The position numbers and the translations under genes are program-made. The notes below the pieces were generated by a model. The model had not been told where the DNA came from and did no database searches. It worked only from the letters and a program-made list of their open reading frames with translations. DNA of 64,000 bases, taken from Toxorhynchites rutilus septentrionalis (Eukaryota > Arthropoda > Insecta > Diptera > Culicidae). The DNA lies in assembly GCF_029784135.1 (NCBI RefSeq), contig NC_073746.1, forward strand, positions 180,855,788 through 180,919,787. Reading direction: 5' to 3'. Below, piece after piece: positions 1 to 64,000 of this stretch. Numbering within the stretch: the first letter of the stretch is position 1; the number at the start of each line of letters is the position of its first letter.

Positions 1-255
1 TTCGTTCTTCCAACATTAGTTTTGTTGGCGCATCAGGATGTGCTGGAGCAGTCCGATAACCGTACAACAAAGCATGTTCATCGTCATTTCGGTGGTACTT
101 GAATCATCTCGTGCAGTGCGGTGCATCTGAAATGTCCGTTGCGAAATGTTACATCCTTTGAAAACAATCTTTCCCGCTTCACCTCCTCAGTCGGGCGAAG
201 GAAAATAAATTTGCTTTCGCCCAAACATACGTCTGAAAAGGTTACGAGATGAATA

Positions 256-516
256 ATGATGACTTCTTCTACTTCGATGGCACTACGTTTTATGGGGGAA
301 TTTGGCCTTCTCAACGAAGAATTTTTGTTATTAATAATTATAAGAGATTGGCATCAAATAGTCAATGACATTATCAATGAAAAACCTTATTCAAATATAT
401 TCATGAATGGAAAATTAAAATAAGTTGAATGTGTTGAACAAAAAAGCCTCCTAACCTAAACTAGGAACCCGCACCAGGATTAGCAATGACGCCGCTAACC
501 ACATGCGTACAGTTGC
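256..516 (-). repeat. degenerate tRNA-derived SINE
   Basis: On the minus strand the segment at about 256-320 repeats the tail seen in the better SINE at 56135-56396 (CGTTGAGAAGGC, then a block resembling GTAGTGCCATC, then a GAAG-rich end). The segment at about 466-512 holds a decayed tRNA-like head with TGGTTAGCG and GGGTTC. Head and tail lie in the right order and spacing for one SINE copy. The similarity is by eye and the copy is old, so the limits are approximate. Confidence 0.4.
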
Positions 517-1025
517 AGAAAAATCACCTTGGCTTCAAGTGTTTCTACTTTCTATAAATTGACGGATGCTGAATCGTTTTGCGTAACCCCACGAGAATAG
601 TCAGATGGTGTCAAATCACAAACTCTCGGCAGTGTATTGATCTCGAAGCTACGCGATTTGGTAACATTGCGTTCAACAGAAATAACCGGAAACGTGACCA
701 CTGAAAAATAACAACTTTTGCAAAAAAAAAAGAACTTCAACAAGTTCTAGACGTTGTTGGATCGTTTCTGACCAATCTGAGACGAATGAATTGATTTATT
801 TTAAATATCCATGAACAAAGGAAAAGAAGAAGAGGCATTGTGAGTGATTGTTTTCATTTTTTGTTGTGGCATTATATTGGTACTCATGTCTCTCACTTCT
901 GCTGACAAGTACGGCTATTTTGAATGTTCAGTTAATTTTTAACAACTGCCTTTCTTACACGTGTTTTGGCTCATCTTCGATTTTTGCTTATTGCCTATCT
1001 CTAGAGAAGTAAAATCGGCTATGGC
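517..1025. other. no recognisable feature
   Basis: This A+T-rich stretch has no coding frame that looks conserved and no repeat that I could match elsewhere in the window. Its last 8 bases (1018-1025, GCTATGGC) are the left target duplication of the hAT element that follows. Confidence 0.5.
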
Positions 1026-1988
1026 CAGCGTAGCCAATGTTCCAGTTTAAACTGGATTCTTCCAGTTTTCTTCTCGACCCAGTCATCCAGTTGAACCCTA
1101 AATCTTCCAATATTTTTGGAATATCGTCCAGTTTTATCCAGTTTTTCATATGTGTGCCCTAGTTTTATCCATTGTATGTAAAATAAATTCACAATGATAA
1201 ATATTATCTGTCCCTCCCTCTTCCTATCCCTTATGTAATTTTATTTTCTGGCGTTTATCATTCGACCTTGGATCGATCTCTCTTTTCTTCGACAGGCGAG
1301 GTTGTAATTCGGTTCTTTCCATTTTGGTCAATCCGTCGATGTTTTGTCGAAAATTCCAAAACGAAGAGCTTTCCCGAATAGTGGAAACTTATCAAACAAC
1401 TTCAAAAACAGGGTATCACTCAATTGTTAATTTTATTTAACAGCCTACCCAAGGATTAATGTGCTACACTATGTTCCAAACCATTCTGATGTTCAGACCA
1501 ATTGATCTATCATTCCATTCGCGACTGGTACAATGTTCATAGAAAGAAAACTTACCCAAAATAGTTCATAGAGTCCGCGTGCTATGCTGGCTCTGAGTTT
1601 ATATAAACATCAGATGTTATAGATCCCTCAAAACATTCTGAAGTTCAGAAGGTTATAGAGTCATAGAGTAAATGGTTTCCATTGCTTTTGATTGAAATGA
1701 ATATAAAACTCAAGTAACCTTGCTTCCGTTTATAACAAATGGATATTAGTTTCTCATAGTCACTCAAAGGAATTTTAGTTCTAAATATAATCAATTTAAT
1801 TAATGCAAACTCCCCTAAATAGCTAATGCATACTTTGCATAAAATACATGTGAACCATAGTGTATATTTTGCAAGAAAGCATACTAAGCATATTTTTTCA
1901 AAAGTACTTTCTCGAGTTAGAGGAAATATTTAAGGGTCCCTCATCTTGATCTTGATACCGAATTTTGGTTTGTACAAGCCTAATATTA

Positions 1989-3164
1989 GGCTGTCAAAAA
2001 AGCCCTGCGGTATTTTTTTTTTAATTTTCATTTGTTCATAAAATTAGTTACAATCATCTGTTTTAAGTCAAATATGCGCCGTTTTGTTCGATGACTTGTT
2101 CCCAACGAGATGCCAACTTCGTAATAACCCTGTTATAGAAGCTCGCTTCCTTATTGGCAAAAAACTCGGATAGCCAATTTTCACAGGCTCTTTTGTGGCT
2201 AACTTCTGACTAGCTCGTTCGCCATGGACAAAAACAGGTGGTAGTCACTTGGTGCAAGGTCCGGACTATACGGCGGATGCAAAAGAACCTCCCATCCGAG
2301 CTCCCGGAGCTTCTGGCGCGCCACCAAAGAAGTGTGTGGGCTGGCGTTGTCCTGATGGAAGACAATGCGGCCTCTGTTTATCAATGATGGCCTCTTCTTC
2401 TTGAGTGCTACCTTCAAGCGGTCCAGTTGTTGGCAGTACAGGTCCGAATTGAGCGTTTGGCCATAGGGAAGCAGCTCATAATAGATTATTCCTTGACAAT
2501 CCCACCAAACACACAGCAGAACCTTCCTGGTCGTTATTGAGGGCTTGGTCACCGTCTGAGCCGCTTCAGCGGGCTTCGACCACGACCGTTTGCGCTTCAC
2601 GTTGTCGTAAGTGACCCACTTTTCATCACCAGGCACCCATACATCGAGCTTCTTTATGAATCCAAGCTTCTTCAAATGGTTTATAACGGTTTGATGACTT
2701 ATCCCCAGCTCTTGGCCGATGCTACGGCTGCTACTATGCCGGTCTTTCTCGGCTAATTCAGCGATTTTGTCGCAATTTTCGACGACAGGTCTTCCGGAGC
2801 GTGGCGCATATTCGACGACCTCTACACCAGAACGAAAACGTTGAAACCATCGTTGTGCGGTTGAAATGGAAACTGTATCGGGTCCATAAACTGCACAAAT
2901 TTTATTGGCAGCTTGAGATGCATTTTTGCCTTTGTCATAGTAGTACTGTAAAATATGTCGGATTTTCTCTTTATTTTGCTCCATATTTGCGACACTATAA
3001 CTCACGAACGACTTAACCAAACAAAACACTGTCAAGGACTATATTATAGCGCGCAAAAATACCTTTCCAACAAGCTATAGTATGACTCGATACAATGAAT
3101 ACAACTAGAACTACGCGCTTACAACGACACCTCGCGGAAATACCGCAGGACTTTTTTGACAGCC
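1989..3164 (-). mobile_element. mariner transposon (DD34D)
   Basis: Inverted repeats of 27 bp or more with one mismatch bound the element: GGCTGTCAAAAAAGCCCTGC at the left, and its complement with T for C at the right. A TA target duplication lies outside each end (1987-1988, 3165-3166). The length of about 1.18 kb is slightly short for mariner (about 1.3 kb) because part of the transposase gene is deleted. The element lies inside the hAT element 1026-3702 and is therefore younger than it. Confidence 0.92.
2063..2984 (-). pseudogene. mariner transposase, defective
   Basis: The product would be a cut-and-paste transposase. The start is the ATG at 2982-2984 (MEQNKEKIRHILQYYYDKGK), where mariner proteins normally begin; an upstream in-frame ATG at 3035 is less likely. 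A paired helix-turn-helix region is followed by the catalytic motifs GDEKW, FHQDNASPH and SPDLAPSDYHLF. The second and third Asp are 34 residues apart, which is the D,D34D spacing. Two defects are visible. About 35 residues are missing in frame between the DNA-binding domain (ending KLDVWVP) and GDEKW, a stretch that the relic at 39209-40017 still has. The frame also stops at about 2199, after SMANELVRS, while the remaining C-terminal tail is readable in another frame down to about 2063. The protein is almost certainly inactive. Confidence 0.92.
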
Positions 3165-3879
3165 TAATATAAGATTTAAATTAGCTATGAATAACACAAA
3201 AAAAATTGAGAGAAATAGCTTCCCAATACCAAAGTTTGTTAAATTCAATACCAAAGTAATACTTGAGCAAAGTTGTTTGTGGTTATTTGAGTATTGAAAT
3301 AACATTAAGAGAAGTAGTTTATGATATTTTCTGGTATTTTACCTCGTATCTCATGCTGATACGCACCTTTTTGAGGTATCGAACTATACGCAGTTTTGCT
3401 ACCCTCTTCTATCACCGATTTCATGGAATTCATGAAGCGATAAATACGAAACTGCTCAAGTTTTGCCCAAATAAAACCATCCCTCAAATATTGTTTTACA
3501 GTAGTTACAGTTACAGTTTCATGTACTACATATAAATACTACACACGCATTATATTTCTCAAGAATTGAAATTGGTAAAAAATCAATTTAGATAAATCAT
3601 AGCCGGTCTTCTTAAAATAAAAAGATTTTAACGGATCCAGCTTTCTTCCATTTTTTTAAGAGAAATCTTCCAGTTTTTTCAAAAATATTATTGGCAACCC
3701 TGGCTATGGCTATGGAAATGCTCAATGAAATGGGATAGAGTGGACCACTCTATCTACAAGAGTTTTTCTAAAAGTAACCACGGATTACTTATATTCGATA
3801 AAAGTTGATGACGTGGTCGGGCTAACGGCACACTTTGCGTCGTTTACATCTTTTCGACTCTCCGAGAACATTTTTTCGA

Positions 3880-4600
3880 GCTCCGATAAACGTTGTTTCG
3901 CTCCTTGCGGTCGTATCATGCTAGCAAGCACCCCAATAAAACCTGGTTGCTAACATTCGTGCAAGGAAGCTGTACGAGCAAGTGTTGACCAAATACAAAG
4001 AATGTATTTTGATGGACGATGAAACATACGTAAAAGTGGATTTCGAACAAAAAGCCGGTAAAGGGGGTGTTGCGGTTTGGTTCAAATTTGTTTACACAGA
4101 TAAATTAATAGGTTGATGATTTGGCAAAGGATCTGTAGTTGTGGAGAGAAGACAAAAGTTTTCATCACTGGGGCAACAATAAATGGAAAAGTTTACAAGA
4201 AATAGTGTCTTCAGAAAATAACAGGCCATTCATTCGAGCACACAAAGGCCCGTTGAAGTTCTGGCCTGACTTGGTAAGCTGCCATTACAGCCGGGATGTC
4301 GTCAAGTGGTATAAGGAGAAAAAGATCAATTTCATTGAAAAAAAACTATCATTCCACCAAATTGTTTGAATTTTCGTCCTATCGAGAGATATTGGGCAAT
4401 TATATAAGGCAATCTGAAGAAATGTGGCAGAACCATAAAAAACCGACCCAAATTGAAAAGTAGTGGAACAAAATAGCAAATACGGTTACTACCAATACTG
4501 TGCAAAAAATGATTGGTTGTATCCCACGAAAAGTTCTAAAATTTATCCGAACAGCTGACGACTCGCTGCATTTATAAGCTGGACTAGAGCATTTTTGATA
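3880..4600 (+). pseudogene. DD37E (ITmD37E-type) transposase relic
   Basis: This is a heavily decayed transposase reading on the plus strand through several frames. Recognisable pieces are RARKLYEQVLTKY and the first catalytic block MDDETYVKVDF near 4013, FWPDLVSCHYSRDVVKWY near 4260, and the Glu block FRPIERYWA near 4372. Each aligns with the better copy at 60866-61882, whose D-to-E spacing is 37. Stops and frameshifts between the blocks exclude function. No terminal repeats were found, so only the gene remnant is annotated. Confidence 0.75.
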
Positions 4601-4993
4601 TGCTGACAACCCAGGATGGCAAACGAATATGAGGGATGTATTACAAGAACATAAGTGTTATTCTGTTTTGTCAATTAGGTAGGAGTAAGTAAACATGGTC
4701 TCATCAGCAGTGGTGGAATTTCATGAACATTCTGTTTCATCATAATTCGATATGCATAATTATAATCTCGAGCAACGCATCTCCGAGTATACTCACTGTT
4801 CATGAGTTCATGAATAAGAATTAATGTAGCAAATGTGTTACTCACGAGAAACACAGCAGCGAGTATGCTCATTGTTTTTGATTCATGATTATGAATGAAT
4901 ATAATATTCACTCAGGGCCTGTCAAACAGCGCACTACATTAAGTAAATCAAACCAAATACAAAACGCGGTGCGGAAATAACGAAAGCGGAGAA

Positions 4994-5498
4994 ATGTCCG
5001 AAATACCTTCCGGAAACAGTGAATCGAATGACTCTTGTTCGTCGGCAGGAAGAGAAACCCTTCCACCGGTCATAGAAGTATCTGTAGTGCCAAAAGAAAC
5101 CAGTGCCCGAGATGGGAGCATGATACTACCTTCAAAGCGTTCCATCATCACCACCTATACGCACTTGTTAAATGGAGAGAAGACGATTTGCTGTGTCCTG
5201 GGAGATAATTGTTTATACGAGCAGAAGGTATTTCGGCAGGCAAATTTCGAGCGTCACTTCCGACTCTGCCACCCGGTGGAATATGACCGTTTGTGTATTG
5301 GTCCACCTGCTGCAGTCCGAATATGGAATCAGCTATAACAATTAGAATGACAAAGCAACGGCTAGTTGGTGGAATTATCAAGATGGTGACCATATATGGA
5401 CTTCCGTTCGAAGCCACATAATGGGAAGGATTTCGGGAACTGGTACATCCACTGCTCAGGGCCTATAACTTGACCATCAATAGACACAACATTGTGTG
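4994..5498 (+). pseudogene. hAT transposase, N-terminal part
   Basis: The frame starting at 4994 encodes a Ser-rich leader, then a Cys/His block (ICCVLGDNC ... FERHFRLCHP) that fits a BED-type zinc finger, the usual DNA-binding domain at the N terminus of hAT transposases. A frameshift near 5325 moves the homology to another frame. That frame contains GGIIKMVTIYGLPFEA, then a stop at 5419-5421, then LVHPLLRAYNLTINRH. The GLPF and YNLTINRH blocks are typical of the region before the catalytic domain. Coding continues at 10084 beyond the CR1 insertion. The gene is inactive. Confidence 0.7.
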
Positions 5499-5799
5499 TT
5501 GTAGTTGTGTTTCTCTGTTGTCTTCAAACAATCATCATTTTCATCGAAATTCTCATCCCGTACTTGCTCTGCGCCACGTCATATCATCCACAACCGCTTG
5601 AATCTTCCGCCACCATAGTTAGTTGCACCCCGCAGTCAGGTAGGATTAGCGAATCAATCATATTCCGAGCTGGCTAGAGTGTTGGTCTGAGAGAAAAGCC
5701 CGTCGCCATTGCCCGTACCGAATACCTCCCACCTCGCCGCTCTCCTTCTGCACTGTTATTGCAACTCTGTGGTGTGTGTTCGACCGCCGAAATCAAAAC

Positions 5800-5910
5800 A
5801 ACATCTTTGCCGAAATATAAACAACACCTCAGCCGAAATATAAACAACACCTCAGCCGAACAACAAACAAAACAGCTCCGCCGAACAACAAACAAAACAG
5901 CTCCGCTGAT
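5800..5910 (+). repeat. short tandem repeats in the CR1 leader
   Basis: Two adjacent duplications lie in the 5' untranslated region. A unit of about 23 bp (CCGAAATATAAACAACACCT...) is present twice, then a unit of about 25 bp (CCGAACAACAAACAAAACAG...) twice. Leader tandem repeats are common in non-LTR elements and may act as an internal promoter module, but nothing here shows that directly. Confidence 0.7.
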
Positions 5911-6243
5911 TATTGTACTGTAAACCCGTACACCTGTACCGACCGAGACAATACACGCCACCTGCTGCTGCTCTTGTTCTCATTTCGTTACCCGAAACAT
6001 CCTGCCAGAGTCCCAACCAGATCATTCTTTTCTCATTCCGCTTCGATTCATTGCCATCATTTTCGCCATCGAAAAACAAGAAGGTAAACATTCCGAGCAT
6101 CATTACCTCTCGCGTGAGCCTGTGTGAGTATTAACCACCACGAAACAGCCACTTTCATATCTGTCAAGACCAGTGTTGCCAGGTTATCCACTATAAAAAT
6201 ACGTTGTTACACTGTAACGCTTGGGTGACGCTTCGAATTTACG

Positions 6244-7104
6244 ATGGAAATTTGCAATAGCTGTGCGAAGTCTATGACCACGAATGAAGTTGTTTGCGGC
6301 GGTTTTTGCAAAGCAGCTTTCCACTATAAGTGTGCTCATTTATCTGAAACGTTTTATAAAGACATTTGTGGAAACTCAGCTGTTTTCTGGCTCTGCAAAG
6401 GATGTACCGATTTGATGAAGAACGCTCGCTTTAAAAATGCTATGTCGTCGACAAATGCAGCCAACCTGGAACTGAGAGAAACATATCTAAAGGTGGTTGA
6501 CGAGCTGAAGGTAGAGATAAAAACCAGTCTAATCGCTGAGTTGAAGCAAGAAATTCAAGGGGGCTTCAACAAATTATCTCCAGCTGCGCTCTCACCAGTT
6601 CCACGTTATCTACAATTTAGGGCCCACACCACCACCCCTAAGCGCATACGCGACGAGGACGCCTCGGAGCCAAATGATCAGCCAGCAAAGATTTTTCGTG
6701 GAACTGGACAATTCGCAGGCAGCACCTTCAATGGATCAACAGCAAGGTCCAATGACAAGTTCGAGGTGTACTTAACTAGAATATCACCTGAAGTGTCCGA
6801 GTCCGACATTCAAAATCTCGCTAAGGAATGCTTGCAAACAGAGGATATCGTTGCGAAATCATTGATTCCAAAAGGAAAACTGCCATCATCACTATCATTC
6901 GTGTCTTTCAAAGTGAGTATTCCTAAGAATCTCAAATCCAAAGCAATGGATCCTGCCACATGGCCACAAGGAATAGAATTTCGAGAGTTTATCAGCAATG
7001 ATCGTAATGTTCGGCATTTTTGGAAACCTACGCAGCGTCTCGATCCAGGAGCAACCTCCCCGAATCTGCTGCAACACCAGCCCAATCAACAAGTTCCATT
7101 ATAG
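6244..7104 (+). CDS. CR1 ORF1 protein with PHD-like zinc finger
   Basis: This 286-residue protein is the first ORF of the CR1 element and probably binds the element RNA in the ribonucleoprotein. Residues 5-55 form a PHD-like Cys/His finger (CNSC, CGGFC, FHYKC, then WLCKGC). Residues about 75-115 are helical and charged (LRETYLKVVDELKVEIKTSL), as in a coiled coil. A Pro/Thr/Arg-rich linker follows, then at about 175-250 a region starting KFEVYLTRI that may be an RRM-like fold. PHD fingers in ORF1 are known in CR1-like elements. The ATG at 6244 is preceded by ACG and follows the leader directly. The stop at 7104 lies 85 nt inside the ORF2 frame, so ORF2 is probably reached by reinitiation. Confidence 0.88.
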   Translation: MEICNSCAKSMTTNEVVCGGFCKAAFHYKCAHLSETFYKDICGNSAVFWLCKGCTDLMKNARFKNAMSSTNAANLELRETYLKVVDELKVEIKTSLIAELKQEIQGGFNKLSPAALSPVPRYLQFRAHTTTPKRIRDEDASEPNDQPAKIFRGTGQFAGSTFNGSTARSNDKFEVYLTRISPEVSESDIQNLAKECLQTEDIVAKSLIPKGKLPSSLSFVSFKVSIPKNLKSKAMDPATWPQGIEFREFISNDRNVRHFWKPTQRLDPGATSPNLLQHQPNQQVPL

Positions 7105-10016
7105 ATATAAATCCATCCGATACCCGCAATCCCCCTTCAGGCTCTTCTGACGTTTGCTCTAAATACTTGACGATATACTACCAAAATGTTAGAGGCATCC
7201 GTACTAAAACGCGGGAACTATTTCTCAAGCTATCGTCCTGCGACTATGATGTTGTTGTACTCACAGAAACATGGTTACGCCCGGACATCAATAACGCTGA
7301 GCTAGCTTCAACATACAGCATTTTTCGATGCGATCGGAGTACTGCCACCAGCGGCCTTCAACGCGGCGGGGGAGTTTTGATTGCAGTTAAAGTCTCTATG
7401 AATTGTAGTTCGGTTACTCTGGAAGACTGCAGTAATCTCGAACAAGCCGTCGTTCGCATAAAGCTCTTGAACTCAACGATCTACGTATGCGGAATTTACC
7501 TCCGACCCAACTCGCAACCGTCGTTGTATTCTGCACATTCCGAGGCAATTCAACAGCTTCGCGAACGTATCTCGGATTCTGACAAGATTGTCGTAGTCGG
7601 CGATTACAATCTACCTCGTCTAATATGGGAGAAAGACGACGATGTCAAGGGTTTGCTGCCATCAAACGCATCCTCTGAACAAGAGATCGTGCTAATCGAA
7701 ACCTTGGTTGCTTCGGGTTTACACCAAATCAATAGCCTGTTGAATTCAAATGGTCGGATACTTGATCTAGCATTCGTGGACGAGCCAAGTGACGTTGAAT
7801 TGATTGAACCGCCTTCAGCTCTCCTCAAACTCGACAACCACCACATGCCGTTCGTTCTTCGTATTGATGTTGACGACTTTCTTATGCAGTTTCCTGGAAG
7901 CCTGAACGACACTGACAAATACGATTTTCGACGATGCGACTATGCGGAGCTGAACACTGCAATTTCCGCTGTTAACTGGGACATGATTTTCAACGGCCTT
8001 GACACAGACGAAATGGTATGTTCATTTTATGACAAAGTGTATAAAATTTTGGATCAGTTAGTTCCGCGTAGACGGTGCAGACAGCATTCTCACAAGCATC
8101 CTTGGTGGACATCCGAGCTGCAACAACTTCGCAACGTTGTTCGAAAATCTCGGAAACGCTTTTTCCGAGTAAGGACAGATGATAATCGCAATCATCTTCG
8201 TTCAATTGAAACCTTGTACAACGAATGCCAGATTGCATCGTTTCGTGATTACATTGCTCACTTGGAGATGACCGCGAAGCAAAATCCCTCTGCTTTTTGG
8301 ATGCACGTTCGCAATCGTAAACGGTGTAAGCAATTCCCCGCTGAGATGACGTTAAGGGACAAGACTGCTGATTCTCCGAACGGTGTAGCTAATTTGTTCG
8401 CTGATTTTTTCGAAAGTGTGTATAGCACTAACTCACCAGCTTTTTCACCTGTCAGCATCAGAGACTGCCCTACGTTGAATGTGAATCTACCACTTTTCAA
8501 CATAACGCAATTCGAAATTTGGACTATTTTGAATAAACTCGACGCTTCCAAGGGACCCGGGAGCGACAATCTTCCACCGTTGTTCCTGAAGGAATGTGCG
8601 GAGTCTCTGAAAAAGCCACTGTCAACGATTTTCAATAAGTCGCTTCGTCACAGTGTTTTCCCGAAGCTATGGAAGACAGCTTCTATCTGCCCGATATTTA
8701 AAACAGATTCGAATCACCTCGTGGAAAATTACCGTGGTATCTCCATTTTGTGTTGCCTGGCGAAAGTGTTAGAGGAATTAGTGCATAACGTTCTCTATTC
8801 AGCATCCCGAACAACTATCTCCGAATTTCAACATGGATTCGTAAAGAAGCGGTCAACCACAACAAACCTCATGGCGTTCACCAGCTTTATATCGTCTGAA
8901 ATTGAGAAAAAGCAACAAGTAGACGCCATTTATTTCGATTTCTCGAAAGCGTTCGACAAAGTACCTCACGACCTCGCCATTACGAAACTTCGTCACCTGG
9001 GTTTCCCTCACTGGATCACAGAGTGGTTGCGTTCCTATCTGACTGAACGTAAGGCGTTCGTCAATATCAACGGTTCGCATTCTCGTGTGTTCCAAATTAC
9101 ATCCGGTGTGCCACAGGGCAGCGTGCTGGGGCCACTAATTTTCGTGCTGTTCGTGAACGATCTGTGCTTCCGATTGAAATCACGAAAGCTGCTTTACGCC
9201 GACGACCTGAAGATTTACAGATCCGTCGCATCTCACCTCGATTGCTGTGCACTTCAGGCCGATATTGATGAATTGCAAAAATGGTGCGTTGAGAACGGTA
9301 TGGAGCTAAACGTGAAAAAGTGTAAGTCTATCGCATTTTCTCGCCGACAATCACGAATCGAATTCATGTACTCAATCGGGTCCGTACCCCTGGAGTGTGT
9401 TCTTTCCATCCGCGATCTCGGTGTGACCATCGACAACAAGCTTCGATTCAACGAACACATCAACCTAACAACTACCAAAGCGTTCTCAGTCCTAGGATTT
9501 GTTCGACGTAGTACCAGCAACTTCCAGGATGTCTACGCCATGAAGACACTATACTGCTCATTAGTTCGTAGTATCTTGGAGTATGCGGTATGTGTGTGGG
9601 CTCCATTTCACACAACCCAAACAATCCGAATGGAGAGAGTGCAACGCAGCTTCATTCGTTACGCCCTTCGCTCATTACCGTGGTCTGACCCAACGAACAT
9701 GCCCGATTATGAAAGCCGTTGTAGACTTATCGCTCTCGAAACGCTTGCCTCCAGACGATCCAATCTACAACGGGTTTTTGTCTTTGATTTGATTTCGGGA
9801 AACATCGACTGTCCATCTTTGTTGTCCAGTGTTTCGTTTTATGCACCTTCCCGTCAACTTCGTGAGCGTGACTTACTGTTCATTAGACGACATAGAACCT
9901 CTTATGGTCTCAATAATCCGTTGGATGTTTGTTTTCGTTTGTTCAACAGTGTTTGTGATGTATTTGAATTTGACATGTCTAAAAATGTATTTAAAAATAG
10001 GATTAAGGGCTATTAG
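7020..10016 (+). CDS. CR1 ORF2: endonuclease and reverse transcriptase
   Basis: A single 998-residue frame encodes the enzyme for target-primed reverse transcription. The apurinic-type endonuclease begins at about residue 50 with YYQNVRG (53-59), TETW (82-85), GDYNLP (about 193) and DNHH (about 270, the SDH position). The RT domain runs from about 600 to 850, with GFVKKRSTTTN, YFDFSKAFDKVPH, SGVPQGSVLGP and the catalytic YADD at about 725. The C-terminal part is the usual thumb-like region of CR1 elements. Length and motifs match a complete protein, and no stop or frameshift is present. The ATG at 7020 overlaps ORF1; true initiation may differ. Small ORFs in other frames of this region are shadows. 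Confidence 0.93.
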   Translation: METYAASRSRSNLPESAATPAQSTSSIIDINPSDTRNPPSGSSDVCSKYLTIYYQNVRGIRTKTRELFLKLSSCDYDVVVLTETWLRPDINNAELASTYSIFRCDRSTATSGLQRGGGVLIAVKVSMNCSSVTLEDCSNLEQAVVRIKLLNSTIYVCGIYLRPNSQPSLYSAHSEAIQQLRERISDSDKIVVVGDYNLPRLIWEKDDDVKGLLPSNASSEQEIVLIETLVASGLHQINSLLNSNGRILDLAFVDEPSDVELIEPPSALLKLDNHHMPFVLRIDVDDFLMQFPGSLNDTDKYDFRRCDYAELNTAISAVNWDMIFNGLDTDEMVCSFYDKVYKILDQLVPRRRCRQHSHKHPWWTSELQQLRNVVRKSRKRFFRVRTDDNRNHLRSIETLYNECQIASFRDYIAHLEMTAKQNPSAFWMHVRNRKRCKQFPAEMTLRDKTADSPNGVANLFADFFESVYSTNSPAFSPVSIRDCPTLNVNLPLFNITQFEIWTILNKLDASKGPGSDNLPPLFLKECAESLKKPLSTIFNKSLRHSVFPKLWKTASICPIFKTDSNHLVENYRGISILCCLAKVLEELVHNVLYSASRTTISEFQHGFVKKRSTTTNLMAFTSFISSEIEKKQQVDAIYFDFSKAFDKVPHDLAITKLRHLGFPHWITEWLRSYLTERKAFVNINGSHSRVFQITSGVPQGSVLGPLIFVLFVNDLCFRLKSRKLLYADDLKIYRSVASHLDCCALQADIDELQKWCVENGMELNVKKCKSIAFSRRQSRIEFMYSIGSVPLECVLSIRDLGVTIDNKLRFNEHINLTTTKAFSVLGFVRRSTSNFQDVYAMKTLYCSLVRSILEYAVCVWAPFHTTQTIRMERVQRSFIRYALRSLPWSDPTNMPDYESRCRLIALETLASRRSNLQRVFVFDLISGNIDCPSLLSSVSFYAPSRQLRERDLLFIRRHRTSYGLNNPLDVCFRLFNSVCDVFEFDMSKNVFKNRIKGY

Positions 10017-10083
10017 GTTAAGATCAGTCTGTGGAATCGTTTTATAACATTCGAGACGTTGCAAATAAATAATTACTCATTAT

Positions 10084-10234
10084 GTGACAAAAGCCGATTG
10101 GATGATAGGCCAAGAGTTGAACGGGAAGCTGATTTCACTCAAATTAGACATTGTATCAAGAATGTATCGAAGCATGTTGGGAATCAACTGTCAACACATC
10201 AACAACAGTGGAGTTGTTGTGAAACGAAATCTTG
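10084..10234 (+). pseudogene. hAT transposase, middle part
   Basis: Directly after the CR1 element the hAT frame resumes with ELNGKLISLKLDIVSRMYRS, followed by LGIN and QHIN blocks typical of the hAT catalytic core around the first Asp (SLKLDI). The frame runs into G|GTAAGT at about 10235, a perfect 5' splice site, so an intron probably begins here. This short segment has no stop. It is separated from the N-terminal part only by the CR1 insertion. Confidence 0.7.
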
Positions 10235-10463
10235 GTAAGTATTATTGTATCACTTGCATCTGTGAAAAATGTTTGAGCGAAGCATCAGGAAGCATCAGGG
10301 AGAAGAATTCACACACTTTCCCAACTTTGTAGCATGCGTCGAGCAGGTTAACGTAGTTGATAATTATGGGCAGCACCGATTTTTTAGAATTCAAAATGCA
10401 ATTGAAACCATCCGTGTCAAATAACATAATGCCGTCCGAAATTATCCGAACTAAAACAGATAC

Positions 10464-11349
10464 AGTTTACGCGAGGATATTTTGAGTTTTGTTACAAGAT
10501 GTGTTTCGTTTCGTTTGGAGCATTTAGAAGAGCGCAGCTGTTCACCAAATCCGACATTTATCGTTCAATCAACATTCAGCTTCAATTTATTCGAAAGAGA
10601 AATTGAACAGGCGAGAAAAGTAAACATCGTCAAGAAGCTTTGTCCCTTGATGCCTGAAGAAAACAGACACTACATATTAGGGAATCCTTGTAATCAAAAA
10701 TTAAATTGATGAGTTTGAACTATTTAGTTCGAATCTTTATGAGCTATGTGTGAGAACAGCAAAACACTTCAATCTAGGATAAACTTTATTTTAAGATGAG
10801 TTTGATTTTATGAATTTAAAGTACATGGTTTTGTGAGCTTCTTATTACATGATTTGTAATTCTGCAACAAAATTGCTATTATAAAAGTAACATTACATGG
10901 GGATGGAGTTTACGCGAGGATATTTTGAGTTTTGTTACAAGATGTGTTTCGTTTCGTTTGGAGCATTTAGAAGAGCGCAGCTGTTCACCAAATCCGACAT
11001 TTATCGTTCAATCAACATTCAGCTTCAATTTATTCGAAAGAGAAATTGAACAGGCGAGAAAAGTAAACATCGTCAAGAAGCTTTGTCCCTTGATGCCTGA
11101 AGAAAACAGACACTACATATTAGGGAATCCTTGTAATCAAAAATTAAATTGATGAGTTTGAACTATTTAGTTCGAATCTTTATGAGCTATATGTGAGAAC
11201 AGCAAAACACTTCAATCTAGGATAAACTTTATTTTAAGATGAGTTTGATTTTATGAATTTAAAGTACATGGTTTTGTGAGCTTCTTATTACATGATTTGT
11301 AATTCTGCAACAAAATTGCTATTATAAAAGTAACATTACATGGGGATGG
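10464..11349 (+). repeat. 443-bp tandem duplication
   Basis: Two head-to-tail copies (10464-10906 and 10907-11349) are the same length and almost identical; the only difference I noticed is ATGTG against ATATG in the distal part. Each copy contains the same 75-codon ORF (10482-10709, 10925-11152), which I do not recognise and do not call a gene. The duplication lies in the probable intron of the hAT transposase (about 10235-11479). The near identity indicates a recent event or an assembly duplication. Confidence 0.93.
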
Positions 11350-11479
11350 TTTTTGATTAAAATATTTGGCATGATAAGCTTTTCGGAAAAGTGTTTTTTT
11401 ACAAGAAAGGCATGTGACTTTTATTATGCTAAACGTTCATTACGTTCATTATTTTTTCACATTTCTGTAAATTTTCACA

Positions 11480-12510
11480 GTTGTTTGGAAGGATTTGGTA
11501 TTCTTTATCGATCTATAACAAGATTACGGCAGTGCTGTTCTGGAGTGAGTACGCATTTTGGAGGAGTTTTCACTTAATGCCTTCATTACCACTATTCGTT
11601 GTGGAGCCCACACTCAGTTGGTGGTCCATGACGTTTGCAAGGAGAACGAACACAAAGATATTCTGAAAGAGATCAGGAAGGAGGTGGAGAAGTTTCGGTC
11701 GACTGAATATAAAACGTTCTTTGACGTCGATGAAGGAGGCTCATATCCACCACTTCCAAACAAAACTCGTTGGAATTCGGATTATAAAATGTTGAATGAA
11801 CTTAAAAAACGGAGGACAGTTTTCGAGAAGCTGGAAACACAATATTCTGTCTTGGGTACTTTTAGTGTTATATTATTCAAGTCTTTATTCAGTCTTAGCA
11901 TTAATGATTATCACTTTTCAGACCTATCAAACTATTGGAGCTTTATTAAGGAATATGTAACTGTATTTAATCCATTGTATCAATGCACAATCGCTGTACA
12001 AATAATTCAAATTAAGTCTGTCAGATTTCTACATCGAATGGATTCGAGCATATGGTAGTATTCGGGAGGTAGAAGATTCTAATCGATTCAAAACGAAGCT
12101 CATTGCATCAATGGATCGTCGTCAAAATCAGCTGTTTTGTTCTGCTCTTTTCATATCTTCCGGGCAGCTGTTTATTTTGATCCGCGTCTCGATTTCAATG
12201 GATCGAGTTTGTTCTCTCAACCGCAGACATTGGAGGAAGATATAGTGGTAAATATATCTCAAAACCATGTTTTTTCGCCAATAATTCCATTTTTTATAGA
12301 AATCTTGTCTGCACATTGCTAAGATCGTTCTTAGTGTGCCTGCAACACAATGCTCTATTGAACGAGACTTCAATTTATTTAGCTCCATTTTGAGCTACCT
12401 GAAGAACAACAAATTGATTGGAAAGGATAGTCTTAAGTGCGAAGCTACTTAAGACGAGCCCGGAAACACTGGCTGATCGTCTGCTGCTGGCAGTTGCGAA
12501 GAGATGAGAT
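11480..12510 (+). pseudogene. hAT transposase, C-terminal part
   Basis: After a likely acceptor (TTTTCACAG, about 11479) degenerate hAT sequence resumes (FGILYRSIT). It continues with IRCGAHTQLVVHDV, LPNKTRWNSDYKML and FYIEWIRAYGSIREVED. After a frame change come FRAAVYFDPRLDF and, further on, VPATQCSIERDF with the FNLFSSILSYLKNN block. The last block, ending ETLADRLLLAVAKR before a stop near 12505, is the C-terminal dimerisation region of hAT transposases. At least three frame changes and several stops are present, so this is a dead copy. Order and orientation match the two upstream parts. Confidence 0.8.
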
Positions 12511-13160
12511 AATTTACCCTCCAAAGTTTGTATTTTCAGCGTTACGTAGGCGAATCACTCAACCGGGTCGCTTACCTTGCGCAAACAATTTAATACTCCT
12601 TCATCGTGCGCGGTAAACAAACAACAAATGACCGCAAGTCGACATCGTGCACGTCGGTTGGTCTATATGCTAACGTGGTTCTGCCAAAACGAACCAACTC
12701 CGAAGCACAAAAATCTGTTGAAGATTCGGATCTGCCTTCTTGGAGAAAACGATCACTATCGTCCGATGCCATATTGTGGGTTTATGGTTCGCTTTGGATG
12801 AATGCAATTTCGTTTTTTACAGTCTGCTATAAAGAATTTTTGTTTTGGATCTGTTGTCAATTGCCCGAATGACATGGTCATTTTACAGTCGATAGATTAT
12901 TATCTTCTGCATCCAATGGTGTAAGTAACTCAATTTTGAAAAAAAATGGCGTTTGGTTCGTTTTGGCAGGATCCCAACTATATATGAGGCTAAAGCAGAC
13001 ACCAATACCAATACACAGAATGCTCATGGTGCGCACCTACACAACGATAAAAAGTTATTTTCGAACGTATTGAACACCCTATACAGCTTCCGGAATCGTT
13101 GTTTGGCCATTATGTTCCACCTGTCGTTACAATTTGTAGTGGAGTTTTCACCTTCTTGTA
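12511..13160. other. no recognisable gene
   Basis: Nothing here resembles a coding region or a terminal repeat of the hAT element. A 17-bp inverted repeat is present (CTGCCAAAACGAACCAA at 12681-12697 and its complement at 12953-12969), but it has no clear target duplication. Confidence 0.5.
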
Positions 13161-14358
13161 GCGTTTGCATTAAAAATATGGACAAAAATTGCCGATTTTT
13201 CATGGGTTTATTTTCACACGCACTGACGAAACTACCCATGCAGCATCAATCATAGTAACCCATATTGACAGTTCTTTCAGTTGAACTCTAACCGTGATGG
13301 CGAAAACAGTGAAGCTACTACGTTCAGAAGTGTGCGCGTTCAAAGAACGGTACGCCGCGTCGAAAACGGACATCGTGCTGTACTTTGTGGGCGCCGGATA
13401 GGCCCGTTCCGGCATCTACAACATCATGGCACTATTCGCCAGAGCGTCGAAAAAAAGCCCGATTCCGGACGGCCGACGACCATGAGCGACATGGAGCTCG
13501 AAGGATGCTGAAGAGGAAGATTGAGGGAAAAGTGACTACATCGTGCGACGCTTGACCGGAGGTCGGTACAATCGGCCAAACAGTGAAAAAGTACCTGGCA
13601 AACATGGTCATACATGTCAGGAAGCGGAAGTAGCGGAAGAAAGCGGAAGGTCTCGGAGCTGCAGGCAATGACGCGACATGGTGGTGGTGATGGACGACGA
13701 GACCTATCTCACCCTGGATGGCAACAATTGGCAAGGCACTTCGTATTTTACTTCTCCACGAAGGAAATGAGCTCCGAAGTGAAGTTTATTTCACACACCA
13801 AGTTCCTCAAGAAGGTGATGCTATGGCTGACAATCAGCGAGAAGGGGATGTCAAAGTCGCTCTTCTTTAGCTCCGGACTAGCCGTGAACGGGGAAATTTA
13901 TAGTACGAAGTACCTGACGGAAGTTGCGTCGTTCATCAAAACATACCACAACGGCGAAGACGCGGTGTTCTGGCCGGATCTGGCGATCGTAAGAGGAGGT
14001 GGAACGGCTGAATACCGATGTAGTATCCAAGTCGGTGAACCCGTCCAATCTCCTCCAGCTGCGTCCCATCGAGAATTTCTGGGCAAACCTGAAGCATAAG
14101 ATCTACTCCAACAATTTTGTCGCGAAAACTGAGAAGGAATTGATAAATAAAATGAAGAAAGAACTCAAAAACATGCCTACACGCATGTTTTCGTCCACCA
14201 TGGTTGTCGAATGGAAGGCTCCTCTCAAGGGCGTAGATTTTTTTCCAAGTAAGCTAATATAATTACCTTCCATGGGAAATTTACCAAACTCAATTATCTG
14301 TTTCAGTTTTTTTTTTCATCACAATCCGAAAAAAGTCCACTTTTTCTAATGCAAACGT
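13161..14358 (+). mobile_element. Tc1/mariner-superfamily transposon
   Basis: Imperfect terminal inverted repeats bound the element: GCGTTTGCATTAAAAATATG on the left, and ACGTTTGCATTAGAAAAAGT on the right read inward. A TA dinucleotide lies outside both ends (13159-13160 and 14359-14360). The length is about 1.2 kb and the interior holds one decayed transposase gene, as expected for a Tc1-like element. Confidence 0.75.
13290..14260 (+). pseudogene. Tc1-like transposase, frameshifted
   Basis: The gene reads on the plus strand in several frames. An N-terminal helix-turn-helix region starts near 13296 (VKLLRSEVCAFKERYAASKT). The first Asp block MDDETYLTLDG is near 13690 and the second, DAVFWPDLA, near 13970. 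The frame then shifts, and the Glu block LQLRPIENFWANLKHKIYSN is near 14060, followed by KELKNMPTRMFSSTM at the C terminus. The region just after the second Asp is damaged, so the exact D-to-E distance cannot be read. Several stops interrupt the N-terminal half. Confidence 0.8.
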
Positions 14359-14399
14359 TAGGACGACCGCCAGGCGCGTTTCTGTGCGAATTTTCCAAC

Positions 14400-14580
14400 T
14401 TATACTTTCGGAATGGGGTTCCGCTTGAAATGTAGCTTCCGATTCTCCCTGATCCAATCTTTCTGGCAGTCGATTAAGGTTCCCTTAATCACGTTCGTTT
14501 TTGCCAACTTCGCGTACAAGAAACTTGGCCTAGTTTGATCCCTATTGTTCGGACGCCGTTTTTGATAGCTGGTGGGCAAA
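14400..14580 (-). other. unidentified short ORF
   Basis: On the minus strand an open frame of about 58 codons ends at the TAA at 14400-14402. It contains a basic, coherent sequence (SYQKRRPNNRDQTRPS ... KTNVIKGTLIDCQKDWIREN). It starts at no obvious ATG and could be a terminal exon or a piece of a transposon; a possible acceptor is CCCACCAG at its upstream end. I recognise no family. Confidence 0.2.
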
Positions 14581-15103
14581 CGTCAGAATTAAAATAGAAG
14601 AATCACTCTACACGCACACAACTACAAAACGAGAGGTGCACAGATCTTTGACGTAGAGCTACGTCTTTCAGGAAGGGTGCCAAATCAGAAAACAGGTCAC
14701 GTTTTTATGAAATAAAGTTAACGTTAATAACTATTTTCACTGTGAACGAATTCTAATGATTTGCATACCAATCGAATCGGAAATTCTCTAGGATTTGTTT
14801 GATATGCTATACATTACAATTCGCTAATCTCTGAGTGGTTTAAATTCATGAAAACTGGAAGAACTTCCTTTTTTCCTACACATTTGTTCTGCCCATTTGT
14901 GTGCTAACCCTACCCATGTTTCGAATGCTTATAACTCGATCATTGGAAAGATGTTTGCATCAATTGATTAGAAATATTTCTACGCGTCTATCACAATTAA
15001 TAAAATGTTATTTTTTATGAGATGAACAATTGAATAACTGTAAAATGTCAAGCGTTATCTGAATGCCCTAACTGCCAAGTTTTGATACGGTTTCCCCAAT
15101 ACA

Positions 15104-15395
15104 GACTTCAAAATCAATGTACCTGTGGAAATCCGCATTGCAAATATACATGCAAGTCGGGGGTATTTTTGTTCCCACCGAGCTGTGTTTCCCTAACACG
15201 GACTTCTAAATCGATGTGCCCGGGGAAATCCGCCTTGTCAAAACATGCAAATCGGGGTTATTTTTTCCCACTGAGCTGTGTTTCCCTAACATGGACTTCA
15301 AAATCAATGTACCTGTGGAAATCCGCTTTGCAAATACACGCAAGTCGGGGGTATTTTTTGGTGTTGAGTACTTTTGTACTCGCTTGTCGTTGTGC
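15104..15395 (+). repeat. minisatellite, three ~95-bp copies
   Basis: Three tandem copies begin with GACTTC at 15104, 15201 and 15294 (spacings 97 and 93 bp). Each contains the blocks AATCAATGT, GGAAATCCGC, GCAAGTCGGGGGTATTTTT and GTGTTTCCCTAACA. The long frame that runs through the array repeats the same residues and is a by-product of the repeat, not a gene. Confidence 0.85.
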
Positions 15396-15399
15396 AGAC

Positions 15400-17733
15400 C
15401 AGAATATGTTTCCCTAAAAAGTACTTTTATACTGGGAAGCCTGGGAAAATTGTCATTTCAGACACTAAAGGTGGATGAAATTTCGCGGTTCGGTAACTAC
15501 GTAAACATGAGATGTGCAATAATGTCAGAGGGACATATAAAACACAATGATCGTTTGACAATTTTTCCGTTCAAACATTTTGGTAGTTCTAGGCATTATA
15601 TCAAACGTAAAAAGACATTTATCAAAATTTTTTGTAACGAAGAACATAATCTATTACAATTACATTTTTTTAAATGTGAAAAATGATATACGTCAATTTG
15701 AAGTTGACCAAATTTTATTGGTTTCTCTCTTTAGTTACTGTAATGAGAAAATCATCACCAGCCAGATTGACATCTGAAAACTCTTACAAGCGACAACATA
15801 ATTTTCATTCTTACTATGAAAGTGTTTTCAATTCTAATTGAAGTGTCCATAATGACATTTCTTGTGCGCATTAAAATGTGAATGTAGAATAATCAACCAC
15901 TTCAATCAATGAAGATGTGAACAAAACATTTAGTGTTCATGCATGGCGATGAACCCATATTATTGTTGCATTATTGTTATGTTAGTGCCACTACTTCCTC
16001 AATCACATGTGAGACATAAGCTATTCGAACGACGCGATCTACGCAATCTGTTGCACAATATCTTCTTCAATTGCATTCCCGAACTCTGGGTCAAGTCATA
16101 ATCTGATTATCATTTCAGTGTCTAGACAAATAACATTAAGATCGAGAATGATGTGAAGCATAGCACATAACTTCGTATCTCGTTGAGAAAAGACATGTTC
16201 AATGAGGACCTGAAACGTTTCGGGATGAAAGAATCTTAACCGGCAAATGCCGAATAGGAATACAAATTATTCTTCAGGTTTATCACGATGATTTTGTTTC
16301 GGTTTATAATAATGAGCACTTGAACACCATAGGCTCATAATTATAATCATGAATATTAATTCTCCAGCGACAGCTTACATGTGATATAAAAAAGGCTTGG
16401 TTAAACGCCGATAAGTGCTCGATGCTAACGAAGCGTTAAGTCGTTTGGTTCAATTTGAGCTCTGATACTGTTGCGGTGATGCTAAATGCTGTTGTTCAAA
16501 GGCACGTCACACTTCCGTTCAGCTTGTTCCGACAGCAATTTAAAGTTATTGTTATAGTCTGTTGAATTTCCATTTAATTTCATTGTATTCAATTTTATGC
16601 TAAACGGAGTATTGATTTTCTTATCGAACAACACGCGTCTGTATCTGGGAATCGACCAGCTCAAGAGCCAAGCGGAGCATTCCTAATTCGGGGAGGGAAT
16701 TGATTGGTGGAGAGATTTGCTTCTATTGCGAATGATGCAAAAAACTCCCACCCCTCTCACTCACTGTTGATAGTAGCCACCGAGAGCACAAAAACGGAAT
16801 TCAGGAGAAGTGCGCGGGGTTGAAATTCGATAACAAGCTGGAATAACAAGGCACAAACCAGCAACCACGTGTACCGTTTCTCACATTAGCTTCAGTTCGA
16901 CTGAGGTTGGTACGAACGGTGATTGTAATTCTAATATGATTGTGAAATCATAGCTCATAACTGAATTGCTTATCTCGCGTTGTGTAGCGTATACTATCTG
17001 CACATTCGATACAATGTTTTTCGTTTATTTTGTATCATTTTGCCTTTGTATTGTTATTGAATTAATTTACGCATTTGAGTATTTTGGTGGAGAGTCATGG
17101 TGATTTAAGACAATTAGAAGGAAACGGATGGTGCATTTTGTGTTCGTACTTTGAACCCAGTACTAAATTCGGTTTTGCAATATTCGCTTTCGAACATTAA
17201 TCGAGATCGGTGAATTTCAATAAACCAATATTGATTATAATGATTCAGCAGCCATTAAACCAAATATTCTTATTCCCGCGCTACCTTTTCGGAAGGTTGC
17301 TTTTAATTCAATGATTAAGAAATCAATGTACCGTAAAACGGTAACGTACTGTACCGCTAAATTGATGCTTCTTGGTTTTATACCCAATTTATATTATAAT
17401 CCTGTTGTGGTGTTTCATAGGTACTATCGTTTTATTTTATTTTCTATCTGGCTCCATTCATGCGCTACGATGGATTACATTATATGCAACAATCTCAGCG
17501 TCGGGTTCGAAAAGTTAGCAATTAAGTGTAAACATTGTGAATGTGCAGGAGGAAACGGTATCCCAGCGATCTTTCGTTTGTTTCTATCCATGACCTTCTG
17601 AACAACAGATTCATGGTTGTGAAATATTTAGTGTTTTTTCTTCTTCCACAGTTGGTTTGGTTTTGAAAAGCAATTTAAACGAATTTACCCGAGTCTTCTT
17701 AGGAGGCCCATAGTTGAAACCTTATGTAGAGCA
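15400..17733. other. A+T-rich stretch without recognisable genes
   Basis: I see no coding region, terminal repeat or tandem array that I can support in this 2.3-kb stretch. A short TCAGT-containing block near 16889 resembles an arthropod initiator, but it has no partner elements that would make it a promoter. Confidence 0.4.
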
Positions 17734-18118
17734 GTGCGGGGCTAAGGTGCGCACGGGGCAAAAGTGCGCATTGGTCTTTTTGAAGCAAACGAACATACAA
17801 TTTCGACAACAGTGTATTCGTTCGATACATTGGGCCTGATCATGAACATCACTGTCACAAACGCTTTCACGTCACTTACACTTCACTTAATTTATGTGTC
17901 TATCATCATTGTCACGGACAGTTGCGTGTAAAAATAAACTCCGTGAAGTGAACGAACGTGATGAATTATAGAGGTTTTAAACTTTTCAGTTCATTCGCCT
18001 CTAAAGCACGTGAAGTGAAAGAGTTCATTCCCGTTTATAAGAGACATATCAGTTGCACAAATTCGGGCTTTTGAACATTATGCCGGTTGCATATTTTCGG
18101 ACGTTTGAACGTTATGTA

Positions 18119-21042
18119 GGGAAAAGTAGGTAAAGACGGACACCCTAAGGTGTAATCTCAATTTTTTCACATATATAGCTTTCATGATCGCAGTTGTTTT
18201 ACAAATTGAAACTTCAGGGCCTTTTCTATCATAATTACCGTTGATACTACTATTTATTCCAACGTTGATGTATTCTGGGTCATTGAAAAAAATGCATCGA
18301 AATACTATTTCTTCACATGGTCGGGAAAGACGGACATCTGGAATGGGTAAGATGGACACTTACGGAAAAGTTGTAGTTTTTGTACGTATTTTAGTGTTTT
18401 CAGCATTGGGGAGTGTTCTTGAATTACGCTACGATTGGAAAGGCTACTCATGTTGTTCGTGGACAGTTTCATCCTTGGAAGGGAACGACAGAAGAGGTCA
18501 AATACATACAATACATGCAAAAATTTCTGGATTTTTGCTGGATTTTTGCGGGCCATTGTCCTCGCAAAGGAAGGAAAAGGATCTGAAATAGCCAAAAACC
18601 AGTCCACGCATATTTTAAATGACCTCCTAGGAAGACGATAATTCATTTGTAAAGTTTAATGATACACTTAAAAATATTTCAAAACGAAAGTTTATTTATA
18701 AAGCATTAAAAACAATTCATCGATGGTTGGAATTAATTCAATTTTCGGTGGGAACAAAAAAAACAAGAAAAAAGAAAAATCAAGAGCAGTTCTGACAAAT
18801 AGTTGCAGCAGAAGTAAAGCATTCAGCGTGGAACCATGAAAGGCATTGTAAGCATATTGTCCAACCTGTCCCGTAATCTGAATCAGAAAACTGGCTTCCG
18901 CATTTCTCGCATAGATTATCAGACGAGGTGTCCCCTTTGCCCTTATTTTGCTTAGGCTTCTTCGAAGAGCGTTGTTTTTGTTTTTTTTTATGGATTTAAT
19001 GTCTTTCGATTCTGTCACCTTCTTCAAAGTGTCAGCGTATTGAGCAGACGTTATGTCAGCTGCCTTTTCTGCTTGGCGTTTTCTCTTCGTGACTCTCGGG
19101 GTGACCATTTTCGGTAACGGAAGTATGATCGACAGAGATATTTCAAACACCGGGTTATTGGCCGTTGAGATGCTGTCCGGTTCTGCGAAATCAGCCATGA
19201 TGTCTTCGGGAAGCACTTGAACTTCTTTATCCTCACAGGAAATGCGATTTACGGTCGATTGACTAGGCGCACCTTCAAGATGCAATTGAAACATCTCTTC
19301 TTCACGAAGAATCTCAGGATCGGGTTGATCAGTCACCGTGGCCGGGGCAAAGTCATCATCGGAAAAAATATTGCGATCAAATGGCCAAATTCCTGTTTTT
19401 TCGAACCCATTCTCAGCAATTTCCGTAGTAGCCGCCTTGATGAATGCAGGTTTCATGAGCTCGGCAACGTCATATTGGCTGACGACTTTACCTGGATTCT
19501 GTTGTAGGAAACACTCTACTTCCTGTGCGTAGTACGTCTTGAAAGGTGCCATAAAGGATACATCAAGCGGTTGAAGTTTGTTGCTAGTGTGAGGTGGTAA
19601 AACTAGAACCTTAACAAAGTTAGCTCTAGCTTTCTCGGTAAAAGCTAGGTTCTTCGTGTGCGACGAGTGGCCATCAATTATGAGCAAGGCAGGACTGTCA
19701 GGACTGGCTCCAAAAAGTGATCGAACCACTCATTGAATATTTCGACCATCATGTAACACGATGCATTACAGGCAAATTTGCTTCCACGTGATGCCCCTTT
19801 CTTCAAAGCTTCGTGCATCCGCATGCGTAGAAAAATGAAGAACGGCGAAAGGTGCTGTCCGGTTGCGGACATGCACATTACTGCCGTAGCTGTTTCTCCA
19901 CGTTCCGCAGATGTAATACCACCAACCTGTTTTTTTCCTTTCAATGCCGCTACCTTAGACTTCTTCGGAGGAACCTGTAAGAAAGTATGAATAAAAAATT
20001 AAAATTATTTTAAAACTAACTACAATGCCAAAACAAATACTAACGGTACAAACACTAGTCTCATCGGCGTTCAAAACACGATCTGGCGTCAATTTGGGAT
20101 CTTTCAGCGCTTCTTCCAGCAAATCGTAAAACGCAGATACTGCCGGCTTATTGAAGCCTCTGGCTCGGGCGGCAGAGGTAGCTTCAGGTTTACGGAACGA
20201 CAATTTGGGATTTCGTGTCAGAAAATTGCTTAGCCAAGCTTTTCCAGCCATCTTGGTAGACTTGTTGAACGGGTGTGGCAACCCATTTTTTTCGGCCAGA
20301 TCAAAAGCAAGCGTTCGAACATTACTCATCGTTATTCCATAGAACCTCTTTTCCAAATCCAACAGATGTTGTACCAGCTCCTCTTCTTGTTGAGAATTGA
20401 ATACGGAATCAAGAGGTCCTAGCCGAGTTGATACAGTTGGACTTGTTAGGTGGCGAATCAGTGTGGATCTTGGAATTGCGTAAGTTCTTGCTGCTGTCTT
20501 CACCGGCGATCCACTTTTTACAGCCTTAATGGCTTGTTCTAACTGCTGAGCGGTCCATGACTGCCGGTTACTCTTGCGCTTGTAATTTGTAGGCATCTTT
20601 ATAGTAAAACCAAAAAGTTTTGTTAAATCCGTCTTTCCTTACCTTAATGTGTCCGTCTTGCCCGAGCTGCCAGCTTTTTTTTTCGAATGACCGTAGCTCT
20701 TCCTATAAGCGTTGAAAAACCTCTGATTTATCACAGGATAGTTAATGATGGACTAAATAAACACTTACCCGTTGGAGGAACACGTAAAAAACAAAAAATC
20801 ACGAACTTTTCGCTATTTTCTACGGAGTAAAAATTACATCGAATGGAGCACCCGCGAAGATAATTTTTGTTTTGTTTACAAGCTTGACAGTTCGCTCGCT
20901 GGAAATCAACAGTGTGTCTCGAAAGTATTGATACACTTTATTGAAAGTATTTGCATAACTAAAATATTTCAAAAAATTTTAATTAATGAAATATTAAAAG
21001 TTTGCATCTTACCCGCAGTGTCCGTCTTTACCTACTTTCTCC
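18119..21042 (-). mobile_element. pogo-superfamily transposon
   Basis: The ends are inverted repeats of about 24 bp (GGGAAAAGTAGGTAAAGACG and its near complement at 21019-21042), flanked by TA on both sides (18117-18118, 21043-21044). Shorter versions of the GGTAAGACGGACA motif recur inside both ends (about 18324 and 18349 on the left, about 20628 and 20651 on the right), as transposase-binding subterminal sites would. The 2.9-kb element contains one gene on the minus strand with a 70-bp intron. Confidence 0.92.
18780..20596 (-). pseudogene. pogo transposase (DD36D), two frameshifts
   Basis: Exon 1 (20596-20045) starts MPTNYKRKSNRQSW. It encodes a pipsqueak-type helix-turn-helix (residues 13-50) and a CENP-B-like domain with GKAWLSNFLTRNP, then reaches the first catalytic Asp in NADET. 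A 70-bp intron (20044-19975, GTTAGT...TTACAG) leads to exon 2 with KKQVGGITSAERG, the second Asp in LLIIDGHSSH and the third in NKLQPLDVSFMAPFK, 36 residues apart. There are two breaks. A frame change near 19700 lies just before the second Asp. A one-base slip in an A-run at about 18980-18990 hides a C-terminal zinc module (CEKCG ... CLQC ... WFHAEC ... CQNC) that ends at 18780-18782. Without these two lesions the gene would be complete, so the copy is recent. Confidence 0.9.
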
Positions 21043-21765
21043 TAAGTAAAATTAATAAGTGTATGAGATAATATTCCATTTAATTGAACGTATGTTTTAG
21101 AATGACAAGTTTGCGATTCTATCTCGATGATTCGGTATTTCAATGTCAACTATTCGGACTCATTCCATGAATCATTTGCTTGGTGCGTTAGTTTGCTGAA
21201 TCAAAGGCTGGTGCAAAGATGATGAGGAATACTTGGTTGCTCTCGAATAATGTAGTTGTTGAACATATGGGAATGTAATTTTATTTCCTCTTTCTATAAA
21301 TTACTCTAGAGAAAAAGCATGACTATCATGAGTTTAATAATCGATATCCCGCGTACTCTTATATTCAGCTCTGTCTTACTCGTTTGAATAGCGAGAAGTA
21401 TTTAGTATAGGTCAACGTTAAAATCATTTTTTAAGAACCGTTTCTACAATTTTGATGAATAAAAGACGGGTGTGTAATGTCGGGGACATAACCGGAGAGA
21501 CGTGAACAACACCAAGGGGTGTCCATTATTCGAATATCATAAAGCACAGATCCCAGAATGATCAACTTTTCATGTACAAAATTACAGAAAAAAAATCAAA
21601 GGATAAAATAAAACTTCAGCACTCAAACATTTAAATTCAAATACGAAAAAATCAAAATTTGTCGTGCGGTGCAAATGTTGCAGGGGTTATTGTTCATCCG
21701 GCAACGAATACATATTTGATGGCAAGCATATCGTAATAGGAATTTACCGTCTGGTATCGTGATAT

Positions 21766-22020
21766 AATTGGGCTTTGCACTTCTCATGAATAACTGTGTT
21801 CTACTAGTCAAGTCCTTCATTTGATACCCATATTGATGGGGTTTAGAGAAAATATGTAATCCGCCATTTTGTGGTGGCGGCCATTTTGGGTTTGCATTTT
21901 TCATAAATAACTGTGTTCTACTAGTCAATCCCTTTCATTTGATACCCATATTGATGGGGTTTTGAGAAAATATGTAATCCGCCATTTTGTAGCGGTCGCC
22001 ATCTTGGATTTTCAAGATCA
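21766..22020 (+). repeat. 117-bp tandem repeat, about 2.2 copies
   Basis: Copies begin with CTGTGTTCTACTAGTCAA at 21794 and 21911, with a partial copy before them. Each unit includes GATACCCATATTGATGGGG, GTAATCCGCCATTTTGT and a GC-richer GGCGGCCATTTTGG block. No coding function is apparent. Confidence 0.85.
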
Positions 22021-22304
22021 TGAAATATGCAGTTTTATAATGACTGCAGAAATAAAGGTGTGTTCTAAATTTCAGATCAATCGGTCAACAGGAAAGGGGT
22101 AAAATTTCAATTAATGTGGTACAGCGCCATAGACAAACATGTTACATACTAACATTCAAATATGTCACAGCTAAATAAAACCGTTTGAAAACTCCAGCAT
22201 TCTATTAAATCGAGCTCGATTAGCCACTCATTCGCCCGACGCGACGCTTCCACCGCTTTTAACACACTTCGATAGGCTCTCCTGCCCCACATTCCATTGA
22301 AATT

Positions 22305-22381
22305 CCCGTCTCTCACTCTTGTGGTATCGCACCGCATACATCCTCGGCAAATGCAGCAATCTCTTAGGCTGAAAATCAATT
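22305..22381. repeat. dispersed repeat, inverted copy at 32269-32351
   Basis: About 77 bp here (CCCGTCTCTCACTCTTGTGG ... CTTAGGCTGAAAATCAA) are nearly identical, in opposite orientation, to 32269-32351. The copies lie on either side of the Harbinger-type MITE and the BEL element. Neither copy has terminal repeats or target duplications that I could define. Confidence 0.75.
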
Positions 22382-22739
22382 TCAAGATAGCGTCTTTCCT
22401 GTTGGCGTCCAATGATAGAATGTGGCCAAGCCCCACCATCGCTCACTTTATATAGCCATATAGTTAACGTTGTAGCGACCGCCTATATTTATTTATAATC
22501 TCTTTTCTGTCTCCCTACTTCACCTTGTCCATACGTTTCGCCCGTACCCGTGGTTGCTTGTAATGAATAGCTGTTTGCTACGGGAGCGCAGACAAAATGT
22601 ATGGGAAAGTAGGGAATTCTTTCTTCCAATTTTTCATCAATTTGAACTTTATATGAGCTGAAAACCCGTAATGTGTAGCATATAAACAATTGCTGAGGAT
22701 ATATCCTATCAATGTGTGTATTTGGAACCAAAATCCATT

Positions 22740-22850
22740 CATTAATTAAGGAGGTATTAGCGTTCAAAAACTGAACACTTTTCCACACCGAAATATTGAA
22801 ATGGGCCCCTATATTGAAAGGTTAGACGTAGTCCTACGTCAATAATGTCT
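22740..22850. repeat. GACGTAG-palindrome repeat family, copy
   Basis: The sequence up to the palindrome GACGTAGTCCTACGTC (22825-22840) matches, in reverse, 37943-38100. Shared blocks are TAACCTTTC, the GGGG(T/C)CCATT block and TGGATTTTG.TTCCAAATAC. Other copies end in the same palindrome at 14650, 40851, 54842 and 55867. Confidence 0.6.
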
Positions 22851-23560
22851 TCTAAATCTCAAAATAAACCCGAATTTATCCATCGCATGATCAGTATAAT
22901 CTGAGCTACTCCCATATGGGATTCTGAAGTTTAATCCTCATATCCTTCCCATTCTCGTGTAATTTGATATACGGGACATGAGGTTTGATATAATTATTCA
23001 AACAAAAACTGGTCAGTAGCGTCGGTCAGAAGCATAATTTTTATATGAAACATCTGATGAGTTTCAAAGAATTTGCCAAAAGCAGAAAATGATTCAGATT
23101 TTCTTTAGACGGATATCAAAATTATGGAAAAAGAACTATAGAATAATTCATAAATTATGAATTTAAAAGCTTTGCAACGATAGATTCATTTTTTCCTTAT
23201 TTGAAACTTAAAAATTCTTTCATTCAAAGTATTTCTTCAAAATAATATCGTTGAAAATATCTATTACGTAGAAACAAAAGATCAATGGCCTTATTCGGTG
23301 TAACTATCGTCCTGATTCGGGTCTTGTCCACCAATTGCGAATATTTGAATTACAAAAACCAGCTCTGCAATGTTTTATTTTATATTCAAAATATCAACAA
23401 ATCAATATTATACATAATCAATCATGATGATCGTTTTGGGTCAGTGGCCTCCATTGCCATTTTATGGGGTTGCAACTCTCTGTTAGTCTAATCCTTAAAA
23501 TAGAAACAATCGAAATTGGACCATTCGCCATGTGGACCATGTTTCAATTGGTCTACGAGA
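22851..23560. other. no recognisable feature
   Basis: This A+T-rich interior of the GGGCC element shows no coding frame with family resemblance and no internal repeat that I can support. Confidence 0.45.
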
Positions 23561-24756
23561 GCTACATTTTTTGTCCTCAATTTCATCGAATCCAAATAAA
23601 CAAATTAACGTCAAAATGACATCAAAAAAACTAAATAAATCCGAAATTAAACTTACTCCATTCCGCGTGACTAGCTTTCACCATTCAAAACACAAGTGAC
23701 AAATATACTTGTTTTTCCCCGTGGCGTGACAGTATCGTGATATTCAGAATAACACCGAGTTCATCAAAGTTATCACGACGGACGAACTCTTCCGGAATCT
23801 ACACACACGGTGGCAGCCGTCATAACGTTGTATACAATTCACTCCGTTTTCACCGTGAAGTGACATTCGTGATCAGGCCCATTATTACACCAGCAGCTCA
23901 CATATATATACAAGATACATTTCATGAAAGTGGCAAAAAGTTATGAGGTAATGAGGTAAAAAGAGTTTTGCGATGTTTTGATCTAATTTTTTCAGTTTGG
24001 GAGATGATGATTAACTTACCTAAAATAACTGGAAAATTCGAAATTACACTGTCAAGGAAACCTTCATTCTATAGTAAAAAAAGTTCAAGATTTTTTCTTA
24101 AAAATTCGATTAGTTCAAAAATTGCTTGTGGGGCAAAGGTTCGCACCAGAGTTTTGCTCTGAAAAAAAAATTATACACCCACATACACCCACAAGAAGAA
24201 AACTGATTTGAAGAAATGCAAAATGTAAAAAGGGAGTCTCAAAGCATCGGATTGCGGCAGATCTCGATATTTCTGAATCAGCTCTGAGGAAGAGGCTCAT
24301 ATCAGTGAGTGATTTATGATTTGAATCTTCTGTGTCGACGTCTGGTGGCGACTTTCAATTTGGGTCCCAAACTCGATAGTTTAATCTTAGAGCTCCCGCA
24401 GACTGCAGACTTTTGTCGGCCGATAGATCGGTCGGACGACTTAATCAGTATGAAGCGATATGCTAATGCGACCACTACACCGATTCAGTACAGGCCGATA
24501 AAAAAGTTTGATGCGCTTCCCGATTGCATTCAAACCATTCGGTCGGTAAACTATTGGCCGTCCGTTTAATCAGTACTGGCTAGCATCGATCTACGCACAC
24601 ACGACGATTGTTTACCAGCCGATAGTTCAATTAGCTCTCGATTCGCTCTCAACTCGCTCTCGATTCGCGCTCAATCCGCTCTCAATTTTGGCATCCAACA
24701 TACGTGCCGTGCGAATCACTGGGAATGGGATGTACCCAACACAAATCAAACACAGT

Positions 24757-25096
24757 TGTTCAAGATTAGATCTAGCCGTTGGATTCCACAATTGGAAAAA
24801 AAACTATTTGATTTCGCGGTTCAAAGAAACACTGTATTTCGAAACGGGTATAACTAAGTTTAATCAATTCGAGATGTGATCTATCCGATGTTCTATTTGT
24901 GACAGACTTGACTGCCACTGCCACTGGTATTTTATACGATACCAATGGTCAGTGGTGAATATAGAACAATTCTCCTATTGGCAACCAGCGAGCGAGCGAT
25001 CATTGTTGCGAAAGAGAAAGACTGTGTTGTCTTTAGTACAACAGTGTGGATCACCTTAGGGTGACCAACTTGGCATAACTATTTCATTCCTTAACA
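24757..25096 (-). repeat. BEL 3' LTR
   Basis: This LTR is downstream of gag-pol because the element reads on the minus strand. It starts TGTTAAGG and ends GAACA on that strand. It is nearly identical to 31756-32096. Confidence 0.96.
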
Positions 25097-25109
25097 TGCC
25101 GCCCGCCTT
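25097..25109 (-). other. BEL polypurine tract
   Basis: On the minus strand AAGGCGGGCGGCA abuts the 3' LTR. A purine-rich run in this position primes plus-strand DNA synthesis in LTR elements. Confidence 0.8.
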
Positions 25110-25489
25110 GAAATCATAGGATTTCAATATTTCATACTAATCTAACTAATTTTATAATCGAAATGATGATGGAGACTGTATCCATTTGACTTCTTCTGAT
25201 GGTGATTCTGCTTCCTACGTGGACTACGTGTTGTTGAATGGTCGGATGGGGCTGCGACATGCGATGAAGTTTCCTCTTCTGGTTGATGTGGGGATGTGAC
25301 GATGTTTCCTCTTCTTCTGTTTGATAAACTTCAAATACGATGAGACCGATGGTTTCCAATGTTGACATCTACACAACACTGTCTATGGTGGATGAACATT
25401 CCTTGAGCTTTTTGAAATATACAATGAAACAAATACTTAACTGAACGGCGGAGAACTTCCATTAGGAAGTCTCCGCGGTGCCGAAGCAC

Positions 25490-28400
25490 CTACGATGGAA
25501 GTGGTTTACACTCTTCTGCTATTGGTGGTGAGCAGTTGTCTCGAACTGGAAGCACACAAATTTTTGAGATGCCTCTCTTGAGCAGACCATCCTTCGTGCG
25601 AACGGTCACTACACGGATTATCCCGTCTGATCCAGGAATCGTTTCCGCTATTCTTCCCAGACACCACTTCTGAGGAGGAAGATTATCGTCCTTAACCAGA
25701 ACCATGGTGCCAACGATGAGATTGTCGCGCTTCTGGGTCCATTTTGTCCGGTTATGCAAATCGGAAAGGTAGTGTGTTTTCCATTTCCGCCAAATCTGTT
25801 GTACATAACTTTGCGACTTCTGCCACAAGAATAAGCGATTCTCAGGAATTTCCTGCAAATCTGGTGAGGGAATTGACACAAGAGGTCTTCCCGCTATGAA
25901 ATGCCCTGGTGTTAAGGCCTCATAGTCGTTGGGGTCGTTGCTGAGTGGCGTTAAAGGACGAGAGTTCAAAATTGCTGCTAACTGCTGTACCACGGTGTGT
26001 ATCTCGTCATATGTTAAAACTCTGGATCCAATCGTTTTACGAAACTGCGTTTTGAACGATTTTACGGCGGCCTCCCACAGTCCGCCGAAGTTTGGAGATC
26101 TTGGTGGGATAAATTTAAACTGGATCCCTTCAGTTTCACAGTCGCGAGTAACAGTATGTTGAAATTGTTGACTGCACAACTGCAGTCGAAGTAGTTCCAG
26201 CTCTCGATTGGCTCCAACAAAATTGGTGGCGTTGTCGCAGGTGATGACTGACGGTTTTCCACGTATAGAAACGAACCGCTTAAGGGCTCCGAGGAATGCC
26301 TGGGTTGTGAGGTCAGCAACCACCTCCATGTGCACTGCTTTCGTCGTCAGGCAGACGAAGATTGACACGTAGCATTTTATTGATGTGCTACGACGACCAG
26401 GATAGCGTATAAAGAAGGGACCACAAAAATCTACCCCTGTCTTGATAAATGCTGCTGCGGGGCTTACACGATCTGCTGGGAGATCTGCCATCAGTTGCTG
26501 GTGAACCGTAGGTTTGTTACGGAAACATGATGTGCACTCGAAAACGACTTTGCGAGCGAGACTGCGAACATTCGTCGGCCAATAACGCTCCCGAACCGAG
26601 GCGATCAAGAATTGCTGGCCAGCGTGGAAATGCTTACGATGGTAATGTTCCATAATTAGTTTAGTCAATGGATGCTGGTGATGTAAAATCATGGGGTGTT
26701 TCCTGTTTTCGGTCACTGGTGCGTTTGCCAGCCGCCCGCCTACGCGTATTATACCGTCGACCAGAATGGGATTCAAAGATGTGATTTTCGATGATTGATT
26801 AATCGACCGAGCGTGGGAGAGATCTCTCAATTCAGTCGGGAAACTCTCCCGTTGAGCTAAGCGGATTAAAACTTGCAAGGCATCTTCATGCTCTGTATGC
26901 GTCAGCAAACCGATATATCTACTGTTACGTTCCTTCGTTTTTGCGTTCAGGATGAATCGGCGAATCAATGCTATTAATCTGACTAGTTCAGGAAATGAGG
27001 ATCGTAGAAGAATCAACTCGTTCGTAGATTGATTGTGAGTAGCGAGAGTCGTGGTAGACCTTTCCTCCAAGAGAGCTTCATCTCCTTCTGACATGGTGTC
27101 AGTAGATATCGGCCACAAGGATCGATCGAAGCGCAGCCAAAGTGGACCTTCAAACCAAACAGATTGGTATTGTAATTGAGCGGGAATCATTCCGCGTGAG
27201 ATGATGTCGGCGGGATTATTTTCGCCAGCTACATGATTCCAGCATCCATCCTTCGTGATATGCTGTATCTCCGAAACTCGATTGGCTACGAAGATTTGCC
27301 AACGAGACGGAAGCGATGATAACCAGCACTTCACTATCATCGAATCGGTCCAAAAATATGCATGGGACGGGATTTGTATACTTTTGCGAACCTTCTCGTA
27401 TAAATGGCTCAGCAATAAAGCGGATGATAGTTCTAAACGTGGGATGGTTTGTTTTTTCTTTTTTCGATTGATATCTTCTATTGGCGCAACTTTTGATTTG
27501 GCCGTGATGAGACGAACGCTAACTGATCCATCAAGTGAGGTGCAGCGTAAATATAGACACGCACCATACGCTGCTTCTGATGCGTCACAGAAGCCGTGGA
27601 CTTCCACGTGGCTCGCATCATTGGTAAATCCAATCCATCGAGGAACCTTGAGTGACTCGAGGGCAGTTAAATTTCTGCGGTACGTTAACCAGAACTCCTG
27701 ATGACTGACGGATAATGGCTCATCCCAATCACCCTTTAGTTTCCACAGCTCTTGTAAAAATATTTTCGCCTGTACCACTACAGGACCGATGAGACCAAGT
27801 GGGTCAAAAATGCGAGCTATGTCTCCCAAAACAACTCTCTTGGTGATTGTAGGTTCAGAGCTCCAACGAGGTATGGCGTAATTGAATTTATCGACGGATG
27901 GTTCCCAAATAAGCCCTAGGGTTTTCACAGTAGACGATGAATCAATCTCAAAGGTTGAGCGATTATCGCGAAGTTCTGAAGGAACATCATCGATAAGCTC
28001 CAAATTGTTAGAGCTCCACTTTCTCAAACTGAATCCGGCAGAGTTGAACATATCGATGAGTTGGCAGACAAGTTGCTTTCCAGTTTTGATGCTGTCTGTA
28101 CCACTCAGAAGGTCATCTACATAAAAATCCTTCCGAGCCACCTCTGCTGCTACAGGATGTGTGTGTTTTGCATCATTCGCCAACCGTTGAATGCACTTCG
28201 TCGCCAGGTATGGTGCGGAGGCTGTGCCATATGTGACTGTCGTCAGCTGGAAGGTGGTTACCGGTTCGTTGGCAGATTGGCAGAGAATGCGCTGGAGTGG
28301 CTGATCTGCTGAATTCAACTTCACCATGCGATACATTTTCGCAATATCGGCTATGATAGCGAACCTTCGGAATCGAAATCGTAATACGATGGAGAGTAAA

Positions 28401-30958
28401 TCCTCCTGCACAACTGGTCCAACCATGAGTCCGTCGTTTAGCGAGACTCCTGTTGAAGTGCGACAGGAAGCGTCGAATACGACCCGTAGCTTGGTCGTGG
28501 TGCTGTCGGGTTTTATGATAGCATGATGCGGTAAATGGTACAAAGGCTGACTGGAATCTTCTTCAGGCGCTTCTATCATATGTCCCATTGCCAAGTATTC
28601 TTCGATGAATTCGGTATATTGAGTCTTCAAATTATTGTCTGCTGCGAAACGCTTTTCGAGACCATGGAACCTCCTCAATGCGATATCATGTGAATCTCCC
28701 AACTGCCTGATTATGTGCTCTTTCTTGGGAAGAGTAACGATGTATTTTCCATCAATATCACGAACGGTTGTGCAATCGTAAATCTCCTCGCACATGGTTT
28801 CCTCAACAGAAAAGATGCTTGTGCTTTTGCATGATTCTAACTCCCAGAAATTTGTCAGTAATTCGCGTAGTTCGACATTCGAACAAGCATGAGACACCAT
28901 TTTGCGATTATCCACGCTTTTCTCTGACATGCGACCTGAGACAACCCAACCGAAAACGGTCTTCTGGAGTATGGGACCATTTTCCGATAATTTGATTCTG
29001 CCGTTGTCTAAAAGATCATAATAGTGTTCTGCGCCTATTATAATATCGATGGAACCAGGTTTGAAGAACTGAGGGTCCGCCAGAGTGATGTCGTTCGGAA
29101 ATGATAGTTGATTCACATCAATCGATTGGGTCGGTAGCTTCGACGTGAGTTTTGGAAGAACATGCATCTGCAGACTTTCAGTGTATGGCGAAATGCTGGT
29201 GGAACGGGGACCAACAAATGCCTCTACAATTTTAGTAGATCGTACAGTAGAACCTCCTATTCCTGCAACAGACAGGTGACTGACTGCTTCCGTCAGTCTT
29301 AGTTTTTGCGAAAGGTTTGTCGTTATAAAGCAATACTCCGAGCAGGAGTCCAATAATGCCCTCGCTAAGTGAGTATTTCCATGTGGATCTGTCACTCGAA
29401 TCAAGGCAGTAGATAGTAGAACTTGGCGCAAAGGAGTCAGCATGGTTGCTGACAATGCATTAGTGTGCTCGAATGGAATTGGATCTGTGGTGAGTGGCGA
29501 GTGATTGTGTAGAAGCGAATTCGTGTTTGTGATGGGAAATGAATTTGTACTGGGTCCAAGAAGTGGTGTACGTGTTGTCTGGTTCTGGGCAAGTGACTGT
29601 GTTTGTTGATTGTTCGCTGGTGGTGTTCTATTTTGTGATCGTGCGACCAAAGTACTTTGTTGCGACGATGAGACATTTCTATTCGTTGATTCCATATGCA
29701 GTAAGGTGTGATGTTTTTGTCTGCATTGACGACAAACTCCACTTGTACAAGCTCGAACTAGATGTGAGGAAGAGAAACAATTCAAGCATAGCCCATTTCG
29801 TTTCACCTTGTCATACCGCTCAGGTATTCTCAAAGCCAGAAACCTTTGACACTTAAATGCTGAGTGCGGACTTTCTCCACAAAACGGACACCGATTCGCT
29901 GATTGAATGAACGTATGACTAGTGGCTAATTTCGTTTTCTTGATTTCAATTTGCTGATACTTAGCGGGTGTTATGGATTGTAGTACTGAACAATGTGCTC
30001 GAAGGAAAGTCGTCAATTCATCATAACTGGGCACATCCTTTGAGCTGTGATGCGATTCCCAGTGGCGGAGAGTTGTAGGATCGAGTCTAGAGCAAACCAT
30101 ATACACTAAAATTGTACTCCAGTTAGATGGAGCTTCACCAATCTTTTCCAGCATTTGTAAGTTTCGATCGTATTCACTGATCAGATGATTCAATGCTTCG
30201 TAATTCTCCCTCTTTATTGGTTCCTCTGCAAATAGTGCGTCTAGATGAGCCTTGACGATAAGCTTCTTGTTTTCGTACCGATTTTGCAGTACTTCCCACG
30301 CAACTGTATAATTGACCGCTGACATTTCTATGGAATTTACTTCTTGGAGCGCTTCACCTGTGAGGGATGACCGAAGATACGTAAACTTATCCATTTCGGT
30401 AAGCTGTTCGTTCCGATGGATGAGGCTTCTAAACATATCCCGGAACGTTACCCAATCTCGTGTCTTGCCTCCAAAGTTTGGCAGTCGTATTTCTGGAAGT
30501 TTGACACGAGATTGCACACACGATTGATCCGACGGTTGTATCTTCGAAGAGGAGGATGATGACGATTGTAAATCGGACTGTAGACTCTGTAGGATTGATT
30601 TCATCTCACAGCATGAATCTTCAGCCTGTCGAGATAGTTGGGCACTTTCTTCTTCTCGCTTCTCAGCAAGCGATTCCATCCTTGTAACACGATCTTCAGA
30701 ACTCTCTTTGGTGTCGATTGATTCTTTCTCATCCGCTTCTTCCGAAAGTATCTCCAATTTCCTTCTCACGGCGTAGAATTTCTTCATGGCTGACTCCAAC
30801 ATTTCCAGTCTAACTTGGATTTGCAACTGATGCTTCTCTGGTTTAAACTTCCGTATAAACTGCTGCACAGCGTCGAATGTGTTCTGGACCTGTCGTTGCT
30901 GCTTCTTCAAATCTTTCATCTCATTGCTCATTTTCGTACTTTGGAATAATTCACACAA
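25490..30958 (-). CDS. BEL gag-pol polyprotein
   Basis: One 1822-residue frame encodes all functions. The N terminus (1-130) is a charged coiled coil, followed by the DUF1759-type gag region with LPNFGGKTRDWVTFRDMF. Cys/His knuckles lie near 360-420 (CPFCGESPHSAFKC, CLNC, CRQC). An A17-type aspartic protease has ALLDSCSEYCFI near 534, with DSC at the catalytic DSG/DTG position. RT has the catalytic YVDD at about 946-949, and RNase H has GFCDASEAAYGACL. Integrase has an HHCC finger (about 1439-1475), then Asp in GVDFCGPF (about 1508), Asp in CDNATNFVG (about 1573) and Glu in GGLWEAAV (about 1627). A DUF5641-like tail ends the protein. No env is present. The start could be at 30958 or at the next Met nine codons on. 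The copy is uninterrupted. Confidence 0.96.
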   Translation of the reverse strand: MCELFQSTKMSNEMKDLKKQQRQVQNTFDAVQQFIRKFKPEKHQLQIQVRLEMLESAMKKFYAVRRKLEILSEEADEKESIDTKESSEDRVTRMESLAEKREEESAQLSRQAEDSCCEMKSILQSLQSDLQSSSSSSSKIQPSDQSCVQSRVKLPEIRLPNFGGKTRDWVTFRDMFRSLIHRNEQLTEMDKFTYLRSSLTGEALQEVNSIEMSAVNYTVAWEVLQNRYENKKLIVKAHLDALFAEEPIKRENYEALNHLISEYDRNLQMLEKIGEAPSNWSTILVYMVCSRLDPTTLRHWESHHSSKDVPSYDELTTFLRAHCSVLQSITPAKYQQIEIKKTKLATSHTFIQSANRCPFCGESPHSAFKCQRFLALRIPERYDKVKRNGLCLNCFSSSHLVRACTSGVCRQCRQKHHTLLHMESTNRNVSSSQQSTLVARSQNRTPPANNQQTQSLAQNQTTRTPLLGPSTNSFPITNTNSLLHNHSPLTTDPIPFEHTNALSATMLTPLRQVLLSTALIRVTDPHGNTHLARALLDSCSEYCFITTNLSQKLRLTEAVSHLSVAGIGGSTVRSTKIVEAFVGPRSTSISPYTESLQMHVLPKLTSKLPTQSIDVNQLSFPNDITLADPQFFKPGSIDIIIGAEHYYDLLDNGRIKLSENGPILQKTVFGWVVSGRMSEKSVDNRKMVSHACSNVELRELLTNFWELESCKSTSIFSVEETMCEEIYDCTTVRDIDGKYIVTLPKKEHIIRQLGDSHDIALRRFHGLEKRFAADNNLKTQYTEFIEEYLAMGHMIEAPEEDSSQPLYHLPHHAIIKPDSTTTKLRVVFDASCRTSTGVSLNDGLMVGPVVQEDLLSIVLRFRFRRFAIIADIAKMYRMVKLNSADQPLQRILCQSANEPVTTFQLTTVTYGTASAPYLATKCIQRLANDAKHTHPVAAEVARKDFYVDDLLSGTDSIKTGKQLVCQLIDMFNSAGFSLRKWSSNNLELIDDVPSELRDNRSTFEIDSSSTVKTLGLIWEPSVDKFNYAIPRWSSEPTITKRVVLGDIARIFDPLGLIGPVVVQAKIFLQELWKLKGDWDEPLSVSHQEFWLTYRRNLTALESLKVPRWIGFTNDASHVEVHGFCDASEAAYGACLYLRCTSLDGSVSVRLITAKSKVAPIEDINRKKKKQTIPRLELSSALLLSHLYEKVRKSIQIPSHAYFWTDSMIVKCWLSSLPSRWQIFVANRVSEIQHITKDGCWNHVAGENNPADIISRGMIPAQLQYQSVWFEGPLWLRFDRSLWPISTDTMSEGDEALLEERSTTTLATHNQSTNELILLRSSFPELVRLIALIRRFILNAKTKERNSRYIGLLTHTEHEDALQVLIRLAQRESFPTELRDLSHARSINQSSKITSLNPILVDGIIRVGGRLANAPVTENRKHPMILHHQHPLTKLIMEHYHRKHFHAGQQFLIASVRERYWPTNVRSLARKVVFECTSCFRNKPTVHQQLMADLPADRVSPAAAFIKTGVDFCGPFFIRYPGRRSTSIKCYVSIFVCLTTKAVHMEVVADLTTQAFLGALKRFVSIRGKPSVITCDNATNFVGANRELELLRLQLCSQQFQHTVTRDCETEGIQFKFIPPRSPNFGGLWEAAVKSFKTQFRKTIGSRVLTYDEIHTVVQQLAAILNSRPLTPLSNDPNDYEALTPGHFIAGRPLVSIPSPDLQEIPENRLFLWQKSQSYVQQIWRKWKTHYLSDLHNRTKWTQKRDNLIVGTMVLVKDDNLPPQKWCLGRIAETIPGSDGIIRVVTVRTKDGLLKRGISKICVLPVRDNCSPPIAEECKPLPS

Positions 30959-31733
30959 TATTCGAAAGATAATCGGAATAAATGATAATTTTATGAAGTA
31001 TGATTCAGTAGTTATTTTTTACGTTTCTCGAGAATTGGAATATCAACGATATTGAAAATATGTAGAATCGATTCGAGCGGACTTCAGCGAGGGGAACCGA
31101 CCAAGCGAACAAACAAGCCGAAAAATGCCAGCAGAAACCAAGACCAACCGTCAATATACGTGAAATCAAGGACCAACAGTTTCCCAAAAAACTATTCGCA
31201 TGCAATGGAAATTTCTTTGAAGGTTTTATTTAAACTTTATTTCATTTCACTCGAGAGAACGTATATGCCACATGCAAGACGACACCACAGACCAACCATG
31301 CACATGCAAAACTACTTCCCTCTGCCAATTCTCCAAAACTGCGTGTCCAGGTCCTCAGGATCTTCTGCTGCTTCGTATCCGGTGATTCGCTGCGACTGTC
31401 GAACCCTGCTCACTCTTTCCTGCTATCGTTGCACTATTCGATAAACTTTTATCGGGATGAAAACCACTATTCTTCACTGTTGGCTTCTTTAGTTCACTAG
31501 TGTTTCCTATTGATCACTATTGTTCTACCACAATTATCCTTTTCAGGATATCACAATGGTGATGAAAGTCACTATTGTTCTTGCACAATGGCCAGAATTG
31601 TGCCAATATGTGCCACTATTGTGAACAACACAATACTATTGTGCACTGAACAATACGATTGTACTCGAAAGTTTTTGTTCACTACTTTTTTCCACTAAAC
31701 TAATCCAACGGCTAATCTGTCCACCGGTCGAAT

Positions 31734-31751
31734 ATCCGGTTCGAAGGACCA
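31734..31751 (-). other. BEL primer-binding site
   Basis: Four bases after the 5' LTR the minus strand reads TGGTCCTTCGAACCGGAT, the complement of a tRNA 3' end (CCA plus T-arm). I cannot name the tRNA with certainty. Confidence 0.75.
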
Positions 31752-31755
31752 AAAA

Positions 31756-32096
31756 TGTTCAAGATTAGATCTAGCCGTTGGATTCCACAATTGGAAAAAA
31801 AAACTATTTGATTTCGCGGTTCAAAGAAACACTGTATTTCGAAACGGGTATAACTAAGTTTAATCAATTCGAGATGTGATCTATCCGATGTTCTATTTGT
31901 GACTGACTTGACTGCCACTGCCACTGGTATTTTATACGATACCAATGGTCAGTGGTGAATATAGAACAATTCTCCTATTGGCAACCAGCGAGCGAGCGAT
32001 CATTGTTGCGAAAGAGAAAGACTGTGTTGTCTTTAGTACAACAGTGTGGATCACCTTAGGGTGACCAACTTGGCATAACTATTTCATTCCTTAACA
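31756..32096 (-). repeat. BEL 5' LTR
   Basis: This is the promoter-bearing LTR of the minus-strand element. It pairs with 24757-25096, and ACAGT follows at 32097-32101. Confidence 0.96.
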
Positions 32097-32596
32097 ACAG
32101 TCTTTCGAGAATTTTCGGCCTACAGTTGGCTAGTGTGCGCACTAGCAACCCAACCCGATCAAACTATCGGCTGAAAAAAAGTCTGCAGTGTGCGGGGACT
32201 CTTATTCCGATTAGAAGACACGAAGCCAGTTTTAAAATGTTAAAATTTGAATGAATTTTTTCACACCATGTTGATTTTCAGCCTAAGAGATTGCTGCATT
32301 TGCCGGGGATGTATGCGGTGCGATACCACAAGAGTGAGAGACAGGAATTTCAATTACTTGAGACACGTATTCCTGACTCATATTTAACCATTTGTCATTT
32401 CCGACATTTTTACTGAGACTTTTCATTATAATATAAAATTGTCTTCAAAAATAATTTATCATGAGATTTCTTCACCGCCTACAAACAAAGTGTTTTTCAT
32501 TTAAATAGAATATTAATTTAATACACAGAAGTTAATTTCATTCATAATTTCAATTAAGAAACTGAACTGATGTCTTAACACGGAGAGCGAGAGGCG

Positions 32597-33216
32597 CACA
32601 GTGGGGCCGTTCTGAAAAAAGACGGTCAAAAGTCTTTTCTCGTGTTGCCTTACATTTTAGAGCTTGGGTGTCTTCAGAAAAGTTGTTCAGAATGTTGGTT
32701 CGGATAATTTGTCGGTTTCATTTAAAATCTTACTAAGTTACAGTAAAAAATTAAAAAAACTAACTTTTTATACTTACGAGATAGTTGAGTTATGTCTTCA
32801 GCAACATTGTAGAACTAATCATTTCATAAAACTTTGCTGAAGATACATAATATCTATCTATCAGTTCTTCAGAGATATAACTGTTTTTCTGAGGAGACTA
32901 TCTCAAAACTAGTTTTTAACTTAAGTTATGCCTAAATCACATTATATTAACTCAACATGTTCAACAAAGTTTTAGATAACATGAAAATACATAACTTTAC
33001 TGAAGACACTATTAGTGTTAAATGACACCATTGCGATGTACAGTGGTTGCAATGCAAAAATATGTCACTTTTATTCATTAAGTTTTTCAGAAATGTGCAC
33101 GTTTGTGCATCAATACTCAACGTCATTTTTTTCGTCAGGGTTTGGAGTGTTAGGCAAACTGCTTTTCGAACTCGGGAACTCTCGGGAACGCCTTTTTTCA
33201 GAACGGCCCCACTGTG
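32597..33216. mobile_element. MITE with perfect 25-bp inverted ends
   Basis: CACAGTGGGGCCGTTCTGAA begins a 25-bp sequence at 32597-32621 whose exact complement ends the element at 33192-33216. A 5-bp direct repeat AGGCG flanks it (32592-32596, 33217-33221). The 620-bp interior is A+T rich and non-coding. The element class is uncertain because 5-bp duplications are not diagnostic. Confidence 0.85.
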
Positions 33217-33241
33217 AGGCGGTCTGTTCATTTCAATCTTA

Positions 33242-33290
33242 CAGCATGCCATACAAATGGAACACAAATTTCTGCATTACTCATTACTTA
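33242..33290 (+). repeat. isolated piece of the ~143-bp repeat
   Basis: The string CATACAAATGGAACACAAATTTCTGCATTACTC matches the middle of the array unit found at 33683-34690. It shows that the repeat also occurs outside the array. Confidence 0.7.
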
Positions 33291-33682
33291 TTCCTGCTAT
33301 AAAATAACATAAAAACGTATTAATCGATTGTGGTTTCATTGGAGTAAGAATTAGAATATAGCATAACTACATGCTTGAAACAAACATACATTTCATGCAG
33401 TTGTTGCGTGTTTTTCGGATCTTTTATCGAAGAGAAGAATGCATTACGACCTTCTAGATAATTACCAGATGATAAAAGTTCTGGAATATAAAGTTTTGCA
33501 TATTTCTAATATTCTTTGTCTCTGTTTTCTTGGTAAACTAAGAATTAATACCTATTTTTAGATGGGACAAAAAAAGATGATATAGGAACTAGGAACTTCC
33601 TTTTCTTCTTCTTTTTTTTTCTTGTCGATATTGTTCATTATAAAAAAATCCCCGAAACACGGTGCACGTAAATTCAATAAAT

Positions 33683-34690
33683 GTTTCTATAGTGGTTAGA
33701 CACACCACCCCCTCTCTAAGGGGAGGTGCTGCTGCCATACAAATGAAACACAAATTTCCACATTACTAGAAAATTAAATAAGCAATTGAAACGAAATTTG
33801 GCATATGGAGGTTTTAGGGAGCAATCAATGTTTCTATGGTGGTTAGACACTCAACCCCCCTCTCTAAGGGGGGGTTGTCATACAAATGAAAGACAAATTT
33901 CTGCATTACTCGAGAATTAATTAAGCAAATGAAACCAAATTAGGCATATGGAGGTTTTAGGGTGCAATAAATGTTTCTATGGTGGTTAGACACTCCACAT
34001 CTCTCTTTAAGGGGGAGCTGCCATACAAATGAAAGACAAATTTCTGCATAACTCGAAAACTAGCAAATAGAGCCAAATTTGGCATGCGAAGGTTTTAGGG
34101 GACACGAAACGTTTCTATGGTAAATAGACACTCCTCCCCTCTCTCTGAGGGGGAGGGGAGGTGGACCGCCTTACAAATAAGCATACATTTCTGCATAATT
34201 TAAGAACTAATCGAGCAAACGGAACAAAATTTGGCATGTGGAGGTTTTAGGGGGCAAGAAACATTTCTAAGGTGGTACAGCACTCCCCCCACATTTGTAA
34301 GGGGGGGGGGACTCTTCCATAGAAATGAAACACAAATTTGTGCATAACTCGAGAATTAATCAAGCAAATGTAACCAAATTTGGCATATGGAAGTTTTAGG
34401 GAGCAATAAATGTGTTTATGGTGGTTTAACACTCCTTTCCGCATTCTAAAGAGGGGGGGAGGGTGCTGAACAATTTGAGAAGTAATCATGCAAATGGGAT
34501 CAAACTTAGCATATAGAGGTTTTTGGGATCGATAAACGTTTCTATGGTAGTTCGACACACCTCCCACCTCTCTAAGGGGAGGCTACCATACAAATGAAAC
34601 ACAAATTTCTGCATAACTCGAGAACTAATCATGCAAATTGAACCATATTAGGCATGTGGAGGTTTTAGGGGGTACGAAACGTTTCATTGC
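33683..34690 (+). repeat. satellite-like array, ~143-bp units
   Basis: About seven full copies and a partial eighth start with GTTTCTATGGTGGTTAGACA-like sequence at 33683, 33830, 33973, 34111, 34262, about 34412, 34538 and 34681, at spacings of 126-151 bp. Each unit has a C-run/G-run hairpin (CCCCTCTCTAAGGGGGGG), then CCATACAAATGAAACACAAA, TTCTGCATAACTCGAGAA and GGCATATGGAGGTTTTAGGG. Units differ at many positions, so the array is old. Confidence 0.93.
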
Positions 34691-34699
34691 CGAAGTCCT

Positions 34700-35056
34700 C
34701 GTGGACTGTCTTGAATTATCCAATACGTTATCACTGACCTGTTCAATAATTTGGATATCCTTCAGGTGATCTGAAAGGACACAGGCTTCGGCTTGCAAAG
34801 CCTGCGCCCCACCCCACTATATGTCATCGTGGGGACCATCGTGATTTTGCTGTTTTGCCAAAACTCTGTGTACCGATTTTTGTGCCTTTTCTTGGAGTCT
34901 GATAACGTCCATTAATCATTCCACCACGTCCCCCCGAACAAGTGCAAGCCAGATAAATAATCTTTGACGATAGATTTTATAACCAGAACGGAATCGAACC
35001 CGAAGCCCCCATCTTGGTAAACAAAAGGCTAACACTATGCCGTAGGGCCACTAGAA
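34700..35056 (-). repeat. tRNA-derived SINE, degenerate
   Basis: On the minus strand a tRNA-like head (about 35056-34980) contains GTGTTAGCC and a good RNA polymerase III B box, GGTTCGATTCC. It is followed by a non-tRNA body. The head resembles that of the SINE at 56396 in its GGGTTCGATTCC...TTCTGGT part, but the bodies differ. The 3' limit is uncertain. Confidence 0.5.
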
Positions 35057-35138
35057 GGAGGATAGTGCTACAAGTTGCTGAAACTGAACGAAACTGTTAT
35101 TACCGATGTCTTCCAAAATCCATTGAATCCATTGAATA

Positions 35139-35330
35139 ATGAGCTATGTGCATTTCCCGTTCTCCTACTTCACGATAATACACGGTTACACACTTAAGGA
35201 AACATCGGCTCAGCACGAATGGGAAACTGTTCCTCACCTAGTGTACTCAACAGATATAACACCTCCTGATGATCACTTGTTCAGATCGATGCCGCTTATA
35301 ACGATAAAAAGAAAAAAATGTCTCCCATAA
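35139..35330 (+). pseudogene. mariner transposase C-terminal relic
   Basis: The plus-strand frame contains HEWETVPHLVYSTDITPPDD followed by HLFRSM. This matches the end of the mariner catalytic domain, normally a WE...P.P.YSPD.APSDYHLF block with the last Asp. A preceding block (IIHGYTLKETSAQ) fits the HDNARPH region in decayed form. No other part of the element or its ends was found. Confidence 0.6.
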
Positions 35331-35497
35331 TGTTGGAGAGTTTAGAGAAAAAGGGATGTTTTTTTGTTTTACTGTGATCCTGAGTTGTTTGAGTGAGAAA
35401 TATGTTAAATATGTTCCCAGAATCGTTTTGCATGTATCATCTATCACGTTTATTGTAACAAGTTTTGAAGTAAATTCCACATATCACTTTTTTTTTG

Positions 35498-36302
35498 CTA
35501 AACACCATTTATGGTAGCACCAGGTCCATGCGATAACGAATTTTTGTTAAGATATCCGGAGTTTTTACTAAATTTAATCCTCTTCTCGCGAATCTCGTTT
35601 CCAGCAGATCCTGTTGAGTTCATTCTCAGAATATTTTTAATTCTTGCGTCCGGGTTGACTATTGTATTATTGATGAACGAAGCTAAAGGTGAAACGAGCC
35701 TCCGTTTCGGCACATTAGTCACCTGTCCACTTGTGTAGAGCTTCGCAATAGGTTGAAATCTAGGAGAAACCGGTGGATACAGAAGCTGCCCGGGAACTGG
35801 TTCTTGGCTGTAAAATCTACTGTTTAGAGACATCTTGTAGTTGTCCTCGTCGGAATACTCGGCTCCTTCGTGCTTAAACGTTGGCAACTGTTGAGCTCGT
35901 TCTTCGTTCGGTACTTTTGTTTTGCTAGTTCTTCTCCTGCTGGGAACAAATGGTTTGCGAAACAATCCTCGGTGCACGTAAATTCGTAGTAAATATTCCT
36001 CCAGAAATCTTTCCAGTATATCTTCGGCATCTTCGCGCACAATGTCGTTTCTTCGCATCGGTTTTCTCTAATAATGTAGTACAGATGGTGGGCAATCACA
36101 GTCCCGATTCCTTTCGAGTGCGTTCGAGTATTTATAAGTTCTTCTCCAAATGTTTCCAGCTGGCTCAACATGAGCTTCTTCTTCGGGATAACTAAAAATC
36201 GAAACATTCCATTATGTTGGATTTGTTCCCTCAAATCGCTTATTACCTTTCCGCTTGCAAAACAACGACACCTACAATGATCGGGAGTATATTTTGCCAC
36301 AT
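35498..36302 (-). CDS. candidate secreted host protein with in-frame TAG
   Basis: A possible first exon (36302-36247) encodes MWQNILPIIVGVVVLQAE, a good signal peptide. It ends at a GTAATA donor. A 55-bp intron (36246-36192, ending GATTTTTAG) brings exon 2 (36191-35498) into frame with SYPEEEAHVEPAGN, then RNRDCDCPPSVLHY. That frame meets TAG at 36070-36068 but then stays open for 189 codons to the TAG at 35500-35498 (MRRNDIVREDAED ... many basic pairs ... GPGATINGV). So the gene is a short secreted peptide, a read-through gene, one with another intron (a donor GTTGAG at 36169 would remove the TAG in frame), or a pseudogene. A second frame (36300-35824) is also open without stops. No family is recognised. 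It is the only candidate host gene in the window. Confidence 0.4.
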
Positions 36303-37937
36303 TTTGCCCTCAAACACAAACCTTACGCCTCAGTCAAAGATGCAAAACCATCTTCGGTCAATGCTCAACTGTTAATGAATGTCGCGTAAAGGTCCGAGAA
36401 AACTAGAAACGTTTACTGCTGTAGGCCACTTCCCCCCTTTACAGCTAGTCCAAACTTTTGGTTTACCGCAAAGCACAACAATAAACGACGGATAAACATG
36501 AAACATGTCAGGTGAACCCGTTCTTTAGTTGGGCGGAACAGTTTCCGAAACTGGACAGACTCATGTAAATTGCCCATTACACGTGGGACAATTTGGAATC
36601 GATTTTAGGACAGTTCCCACAGTTCCATTTCCCCCCACATTGAAGCTTATTTTGGCGCTACTCTATCAACTAACACTATATGGCGAAAGCAAATCGAATC
36701 TTGTTCTGAAGCTGAAAAGCAAGAGGAAGGAAAACCATCGTAAACCTGGAGTGTAAAGGAACATTAAATGTAACTTAAATGTTCAGTTCAGTGAACAGTA
36801 ATTAAAACATTTACCGCTCGTTTCGGTGTCACGATGAATACGTGAGAATCAGGTTATTCCGTTCTGGTAGTGTTAAAAAGTGGTTCAAATGAGTTGAAAT
36901 AGTAACAGATGGTGATGGTGATTTTAGCGTACATTGATTATATATTTATATTGCAAACCGGCGTATTGTTTTACAATATATAGTTTGAAATTTGATTATT
37001 TTCTATACATTCGTTATCTTCAAGTATGATACTTTCGTGTTTTCTGACGACTTATGTTAAGAGATCACATTTTCAAAAACAGAACATCTTCATGGCTGTA
37101 TAAAAACCAATTGGTCTAGTCAAAAACATTTTTTTACGCGCTATTTCTTCCGCTTAGTGCGATTTAAAAGTTCTGCGCTCGACACAATGTGAAGAAAAAT
37201 TTTGCGTTAGGTTGGTGATGCGCGGTGTCCGGTTCCATGTCCTAAACAAAACACTTCAGTCGAAATTCTGAAATTCAATAGGAAACTCAACCCCTACTTC
37301 TGAACTTCAAGTTTGGTGGTGCCAAAGGTGTTACGCCCAGAATTCATCTCAATCAGCAGGTGATAAGGGAAGGGGGCCGAATGAGAAACAAAGTTCAATC
37401 GAAATGTTGCATTGAACGAGGTATCCCCGAAACGGTTTTTTATTCCTGTTCCCGATGGCAGAATAATTAAAGTAAAAGTATTTTGCCACTTAATTTGATT
37501 AGCTCGGAATAGAAATTTCGATTCGCTTTAAACTGAGCGTGAAGAAAATGAGTAAAATAAACTTTCCTCGACTGTCGTCTGCGAAGCTGGATGTCGAGTT
37601 AATGGAATATGCTATAATTTGATGAAACTGCGCTGTTAGGTAGCACCAGAATTTGTCTTCGGTGCAGGTTCAAATGAAGTTGACATTTCATCAGAAAATT
37701 ATAATTGCAGAAAACAATTATAGGTTATGCTAATTCTAAACAAAATGAAGTTTGGCTTAATGAACATCTGATAAGCTTGAATTATGGCTATAGATTAAAT
37801 TCAGACTACATGATGTTAGAGATGAGCACATCTCATGAAAACATTGAAATCAATAAAAAGGTGAAGCCCACCAAATCGTTTCTCCCCCTGAGTAAATTTG
37901 CGATGGTTTAGAACTATTGGTCGTTCGCAAATCCTAA
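36303..37937. other. no recognisable gene
   Basis: This 1.6-kb stretch upstream of the candidate secreted gene holds no transposon end or coding region that I can support. It could include that gene's promoter, but no TATA/initiator pair is convincing. Confidence 0.4.
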
Positions 37938-38100
37938 TATTTTAACGTAGAGCTACGCCTAACCTTTCGGTACAGGGGTCCATTCCATTGTTTTAGGTGG
38001 AAAAAGAGATTTTTAACGTTAATATTAATGGATGGATTTTGATTCCAAATACACAAATTAACAGGAAATATCCTATCTGCTATCTGGCAATCTGGCTTAT
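37938..38100. repeat. GACGTAG-palindrome repeat family, copy
   Basis: It starts with the imperfect palindrome AACGTAGAGCTACGCC (37943-37958) and matches 22740-22840 in reverse over about 130 bp. Shared blocks include CTAACCTTTC, GGATTTTGATTCCAAATACA and AGGAAATATCCT. Confidence 0.65.
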
Positions 38101-38141
38101 CTCACTGATCGTATTATGTCGGTGAAAATTGGAGACACTAT

Positions 38142-38249
38142 GGGCCTAATCACGAACGTCACTTCACGGTGAAAACGGAATGATTTGTATGCAAGGTTAT
38201 ATGTGGTTCATTTCGTTTTCACCGTAAAGTGACGTTCGTGATCAGGCCC
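38142..38249. mobile_element. 108-bp MITE with GGGCCT ends
   Basis: Its two halves are nearly perfect inverted repeats (GGGCCTAATCACGAACGTCA against GGGCCTGATCACGAACGTCA read inward, extending to about 40 bp each). TAT lies on both sides (38139-38141, 38250-38252). It belongs to the same family as the 6-kb element at 17832-23880. Confidence 0.8.
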
Positions 38250-38276
38250 TATATCTTCTCCTTTTCATGTAACGTC

Positions 38277-38599
38277 AGGTGTTCCGCAAGGAAGCCACCT
38301 CGGTCCATATATTTTTCTATTATATCTTAATGACATTAATTTTCGTCTGAAGTGCCTGAAGCTCTCTTACGCCGACGACTTCAAGTTCATTTTCCACGTA
38401 AATACCACTGGAGAAGCGGAGTTGAATATTTTTGCTGAATGGTGCGCAACGAATAGAATGATCTTGAATACATCCAAATGTTCGGTTACTTCGTTTTATC
38501 GAAAGCGCACATTGATAAGCTTTGAATAGAGGCTGCACGGTGAAATTTTGAGACGTGTGGACACTATCAAAGACCTTGGAGTTGTGTTAGACTCTAAAC
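38277..38599 (+). pseudogene. Jockey-like RT fragment, 5' side of hAT insertion
   Basis: The plus-strand frame reads VTSGVPQGSHLGPYIFLLYL, then SYADDFKF (catalytic YADD), EWCATNRMILNTSKC and, after one TAG, DTIKDLGVVLDSK. This is the RT palm to thumb of a non-LTR element, probably Jockey clade. The frame is cut at the hAT target site (CTCTAAAC, 38592-38599) and resumes on the far side at 58560. Confidence 0.8.
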
Positions 38600-38916
38600 C
38601 AGGGTTTCTCAAAGTGGTCGATATCGATCCCTTGGAATCGATCTCGGTTTCCCAGGTGTCGACACGAACGAAAACTAATTTTGGGGGTCGACGAGGTCTA
38701 AATATCGACCCCTATTAATTAACAAAAGTACTCATTTGAAACTATCAAGATACTGTCCAAACAACTTACGCGAATCAACTTGTTATAAGAAAGACGAATG
38801 TTTTTGTAGAATATATTAGGTTGGGGAAAAAGTAATCCATGATTTTCGTAAAATTCAAAGCTTTTAAAAAATTTTGGATTGTCCGATTTGGGTCATATAT
38901 GTACCGTTTTCTTGTA

Positions 38917-39125
38917 CAGTAGAACCTCGATTATCCGCGAGCGGACGGTCCGCGATGCGGATTATCCACGAAGGCGAGTAGTAATTCTATAGACCTTTCT
39001 GAAATTTGTCATTGAGTGGTAACACCCCATTTTACCCCCATTTAACCCTTCATTTCGTTATCCGCGATATCCGTTATACACGATGACCAAGCCTGACTAT
39101 TCCGCGGATAATCGGGGTTCTACTG
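38917..39125. mobile_element. pogo-type MITE, copy 1
   Basis: Inverted ends CAGTAGAACCTCGATTATCC and CAGTAGAACCCCGATTATCC (read inward) are flanked by TA (38915-38916, 39126-39127). Similar copies lie at 40287-40619 and 56815-57583. This copy is inside the mariner. Confidence 0.88.
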
Positions 39126-39208
39126 TATATGTTATTGCCATTTTAAAGCTGATTTCATAATGTCTCACTCATAGAAGTTTTGGATCTTATAGGCGAAAAC
39201 TATAGTGA

Positions 39209-40017
39209 TCAATTTTCACAATCTTCTCTTGATTCAAATTTCTTATCACTCAGGAAATTTTGCAATGCGAGAAAAAGGTGGTAATCACTTGGTGCCAGGT
39301 TCGGACTAGATTCTATTACATCCCAACCAACCTTCAGAAGTTTCTGGGGAGTCATGATGGAACAAATCACTTCTACTGTTGGCCAATTTTAGCCGTTAAA
39401 GACCAATCGCTAGCTTCAAACAGTCCAGTTGTTGATAGCAGTGATCTGAATTGAGTGTTTGACCATACGGAAGTAACTCATAAAAAATGATTCTCTTTAA
39501 GTCCCACCAAATACACAGTGAAACCTTCCTGGCCATTAGTCCTGGTTTGGCCACCGTTTGAGTTGCTTCACCACGCTTTGACCATGATCGTTTTCGCACA
39601 AAATTGTCGTATGTGACCCATTTTTTCATCCCTAGTCACTATCCGTTTAAGAAATGCGTCGATTTCATTCCGTTTGGCCAAGGCTTTGCAGATGGAAATT
39701 TGATACATCGTAATTTTTTGTGCTAATTGATGTGACATCCAAACACCGTACATCTTTGTGAATCCAGCTCTACGCAAATTGTTTAAAACTATTTTTCGAT
39801 CTTTAGCTCCTGGGCGATGCTACGGTCAATTTAGATTTTTTTCTGTGATTTTATCGACAATTTTGACGACAGACATGCCTGTGCGAGGTGCATCTTTAAC
39901 ATCAAAAATGCCTTAATGTCATCGACAAAATCAAAATTGCAGGTAATTAGATAAATTATCAAAGAAAAACTGTAAAATGTACCGAAATTTCTCTTTGTTG
40001 ACTTCGGTTGTTAACAT
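39209..40017 (-). pseudogene. mariner transposase relic
   Basis: The minus-strand gene starts at the ATG at 40015-40017 (MLTTEVNKEKFRYILQFFFD) and decays through stops and frame changes. Blocks still readable are LRRAGFTKMYGVWMSHQLAQ, ISICKALAKRNEIDAFLKRI, WVTYDNFVRKRSWSK, the GQTLNSD block, and near the end LAPSDYHLFLALQNFLSDKK with the last catalytic Asp. It ends at a stop at 39209-39211. The first catalytic position reads TRDEK where GDEKW is normal. The copy is inactive. Confidence 0.88.
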
Positions 40018-40286
40018 CCTGCAACTCACAACAGAATGGAACGAACGAAAAACAGCAAAACGGTTTTTTAGTGTGAAATGTCACCAGGACAACGAGCATA
40101 ACCTTGAAATTTTTTGATCGATACTATACGAGATATCGAACACTACAGCCATCTACCGAGAAAATAAAGGATTTCTTTTTCCCAACCTAATTTTATTGTC
40201 GTACTTTTCAAAAACTTAACAATCCTCATCGACATAAGTTCATAAATTCGTACAAGCTTGGTAAATCGACATGTAAAAAACACATA

Positions 40287-40619
40287 CAGTAGAACCCCGA
40301 CTATCCGCGAAATAATCGGGCTGGGTCACCGCGGATAACGAAAATCGCGGATAATGCAATATACGACGTGTAAACACGAAATAAGGATATTTCAGCCTGA
40401 AAACTATGTTTTATCAATATAGGAATCATTAAACTATCCATCTTTAAGGTCGTGTGCACAAGTGGTCAAATAATATGAAAGCCATGACCAAAACAAAAGA
40501 GCAAGCCCTTACGTCACACTGACAAATTTTGGGATGCTCTGTAGAATTACTATGGAACTCGCTTTCGCGGATAATCCGCACAGTGGATCATCCGCTCACG
40601 GATAATCGGGTTTCCACTG
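40287..40619. mobile_element. pogo-type MITE, copy 2
   Basis: Ends CAGTAGAACCCCGACTATCC and CAGTGGAAACCCGATTATCC (read inward) are flanked by TA (40285-40286, 40620-40621). It is 333 bp long with no gene. Confidence 0.85.
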
Positions 40620-40689
40620 TATACTCGATTTAATAGGAGGCACTCATGATAAAATTCAAGTCGAAACATGCTCCTTATATTTTACTGTA

Positions 40690-40880
40690 TAACAAGGTCC
40701 CAAATTATGAAAATCTTATCTTTCGAATGAACTGATTATCATACCACTTCGTTCAGCTGGCAAAGAGTTATTAACGATCAAAACCTTTCACCTCCGACCT
40801 AACCTCTTGTTTCTGAATCTTTGAACTAACACACCAGTACAAAAATGAAAGACGTAATCCGAAGTCAAAATCCATGCGGA
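40690..40880. repeat. dispersed repeat related to 55700-55890
   Basis: Shared blocks are ATCTTTCGAATGAA, ATCATACCA.TTCGTTCAG, a decayed palindrome GACGTAATCCGAAGTC (40851-40866) and the ACACC..TA block before it. The better copy, at 55700-55890, ends GACGTAGTCCTACGTC. Confidence 0.6.
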
Positions 40881-41004
40881 AGCAAGCTTTGTACTGTACA
40901 CTTTTCTTTGTGCATATTGTGAGAACGCTTTGTGAAGCTTTCTCGAAGCTTGTATGATAATACACACATCTATTCATTTAATTCAAGAGATAACAAAGTG
41001 ATTA

Positions 41005-43107
41005 GGCGTCGTGCACAAATGACGTAAAGCTGAAAATGCTATGTAACAAAAAGTAACGCAAGACAAACCCCCCTCCCCCTTATGTTACGTAACGCTAATC
41101 TTCACACAAAGTGAAAGTCGTTCGTTCAACATAGAAAATTAGATATCTGCCCAGGTCGGAATCAAATTTTCTTACGAATGTTTCTTATATGCAAGTAGTG
41201 ACATCAGAGGAACTTTCGACAAGTTCATAGAATTTTGAACAAACATAGACGGAAAATTAATGCTGACATTTAATTGGGATTGGGTTGGGATTGGTAGTTT
41301 CAACCCATTCGGCGTTAAGCTAAGAGGAACATGGACTCATATAAATTGATGTTGATTTACACTACACCTTGGTTCAATGCAGTAGTTCCTGTCGTTACAT
41401 TTCATTACTTACAAAAGGCTCTGGGATGTCCTCAAGTGACGAGTAAAACAGTCGCTTAATATCGTACAAATTCCGCTTCTCGATTGGCATAGAAGTCATT
41501 GATTAGACGATGTTGATGGTATCCACGTAATCACTGAAAACATATACACTGTAGTAAAAATACATTGCTTTATTGAGGTGCAATGGAAATTTATTCAGTT
41601 ACCTTGTAAATACCTTCATTATGATACATTTCAAGTAAACACCAAAATGTAATGACAGTAATGAATTAAAAGGTAGCATAAGGCTGAACTGGGGAACTGT
41701 CAATGCTTGAGAAGGGCACATAAAGTTACTATATAATTAATGCTGAGGATATGGACAGAACAGGTTTTTGTTCGTTATAAACAATTTAATCGAGTACGGT
41801 TTTATTTAAATTTAAACAATTTGATGGTCCAACAGATGGTCCTAAAAGTTATTGTTTTGTTCGCGCCCAGTTCAATAGCTTCTATTTCTACATCTTCAAC
41901 ACCTATGTAGATATCTTCCGATGCCTTTCTAAATCTCCAATGTCTGGTCCTGGAACTTCAGATTTGATGTATTCTTGGCATATATTACACAAAAAAGTAA
42001 GATAAAGTCTTCTGCTGTCCGAATTTATCTGAGTGAATTCAGGTGTTTCAGTTTGTTTTGTTTAATTTAACAATCAATAGCAAAAACTAGTTCAAAAAAC
42101 AGTAAAATAGGATTTCGGTCGTAGTTGAATCTCTTTAGGTTATGTTTAACGACTGATTTCAGTGAGAGCGGTCGAATTAAGTATTTTTGTTTCGAGCTTT
42201 AATATTTCCTGAACTGATTTGATCCCTTCTTATCGCTTCGAAATGTGCATTTTCAATCTGTGCGAACTGGCCATTTATCTGGAGTCACCCAATGCGCGAC
42301 AACTGCCGCCACAACTTACCTCAAGAACGCTGCCTTCGCAAATGATGACTTCATTCGGTTATTGTCACCCACCACACGAACGATGTGTAGCAACGAAGTG
42401 GACTGGTTGGGAACCGAACGGAAAACCGACGGTTGAGGGGTGAGTGGATGGTGTGTCGTTACTCTCACATCATTATGATGCATGTTGAGTAATTATATGA
42501 TTGGCAGTTTAATGCCACACACATTCCATTTGAAAAATATACTTTAAAAGGAAATTAATTTTCACGACAGTATGGATGCACTTTTCGAATTTACATTCTC
42601 TGTACTTCAGTAGAAAACGGATCAACGATGTTATTTATTTATTATAACGCTATATGAATAAAATAGGTGAGATGGGAAAAATATCATCAACCTAAAGCCA
42701 TTATTGCAACGTTATTTTGAAAAATCTGTTAATTTTGTATGAAACAGAAAAAATACAGATTCTTGGTTTGAAAAAGTCTAAAAAATCTGTAGAAATACAG
42801 ACTATTATGTAGATATTGTAACTCTGTTCGAGATGCATCTATCGGTGCTTGCTTACTGACTGCTGTTAAATCCATTAAAACACTTGCTTTATCATCTTGG
42901 CGCAGGAAACACACCTCATTCGATCCAGAATCGAAACTAGCTGCTAAAGCATATATGGGCCCGTGAATTTATTTAGGAATAAAAATTGAATTTTGTTACG
43001 TAACGATCACGGCTAACCCCCCCTCTCCCCTATGTCACATTAAGTAACGAAATCTTAAGCCGCCCCCCCCCCACCGTACTTGCGTTACGTAATTCATGCA
43101 CGACGCC
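41005..43107. mobile_element. Harbinger-type element, no transposase seen
   Basis: Inverted ends GGCGTCGTGCACAAATGACG (41005) and GGCGTCGTGCATGAATTACG (43107, read inward) are followed by matching C-run and GTTACGTAACG blocks. TTA lies outside both ends (41002-41004, 43108-43110), the duplication expected for PIF/Harbinger. The 2.1-kb interior has no recognised transposase. It includes a more G+C-rich patch (about 42220-42440) unlike the rest. Confidence 0.72.
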
Positions 43108-43659
43108 TTACATAGCTAAATAAAGTGAACTAAAGTAAAGTGATTAAATAAGAATTTACAAAATTCTTAGTTCACCTACGCGCATAGCGTAACCATACAT
43201 TTTTGCTGTTTATGAAAAAGTAACGGAGTAGATACCAAAACATGTTTCAAAATTATTCAGTTTTTTCACATAACTCCAAACTTGTTACCGAAAAGTTATA
43301 AACGTTCGATTTTCTTTGTTTTTTCGCGACGTATTACACAATGATTTCACTAAGAGGATTTAGGATATCCTTAATTTACAAATTCCTCAACGAATAATAA
43401 ATCGCTACAATATCACAGCCATGAAAAAAGCCAATGTCGACGATGCAAGAAGAGTTTATTACCTTCTGCACAGATGAGAAGCTTGAGCAGAAGCCAAAAC
43501 CAATAGGGTTACAAGGGGTGAGTTGGACATACGGGGTGATTTGGACCACCCCTTTATCTCAAAAAGTAAGGCTCAACTTGGATTTTTTATAATGTCATTT
43601 TCTTTTATTATTGAACCGTTTGTTTATTTTTTTATTTTTTTCTATTTATAATGATACTA

Positions 43660-44509
43660 CATCCCATTGAGAGATTAGATCTTCTTCACAATTTTTCGCC
43701 AATAGTCCCGATCCATGGCTGCAGTTCTCCAACTCCCGGCTGCACCGATTCTTGCCAAGTCCTGCTCCACCTGGTCCAACCACCTCGCTCGCTGGGCTCC
43801 TCTCCTTCTTGTTCCTACCGGATTCGATGCGAACACCATCTTTGCAGGGCTGCTGTCCGGCAATCTTGCAACATGCCCTGCCCATCGCACTCGTCCAGCC
43901 TTGGCGACTTTCTGAATGCTGGGTTCGCCGTAGAGTTGCCCCAGTTCGTGGTTCATTCTCCTTCTCCATACTCCGTTTTCCTGTACACCACCGTATATTG
44001 TTCTGAGCACTCGGCGTTCGAAAACTCCAAGCGCTTGTGAGTCCTCTTCAAGCATCGTCCATGCTTCGTGCCCATAGAGAACAACCGGTCGAATTAGGGA
44101 TTTGTACATGGTACACTTCGTACGGGGTCGGAGTTTGTTGGACCTCAAGGATTTGCGGAGCCCATAGTAGGCACGACTTCCATTGACAATGCGTCTTCGA
44201 ATTTCACGGCTGTTGTTGTTGTCAGTTGTTATCAACGAGCCAAGGTAGACAAATTCCTCCATCACCTCGAGCTCGTCGCCGTTGATCACAACACTACTAC
44301 GAAAAAGAACTCTGTTGCGATCAGTCCCTCCAGCTAGCATGTATTTAGTCTTAGACGCATTGATCCCAAGCCCAATCAGCCCTGCTTCGTGTTTCAGTCG
44401 GGTATACAAGTCGGCTACCGTCGCATGTGTTCTTCCGATTATGTCCACGTCGTCGGCGAAGCAGATAAACTGACTAGACTTGTTGAAAATCGTGCCCCGC
44501 ATGTTGAAG
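43660..44509 (-). pseudogene. RTE-like RT, C-terminal part
   Basis: The minus-strand frame (to 44529) starts in the RT palm with ICFADDVDIIGRT (catalytic FADD). It continues through INASKTKYMLAGG, EFVYLGSLITTDN and RRRIVNGSRAYYGL, and ends with the C-terminal domain (PVVLYGHEAWTM, VRWAGHVARLP, RRRGAQRARWLDQVEQDL). These match RTE-like non-LTR retrotransposons common in insects. The 5' part of the same gene is at 53317-53815, beyond the gypsy element. The two join at the gypsy target duplication CCCG (44510-44513). The 3' end is near 43650. Confidence 0.88.
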
Positions 44510-44513
44510 CCCG

Positions 44514-45286
44514 TGTAGTATGATTTCAAATCCCATTTCCAAATCTCATTTCAAATCCCATATTTCATAGGCCATATATCATTCCATAACCCATTTTTTA
44601 AATCCATCCCCAAAACCCATCCTCATAAGCAGTTGATTGTTTCTTAATAAATGACTCATGCGTAGTCACTTCGATTTACAATTCCCATGAAACATTCCTC
44701 AAGCACAACTGCATTATTTAGTTAATTGCTTTTCCCCACATTCATTCATAGAAACAAGCCAACGTGCGCTGACGATATGAATGTACTCTTACATCATATC
44801 GCGCGCAGCTAAAGGCAATAAACCAGTAGCCAAAACAAACCTAGTTCTATTCTGATGAAATACGCGACCATATACAAAGTCGTCGTGACACTTTACGATT
44901 TCCCATGAAATCGATATGCGCGCTTACGAGTGCAGTAAGCATTATTATTTCTTGACCCCATTCACATCGAACACTGCATTCGATTGATTGGCTATTCCCC
45001 TTTGAAATCAACTTGGCTCCTCCCAGTGAAACTCTACACAAATTGTTGTAACTACTAGCTTAGGACTTTAGTAACCAGTGTTAAGGGAGTTCTAGAGACA
45101 CACGCCACGCGATAGGTCGTGTTGAGTTTTCTTCAGATAATTTAATATAAAGAGTATCGTGTCTTTGGTACACAAAAAACAAAATGAGAAATAAAGTGTA
45201 TAGAAGTTATTTGATGTTGACCGTGTTTGTGAACTAAACACAGTTGATGACAACCGTGAGTTGAGAATGGGTAGAAAAACATTTGA
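44514..45286 (+). repeat. gypsy 5' LTR
   Basis: It starts TGTAGTATGATTTCAAATCC and ends ACATTTGA just before the primer-binding site. Its first 60 bp contain short repeats of CAAATCCCAT type. The ORF at 44847-45041 recurs in the other LTR and is not a gene. Confidence 0.96.
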
Positions 45287-45300
45287 TGGCGACCGTGTTT
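45287..45300 (+). other. gypsy primer-binding site
   Basis: TGGCGACCGTGTTT directly follows the LTR. The first 11 bases match the tRNA-Arg-complementary site known from mdg1/412-type elements. Confidence 0.85.
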
Positions 45301-46393
45301 TAAAAAGAATTCATGCAATCTTCGGATGCGAGTGCGATATGATAGTGCTCGACACGTAAAACGAGCCACAGGAAAAGCGATCCGATGTAACAGCTCTAGA
45401 TGTGCGACGGTATTTGAATTCATCGGAAAATCGGCGGAATTCCAGGAGATCCAGTGCAATATTATTGAGGATGAAAGTGAGCAAGAGTACTGCGGTGCAA
45501 GAGTGAAATGAAGTTCGCTGATAAGAATTAGTAATCGAAATTCTTGGTGTGGCTGAGTGAAACAAAGCAAGAAAAAGTGTGTGCAAAACCAACCAGCCGT
45601 ATCACAACAATGTACTAAACTGTGATAGTAAATGTGAACCCAAAAATTGGAGTGAACAAAGCATGGACATTACTGATTATCACTTCAGAACTTTTTTATC
45701 GCAGTGCGAAACGGTGCCAGAGAAAAAAAAAACAGCTAACTGAGTAGTGAGAGAAACAGTGCCAGAAGAAAGACTAACTGTATCGCAGTGCGAAAGGGCC
45801 ATGTAAAAAAAAAAAAAAAAAGTCAGATAACGGACTGTAACAACAATTACCGAAGTGTCCAGTGAACAACGACCTGTGCAATGAACATGGAAAAAAGCTG
45901 CCTAAGAGTTGGCTCGCAAGTGCTCCTTGGAAGGCGAGACCACTGCCAGCAGTAAGGAACTGGCAGGCGGGTAGACAGAAAACCAAAAGAGGCGCAGAAG
46001 AAAATTCCCGGCGAAGGCCATCAACTAGCAGCAGCAGCGTGAGCAGCAAACAGATGAGCAGCAAATCAACCTAGACGGTGGTCCAAAGGAAGTTTTCAAG
46101 TAAATGATTAAATCTGTTTTTTTTATCGATTACGTCTGTAGATCATATACGATGAAAGTTCACTTCAGAAATTTTTTTTTAATCAAAATGATATGATGAA
46201 ACAAGAGTGAGTTATTTGAAAAAAAAAAGAAGACTAAATAAATGAAATGCAAGTAGATATTATACAATTAAATAATTTTTATCATTCAAATATCATCAAA
46301 GAATTAATGAAATAAATTAATGAAATAAATTAATGAATCACGAATGTAACACGAATAATAATGAAACTTTAAGGAATTCGAATATGAACTAAC
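45301..46393 (+). other. gypsy leader region
   Basis: This 1.1-kb untranslated leader is A-rich and includes A-runs near 45725 and 45806. I see no ORF with family resemblance in it. Its length is unusual and leaves room for packaging or translation signals. Confidence 0.6.
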
Positions 46394-46630
46394 ATGGGAT
46401 TGTTTAGCTCTAAAAAGGTAACGAATACTGGAGATCCACAGGTCACAGTTCTAAATTACCTTGAGCAGCATTCTCGATTCCATGAAACTAATGAAGTTAT
46501 ATTGTGTGTGATTTTAATCATCACACTATTGCTTGCATTAAACAAAGTTTACAAACTGTATAAAAATTGTACGCGGACAGAAGCTTTGAGAGCCGCTCGA
46601 ACTATCGCTGGTCTACAGGAGATAGCATAA
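46394..46630 (+). CDS. gypsy accessory ORF A, membrane microprotein
   Basis: This 78-residue ORF upstream of gag begins MGLFSSKK, which fits the N-myristoylation pattern (Gly2, Ser at position 6, then Lys). One hydrophobic segment at about residues 36-55 (VILCVILIITLLLALNKVYK) would span a membrane, and the tail is basic (KLYKNCTRTEALRAAR). A lipid-anchored, membrane-spanning small protein could target element products to membranes, but no function is shown here. The ATG at 46394 is the only good start (AACATGG). The ORF keeps clear coding character, ends in TAA, and is followed by another small ORF 111 bp on. I recall small ORFs before gag in some mdg1-lineage elements but cannot verify homology. 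Confidence 0.7.
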   Translation: MGLFSSKKVTNTGDPQVTVLNYLEQHSRFHETNEVILCVILIITLLLALNKVYKLYKNCTRTEALRAARTIAGLQEIA

Positions 46631-46741
46631 AAACACATATGCGTATATACATTTTTTTTTTCTTTCTCTTCCTCTCTCCTCCTATTTAAAAATAAATTTA
46701 ATCTTTTTCTCATCAATAATTAAATACAAATAACATACAAA

Positions 46742-46954
46742 ATGATTTCGGAAGTCGAGCTCAAAGAATTTCTAGAATTCCTAGATGAAGTAGGAAAAGG
46801 TAAAGGAACGGGACCATTTGCTCCATTACAAACGAGCGAAGTATCTTCTTGGGAAGAATTGTTAACTCGAATACGTGAATTGCCTGGAGATGATCCAATT
46901 ACCTGGATAGATTATGAAACTGGCAAGAGATTACACCAACAAAATGAGAAGTAG
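46742..46954 (+). CDS. gypsy accessory ORF B, acidic small protein
   Basis: This 70-residue ORF lies between ORF A and gag and ends 32 bp before the gag ATG. It is acidic, with an N-terminal amphipathic helix (SEVELKEFLEFLDEVGKG), a central WEELLTRIRELPGDDP segment and a conserved-looking WIDYETGKRL end. No family is recognised. The ATG context (CAAAATG) is good. Its position just before gag suggests that the three frames are read from one RNA by reinitiation or leaky scanning, or from spliced RNAs. Confidence 0.65.
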   Translation: MISEVELKEFLEFLDEVGKGKGTGPFAPLQTSEVSSWEELLTRIRELPGDDPITWIDYETGKRLHQQNEK

Positions 46955-46986
46955 GGTGTACAAATTAAACGAACAAGTTCTCTTCA

Positions 46987-48507
46987 ATGGATCGACTTAG
47001 AGAAATCGAATTCCATTTAAAGAAAGAATTTCAAAACCTAACCAAAAATAAACTTCGACCTAGGACCTTACAAAATATTGAAATAAAAAGACAGCAAATA
47101 CAAGAAAACTTGGAGGAATATAGAATAGTTTTAAAAACATTCGAATTCAGAATCAATGCATCTAAGTGGAATGAAGAAGTAGAAACCTACGGAGCATTGA
47201 AGGTAATATACCAAAAGTGTATAAAATTACTTGACAATTCTCAAGTTATACAACGAGAATATGACAGTGAGCCGGAAACAAGCGAAAAACCTCCTGGCTT
47301 ACTCCAATATTTGAAACCAGACACTGAAGACTCATTGTTAAGAGTGCGCAGTGAAATAAATCTGATCAAGAGAAAATTTAAGCTCAAAATACTAGCAAAA
47401 ATTGTAGTTTGGTATCTAAGAGCAAACAACAAAAAGATAATGGCGTTAAGTATTAAGACAGCTGCTGAACTAGCAACACTTATACCCACCTATGATGGAA
47501 GTCCAGGTGGAGTAAAATCCTTTATTGATGCAGTTAATCTGACTAGTACAATAGTACCAGATGTAAATAAAGCTGCAGCGATTCAAGTAATATTGACAAA
47601 GTTGAGTGGAAAAGCAAGAAACTTATTTTCCACAACTCCCATCGAATACGACGAGATCACAACCAAGATAAAGTCAAATTGTGAAGAAAAAGGAAATTCA
47701 GATTTAGCATTAGCTAATTTGAAAAATTTAAAATTGAAAAACGCCAATGAAATCGAGAATTTTATTAAACAACTCGATGTTTTAGCAGACAAATTGAAAG
47801 ACACTTATATTAGAGAACAAATTCCTGACAATGTAGCGAGGAAAATGTCTCAAAAGGCAGCAATCCAAACACTTATCGACGAGACATCAAATAAAGAAAC
47901 GAAAATGATGTTAAGAATTGGAAAATTTGATAATCTCCAAGAAGCCATCAATGTCATGGTGGAGAACGAGAAGACGGGAAATAGAGACACAAATGCAGTA
48001 GTACTGCATTCGATAAAAAACAGGCAACCAAACAATTCTGGACAGAATAATAACAAGTACTTAAACCACAATATTAACCATAGAAATTCAATGATGACCG
48101 ATCGATTCAACCAGAGAAATTATTCTCAATGCGGATATCAGAATAGATACCCAAATAACAACAGAAATTTCAATCGGAATTGGCAACAATATCCCATTAA
48201 CAGAAATTTCAACCAAGGGTCACAACAATATCCTACTCAAAGAAATTTCTACCAGAATAACAATAGAAATCCTAACGGAACTTACAATAGAAATAACATT
48301 CCAGCTAGGATGTACGCTGTAAATCATCAAAATATTCCTCGACGGAACGCACATACTAACAATAATCAATTTTATCCACAAATTGAATCGGATAATAATT
48401 GCCAAGCTTTGGTACCATTCAATAACAACAATACAGTACCTAACCCCAACAATCAAACGACGCAATCAGGAAATTACAATTCTGATTATTTTTTAGTCAA
48501 CCAGTAA
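46987..48507 (+). CDS. gypsy gag
   Basis: The 506-residue capsid protein starts at the ATG in TTCAATGG. Residues 1-60 are helical and charged (LREIEFHLKKEFQNLTKNKL). The central part (about 155-330) is capsid-like (AELATLIPTYDGSPGGVKSF, LANLKNLKLKNANEIENFIK). The C-terminal 170 residues are extremely rich in Asn, Gln, Arg and Tyr (NRNFNQGSQQYP and similar repeats) and contain no CCHC knuckle. This low-complexity tail probably replaces the knuckle in RNA binding. The end of the frame carries a slippery heptamer at 48489-48495, used to enter pol. Confidence 0.92.
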   Translation: MDRLREIEFHLKKEFQNLTKNKLRPRTLQNIEIKRQQIQENLEEYRIVLKTFEFRINASKWNEEVETYGALKVIYQKCIKLLDNSQVIQREYDSEPETSEKPPGLLQYLKPDTEDSLLRVRSEINLIKRKFKLKILAKIVVWYLRANNKKIMALSIKTAAELATLIPTYDGSPGGVKSFIDAVNLTSTIVPDVNKAAAIQVILTKLSGKARNLFSTTPIEYDEITTKIKSNCEEKGNSDLALANLKNLKLKNANEIENFIKQLDVLADKLKDTYIREQIPDNVARKMSQKAAIQTLIDETSNKETKMMLRIGKFDNLQEAINVMVENEKTGNRDTNAVVLHSIKNRQPNNSGQNNNKYLNHNINHRNSMMTDRFNQRNYSQCGYQNRYPNNNRNFNRNWQQYPINRNFNQGSQQYPTQRNFYQNNNRNPNGTYNRNNIPARMYAVNHQNIPRRNAHTNNNQFYPQIESDNNCQALVPFNNNNTVPNPNNQTTQSGNYNSDYFLVNQ

Positions 48508-51500
48508 CAATTGAACGCAGATGTCGACTAACTGGACAATTGTTACGGTCAGACTCACCGATTTTGACAATAAATTTAAATGCATCAAACTTTATTCAGG
48601 TCAAAGTGCACATGACTGGAAATAAAGTATGCAACCTAATCATTGACACCGGTGCAGATATTTCGTTGTTTAAAGCACGAAATATTCTCCCAACTCAACC
48701 TGTAAATAGTAACAATAAAATTAAATTAACCGGAATTACGGAAAACAGTGTAGAAACTTTAGGTATAACAAATACAGCTATGTGTTTTAATAATACTTTA
48801 ACTTTAAATCATGATTTTCATCTAGTTACCGCAGACCTACCAATACAAGCAGACGGTATACTAGGAAGGGATTTTTTAATAAATTATAAGTGTTTAATAG
48901 ACTATGAATATTGGCTACTTACCTTTAATATAGCTAATGTACAGATTTCAATACCAATAGAAGATAATTTAAAAGAAGGCTTCATGTTACCAAGCCGTAG
49001 TGAAGTAGTTAGAAGGATACCATATTTAAATATTATAGAAGATATGGTAGTTCATTCGGAAGAAATTTATCCAGGAGTTTTCTGTGGAAATACTATAATT
49101 TCACCAGCAAAACCCTATGTAAAATTTGTAAATACCACAAACAAACCTTTGTATATACACTATTCAGAATTTAAACCTACATTAAGTATTTTAAATAATT
49201 ATACAATACTTAATAGTAATAACAAAAATAATAAGAGATTCGATGAAATTTTTAAAATCATAGATACAGAAAAAATCCCCATATATGCTAAAGACAAGTT
49301 TAAAAATTTAATTGCTAGATATCAAGATATATTTTGTCTCCCAGAGGAGGATGTGACTAGAAACAATTTCTATTCACAGAATATTGTTCTTAACGACAAA
49401 GTACCTGTATATATTCCTAATTACAAGACGATTCATGCTCAACATAATGAAATAAATAGACAAGTGAATAAAATGTTAGAGAGTAATATAATCGAACCTT
49501 CGGTTTCACCATATAATTCACCAATTCTTCTTGTACCAAAAAAATCTTGTGACAATGACAAGAAATGGCGTTTAGTTGTCGATTTCAGACAACTGAACAA
49601 GAAAATTTTAGCAGACAAATTTCCTCTACCAAGAATTGATGATATTTTAGACCAACTTGGAAGAGCAAAATATTTTTCAACTTTAGATCTCATGTCAGGT
49701 TTTCATCAAATACCTTTGGACAATGAGTCTAGAAAATTTACAGCATTTTCAACACAAAATGGACATTATCAGTTTACGAGATTACCGTTTGGATTAAATA
49801 TAAGCCCAAACAGTTTTCAACGCATGATGACCATTGCAATGGCTGGTTTAACTCCAGAAATATCCTTTATTTATATTGACGATATTATCGTCACGGGATG
49901 TTCAGTTAATCATCATATTTCAAATTTGACTCAAGTTTTTGAACGATTAAGATTTTATAATTTGAAACTTAATGCTCAGAAATGCAAATTTTTTAGCACT
50001 GAAGTTACCTTTCTAGGTCATAAAATAACAGAGCATGGCATGTTACCAGATGATTCTAAATTTTCAGTAATTCAAAATTACCCAATCCCAAAAAATGCAG
50101 ATGAAGTCAGAAGATTCGTTGCATTTTGTAATTATTATCGAAAATTTGTACCAAATTTTGCATTGATTGCAAATCCACTTAACCAACTTCTAAAAAAGGA
50201 TTCAAAATTCAGATGGACAGATAATTGCCAAAACGCATTCAACATATTACGAAATTCATTAATGTCACCTAGATTACTCCAATATCCAGATTTTACGAAG
50301 CAATTTATATTAACAACAGATGCTTCAGACATTGGCTGTGGAGCTGTATTGTCACAACAAACACTAAACGGAAATTTACCAATAGCATTTGCAAGTAAAA
50401 CTTTTACACCTGGCGAGAAAAATAAACCAGTTATTCTGAAGGAATTAACAGCCATACATTGGGCTATTAATTATTTCAAACCTTACCTATACGGTAGAAA
50501 ATTTTTAGTACAAACAGACCATAGACCATTAGTTTATCTGTTCGGAATGAAAAATCCAACATCAAAATTAACCAGAATGCGTCTTGATTTAGAAGAATAT
50601 GATTTTTCAATTGAATATATATCAGGAAAATCGAATGTAGGAGCAGATGCTTTGTCGAGAATAATAACAACTTCTGACGAACTAAAAAATTTAAACATAT
50701 TAGGAGTAAGCACGAGAGCAATGACTCGTAACATAAAAAATGATGACAGAATAGTAACATCAACAGATAAAGAGATTTCTGTACCAAGAGAACTTGATCA
50801 CTTCTCTACGTACATGACAAATAATCCATCAGAAACCAACAAATTAATTAAACTTGAAACAAAAGTTGACAAAAATGAAATAAAATTTATATTAAAGAAA
50901 AACAATAAAATTATTGCGCAAGTGCATCAAAGAATTTTAAATGGGAGTCAGACATTAGAATCTGCACTTCTAAAAGTGGAAGAATCAATGATTAAAATGA
51001 ACCAAAATAAATTAGCGCTCTCAACTAAAGATGAAATTTTTAAAATGCTATCAATTGAAAACTTTAAAACGTTAGCAAATGCACGAGTGTATTTAATAGA
51101 AATTATTATTTACAATCCACCAACATTTTTAACAAAAAGGGAAAATATTCAAAAAGTATTATACAATTATCATAATACCCCTACTGGAGGACATATCGGA
51201 CAACATAGATTATACCTTCAAATAAGAGAGGTGTACAATTGGAGCAATATGAAAAGATCGATTGCAGAATTCATTAAGGCCTGTGAATTATGCAAACGAA
51301 ACAAAATCATAAAGCATACCAAGGAAAAACAAGTAGTAACTACAACTTCATCTTATCCATTCGAAATTATTTCCATAGACACAGTTGGACCTTTACCTAG
51401 AAGTCACAACAACAATAGATATGCAGTTAGTGTCCAATGCGACTTGACAAAATATGTCGTATTGATTCCTGTGCCCACAAAAGAAGCTAATGTAATTGCT

Positions 51501-52172
51501 AAAGCATTAGTAGACAATTTTATTTTGACTTATGGAACATTTCTAACTTTACGTTCTGATCAAGGAACTGAGTATAATAACGAAGTCTTTGAGCAGATCT
51601 GTAAAATGCTTAAAATCGAACAAAAATTCAGTACAGCTTATCACCCTCAGACGATTGGATCGTTAGAGAGAAATCACAGGTGTTTAAATGAATACCTGAG
51701 ATCTTTCGTTAATGAACATCAAACTGATTGGGATGAATGGTTAAAATTCTATGCTTTCAACTATAATACAACCCCACATTCAGACCATGGTTTTACACCA
51801 CATGAACTCGTTTTTGGAAATAAAGCTAAACTACCACAGGAATTATTCAAAAATGGAACAGAACCAATATATAATTTTGAACAATATAGCAAAGAATTGA
51901 AATTTAAAATACAACGTTCTAACGAAATTGCAAGAGATAAGTTAATAAATCAGAAAGTTCAAAGAGCAACCAATACTGAAAACAATTGTAACCCAATTCA
52001 TTTAAATATAAACGATAAAGTTTATTTGAAAATAGAAAACAGAAGGAAATTAGATCCTTTCTACGATGGACCATACATAGTGCAGGAACTATTAGATCCT
52101 AATTGTAAAATTTTAAACCCTAGAACAAACCATGAAAAAGTTGTACACAAAAATAGATTAATAAAAACATAA
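48486..52172 (+). CDS. gypsy pol (protease, RT, RNase H, integrase)
   Basis: The pol frame opens at 48486, after TGA at 48483-48485, and overlaps the end of gag by 22 nt in the -1 frame. It has no ATG near its start, so it is reached by frameshifting. Protease has IIDTGADISLF near residue 53. RT has LVVDFRQLN, LPFGLNISPNSFQR and the catalytic YIDD near 463. RNase H has TTDASDIGCGAVLS near 611 and the TDHRPL block. Integrase has an HHCC finger (GGHIGQH ... CELCKRNK), then Asp in SIDTVGPL, Asp in RSDQGTEY and Glu in SLERNHRCLNEYLR. GPYIVQELLDP follows near the C terminus. All catalytic residues are present and no stop interrupts about 1228 codons. Confidence 0.96.
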   Translation, partial: LFFSQPVTIERRCRLTGQLLRSDSPILTINLNASNFIQVKVHMTGNKVCNLIIDTGADISLFKARNILPTQPVNSNNKIKLTGITENSVETLGITNTAMCFNNTLTLNHDFHLVTADLPIQADGILGRDFLINYKCLIDYEYWLLTFNIANVQISIPIEDNLKEGFMLPSRSEVVRRIPYLNIIEDMVVHSEEIYPGVFCGNTIISPAKPYVKFVNTTNKPLYIHYSEFKPTLSILNNYTILNSNNKNNKRFDEIFKIIDTEKIPIYAKDKFKNLIARYQDIFCLPEEDVTRNNFYSQNIVLNDKVPVYIPNYKTIHAQHNEINRQVNKMLESNIIEPSVSPYNSPILLVPKKSCDNDKKWRLVVDFRQLNKKILADKFPLPRIDDILDQLGRAKYFSTLDLMSGFHQIPLDNESRKFTAFSTQNGHYQFTRLPFGLNISPNSFQRMMTIAMAGLTPEISFIYIDDIIVTGCSVNHHISNLTQVFERLRFYNLKLNAQKCKFFSTEVTFLGHKITEHGMLPDDSKFSVIQNYPIPKNADEVRRFVAFCNYYRKFVPNFALIANPLNQLLKKDSKFRWTDNCQNAFNILRNSLMSPRLLQYPDFTKQFILTTDASDIGCGAVLSQQTLNGNLPIAFASKTFTPGEKNKPVILKELTAIHWAINYFKPYLYGRKFLVQTDHRPLVYLFGMKNPTSKLTRMRLDLEEYDFSIEYISGKSNVGADALSRIITTSDELKNLNILGVSTRAMTRNIKNDDRIVTSTDKEISVPRELDHFSTYMTNNPSETNKLIKLETKVDKNEIKFILKKNNKIIAQVHQRILNGSQTLESALLKVEESMIKMNQNKLALSTKDEIFKMLSIENFKTLANARVYLIEIIIYNPPTFLTKRENIQKVLYNYHNTPTGGHIGQHRLYLQIREVYNWSNMKRSIAEFIKACELCKRNKIIKHTKEKQVVTTTSSYPFEIISIDTVGPLPRSHNNNRYAVSVQCDLTKYVVLIPVPTKEANVIAKALVDNFILTYGTFLTLRSDQGTEYNNEVFEQICKMLKIEQKFSTAYHPQTIGSLERNHRCLNEYLRSFVNEHQTDWDEWLKFYAFNYNTTPHSDHGFTPHELVFGNKAKLPQELFKNGTEPIYNFEQYSKELKFKIQRSNEIARDKLINQKVQRATNTENNCNPIHLNINDKVYLKIENRRKLDPFYDGPYIVQELLDPNCKILNPRTNHEKVVHKNRLIKT
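48489..48546 (+). promoter_or_regulatory. -1 ribosomal frameshift signal at gag-pol
   Basis: In the gag frame the heptamer T_TTT_TTA (48489-48495) is a canonical -1 slippery site. After an 8-nt spacer (48496-48503), GTAACAATTG (48504-48513) can pair perfectly with CAATTGTTAC (48537-48546), giving a 10-bp stem with a 23-nt loop. The stem contains the gag UAA stop. Slippage at the heptamer enters the pol frame exactly where that frame is open. Sequence and spacing fit the known mechanism; efficiency is not known. Confidence 0.85.
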
Positions 52173-52527
52173 ACAAGAAATATGACAAACAATTTGTATT
52201 CCATTCCAAACGAATTTTTTTAACACAAAAAAAAAATTTTTTTTCCCTATAATTTCAAAAAAATTTCAATTACAAGAGTATAGTAGTTAGTTAAACTTTT
52301 AATTATCCTTAATATCTTGGTAACTGTTTAAAATTACATTATTTATTAAGTATCTTACAAATCCAATATATATATTTAAAAATATTCACATGAACTTTCG
52401 AATAAAATTTATATCAATGAAATAAAAACTATATGTATCAAACTTTGGAACATTGAGAGAAGCCAAGGAACAATTATTTGAAAACCAGAATACTAAGAAT
52501 GATTTCATTTTATTACATCATTCTCCC

Positions 52528-52539
52528 GAAGAGGGATGG
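52528..52539 (+). other. gypsy polypurine tract
   Basis: GAAGAGGGATGG lies directly before the 3' LTR, in the position of the plus-strand primer. Confidence 0.85.
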
Positions 52540-53312
52540 TGTAGTATGATTTCAAATCCCATTTCCAAATCTCATTTCAAATCCCATATTTCATAGGCCA
52601 TATATCATTCCATAACCCATTTTTTAAATCCATCCCCAAAACCCATCCTCATAAGCAGTTGATTGTTTCTTAATAAATGACTCATGCGTAGTCACTTCGA
52701 TTTACAATTCCCATGAAACATTCCTCAAGCACAACTGCATTATTTAGTTAATTGCTTTTCCCCACATTCATTCATAGAAACAAGCCAACGTGCGCTGACG
52801 ATATGAATGTACTCTTACATCATATCGCGCGCAGCTAAAGGCAATAAACCAGTAGCCAAAACAAACCTAGTTCTATTCTGATGAAATACGCGACCATATA
52901 CAAAGTCGTCGTGACACTTTACGATTTCCCATGAAATCGATATGCGCGCTTACGAGTGCAGTAAGCATTATTATTTCTTGACCCCATTCACATCGAACAC
53001 TGCATTCGATTGATTGGCTATTCCCCTTTGAAATCAACTTGGCTCCTCCCAGTGAAACTCTACACAAATTGTTGTAACTACTAGCTTAGGACTTTAGTAA
53101 CCAGTGTTAAGGGAGTTCTAGAGACACACGCCACGCGATAGGTCGTGTTGAGTTTTCTTCAGATAATTTAATATAAAGAGTATCGTGTCTTTGGTACACA
53201 AAAAACAAAATGAGAAATAAAGTGTATAGAAGTTATTTGATGTTGACCGTGTTTGTGAACTAAACACAGTTGATGACAACCGTGAGTTGAGAATGGGTAG
53301 AAAAACATTTGA
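52540..53312 (+). repeat. gypsy 3' LTR
   Basis: It has the same length as the 5' LTR, and no difference was noticed in the parts compared. The target duplication CCCG follows at 53313-53316. Confidence 0.96.
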
Positions 53313-53316
53313 CCCG

Positions 53317-53815
53317 CTCTCCGCATAACACCTTCCAGCGCCACGTTGAAGAGCAGACAGGAGATTCCATCGCCTTGTCGAAGTCCCCTGTGAGTCTCAA
53401 ATGATTCCGACAGCTCACCTGAGATCCGCACACTGCACCGCACACCGTTCATCGTTGCCTGAATCAGTCTTGTCAGCTTTCGGGGAAAGCCGTGTTCGTC
53501 CATGATCCTCCATAGCTGTCGTCGGTCGATTGTATCATATGCGGCCTTGAAGTCGACGAAGATGTGGTGTGTAGGGACCTGATACTGATGAATCCGGCCT
53601 GATAACTTCCCACAAATCTACTTACTATTGGCGATAGGCGGCGGAAGAGGATCTGAGACAAAATTTTGAAAAATGTTCCCACAATCCAACTTGTCGCCTT
53701 TTTTATAGATGGGGCAGATTACCCCGTCCTTCCACTCCTGTTCTAGCTGTTCTGTGTCCCAGATCCTGACTATCAACCGGTGCATACACTCTACAAGTTT
53801 TCTTGAACCGTATGT
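53317..53815 (-). pseudogene. RTE-like RT, N-terminal part, 5' truncated
   Basis: Read on the minus strand, pieces in two or three frames give ECMHRLIVRIWDTEQLEQEW and GVICPIYKKGDKLDCGN. After a damaged stretch come VDFKAAYDTIDRRQLWRIM, FPRKLTRLIQATMNGVRCSV and GLRQGDGISCLLFNVALEGV. These are the fingers and palm of the RT whose remainder lies at 43660-44509. The start of the palm is damaged and the endonuclease is missing, so the element was 5' truncated or decayed before gypsy inserted. Confidence 0.85.
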
Positions 53816-54153
53816 AACTAACGTAAAAAAACTTTGGTAAAATTCAACAGGTGGAAGCAAACGGTAAGATGAACACAACAAGTACTTTGATTGTCAAAAA
53901 ATGTGAGTTTTCCGATCGAGGTCTTAAGGTGTTTCCCGCTGATTAAACAAACTTTTCGTGTATTGTGCAGTAAAATTCTGTTCGTCTACAGAAGAGGAAC
54001 AATTTGATGCAGCGAAACTGTAAGTTTGATAACAATAAATTAAATTAATTGCATTTTGATTTTTGCATGTTGTGTGGGGTGACATGGACACGTTTCTGTG
54101 GGGTGAATTGGTCCTACAGGTTTGAGGCTTTTCTTTGATCTAATTGATTCCAG

Positions 54154-54262
54154 ATGTCACGGAATTACAAAAAGAAGATGGGCAGACAACGTTGGAAGAA
54201 GGACGAACTTGAAAGAGCAACGCAGGCTATCAAAAACGGATTTTCTTTGACCAACAACGAAA
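54154..54262 (+). pseudogene. pogo transposase N-terminal fragment
   Basis: The ATG at 54154 opens SRNYKKKMGRQRWKKDELER followed by ATQAIKNG. It resembles the first residues of the transposase at 20596 (NYKRKSNRQSW...LEQAIKAVKSG). Similarity ends after about 36 residues, and no catalytic domain follows, so the host element is an internally deleted copy. Confidence 0.65.
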
Positions 54263-54839
54263 GTGTTTGAACAACAGTGAAAAGATTCATGCAGAATTCG
54301 AGATAGTGTCAATCCAATTTCTCTGGTCTGGAATCTGGCCAAGACACCTGGTATCGATCCCAGAACACTGTTACTGATTGTAACATTATCCCAAAATACT
54401 TTACATAAACATAAGTTTTTTTTTTTTTTTTTGATGAAACACACACTGGACCAAATTTCCCCGCATCATCTCTTTTATTTTATAATATATTTGGTAGTTT
54501 GAAGCTTGATATAATGATTAAGCATTATTGATTGAGAGAAAACAAGTGTAGCTTAGTATACAATGTGACACTTTTGATTTAGACCATATTGGTTTGGAAA
54601 TATTATGCGATTTGCTTAGGTGGTCCAAATTCCCCCCTTTTCCCCTACTATCAGAAATTCTGGTTGCAACGCAACTGCGAAATACAGTATTGTGGAACAT
54701 TGTTGAAAAATATATTATCTATTTTCCATTTTCATACCCTGTCGAAAAAGGCTTCAGTGTGGTTACAAACATTTGGACAAAACAAAAAAAAACCGTTTGA
54801 AAAACAGGAAGTGGGTTATATCTATGGTATAACCGCAAG

Positions 54840-54905
54840 GGTGACGTAGGACTATCGTTGATTTAGAGATCATTTGTATGAAGTTGAATCTGAATTCATT
54901 CTGAA
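54840..54905. repeat. GACGTAG-palindrome family, short copy
   Basis: GACGTAGGACTATCG at 54842 is a decayed form of the palindrome shared with 14650, 22825, 37943, 40851 and 55867. The flanks do not align well with the other copies. Confidence 0.35.
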
Positions 54906-55069
54906 TGAATGAATATTTGGAGAACTTCGAAAACGAGAGCGTTACGTTGGAGGCACAAGGTTTTATGCATCCAATATTGGATACGGAAATATCCTACTGA
55001 TGGGGAAGAATAATCTTCAGAAGCTATCCTGTTGATTGCGATTGATTGAAAAATCACAAAACCTAATGT

Positions 55070-55362
55070 ATTTGGTCACAGTGTTACATGGATAGAAAAC
55101 ATTAAAATAAACTCTTTCATATGAATGTAATTTTAAATTCCCAGAGGAACTGGCAGATTATTTTCAGTAACGATTAGATATTTCCACATTTTCCTCGATA
55201 CTGGAAGCCCACCAGTGGTTAATGCTAACTCGATAACCATCTGTTAATAGCACTTGATTGAAACATATTTGGTCACAGTGTTACATGGATAGAAAACATT
55301 CAAATAAACTCTTTCACATGAATGTATTTCTAAATTCCTAGAGGAACTGGCAGATTATTTTC
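55070..55362 (+). repeat. direct repeat of ~95 bp
   Basis: TTTGGTCACAGTGTTACATG begins two copies (55071 and 55268) that continue through GGATAGAAAACATT and AACTGGCAGATTATTTTC. They are separated by about 100 bp of unrelated sequence. A short (GT)n run follows at about 55400-55415. Confidence 0.85.
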
Positions 55363-55699
55363 CGGATATTTCTCGATCCAAACGGAAAGAATTCCGTGCG
55401 TGTATGTGTGTGTGTGTAGCGGCTGCTTCGAGATCTTCCCGGGGAACCGTTTGTAGCATCACTCTCCTCCTGATGGATTCCCTTCTGGCCTAAGGTGCAC
55501 AAACAGGCTCTTGGTGACACCGTTCATCCGCGCTTTCATGATAAATGAAGAGCTTCACCACAACAGCGACAACATGTTCCAATCGCTGTTCAATTAGAAC
55601 TGAGTGGATTTCCGAGCGGCGCTCGCTTATATACCGATTGGTGATTTCAATAGCCTATTTTGAAAGCAAATTTAAGACTATTGAAACAAGTTTTTGGAT

Positions 55700-55890
55700 C
55701 AGAAAGTAACAAGTATAGAACGCGTAGACATTTTATCTTTCGAATGAAGTGTTTATCATACCATTTCGTTCAGTTGTTTAGGAGCTATTAGCACTCAAAA
55801 TTTCGGTCTTCGGCGTAACGCTTTCGTTTTCGAAACTTTGATTTTACACCCCGGTATAGATATGAAAGACGTAGTCCTACGTCAAAACGT
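55700..55890. repeat. dispersed repeat ending in GACGTAGTCCTACGTC
   Basis: It is the better-preserved copy of the family at 40690-40880. A perfect 16-bp palindrome-like motif lies at 55867-55882. There is no coding content. Confidence 0.65.
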
Positions 55891-56134
55891 GGAGATTTAG
55901 GGGTTCAACTCACCAATATTGAACCAGATTTAGACAGATTGGTAGAAAATCACCAGGTTCATCACACTTTTTTATGTTTTTTATCTTTACTTTGCGATTT
56001 TTTTAAAATTAATTACCTACTTAAGTATTTGCAAGCAATTTGTTTTTGTGAATATTTTGTATTAATAATTGTTAATTACACTTGATATTTGTTGAATTTG
56101 AATTTCGTTGAGAAAATGATGTCAAGTTCTTTTT

Positions 56135-56396
56135 TTCTTGGATGGCACTAACGTTCCAGTGGAACCTTTGCCTTCTCAACGTAGTATTACTTGCGTCATT
56201 TTTATTAGTAGTACTTGGTTGAGATTTGTATGCCGAATAACACGTATTGAATGTACTCTGGAGTAGTAAGCTCTAGAATAAGCGTGCAAGCCGGAAGAAT
56301 TTTCTTTGACGAAAAATCTCCCGACCAGAACGGGAATCGAACCCGAACCCCCGGCATGATAGTGTGGGACGCTAACCACTCGGCCACGGGTGCACT
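56135..56396 (-). repeat. tRNA-derived SINE
   Basis: On the minus strand a tRNA-like head (56396-56325) carries an A-box-like TGGCCGAGTGGTT and a B box GGTTCGATTCC, the internal RNA polymerase III promoter. The body and a tail follow, with TTGAGAAGGCAAAGGTTCC, GTTAGTGCCATCCAAG and an A-rich end. The head cannot close a tRNA acceptor stem, so it is not a tRNA gene. The tail matches the relic at 256-320. Confidence 0.78.
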
Positions 56397-56814
56397 ATGA
56401 TGCCAAGTTACTTAACCCTTTATAAGGCCGTGGCAACTATATTGTCACCCACAAAAATATTGTTTCGCCGCACTTGGAATATGATTTAAATATTTTGTTT
56501 ACCCAAAAACTTCTAAAGGTTTCTGGCAATACTCCAATTTTATGAGGTAGCTAGAAATGAAGGATATTAATTTGCGGGTATTATGTAGAAATCCTCGATT
56601 TTAGAGCACCGACAGCAAATTCTGTTTAAATTCGTTGAAAATGCAACAAGTTGATAAGTTTTTCACTGTATTCGTATTTTCAATTTTCATGCAGTTTTTT
56701 CAATAAAATAAATGGTTTATTTGATGAAAAATTAAAATTTTCAATTTTGCAGTCTAAGTTTTTTTTCGCTGCATTCTTTGTAAGTCTAAGTTTTTTTTCG
56801 CTGCACTAGAAATA

Positions 56815-57583
56815 CAGTGGAACCTCGATCATCCGCGAGCGGATTATCTGCTAATGCGAGTTCCGTAGTAATTCTATAAACCTTCCCGAAATTTGTCAGT
56901 GAGTAGTAGAGTCTTGCTCTTTTGTTTTGGTCATGGATTTCACATTATCTGATAACTGATGTACACGATCTTTCAGATGGATAGTCAATAATTTCTGAAT
57001 TGATAAAACATAGTTTTCATGTTAAAATATCTTTTTTTCCTGGTTGCACTTATTTTTAGCCCTTCATTACATTATCCGCGATATTGGCGATTTAACGCAA
57101 AACGTAAACGATCGGTGAGACATCTGGATTTTGTTTTTGAACTAAGAAAATGATGCTAATGTAACCTGAAACTCAAAAAACAAATTACGTTTATTTTACT
57201 TCCGGGCTTTCCAAGGTAATTCTCACATGCAGGAATCGTGCATTTTTCTACTTGTGTTTGATTATGCTCTCGAATTTCCTTCTTTAATTCAACCATTGTC
57301 AACATTTTTATAGTTTTCACTACTGAAAGAGGTAAATAAATAACATGTTATATATAAAATTGCGCAGAATTAAATTTCTTACAAACTCATCGCAATCAAA
57401 TATTCTTTTATGATTATAACATTGTAATTTATGGAAAGAACTACAAACCTTCCATAAGCTCACATGGCAAAATTTAAAACCATCATCACTTTCACCGCAG
57501 CGCCGCCTAGGTGTAGATTTGTACGTTAGATCGCCAATTCGTTATACGCAGTGTAATAGCCGGACTATTTGGGGGTTCTACTG
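56815..57583. mobile_element. pogo-type MITE, copy 3
   Basis: Ends CAGTGGAACCTCGATCATCC and CAGTAGAACCCCCAAATAGT (read inward) are flanked by TA (56813-56814, 57584-57585). This 769-bp copy is longer than the two others and keeps more internal sequence, but it has no intact ORF. Confidence 0.8.
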
Positions 57584-57734
57584 TATTGTTTGAATTTTTG
57601 CATAACTAAAGGCGTAATTAAGTGAGCTTACAAGACAGCAACCAGCGAAGAGGATTGAGGTTAGCTTTGCTGCAGTGATCTATAACCATAAATCGTGTCC
57701 TCGTGTCCACCTCAATTAATCACATTGTCGAGCA

Positions 57735-58140
57735 ATTTTGCGATGATCTTCTATCAGCGATTTAATGGAAATAAAGCAGTAAATACGATTTTTTTTCAAT
57801 TTTACCCAAATGAGACCTAGAGGTTCTATTAACAAAAGATCCCCAAATATTGTTCTACAGTAATGTTCGAGTGGTGGAAAACGTCTGTTTTCTGCTCGAA
57901 TGATATGATTAATCGATGGTTTATTTCGCCATTTTATGAATTACATATAAATACTACATGAAGCTTCGACAGAAATTCTGTTTCTCAAGCATTGCAATGG
58001 GTAGAAAAATCATTTTGGATAAATGAAAGCCGATCTTCTTGAAATACAACGATTTTACAGGAAACAGTTTTCTTCCAGTTTTTTTAAAAGCAATCTTCCA
58101 GTTTTTTTGAAAAATATTATTGACAATGTTTTTGAGGTTG
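57735..58140 (+). repeat. segment related to hAT element right part (3390-3700)
   Basis: Shared strings in the same order include GATCTTCTATCA.CGATTT, AATACGA, CAAATATTGTT.TACAGTA, ACATATAAATACTACA, GATAAAT.A.AGCCG.TCTTCTT and CTTCCAGTTTTTT. It is a second copy of the family at 1026-3702, here without a recognisable end. Confidence 0.75.
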
Positions 58141-58559
58141 ATGGGCCGTGGCAACAATATTGCCACCAATTTTTTCAACAGTTTATTTTTTATCAAAGGT
58201 GTTCTTCCTCTTTTTTTTATAAATCGTTTATTTTTACAGGCTCAGTTACATTAGTTTAAAGGAGCCGAATTCTTAAATATATTTTTTAAAACTATACATA
58301 TACAATTTTCCTAACACTATGGTTAGTAAGGTGGAAAACCGATTACTCGCGGTTCGTGTTCTTCCTCTTGTAAGGATTATATTCTCTGAATTTGTATCGA
58401 TTCCTTGCCTAGTTTCCATGGCCTTATAAAGAGTTAATAAACAGCAAAGTTTTTCAATTGTTAAGTATTTCTTTTGTTTGGCTCTAGGCTATAGGGGTCT
58501 AAGGTATCACTTCATTCTGGAAAAGGGGTCTCTTGCACAAAACAGTTTGAGAACCCCTG

Positions 58560-58680
58560 CTCTAAACTAATCTTTCGAGATCACATAGCTTACGTCACTT
58601 CTAAAGCGTCCAGAATTAGTTTTCATTAGGGCAATTATGTTAAACCTGTTGATGTTTGTAATCAAATAAATAAATGCCTA
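58560..58680 (+). pseudogene. Jockey-like RT fragment, 3' side of hAT insertion
   Basis: After the duplicated CTCTAAAC the plus-strand frame reads LIFRDHIAYVTSKASRISF, continuing the block that ends DLGVVLDSK at 38599. Decay sets in within 60 bp. It proves the hAT boundaries. Confidence 0.78.
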
Positions 58681-58989
58681 CGGTATGTATAGTGGTAATA
58701 GTAGAACAAGTAAAAAATGTACCGAGCAGAATTGGTAGTTTTTCTAGATTTTACTCGCCGCTCACATTCTTCCACTATGCAACAAGTAACATTTTTTAGC
58801 ATGCAATTCGAACGTTAGCTCTCATGATTCACGACGACTTGAAGCATCCATGCGTTCTCTGCTGATACGCCTCACGTCTCACTTGCGTAAAGTAGCACTG
58901 ATTTTACGTTGGAATTAAAGATCCGGATTTTGGTGTGCTCACTGATCTGATTTGACATCTATGTCTTCCTCAGACTCGTAAACGCCGTC

Positions 58990-59391
58990 ATATGACGCGA
59001 CGCGAGACAAGACATAACACTTATGGTTCTTACTTATTAAACGGATTCAAAATTTACCTTTAATCGCGACCGGTTTCGGGAGCGAAGCTGCCCATCTACG
59101 GGACAATGTCTGACTGATCTCCCATGGGGATGTTGTAAAGGCGATGTGACGTAGGGTGGAAGGCAGCTTGTTTTGGTTAGAATCGCTTGTTATGAAACGA
59201 TCCGTGCATGTTGGTTTGCGGTAGATTCGACTACGCAATTCATACGTAGACAACAAGTAATCAGTCGGACGTTGTCCCGTAGATGGGCAGCTTCGCACAC
59301 GAAACCGGTCGACATTAAAGGTAAATTTTTCATCCGTTTAATAAGTAAGAACCATAAGTGTTACACCTTGTTTCGCGTCGCGTCTTATGAG
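58990..59391. repeat. fold-back with Penelope-like fragment
   Basis: Arms of about 128 bp (58990-59118 and 59260-59391) are inverted copies of each other, through ACACTTATGGTTCTTACTTA and AAGCTGCCCATCTACGGGAC. The minus-strand frame across the centre contains RIYRKPTCTDRFITSDSNQ, which resembles the YRKPT.TDRY..... block of Penelope-like reverse transcriptases. Penelope copies often carry inverted or direct terminal repeats. Identification rests on this one motif. Confidence 0.45.
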
Positions 59392-59419
59392 TGTCGTGAA
59401 GTTCTTACGTTACACACAA

Positions 59420-60335
59420 ATTCAAAATAATAAGTCGGAAAGGCAGCCCACGGTTCAGTTCACGGTCGATAGCTCCCATCATGATCGCGTCGATGACGAT
59501 GAGGAATAGTAGTGGTGAAAGTAAACAGCCTTGCCTAAGCCGCTTCCCGGATTGGGTCAAACAAGACCCCGTTGTGCAAGATTCGGCACGCAAAGGCCTC
59601 GAACTGCGCTGATAATAGGTTGACTAGTTTATCTGGAACTTCCTTGCGTCTCAGGGCGCTCCAGAGGTTAATGTTGTTGGGGTGATCGAAAGATTTCTCA
59701 TACTCGATGAACACCAGATAAAGGTACGACTCATGGAATTCATTAATCTGCTCGACAATGACCAGCTCTAAATCACGCCTGCTGCCGTCGGTGTATCGCA
59801 TCTATCTTCTCCTTGACGCGGTTCTCCCCTCCTGGTTCTTTGTCGCTCTATCTCGACTTAGGTGTCCCTTCCATCACTTATCTTGTTCGATGTGTCCTCC
59901 GAGATCTATCCTTTCCTCCGGATGTGCAGTTCATCCAGGTTTTTCTCGCTGGTTGCGATGAAGGCATTCTTGTCGGCTTTCCATTGGCCCTCGACGCTGC
60001 CACCAACAGGAACATCATCGGCTCAGGTCCCAAGTTGATCCACAAAGTACCTTTTCACTCCAGGATCTTCTAATCGGCGTGTATTGATTCGACAACCGAG
60101 CTTTTCTTCCTTCCATTGAACTCGCGCTACGCGTAGGTGGATTTCTTCGATAAAAAGATGGAGGTCGGAAGCGTTGTTGGCACTGCACGTTCCGCACGTC
60201 AAGAAGGCCCCATCTATACATTCGAATGATGCAGATTCGGTCGATTTTGTTCTCAGTGTAACCGTCACTTGAGACCCACGTAACTTTGTGTGCCGGTCAA
60301 TGGGAAAAGAGCGTGCCCCCAAACACCATGTCGTT
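59420..60335 (-). pseudogene. non-LTR endonuclease-RT fragment (RTE-like)
   Basis: The minus strand, in several frames, gives an endonuclease tail (SLLDVRN-like block, SDLHLFIEEIHLRVARVQW, INTRRLEDPGVKRYFVDQL). After a deletion of much of the linker comes an RT piece (VEQINEFHES, YLVFIEYEKSFDHPNNINLW, LLSAQFEAFACRILHNG, LRQGCLLSPLLFLIVIDAIM). This resembles RTE-like elements but differs from the copy at 43660-53815. It lacks the YADD region and is interrupted by stops. Confidence 0.72.
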
Positions 60336-60572
60336 GTGTGATGTACTGTCAAATGACAGTTCTGATTCTAGAATCAGATCAGAAAGAGACGAAAACCTTG
60401 TTATAAATATAAGTGTCTCCCTTGGAGAAAGGTTTCATGCAATAAAACATTGAAATGAGTCGGCACACTAGTTTCGACCTCGATCCTACAAACACCTTTT
60501 TACTGTGAAACATCTGAATCCGATTAGCCCCTCTTTAACTATTTTCCCGTATTTGTTTCAGTGGACATAACA
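60336..60572 (+). repeat. probable LTR of the decayed gypsy element
   Basis: It ends ...CATAACA just before the primer site. It contains a TATA-like TTATAAATATAAG (about 60399) and a polyadenylation signal AATAAA (about 60441). The left limit is a guess (TGTGATGTACTG), since the partner LTR is outside the window. Confidence 0.5.
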
Positions 60573-60736
60573 GTTTGGCGACGACTGGATAATTTTTTTT
60601 TCGCGTGTAAAACGTGTTAGTAGTTCTGAAAGTTCTGAAAAGATTTCGGTTATTGTTTAAGAGGTCATCCCAAAAACGAATCTGTGTTAACTATTGTCGG
60701 TTTAAGAATAAGAGAGTTTTTCTTCTAATTTATATA

Positions 60737-62029
60737 AAGGGTGTGTCACATCAAATTGCATCACGGAAAAAACGCTGTAGAAATTCGCCCAGTAGACCGA
60801 TCCTTTTGAAAATTTTAGACAGTAAAATAAAAACTATTAAACAACTTTTGGCATTTTCTTTTTATTCATACTTCGAGCTCAAGCCCGTATGCTCGCACCT
60901 TCCTCTTTACCCCGTCCATAAGGTTCTGTACAACGTCAGGTTGTAGTTTTTTTTTAACAGAAATCCATTTTCTCTTGAAGTCCGCCTCCGATTTGACAAC
61001 TTTTGGGTTCTTCCGGAGGGCCTGCTTCATAAACGCCCAATATTTCTCTATTGGGCGAAGCTCCGGCGCGTTGGGCGGGTTCATTTCCTTTGGCACGAAG
61101 GTGACCCCGTTGGCATCGTACCACTCCAACACGTCCTTTGAATAGTGGCACGAAGCGAGATCCGGCCAGAAGATGGTCGGGCCCTCGTGCTGCTTCAATA
61201 GTGGTAGTAAGCGCTTCTGTAGGCACTCCTTAAGGTAAACCTGCCCGTTTACCGTGCTGGTCATCACGAAGGGGGCGCTCCGCTTTCCGCAAGAGCAGAT
61301 CGCTTGCCACACCATGTACTTTTTGGCAAACTTGGATAGTTTCTGCTTGCGAATCTCCTCCGGAATGCTGAATTTGTCCTCTGCGGAGAAGAACAACAGG
61401 CCCGGCAGCTGACGAAAGTCCGCTTTGACGTAGGTTTCGTCGTCCATCACCAGGCAATGCGGCTTCGTCAGCATTTCGGTGTACACCTACCGGGCTCGCG
61501 TCTTTCCCACCATGTTTTGCCTTTCGTCGCGGTTAGGAGCCTTCTGGACCTTGTATGAACGCAGGCCCTCCCGCTGCTTGGTCCGCTGGACGAATGAACT
61601 TGACAAATTCAGTTTATTGGCGACATCCCGGACCGAACTTCTCGGATCACGTCTAAACTGCTTAACTACGCGCTTGTGATCTTTTTCACTGACGGAGCAT
61701 CCATTTTTACCGTTCTTCACCTTCCGGTCGATGGTTAGCTTCTCGAAGTATCATTTTAGTACTCTGCTGACCGTGGATTAGACGATTCCCAGCATCTTAC
61801 CGATGTCCCGATGTGACAACTCCGGATTCTCGAAATGAGTGCACAGGATTAATTCACGACGCTCTTTTTCATTCGACGACATTTTTCCAAATTTACGAAA
61901 AATTGACAGTGAAGCATGGCCAACGTGATCTATACACTCTTATCTGATTATAAGCCTGAAGATATAATTCCTAAAACTTAAATTTCTACAGCGTTTTTTA
62001 CGTGATGCAATTTGATGTGACACACCCTT
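60737..62029 (-). mobile_element. DD37E (ITmD37E-type) transposon
   Basis: Inverted ends AAGGGTGTGTCACATCAAAT extend to about 48 bp with one mismatch noted. TA lies outside both (60735-60736, 62030-62031). The 1.29-kb element contains one transposase gene on the minus strand and sits in the leader of the gypsy element. Confidence 0.93.
60866..61882 (-). pseudogene. DD37E transposase with three nonsense codons
   Basis: The frame from the ATG at 61882 (MSSNEKERRELILCTHFENP) runs 338 codons in one frame to 60866, the full length of this family. The N-terminal half holds helix-turn-helix motifs. The catalytic residues are Asp in MDDETYVKADF, Asp in FWPDLASCHYSKDV and Glu in ELRPIEKYWAFM, with 37 residues between the last two. 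Three in-frame stops break it: TAA at 61780-61778, TGA at 61753-61751 and TAG at 61489-61487. There is no frameshift. The DD37E family was described from mosquitoes, supporting the host inference. Confidence 0.93.
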
Positions 62030-62364
62030 TAGTTAAAAGGTGCGTCGTACAATATGTGAGTTGAAAGAGACCATGTACCAAACAGAATCAGTTCCATCCG
62101 TTTTGACGAAGCGATATTCTGGAGCTAGTGATCCGATCTGTGGACGATAGCAAGCAAGTCAAGGAAGTTTGGTGGTGAGGTCTTCAATAAAAACAAACTG
62201 CTGCGGTGATAAGCTCACATTTTTCGTAGCTGATGATCCGATTGGTGAGCAGCGAACATTTCGGATAAGTCGATTTTCACTATTCTCGTTTCACTTGTGT
62301 GCTAACTTGAATTTAATCAGCTTTTACGGTGAACTAGTGCTTTTTAGATGCTTTGCCATTTGAT

Positions 62365-62890
62365 ATGGCCAATGTGAATGTAACAGCCACTATTGAACCC
62401 TATCGTAAGGGTATACCTTTTGGCGAATGGGTCGAAAGATTTGAATTTTATTTCACCTTGAACGATGTTGTCGATGAGGCTAAAAGAACATATTTTGAAA
62501 CCCTCAGTGGTAATATTTCACGAGTTAAAGTTACTCTTCCCAACTAGAAATTTGGTTACGGTGTCTTACGATGATATGATCGGCAGGTTACGGACCAAGT
62601 TAGATATAACTGAATCTAACCTGATCCAAATATTAAAATTCAACAATCGCATGCAACAACCGGATGAATCAGTCGAAGACTTTGTTCTGTCGGTCAAACT
62701 ACAGGCAGTGTTCTGCTCTTTTGGCGATTTCAAAGATCTCGCTATTAGAGATCGTATTTTTGCGGGGGTGCGTGGAAAATCCCTCCGAGGAAGATTATTA
62801 AATGAGGAAAACCTTACTCTTGCCATAGCAGAAAAAATTATTGCAACCAGGGAGCTAGCCAGTAAAAATGAAAAAAAATTTGAATAGTAA
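62365..62890 (+). pseudogene. gypsy gag, frameshifted
   Basis: Starting at the ATG at 62365 (MANVNVTATIEPYRKG), the frame encodes FGEWVERFEFYFTLNDV, then shifts near 62510. The second frame carries VSYDDMIGRLRTKLDITESN, FNNRMQQPDESVEDFVLSVK and RDRIFAGVRGKSLRGRLL, the capsid C-terminal region of Ty3/gypsy gag. Confidence 0.8.
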
Positions 62891-63165
62891 TAACAAAGAC
62901 CAATATGGTCAAATAGTATCAATGCAACAAGCCTCCCTAAAGATAGGATCAGCTATGAATAAATTGATGGCAGTTTGTAACGCAGTTAATGCAAACAACG
63001 AAAGGGAACATTTAAATTTGCCTCGGGTTCCTCTTAAGGAATGATTGGGTTACAAGCCATATGACCGGAAACTCGACAACACTGTTAGATCAAGAGGACA
63101 AAGCTGGAGGGAGACGGAATTTCGACCTGGTGAGTGGTGACAGAAGCAGAGCTATGCGGACGAGA

Positions 63166-63700
63166 TTTACCACTTTTGCGGGATGAAGGGACACGTGAAG
63201 CGCAAGTGCTTCAAGTTAAAAGACATGAGGAGCGAGGAGCAGTTAATCTGGTGAGCCAGTATCAGTCGGGACCAAGTGACGATCACAGCATCTCAGATTT
63301 ACTAAGCCGTATGCGGACGGAGGACTCAGACAGCGATAATGAAGATACAGGTGAATAACTATGCATGATGGTTTCTTCCATTTACATGATAAGCGATCCA
63401 TGTCTAATTGAATTAATTGTTGAGGGTAAAATTCTCAAGATGGAAGTTGACTGTGGGTCATCCGTATCGGTTATTGGTAAAAATCAATATTTTTCGAATG
63501 AATGAACCATTAAGTGAATGTACTAAACAACTGATGGTAGTTAATGGACAAAAACTAAAAATTGTAGGTGAAGCACAAATGCTGGTTAAATACAATGGAA
63601 TTGAAGCAAAATTGCAATTATTGGTGCTGAATAGTGATCATGATTTTATTCCCTTATTCGGCAGAACATAGTTGGATGTGTTTTTCGTTGATTGGAGACA
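63166..63700 (+). pseudogene. gypsy CCHC knuckle and protease remnants
   Basis: A knuckle near 63175-63215 reads YHFCGMKGHVKRKCF; the first Cys is replaced by Tyr. After stops, a protease block near 63437 reads MEVDCGSSVSVIGKN, with DCG in place of the catalytic DTG/DSG. It is followed by VKYNGIEAKLQLLVLNSDHD and the flap-to-end region FIPLFGRT. Both substitutions would abolish function. Confidence 0.7.
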
Positions 63701-63868
63701 TTTTTTCACAAACTCTCTGACGATCAACAATATGATTGAACAAAATGTACCGCACAGATTGAAGGAAAAAGTTATAAGTTACTTGAATAAATTAGAGAAG
63801 GAAAAAGGGATCACACCTGTTAAGACCAGCTTCTCCGGTAGTAATAGTGATTGAAAAAATAGCAAAAT

Positions 63869-64000
63869 AAGGTTAGTGATAGATTGTAGGGTATATATCA
63901 ACAAAGCACAGGACTTGTTTTCTAGTTTGGCTGGATGCCAAGTTTTTTGTGCTCTAGATTTAGAAGGAGCATATACTCAATTGTCCTTGTCTGAGCGATC
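63869..64000 (+). pseudogene. gypsy RT start, cut by window end
   Basis: The frame RLVIDCRVYINKAQDLFSSL followed by ALDLEGAYTQLSLSE matches the first RT motifs of Ty3/gypsy (VVDYR.LN and LDL..GY.QI). The rest lies beyond the window. Confidence 0.75.

What the first reader, a model, noticed from the sequence alone, without database searches (positions are those of the whole stretch)
48489..48546. Complete -1 frameshift cassette at a gypsy gag-pol junction
The gag frame contains T_TTT_TTA, the strongest class of -1 slippery heptamer. An 8-nt spacer follows, then a perfect 10-bp stem-loop (48504-48513 with 48537-48546) that embeds the gag stop. The pol frame has no ATG nearby and is open exactly from the slip site. 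Three independent features agree (heptamer phase, spacer, stem), which is unlikely by chance. Many gypsy frameshift sites lack such a clear structure.
Basis: partly seen in the sequence, partly recalled or inferred. Interest (0 to 1): 0.75.

Follow-up and report, generated by a model that had tools for sequence, protein, structure and literature searches.

The report
Retrotransposon gag-pol frameshift signal
A young mobile element in what is probably a mosquito genome carries a textbook signal, a slippery run of bases followed by an RNA hairpin, that should let some ribosomes slip back one base and make its enzymes; it is a well-preserved example of a mechanism already known.

Summary
T_TTT_TTA (48489-48495) lies in the gag frame, followed by 8 nt and a perfect 10-bp stem (48504-48513/48537-48546) holding the gag stop. 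Pol is open in the -1 frame from 48486.

The element (44514-53312; LTRs 100% identical, target duplication CCCG) has the features of the MDG1/412 clade, not of the env-bearing gypsy/errantivirus clade: no env, an integrase GPY motif, and an sORF2-like ORF upstream of gag.

TTTTTTA is in 107 of 117 junction-holding stretches (119 fetched), covering 12 families or subfamilies (A-L). The 10 others are a second lineage (M-O) without TTTTTTA; pol is in -1 in 8 of those 10.

The stem is kept in subfamilies A-F (pol about 81-100% identical), with 16 of 171 synonymous codon-pair differences against 1561 of 4846 downstream. It is absent from G-L; K has an unrelated stem at the same 8-nt spacing. No pair changed on both sides within the ten pairs.

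Best reading: -1 ribosomal frameshifting with a fixed slip site and a lineage-specific hairpin. Frameshifting was not measured. New member of a known kind. A conserved small ORF before gag was noticed in passing.

The parts
48489..48495 (+). slippery heptamer T TTT TTA in the gag frame
   Evidence: letters; phase; present in 107 of 107 junction-holding stretches of families A-L
48496..48503 (+). 8-nt spacer GTCAACCA
   Evidence: less conserved than heptamer and arms (0.82 against 1.0 and 0.93/1.0)
48504..48513 (+). 5' arm of the stem, GTAACAATTG; holds the gag stop at 48505-48507
   Evidence: identical in the A-E representatives, 2 changes in F
48514..48536 (+). 23-nt loop; predicted inner 3-bp helix 48518-48520/48532-48534, longer in subfamily F
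48537..48546 (+). 3' arm of the stem, CAATTGTTAC
   Evidence: identical in the A-F representatives; codons 16-19, 0 of 55 synonymous differences
46987..48507 (+). gag, 506 aa from ATG, no zinc knuckle seen by eye; ends DYFLVNQ*
   Evidence: (no Pfam hit)
48486..52172 (+). pol in the -1 frame: protease, reverse transcriptase, RNase H, integrase (RVP, RVT_1, RT_RNaseH, H2C2, rve), GPY motif near the C-terminus
44514..45286 (+). 5' LTR (773 bp)
   Evidence: 774-nt repeat 44513-45286 = 52539-53312, 100%; boundary by the CCCG duplication
52540..53312 (+). 3' LTR (773 bp), identical to the 5' LTR
44510..44513 (+). target-site duplication CCCG (other copy 53313-53316)
45287..45297 (+). putative primer binding site TGGCGACCGTG (tRNA-Arg type is recalled, not tested)
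46394..46630 (+). sORF2-like small ORF, 78 aa, MGxxxS myristoylation motif, one hydrophobic (transmembrane-like) stretch, then basic residues
   Evidence: features as described in PMC11952523; no transmembrane predictor was run
46742..46954 (+). further small ORF, 70 aa, between sORF2 and gag; relatives in subfamilies B, C, E and family I

Best explanation
This is the gag-pol -1 programmed ribosomal frameshift signal of a young MDG1/412-type LTR retrotransposon. Most ribosomes read ...DYFLVNQ and stop, giving Gag. A minority, with tRNA-Phe and tRNA-Leu on TTT TTA, slip back one base onto TTT TTT. They continue with Ser-Gln-Pro-Val... into protease, reverse transcriptase and integrase, giving Gag-Pol. 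The hairpin 8 nt downstream would sit at the ribosome's mRNA entry and raise the slip rate. The slip site is the fixed part across families A-L. This particular hairpin belongs to one lineage (subfamilies A-F), while other families either use other structures or do without one. Shown: letters, frames, conservation, synonymous constraint. Inferred: that slipping happens, its rate, and that the hairpin stimulates it. The confidence below is for slipping at this site; for the hairpin as stimulator I would say about 0.65.
For: Frames and letters. The element is recent and multicopy: LTRs 100% identical, and 36 of 40 scored genome matches to the 121-nt junction are 100% identical, the window's own among them (40 of 114 candidates scored). 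Its gag and pol ORFs are open, so pol has to be reached across the gag stop.

Conservation: of 99 junction stretches fetched from the first family search, 97 hold the junction and 97 of 97 have TTTTTTA. In a second set 10 of 20 have it: 8 of family J, one K, one L. In one search the -1 frame is open to the end of the piece in 20 of 21 pieces of families A-J; the exception (L068) has an indel in the loop.

In a gag alignment of 16 rows, 13 have a tail, and 12 of 13 carry F-L or F-F at the slip position in an otherwise poorly conserved region. Column identity is 0.85 for the F and 0.50 for the L/F, against a mean of 0.28 over the 118 scored columns before them.

Stem: pairing is kept in the A-F rows (9 or 10 of 10; in L049 a loop indel shifts the register but both arms are intact). 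Synonymous differences over the hairpin codons are 16 of 171, against 1561 of 4846 in the codons after it, and 0 of 55 in the 3' arm. Of 401 windows of 15 codons, 3 are that low, this one included. Mean nucleotide identity over the six representatives: heptamer 1.0, arms 0.93 and 1.0, spacer 0.82, loop 0.80, following 32 nt 0.80.

Known precedent: 28 of 51 animal LTR elements have pol in -1, many with classical heptamers (PMC5009743 passages).
Against: No compensatory double change in the ten pairs: across the six subfamily representatives 8 pairs never vary, one goes A-U to G-U in F, and one becomes C-A (unpaired) in F. The 5' arm codons are less protected (8 of 46 synonymous differences) than the 3' arm. 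Other stretches are as conserved in nucleotides: the best 20-nt windows lie near 48600, not in the hairpin. The stem is missing from families G-J and L, and another one stands in K, so slipping may not need it. It is A+U-rich, and its z-score fades with longer windows. Recombination between subfamilies (see noticed items) could lower divergence locally. Lineage M-O does without this heptamer. No frameshifting was measured.
Confidence: 0.9

Rival explanations
1. The slip site alone does the work; the hairpin is incidental or is kept for another reason (RNA packaging, a protein linker, local recombination).
For: Families G and I keep TTTTTTA without a notable fold in the 50 nt that start 5 nt after it (z +0.6 and -0.8; I reaches -2.4 over 110 nt); no compensatory changes; the 3' arm's pol codons are also conserved as amino acids.
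Against: Synonymous change is suppressed over the hairpin; arms are more conserved than spacer, loop and the next 32 bases; subfamily F keeps 9 of 10 pairs; K has its own hairpin with the main helix also 8 nt from the slip site (z -2.7).
Confidence: 0.3
2. RNA polymerase or reverse transcriptase slippage on the T run makes a fraction of transcripts with gag and pol in one frame, instead of ribosomal slipping.
For: The T run does change length in the genome: 3 of 97 stretches have 7 or 8 T (L047 with 7; L040 and L128 with 8), and the copy holding L047 has a single 1727-aa open frame.
Against: The phase X XXY YYZ and the UUA codon are kept in A-L, which polymerase slippage would not need; a downstream hairpin has no obvious role in it; the copies with longer runs are rare.
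Confidence: 0.06
3. Pol is made separately, by reinitiation or internal initiation at the ATG 48612 just before protease.
For: An ATG (...VHM...) lies 105 nt past the gag stop, and a Met at or near this place is seen in most of the family representatives and starts many database pol proteins.
Against: The -1 frame is kept open from the slip site to that ATG, and the slip site is kept over families where the gag stop position varies.
Confidence: 0.04

Closest known systems
HIV-1 gag-pol frameshift element
   Same: Same heptamer U UUU UUA; [quoted passage not shown]
   Different: The codon after the heptamer is GTC here (GGG in HIV-1; GG- also follows in families H-K); the stem is A+U-rich with a 23-nt loop; the gag stop is inside the stem; no Rfam family matched 48300-48800.
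-1 gag-pol sites of Drosophila LTR retrotransposons surveyed in 2003 (as reported in PMC5009743)
   Same: Pol in -1 relative to gag with a classical tandem heptamer (28 of 51 animal elements in -1, many with such sites; passages).
   Different: The survey itself is not held under the DOI I recalled; whether it gives this heptamer or a hairpin for MDG1 members could not be read.
MDG1-group elements 412, Mdg1, Stalker2, Blood, Tabor of D. melanogaster
   Same: No env; gag and pol; sORF2 with myristoylation motif and transmembrane stretch upstream of gag (PMC11952523).
   Different: A further small ORF lies between sORF2 and gag here; no sequence comparison with the named fly elements was possible.
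SRV-1 type gag-pro sites (G GGA AAC; recalled)
   Same: Family N of the same genome has GGGAAAC in its gag/pol overlap, in the gag phase in the copies read.
   Different: That lineage (M-O) lacks T TTT TTA in the 10 stretches seen.

Membership tests
-1 programmed ribosomal frameshift signal | heptamer X XXY YYZ in zero-frame phase within the overlap | tested here: met
-1 programmed ribosomal frameshift signal | downstream structure at 5-9 nt | tested here: met
   8 nt; fold z -2.5 to -2.6 over 50-72 nt, -0.7 over 125 nt
-1 programmed ribosomal frameshift signal | -1 ORF open from the site, with conserved domains | tested here: met
-1 programmed ribosomal frameshift signal | heptamer conserved in relatives | tested here: met
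   107 of 117 junction-holding stretches, the 10 others being families M-O
-1 programmed ribosomal frameshift signal | compensatory base-pair changes in the stem (supportive, not defining) | tested here: not met
   none in the ten pairs over A-F
-1 programmed ribosomal frameshift signal | measured fusion product | not testable with these tools
   no expression data
MDG1/412 clade of Metaviridae | no env between pol and the 3' LTR | tested here: met
   pol ends 52172, LTR starts 52540
MDG1/412 clade of Metaviridae | GPY motif in integrase (412 and blastopia subgroups yes, errantiviruses no; PMC5408687 passages) | tested here: met
   ...YDGPYIV... near the end of pol
MDG1/412 clade of Metaviridae | sORF2 upstream of gag | tested here: met
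   46394-46630; judged by features, not by sequence match to a fly sORF2
MDG1/412 clade of Metaviridae | 4-bp target duplication and tRNA-Arg primer site, as the Culex Mdg1 element (PMC3286476 passages) | tested here: inconclusive
   4-bp duplication met; the tRNA match is recalled
MDG1/412 clade of Metaviridae | pol tree with named MDG1 members | not tested
gypsy clade / Errantivirus | third ORF (env) | tested here: not met
   some errantivirus-derived elements have lost it (PMC5408687 passages), so this alone does not exclude them; the GPY motif also speaks against

The most novel reading that the evidence does not exclude
In MDG1 elements the slip site is fixed while the stimulator is replaceable. 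One lineage (A-F) has a hairpin that swallows the gag stop, another (K) has an unrelated one at the same 8-nt spacing, and others have none or a more distant fold. Because the stop sits in pairs 2-4 of the stem, a ribosome terminating Gag would hold the hairpin open, so Gag output could feed back on Gag-Pol output.
Probability: 0.15. Interest if true: 0.5.

Novelty: new member of a known kind. Interest (0 to 1): 0.3.

Why it matters
It gives the likely way in which this abundant, recently active element makes its enzymes. It also offers a natural series in one genome (A-F with the hairpin, G-J and L without this stem, K with another, M-O with other slip sites) in which slip site and stimulator can be told apart. 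For frameshifting in general it is a clean example, not a new principle.

Tried and rejected
Relatives in public collections: the search for related loci on viral contigs with a pol piece, the gag alignment (24) and the pol alignment (30), and on genome contigs with the pol piece (16) and the pol alignment (31), confirmed none. Phage records had no match (32). Three plasmid records gave weak matches (25-33% identity) that look like host or contaminant DNA (33, 35). The protein search for pol (25; the best 120 of 1065 listed) gave N-termini that nearly all start at a Met, so the overlap could not be read from the pol side (27). Rfam: no hit at 48300-48800 (81).

Pseudoknot: an alternative pairing of the spacer with the loop (CCAGT/ACTGG) was seen by eye; its geometry (no first loop) makes it unlikely; one search gave no pseudoknot prediction. 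A pair outside the ten (48500/48549) is A-U in A and B, G-C in E, but A against A in C and D (read by eye from the rows), so it was not counted as covariation.

A miscount found on checking: one search counted L127 as lacking TTTTTTA because its search range ended too early; one search shows that L127 has the heptamer and the stem, so 97 (not 96) of 97 stretches have it.

Gag rows left out: P0016-P0018 (weak hits, not aligned) and P0139-P0143 (fragments or distant). P0004, P0009 and P0014 are in the alignment but have no tail.

Synonymous test: 6 representatives (the window and 5 of the 20 stretches); the other 15 were sister copies or more distant families. Of the 129 places, 30 were not fetched (the window's own among them); all 30 are among the 36 100%-identical matches.
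Full report
What is there. Gag (46987-48507) ends GAT TAT TTT TTA GTC AAC CAG TAA. The heptamer T TTT TTA at 48489-48495 is in the phase needed for a -1 slip. Eight bases follow, then arms 48504-48513 and 48537-48546 that are perfectly complementary around a 23-base loop, with the gag stop inside the 5' arm. The pol frame is closed by TGA at 48483-48485 and open from 48486 to 52172. Its first ATG is at 48612.

Chance. Of 1230 XXXYYYZ heptamers on both strands of the window, this is the only one with a perfect stem of at least 10 bp 5-9 nt downstream. Fold z-scores are about -2.5 for 50-72 nt but -0.7 for 125 nt. The stem has three G-C pairs and the bare hairpin is predicted at -10.2 kcal/mol.

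What carries it. The LTRs are 100% identical over 773 bp, flanked by CCCG on both sides. The element seems to sit inside a non-LTR element on the minus strand (ORFs 43675-44550 and 53168-53617; reading by eye). Pol has protease, RT, RNase H and integrase domains. There is no room for env. A 78-aa ORF (46394-46630) has the MGxxxS motif, a hydrophobic stretch and following basic residues, as described for sORF2 of MDG1-group elements (PMC11952523: abstract, passages, sections 7 and 10). Integrase has a GPY motif, which the 412 and blastopia subgroups have and errantiviruses lack (PMC5408687 passages). A Culex Mdg1 element has an Arg primer site and 4-bp duplications (PMC3286476 passages). So I take it as an MDG1/412-clade element. 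No tree with named members was made.

Copies in the same genome. The window lies in G000, 902,557,243 bases in 514 contigs. Two gag relatives named in Wyeomyia and Topomyia suggest a mosquito. The pol N-terminus has 129 scored matches of 787 candidates, which I grouped by identity and junction sequence. I fetched 99 of these junctions. Two hold other DNA (L035, L126); 97 of the other 97 contain TTTTTTA, three of them in a run of 7 or 8 T. The 30 not fetched are among the 36 matches (of 40 scored) that are 100% identical over the 121-nt junction, so subfamily A itself says little about constraint.

Subfamilies. Representatives of B to F have pol pieces 95.6, 89.2, 88.1, 81.8 and 81.1% identical to the window in amino acids. 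Gag ends Y/H-F-L-x-x-Q-stop in each. The arms are identical in the A-E representatives. F has two changes in the 5' arm: one A-U to G-U, one U-A to an unpaired C-A. Its predicted inner helix is longer. Two single copies have one arm change each (L128, L130). Identity over the six representatives is 1.0 in the heptamer, 0.93 and 1.0 in the arms, 0.82 in the spacer, 0.80 in the loop and 0.80 in the next 32 nt; some 20-nt windows further into pol (near 48600) are as conserved or more. Synonymous differences are 16 of 171 over the hairpin, 8 of 46 in the 5' arm codons, 0 of 55 in the 3' arm codons, and 1561 of 4846 after the hairpin. Three of 401 overlapping windows are as low, this one included. 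This supports a function of the RNA there, but no pair changed on both sides, so pairing itself is not proven by covariation.

More distant families. G, H, I and J (56-57, 54, 52-53 and 49% identical to the window's pol N-terminus) and K and L (50 and 49% to J's) keep T TTT TTA, but not this stem. In the 50 nt that start 5 nt after the heptamer G and I have no notable fold (z +0.6 and -0.8; I has -2.4 over 110 nt). H has z -2.9 over 70 nt but -0.8 over 50; J has -2.4 over 50 and -3.0 over 110 but -0.4 over 70. K has its own hairpin whose main helix starts 8 nt after the heptamer (z -2.7), and L has z -1.9 over 50 nt. A further lineage found with P0056 (M, N, O) has no TTTTTTA in 10 of 10 stretches. 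Pol is in -1 with a long overlap in 8 of the 10; two copies of N (L155, L157) stand otherwise; L155 has an indel in the overlap, L157 was not looked into. N has GGGAAAC, in phase in the copies read (L155, L156); M and O have no canonical heptamer that I could point to.

Protein evidence. In the gag alignment 13 of 16 rows have a tail; 12 of 13 have F-L or F-F at the slip place. The F column scores 0.85 identity and the L/F column 0.50, against a mean of 0.28 over the 118 scored columns before them.

Mechanism. The simplest reading is -1 ribosomal frameshifting at TTT TTA with the hairpin as stimulator, as at HIV-1, where the slip site is the same and an 8-base spacer is described if only the upper stem is counted (PMC4373837 abstract and passages). 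Slipping itself was not measured. The hairpin's role I hold at about 0.65, the slip site's at about 0.9. In A-F the stop lies in the stem, so a terminating ribosome would open it. A feedback from this is an idea, not a result.

Known or new. A review reports 28 of 51 animal LTR elements with pol in -1 and many classical heptamers, most in D. melanogaster (PMC5009743 passages). The survey it cites was not found under the DOI I recalled. My searches (listings and starts of abstracts, for only 20 of 265 and for 20 of 24) showed no paper on this site in mosquito MDG1 elements, in a library that lacks most subscription journals. I file it as a new member of a known kind.

Against my reading: no compensatory changes, no such stem in the next families, a weak A+U-rich stem, signs of recombination between subfamilies that could mimic local conservation, a lineage without this heptamer (M-O), and two copies in which gag and pol are in one frame (L047; L167).

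Noticed in passing
window 46742-46954: A 70-aa ORF between sORF2 and gag (motif ...EFLEFLDEVGKGKGTGPFAP...RELPGDDPITW...). Of 16 stretches read, 7 hold it full-length (A, B1, C1, C2, E2, I1, I2) and E1 a shortened one; the other 8 show none, some because they hold other DNA or may end before it. Identity between subfamilies is 43-86%, and A against E2 has pN 0.069 and pS 0.523 (dN/dS about 0.08), so it looks like a third accessory protein under purifying selection. No Pfam hit above cut-off; the sections I read of the MDG1 paper describe only sORF1 and sORF2. Whether it is a moved sORF1 could not be tested.
   Followed up: partly
window 46394-46630; L137-L148: sORF2-like proteins seem to swap between lineages: the one F copy read has an sORF2 closer to H's (32%) than to A's (19%), although F's pol is 81% identical to A's.
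   Followed up: partly
window 46394-50000: The element looks like a mosaic: sORF2 and gag N-terminus match subfamily E (91 and 98% against 78 and 72% for B), while pol matches B (95.6% against 81.8% for E), which points to recombination between them.
   Followed up: partly
L047 (G000:C1:12662872) and L167 (G000:C1:81067300): Two copies with gag and pol in one frame: one with an extra T in the slippery run (open frame 1727 aa), one of family J with a rearranged junction (1633 aa). Sequencing error is possible.
   Followed up: partly
L154-L163: Lineage M-O in the same genome has no T TTT TTA (10 of 10 stretches) although pol is in -1 in 8 of 10; N has GGGAAAC, M and O a non-canonical G GAA AAC at what looks like the corresponding place.
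   Followed up: partly
window 24757-32096 (minus strand): A second LTR element, apparently BEL-type by eye, with 99.4% identical repeats and one 1842-aa ORF.
   Followed up: no
window 43675-44550 and 53168-53617 (minus strand): The element appears to be inserted in a non-LTR retrotransposon, splitting its reverse transcriptase (by eye).
   Followed up: no
L001 (NZ_CP087956.1): A 5.3-kb record listed as a Wolbachia plasmid encodes protease, RT and RNase H 33% identical to this pol; it looks like a retroelement of the moth host. Two Bacillus licheniformis plasmid records also have weak RT matches.
   Followed up: partly
window 10464-11349: A 443-bp direct tandem duplication, 99.8% identical.
   Followed up: no
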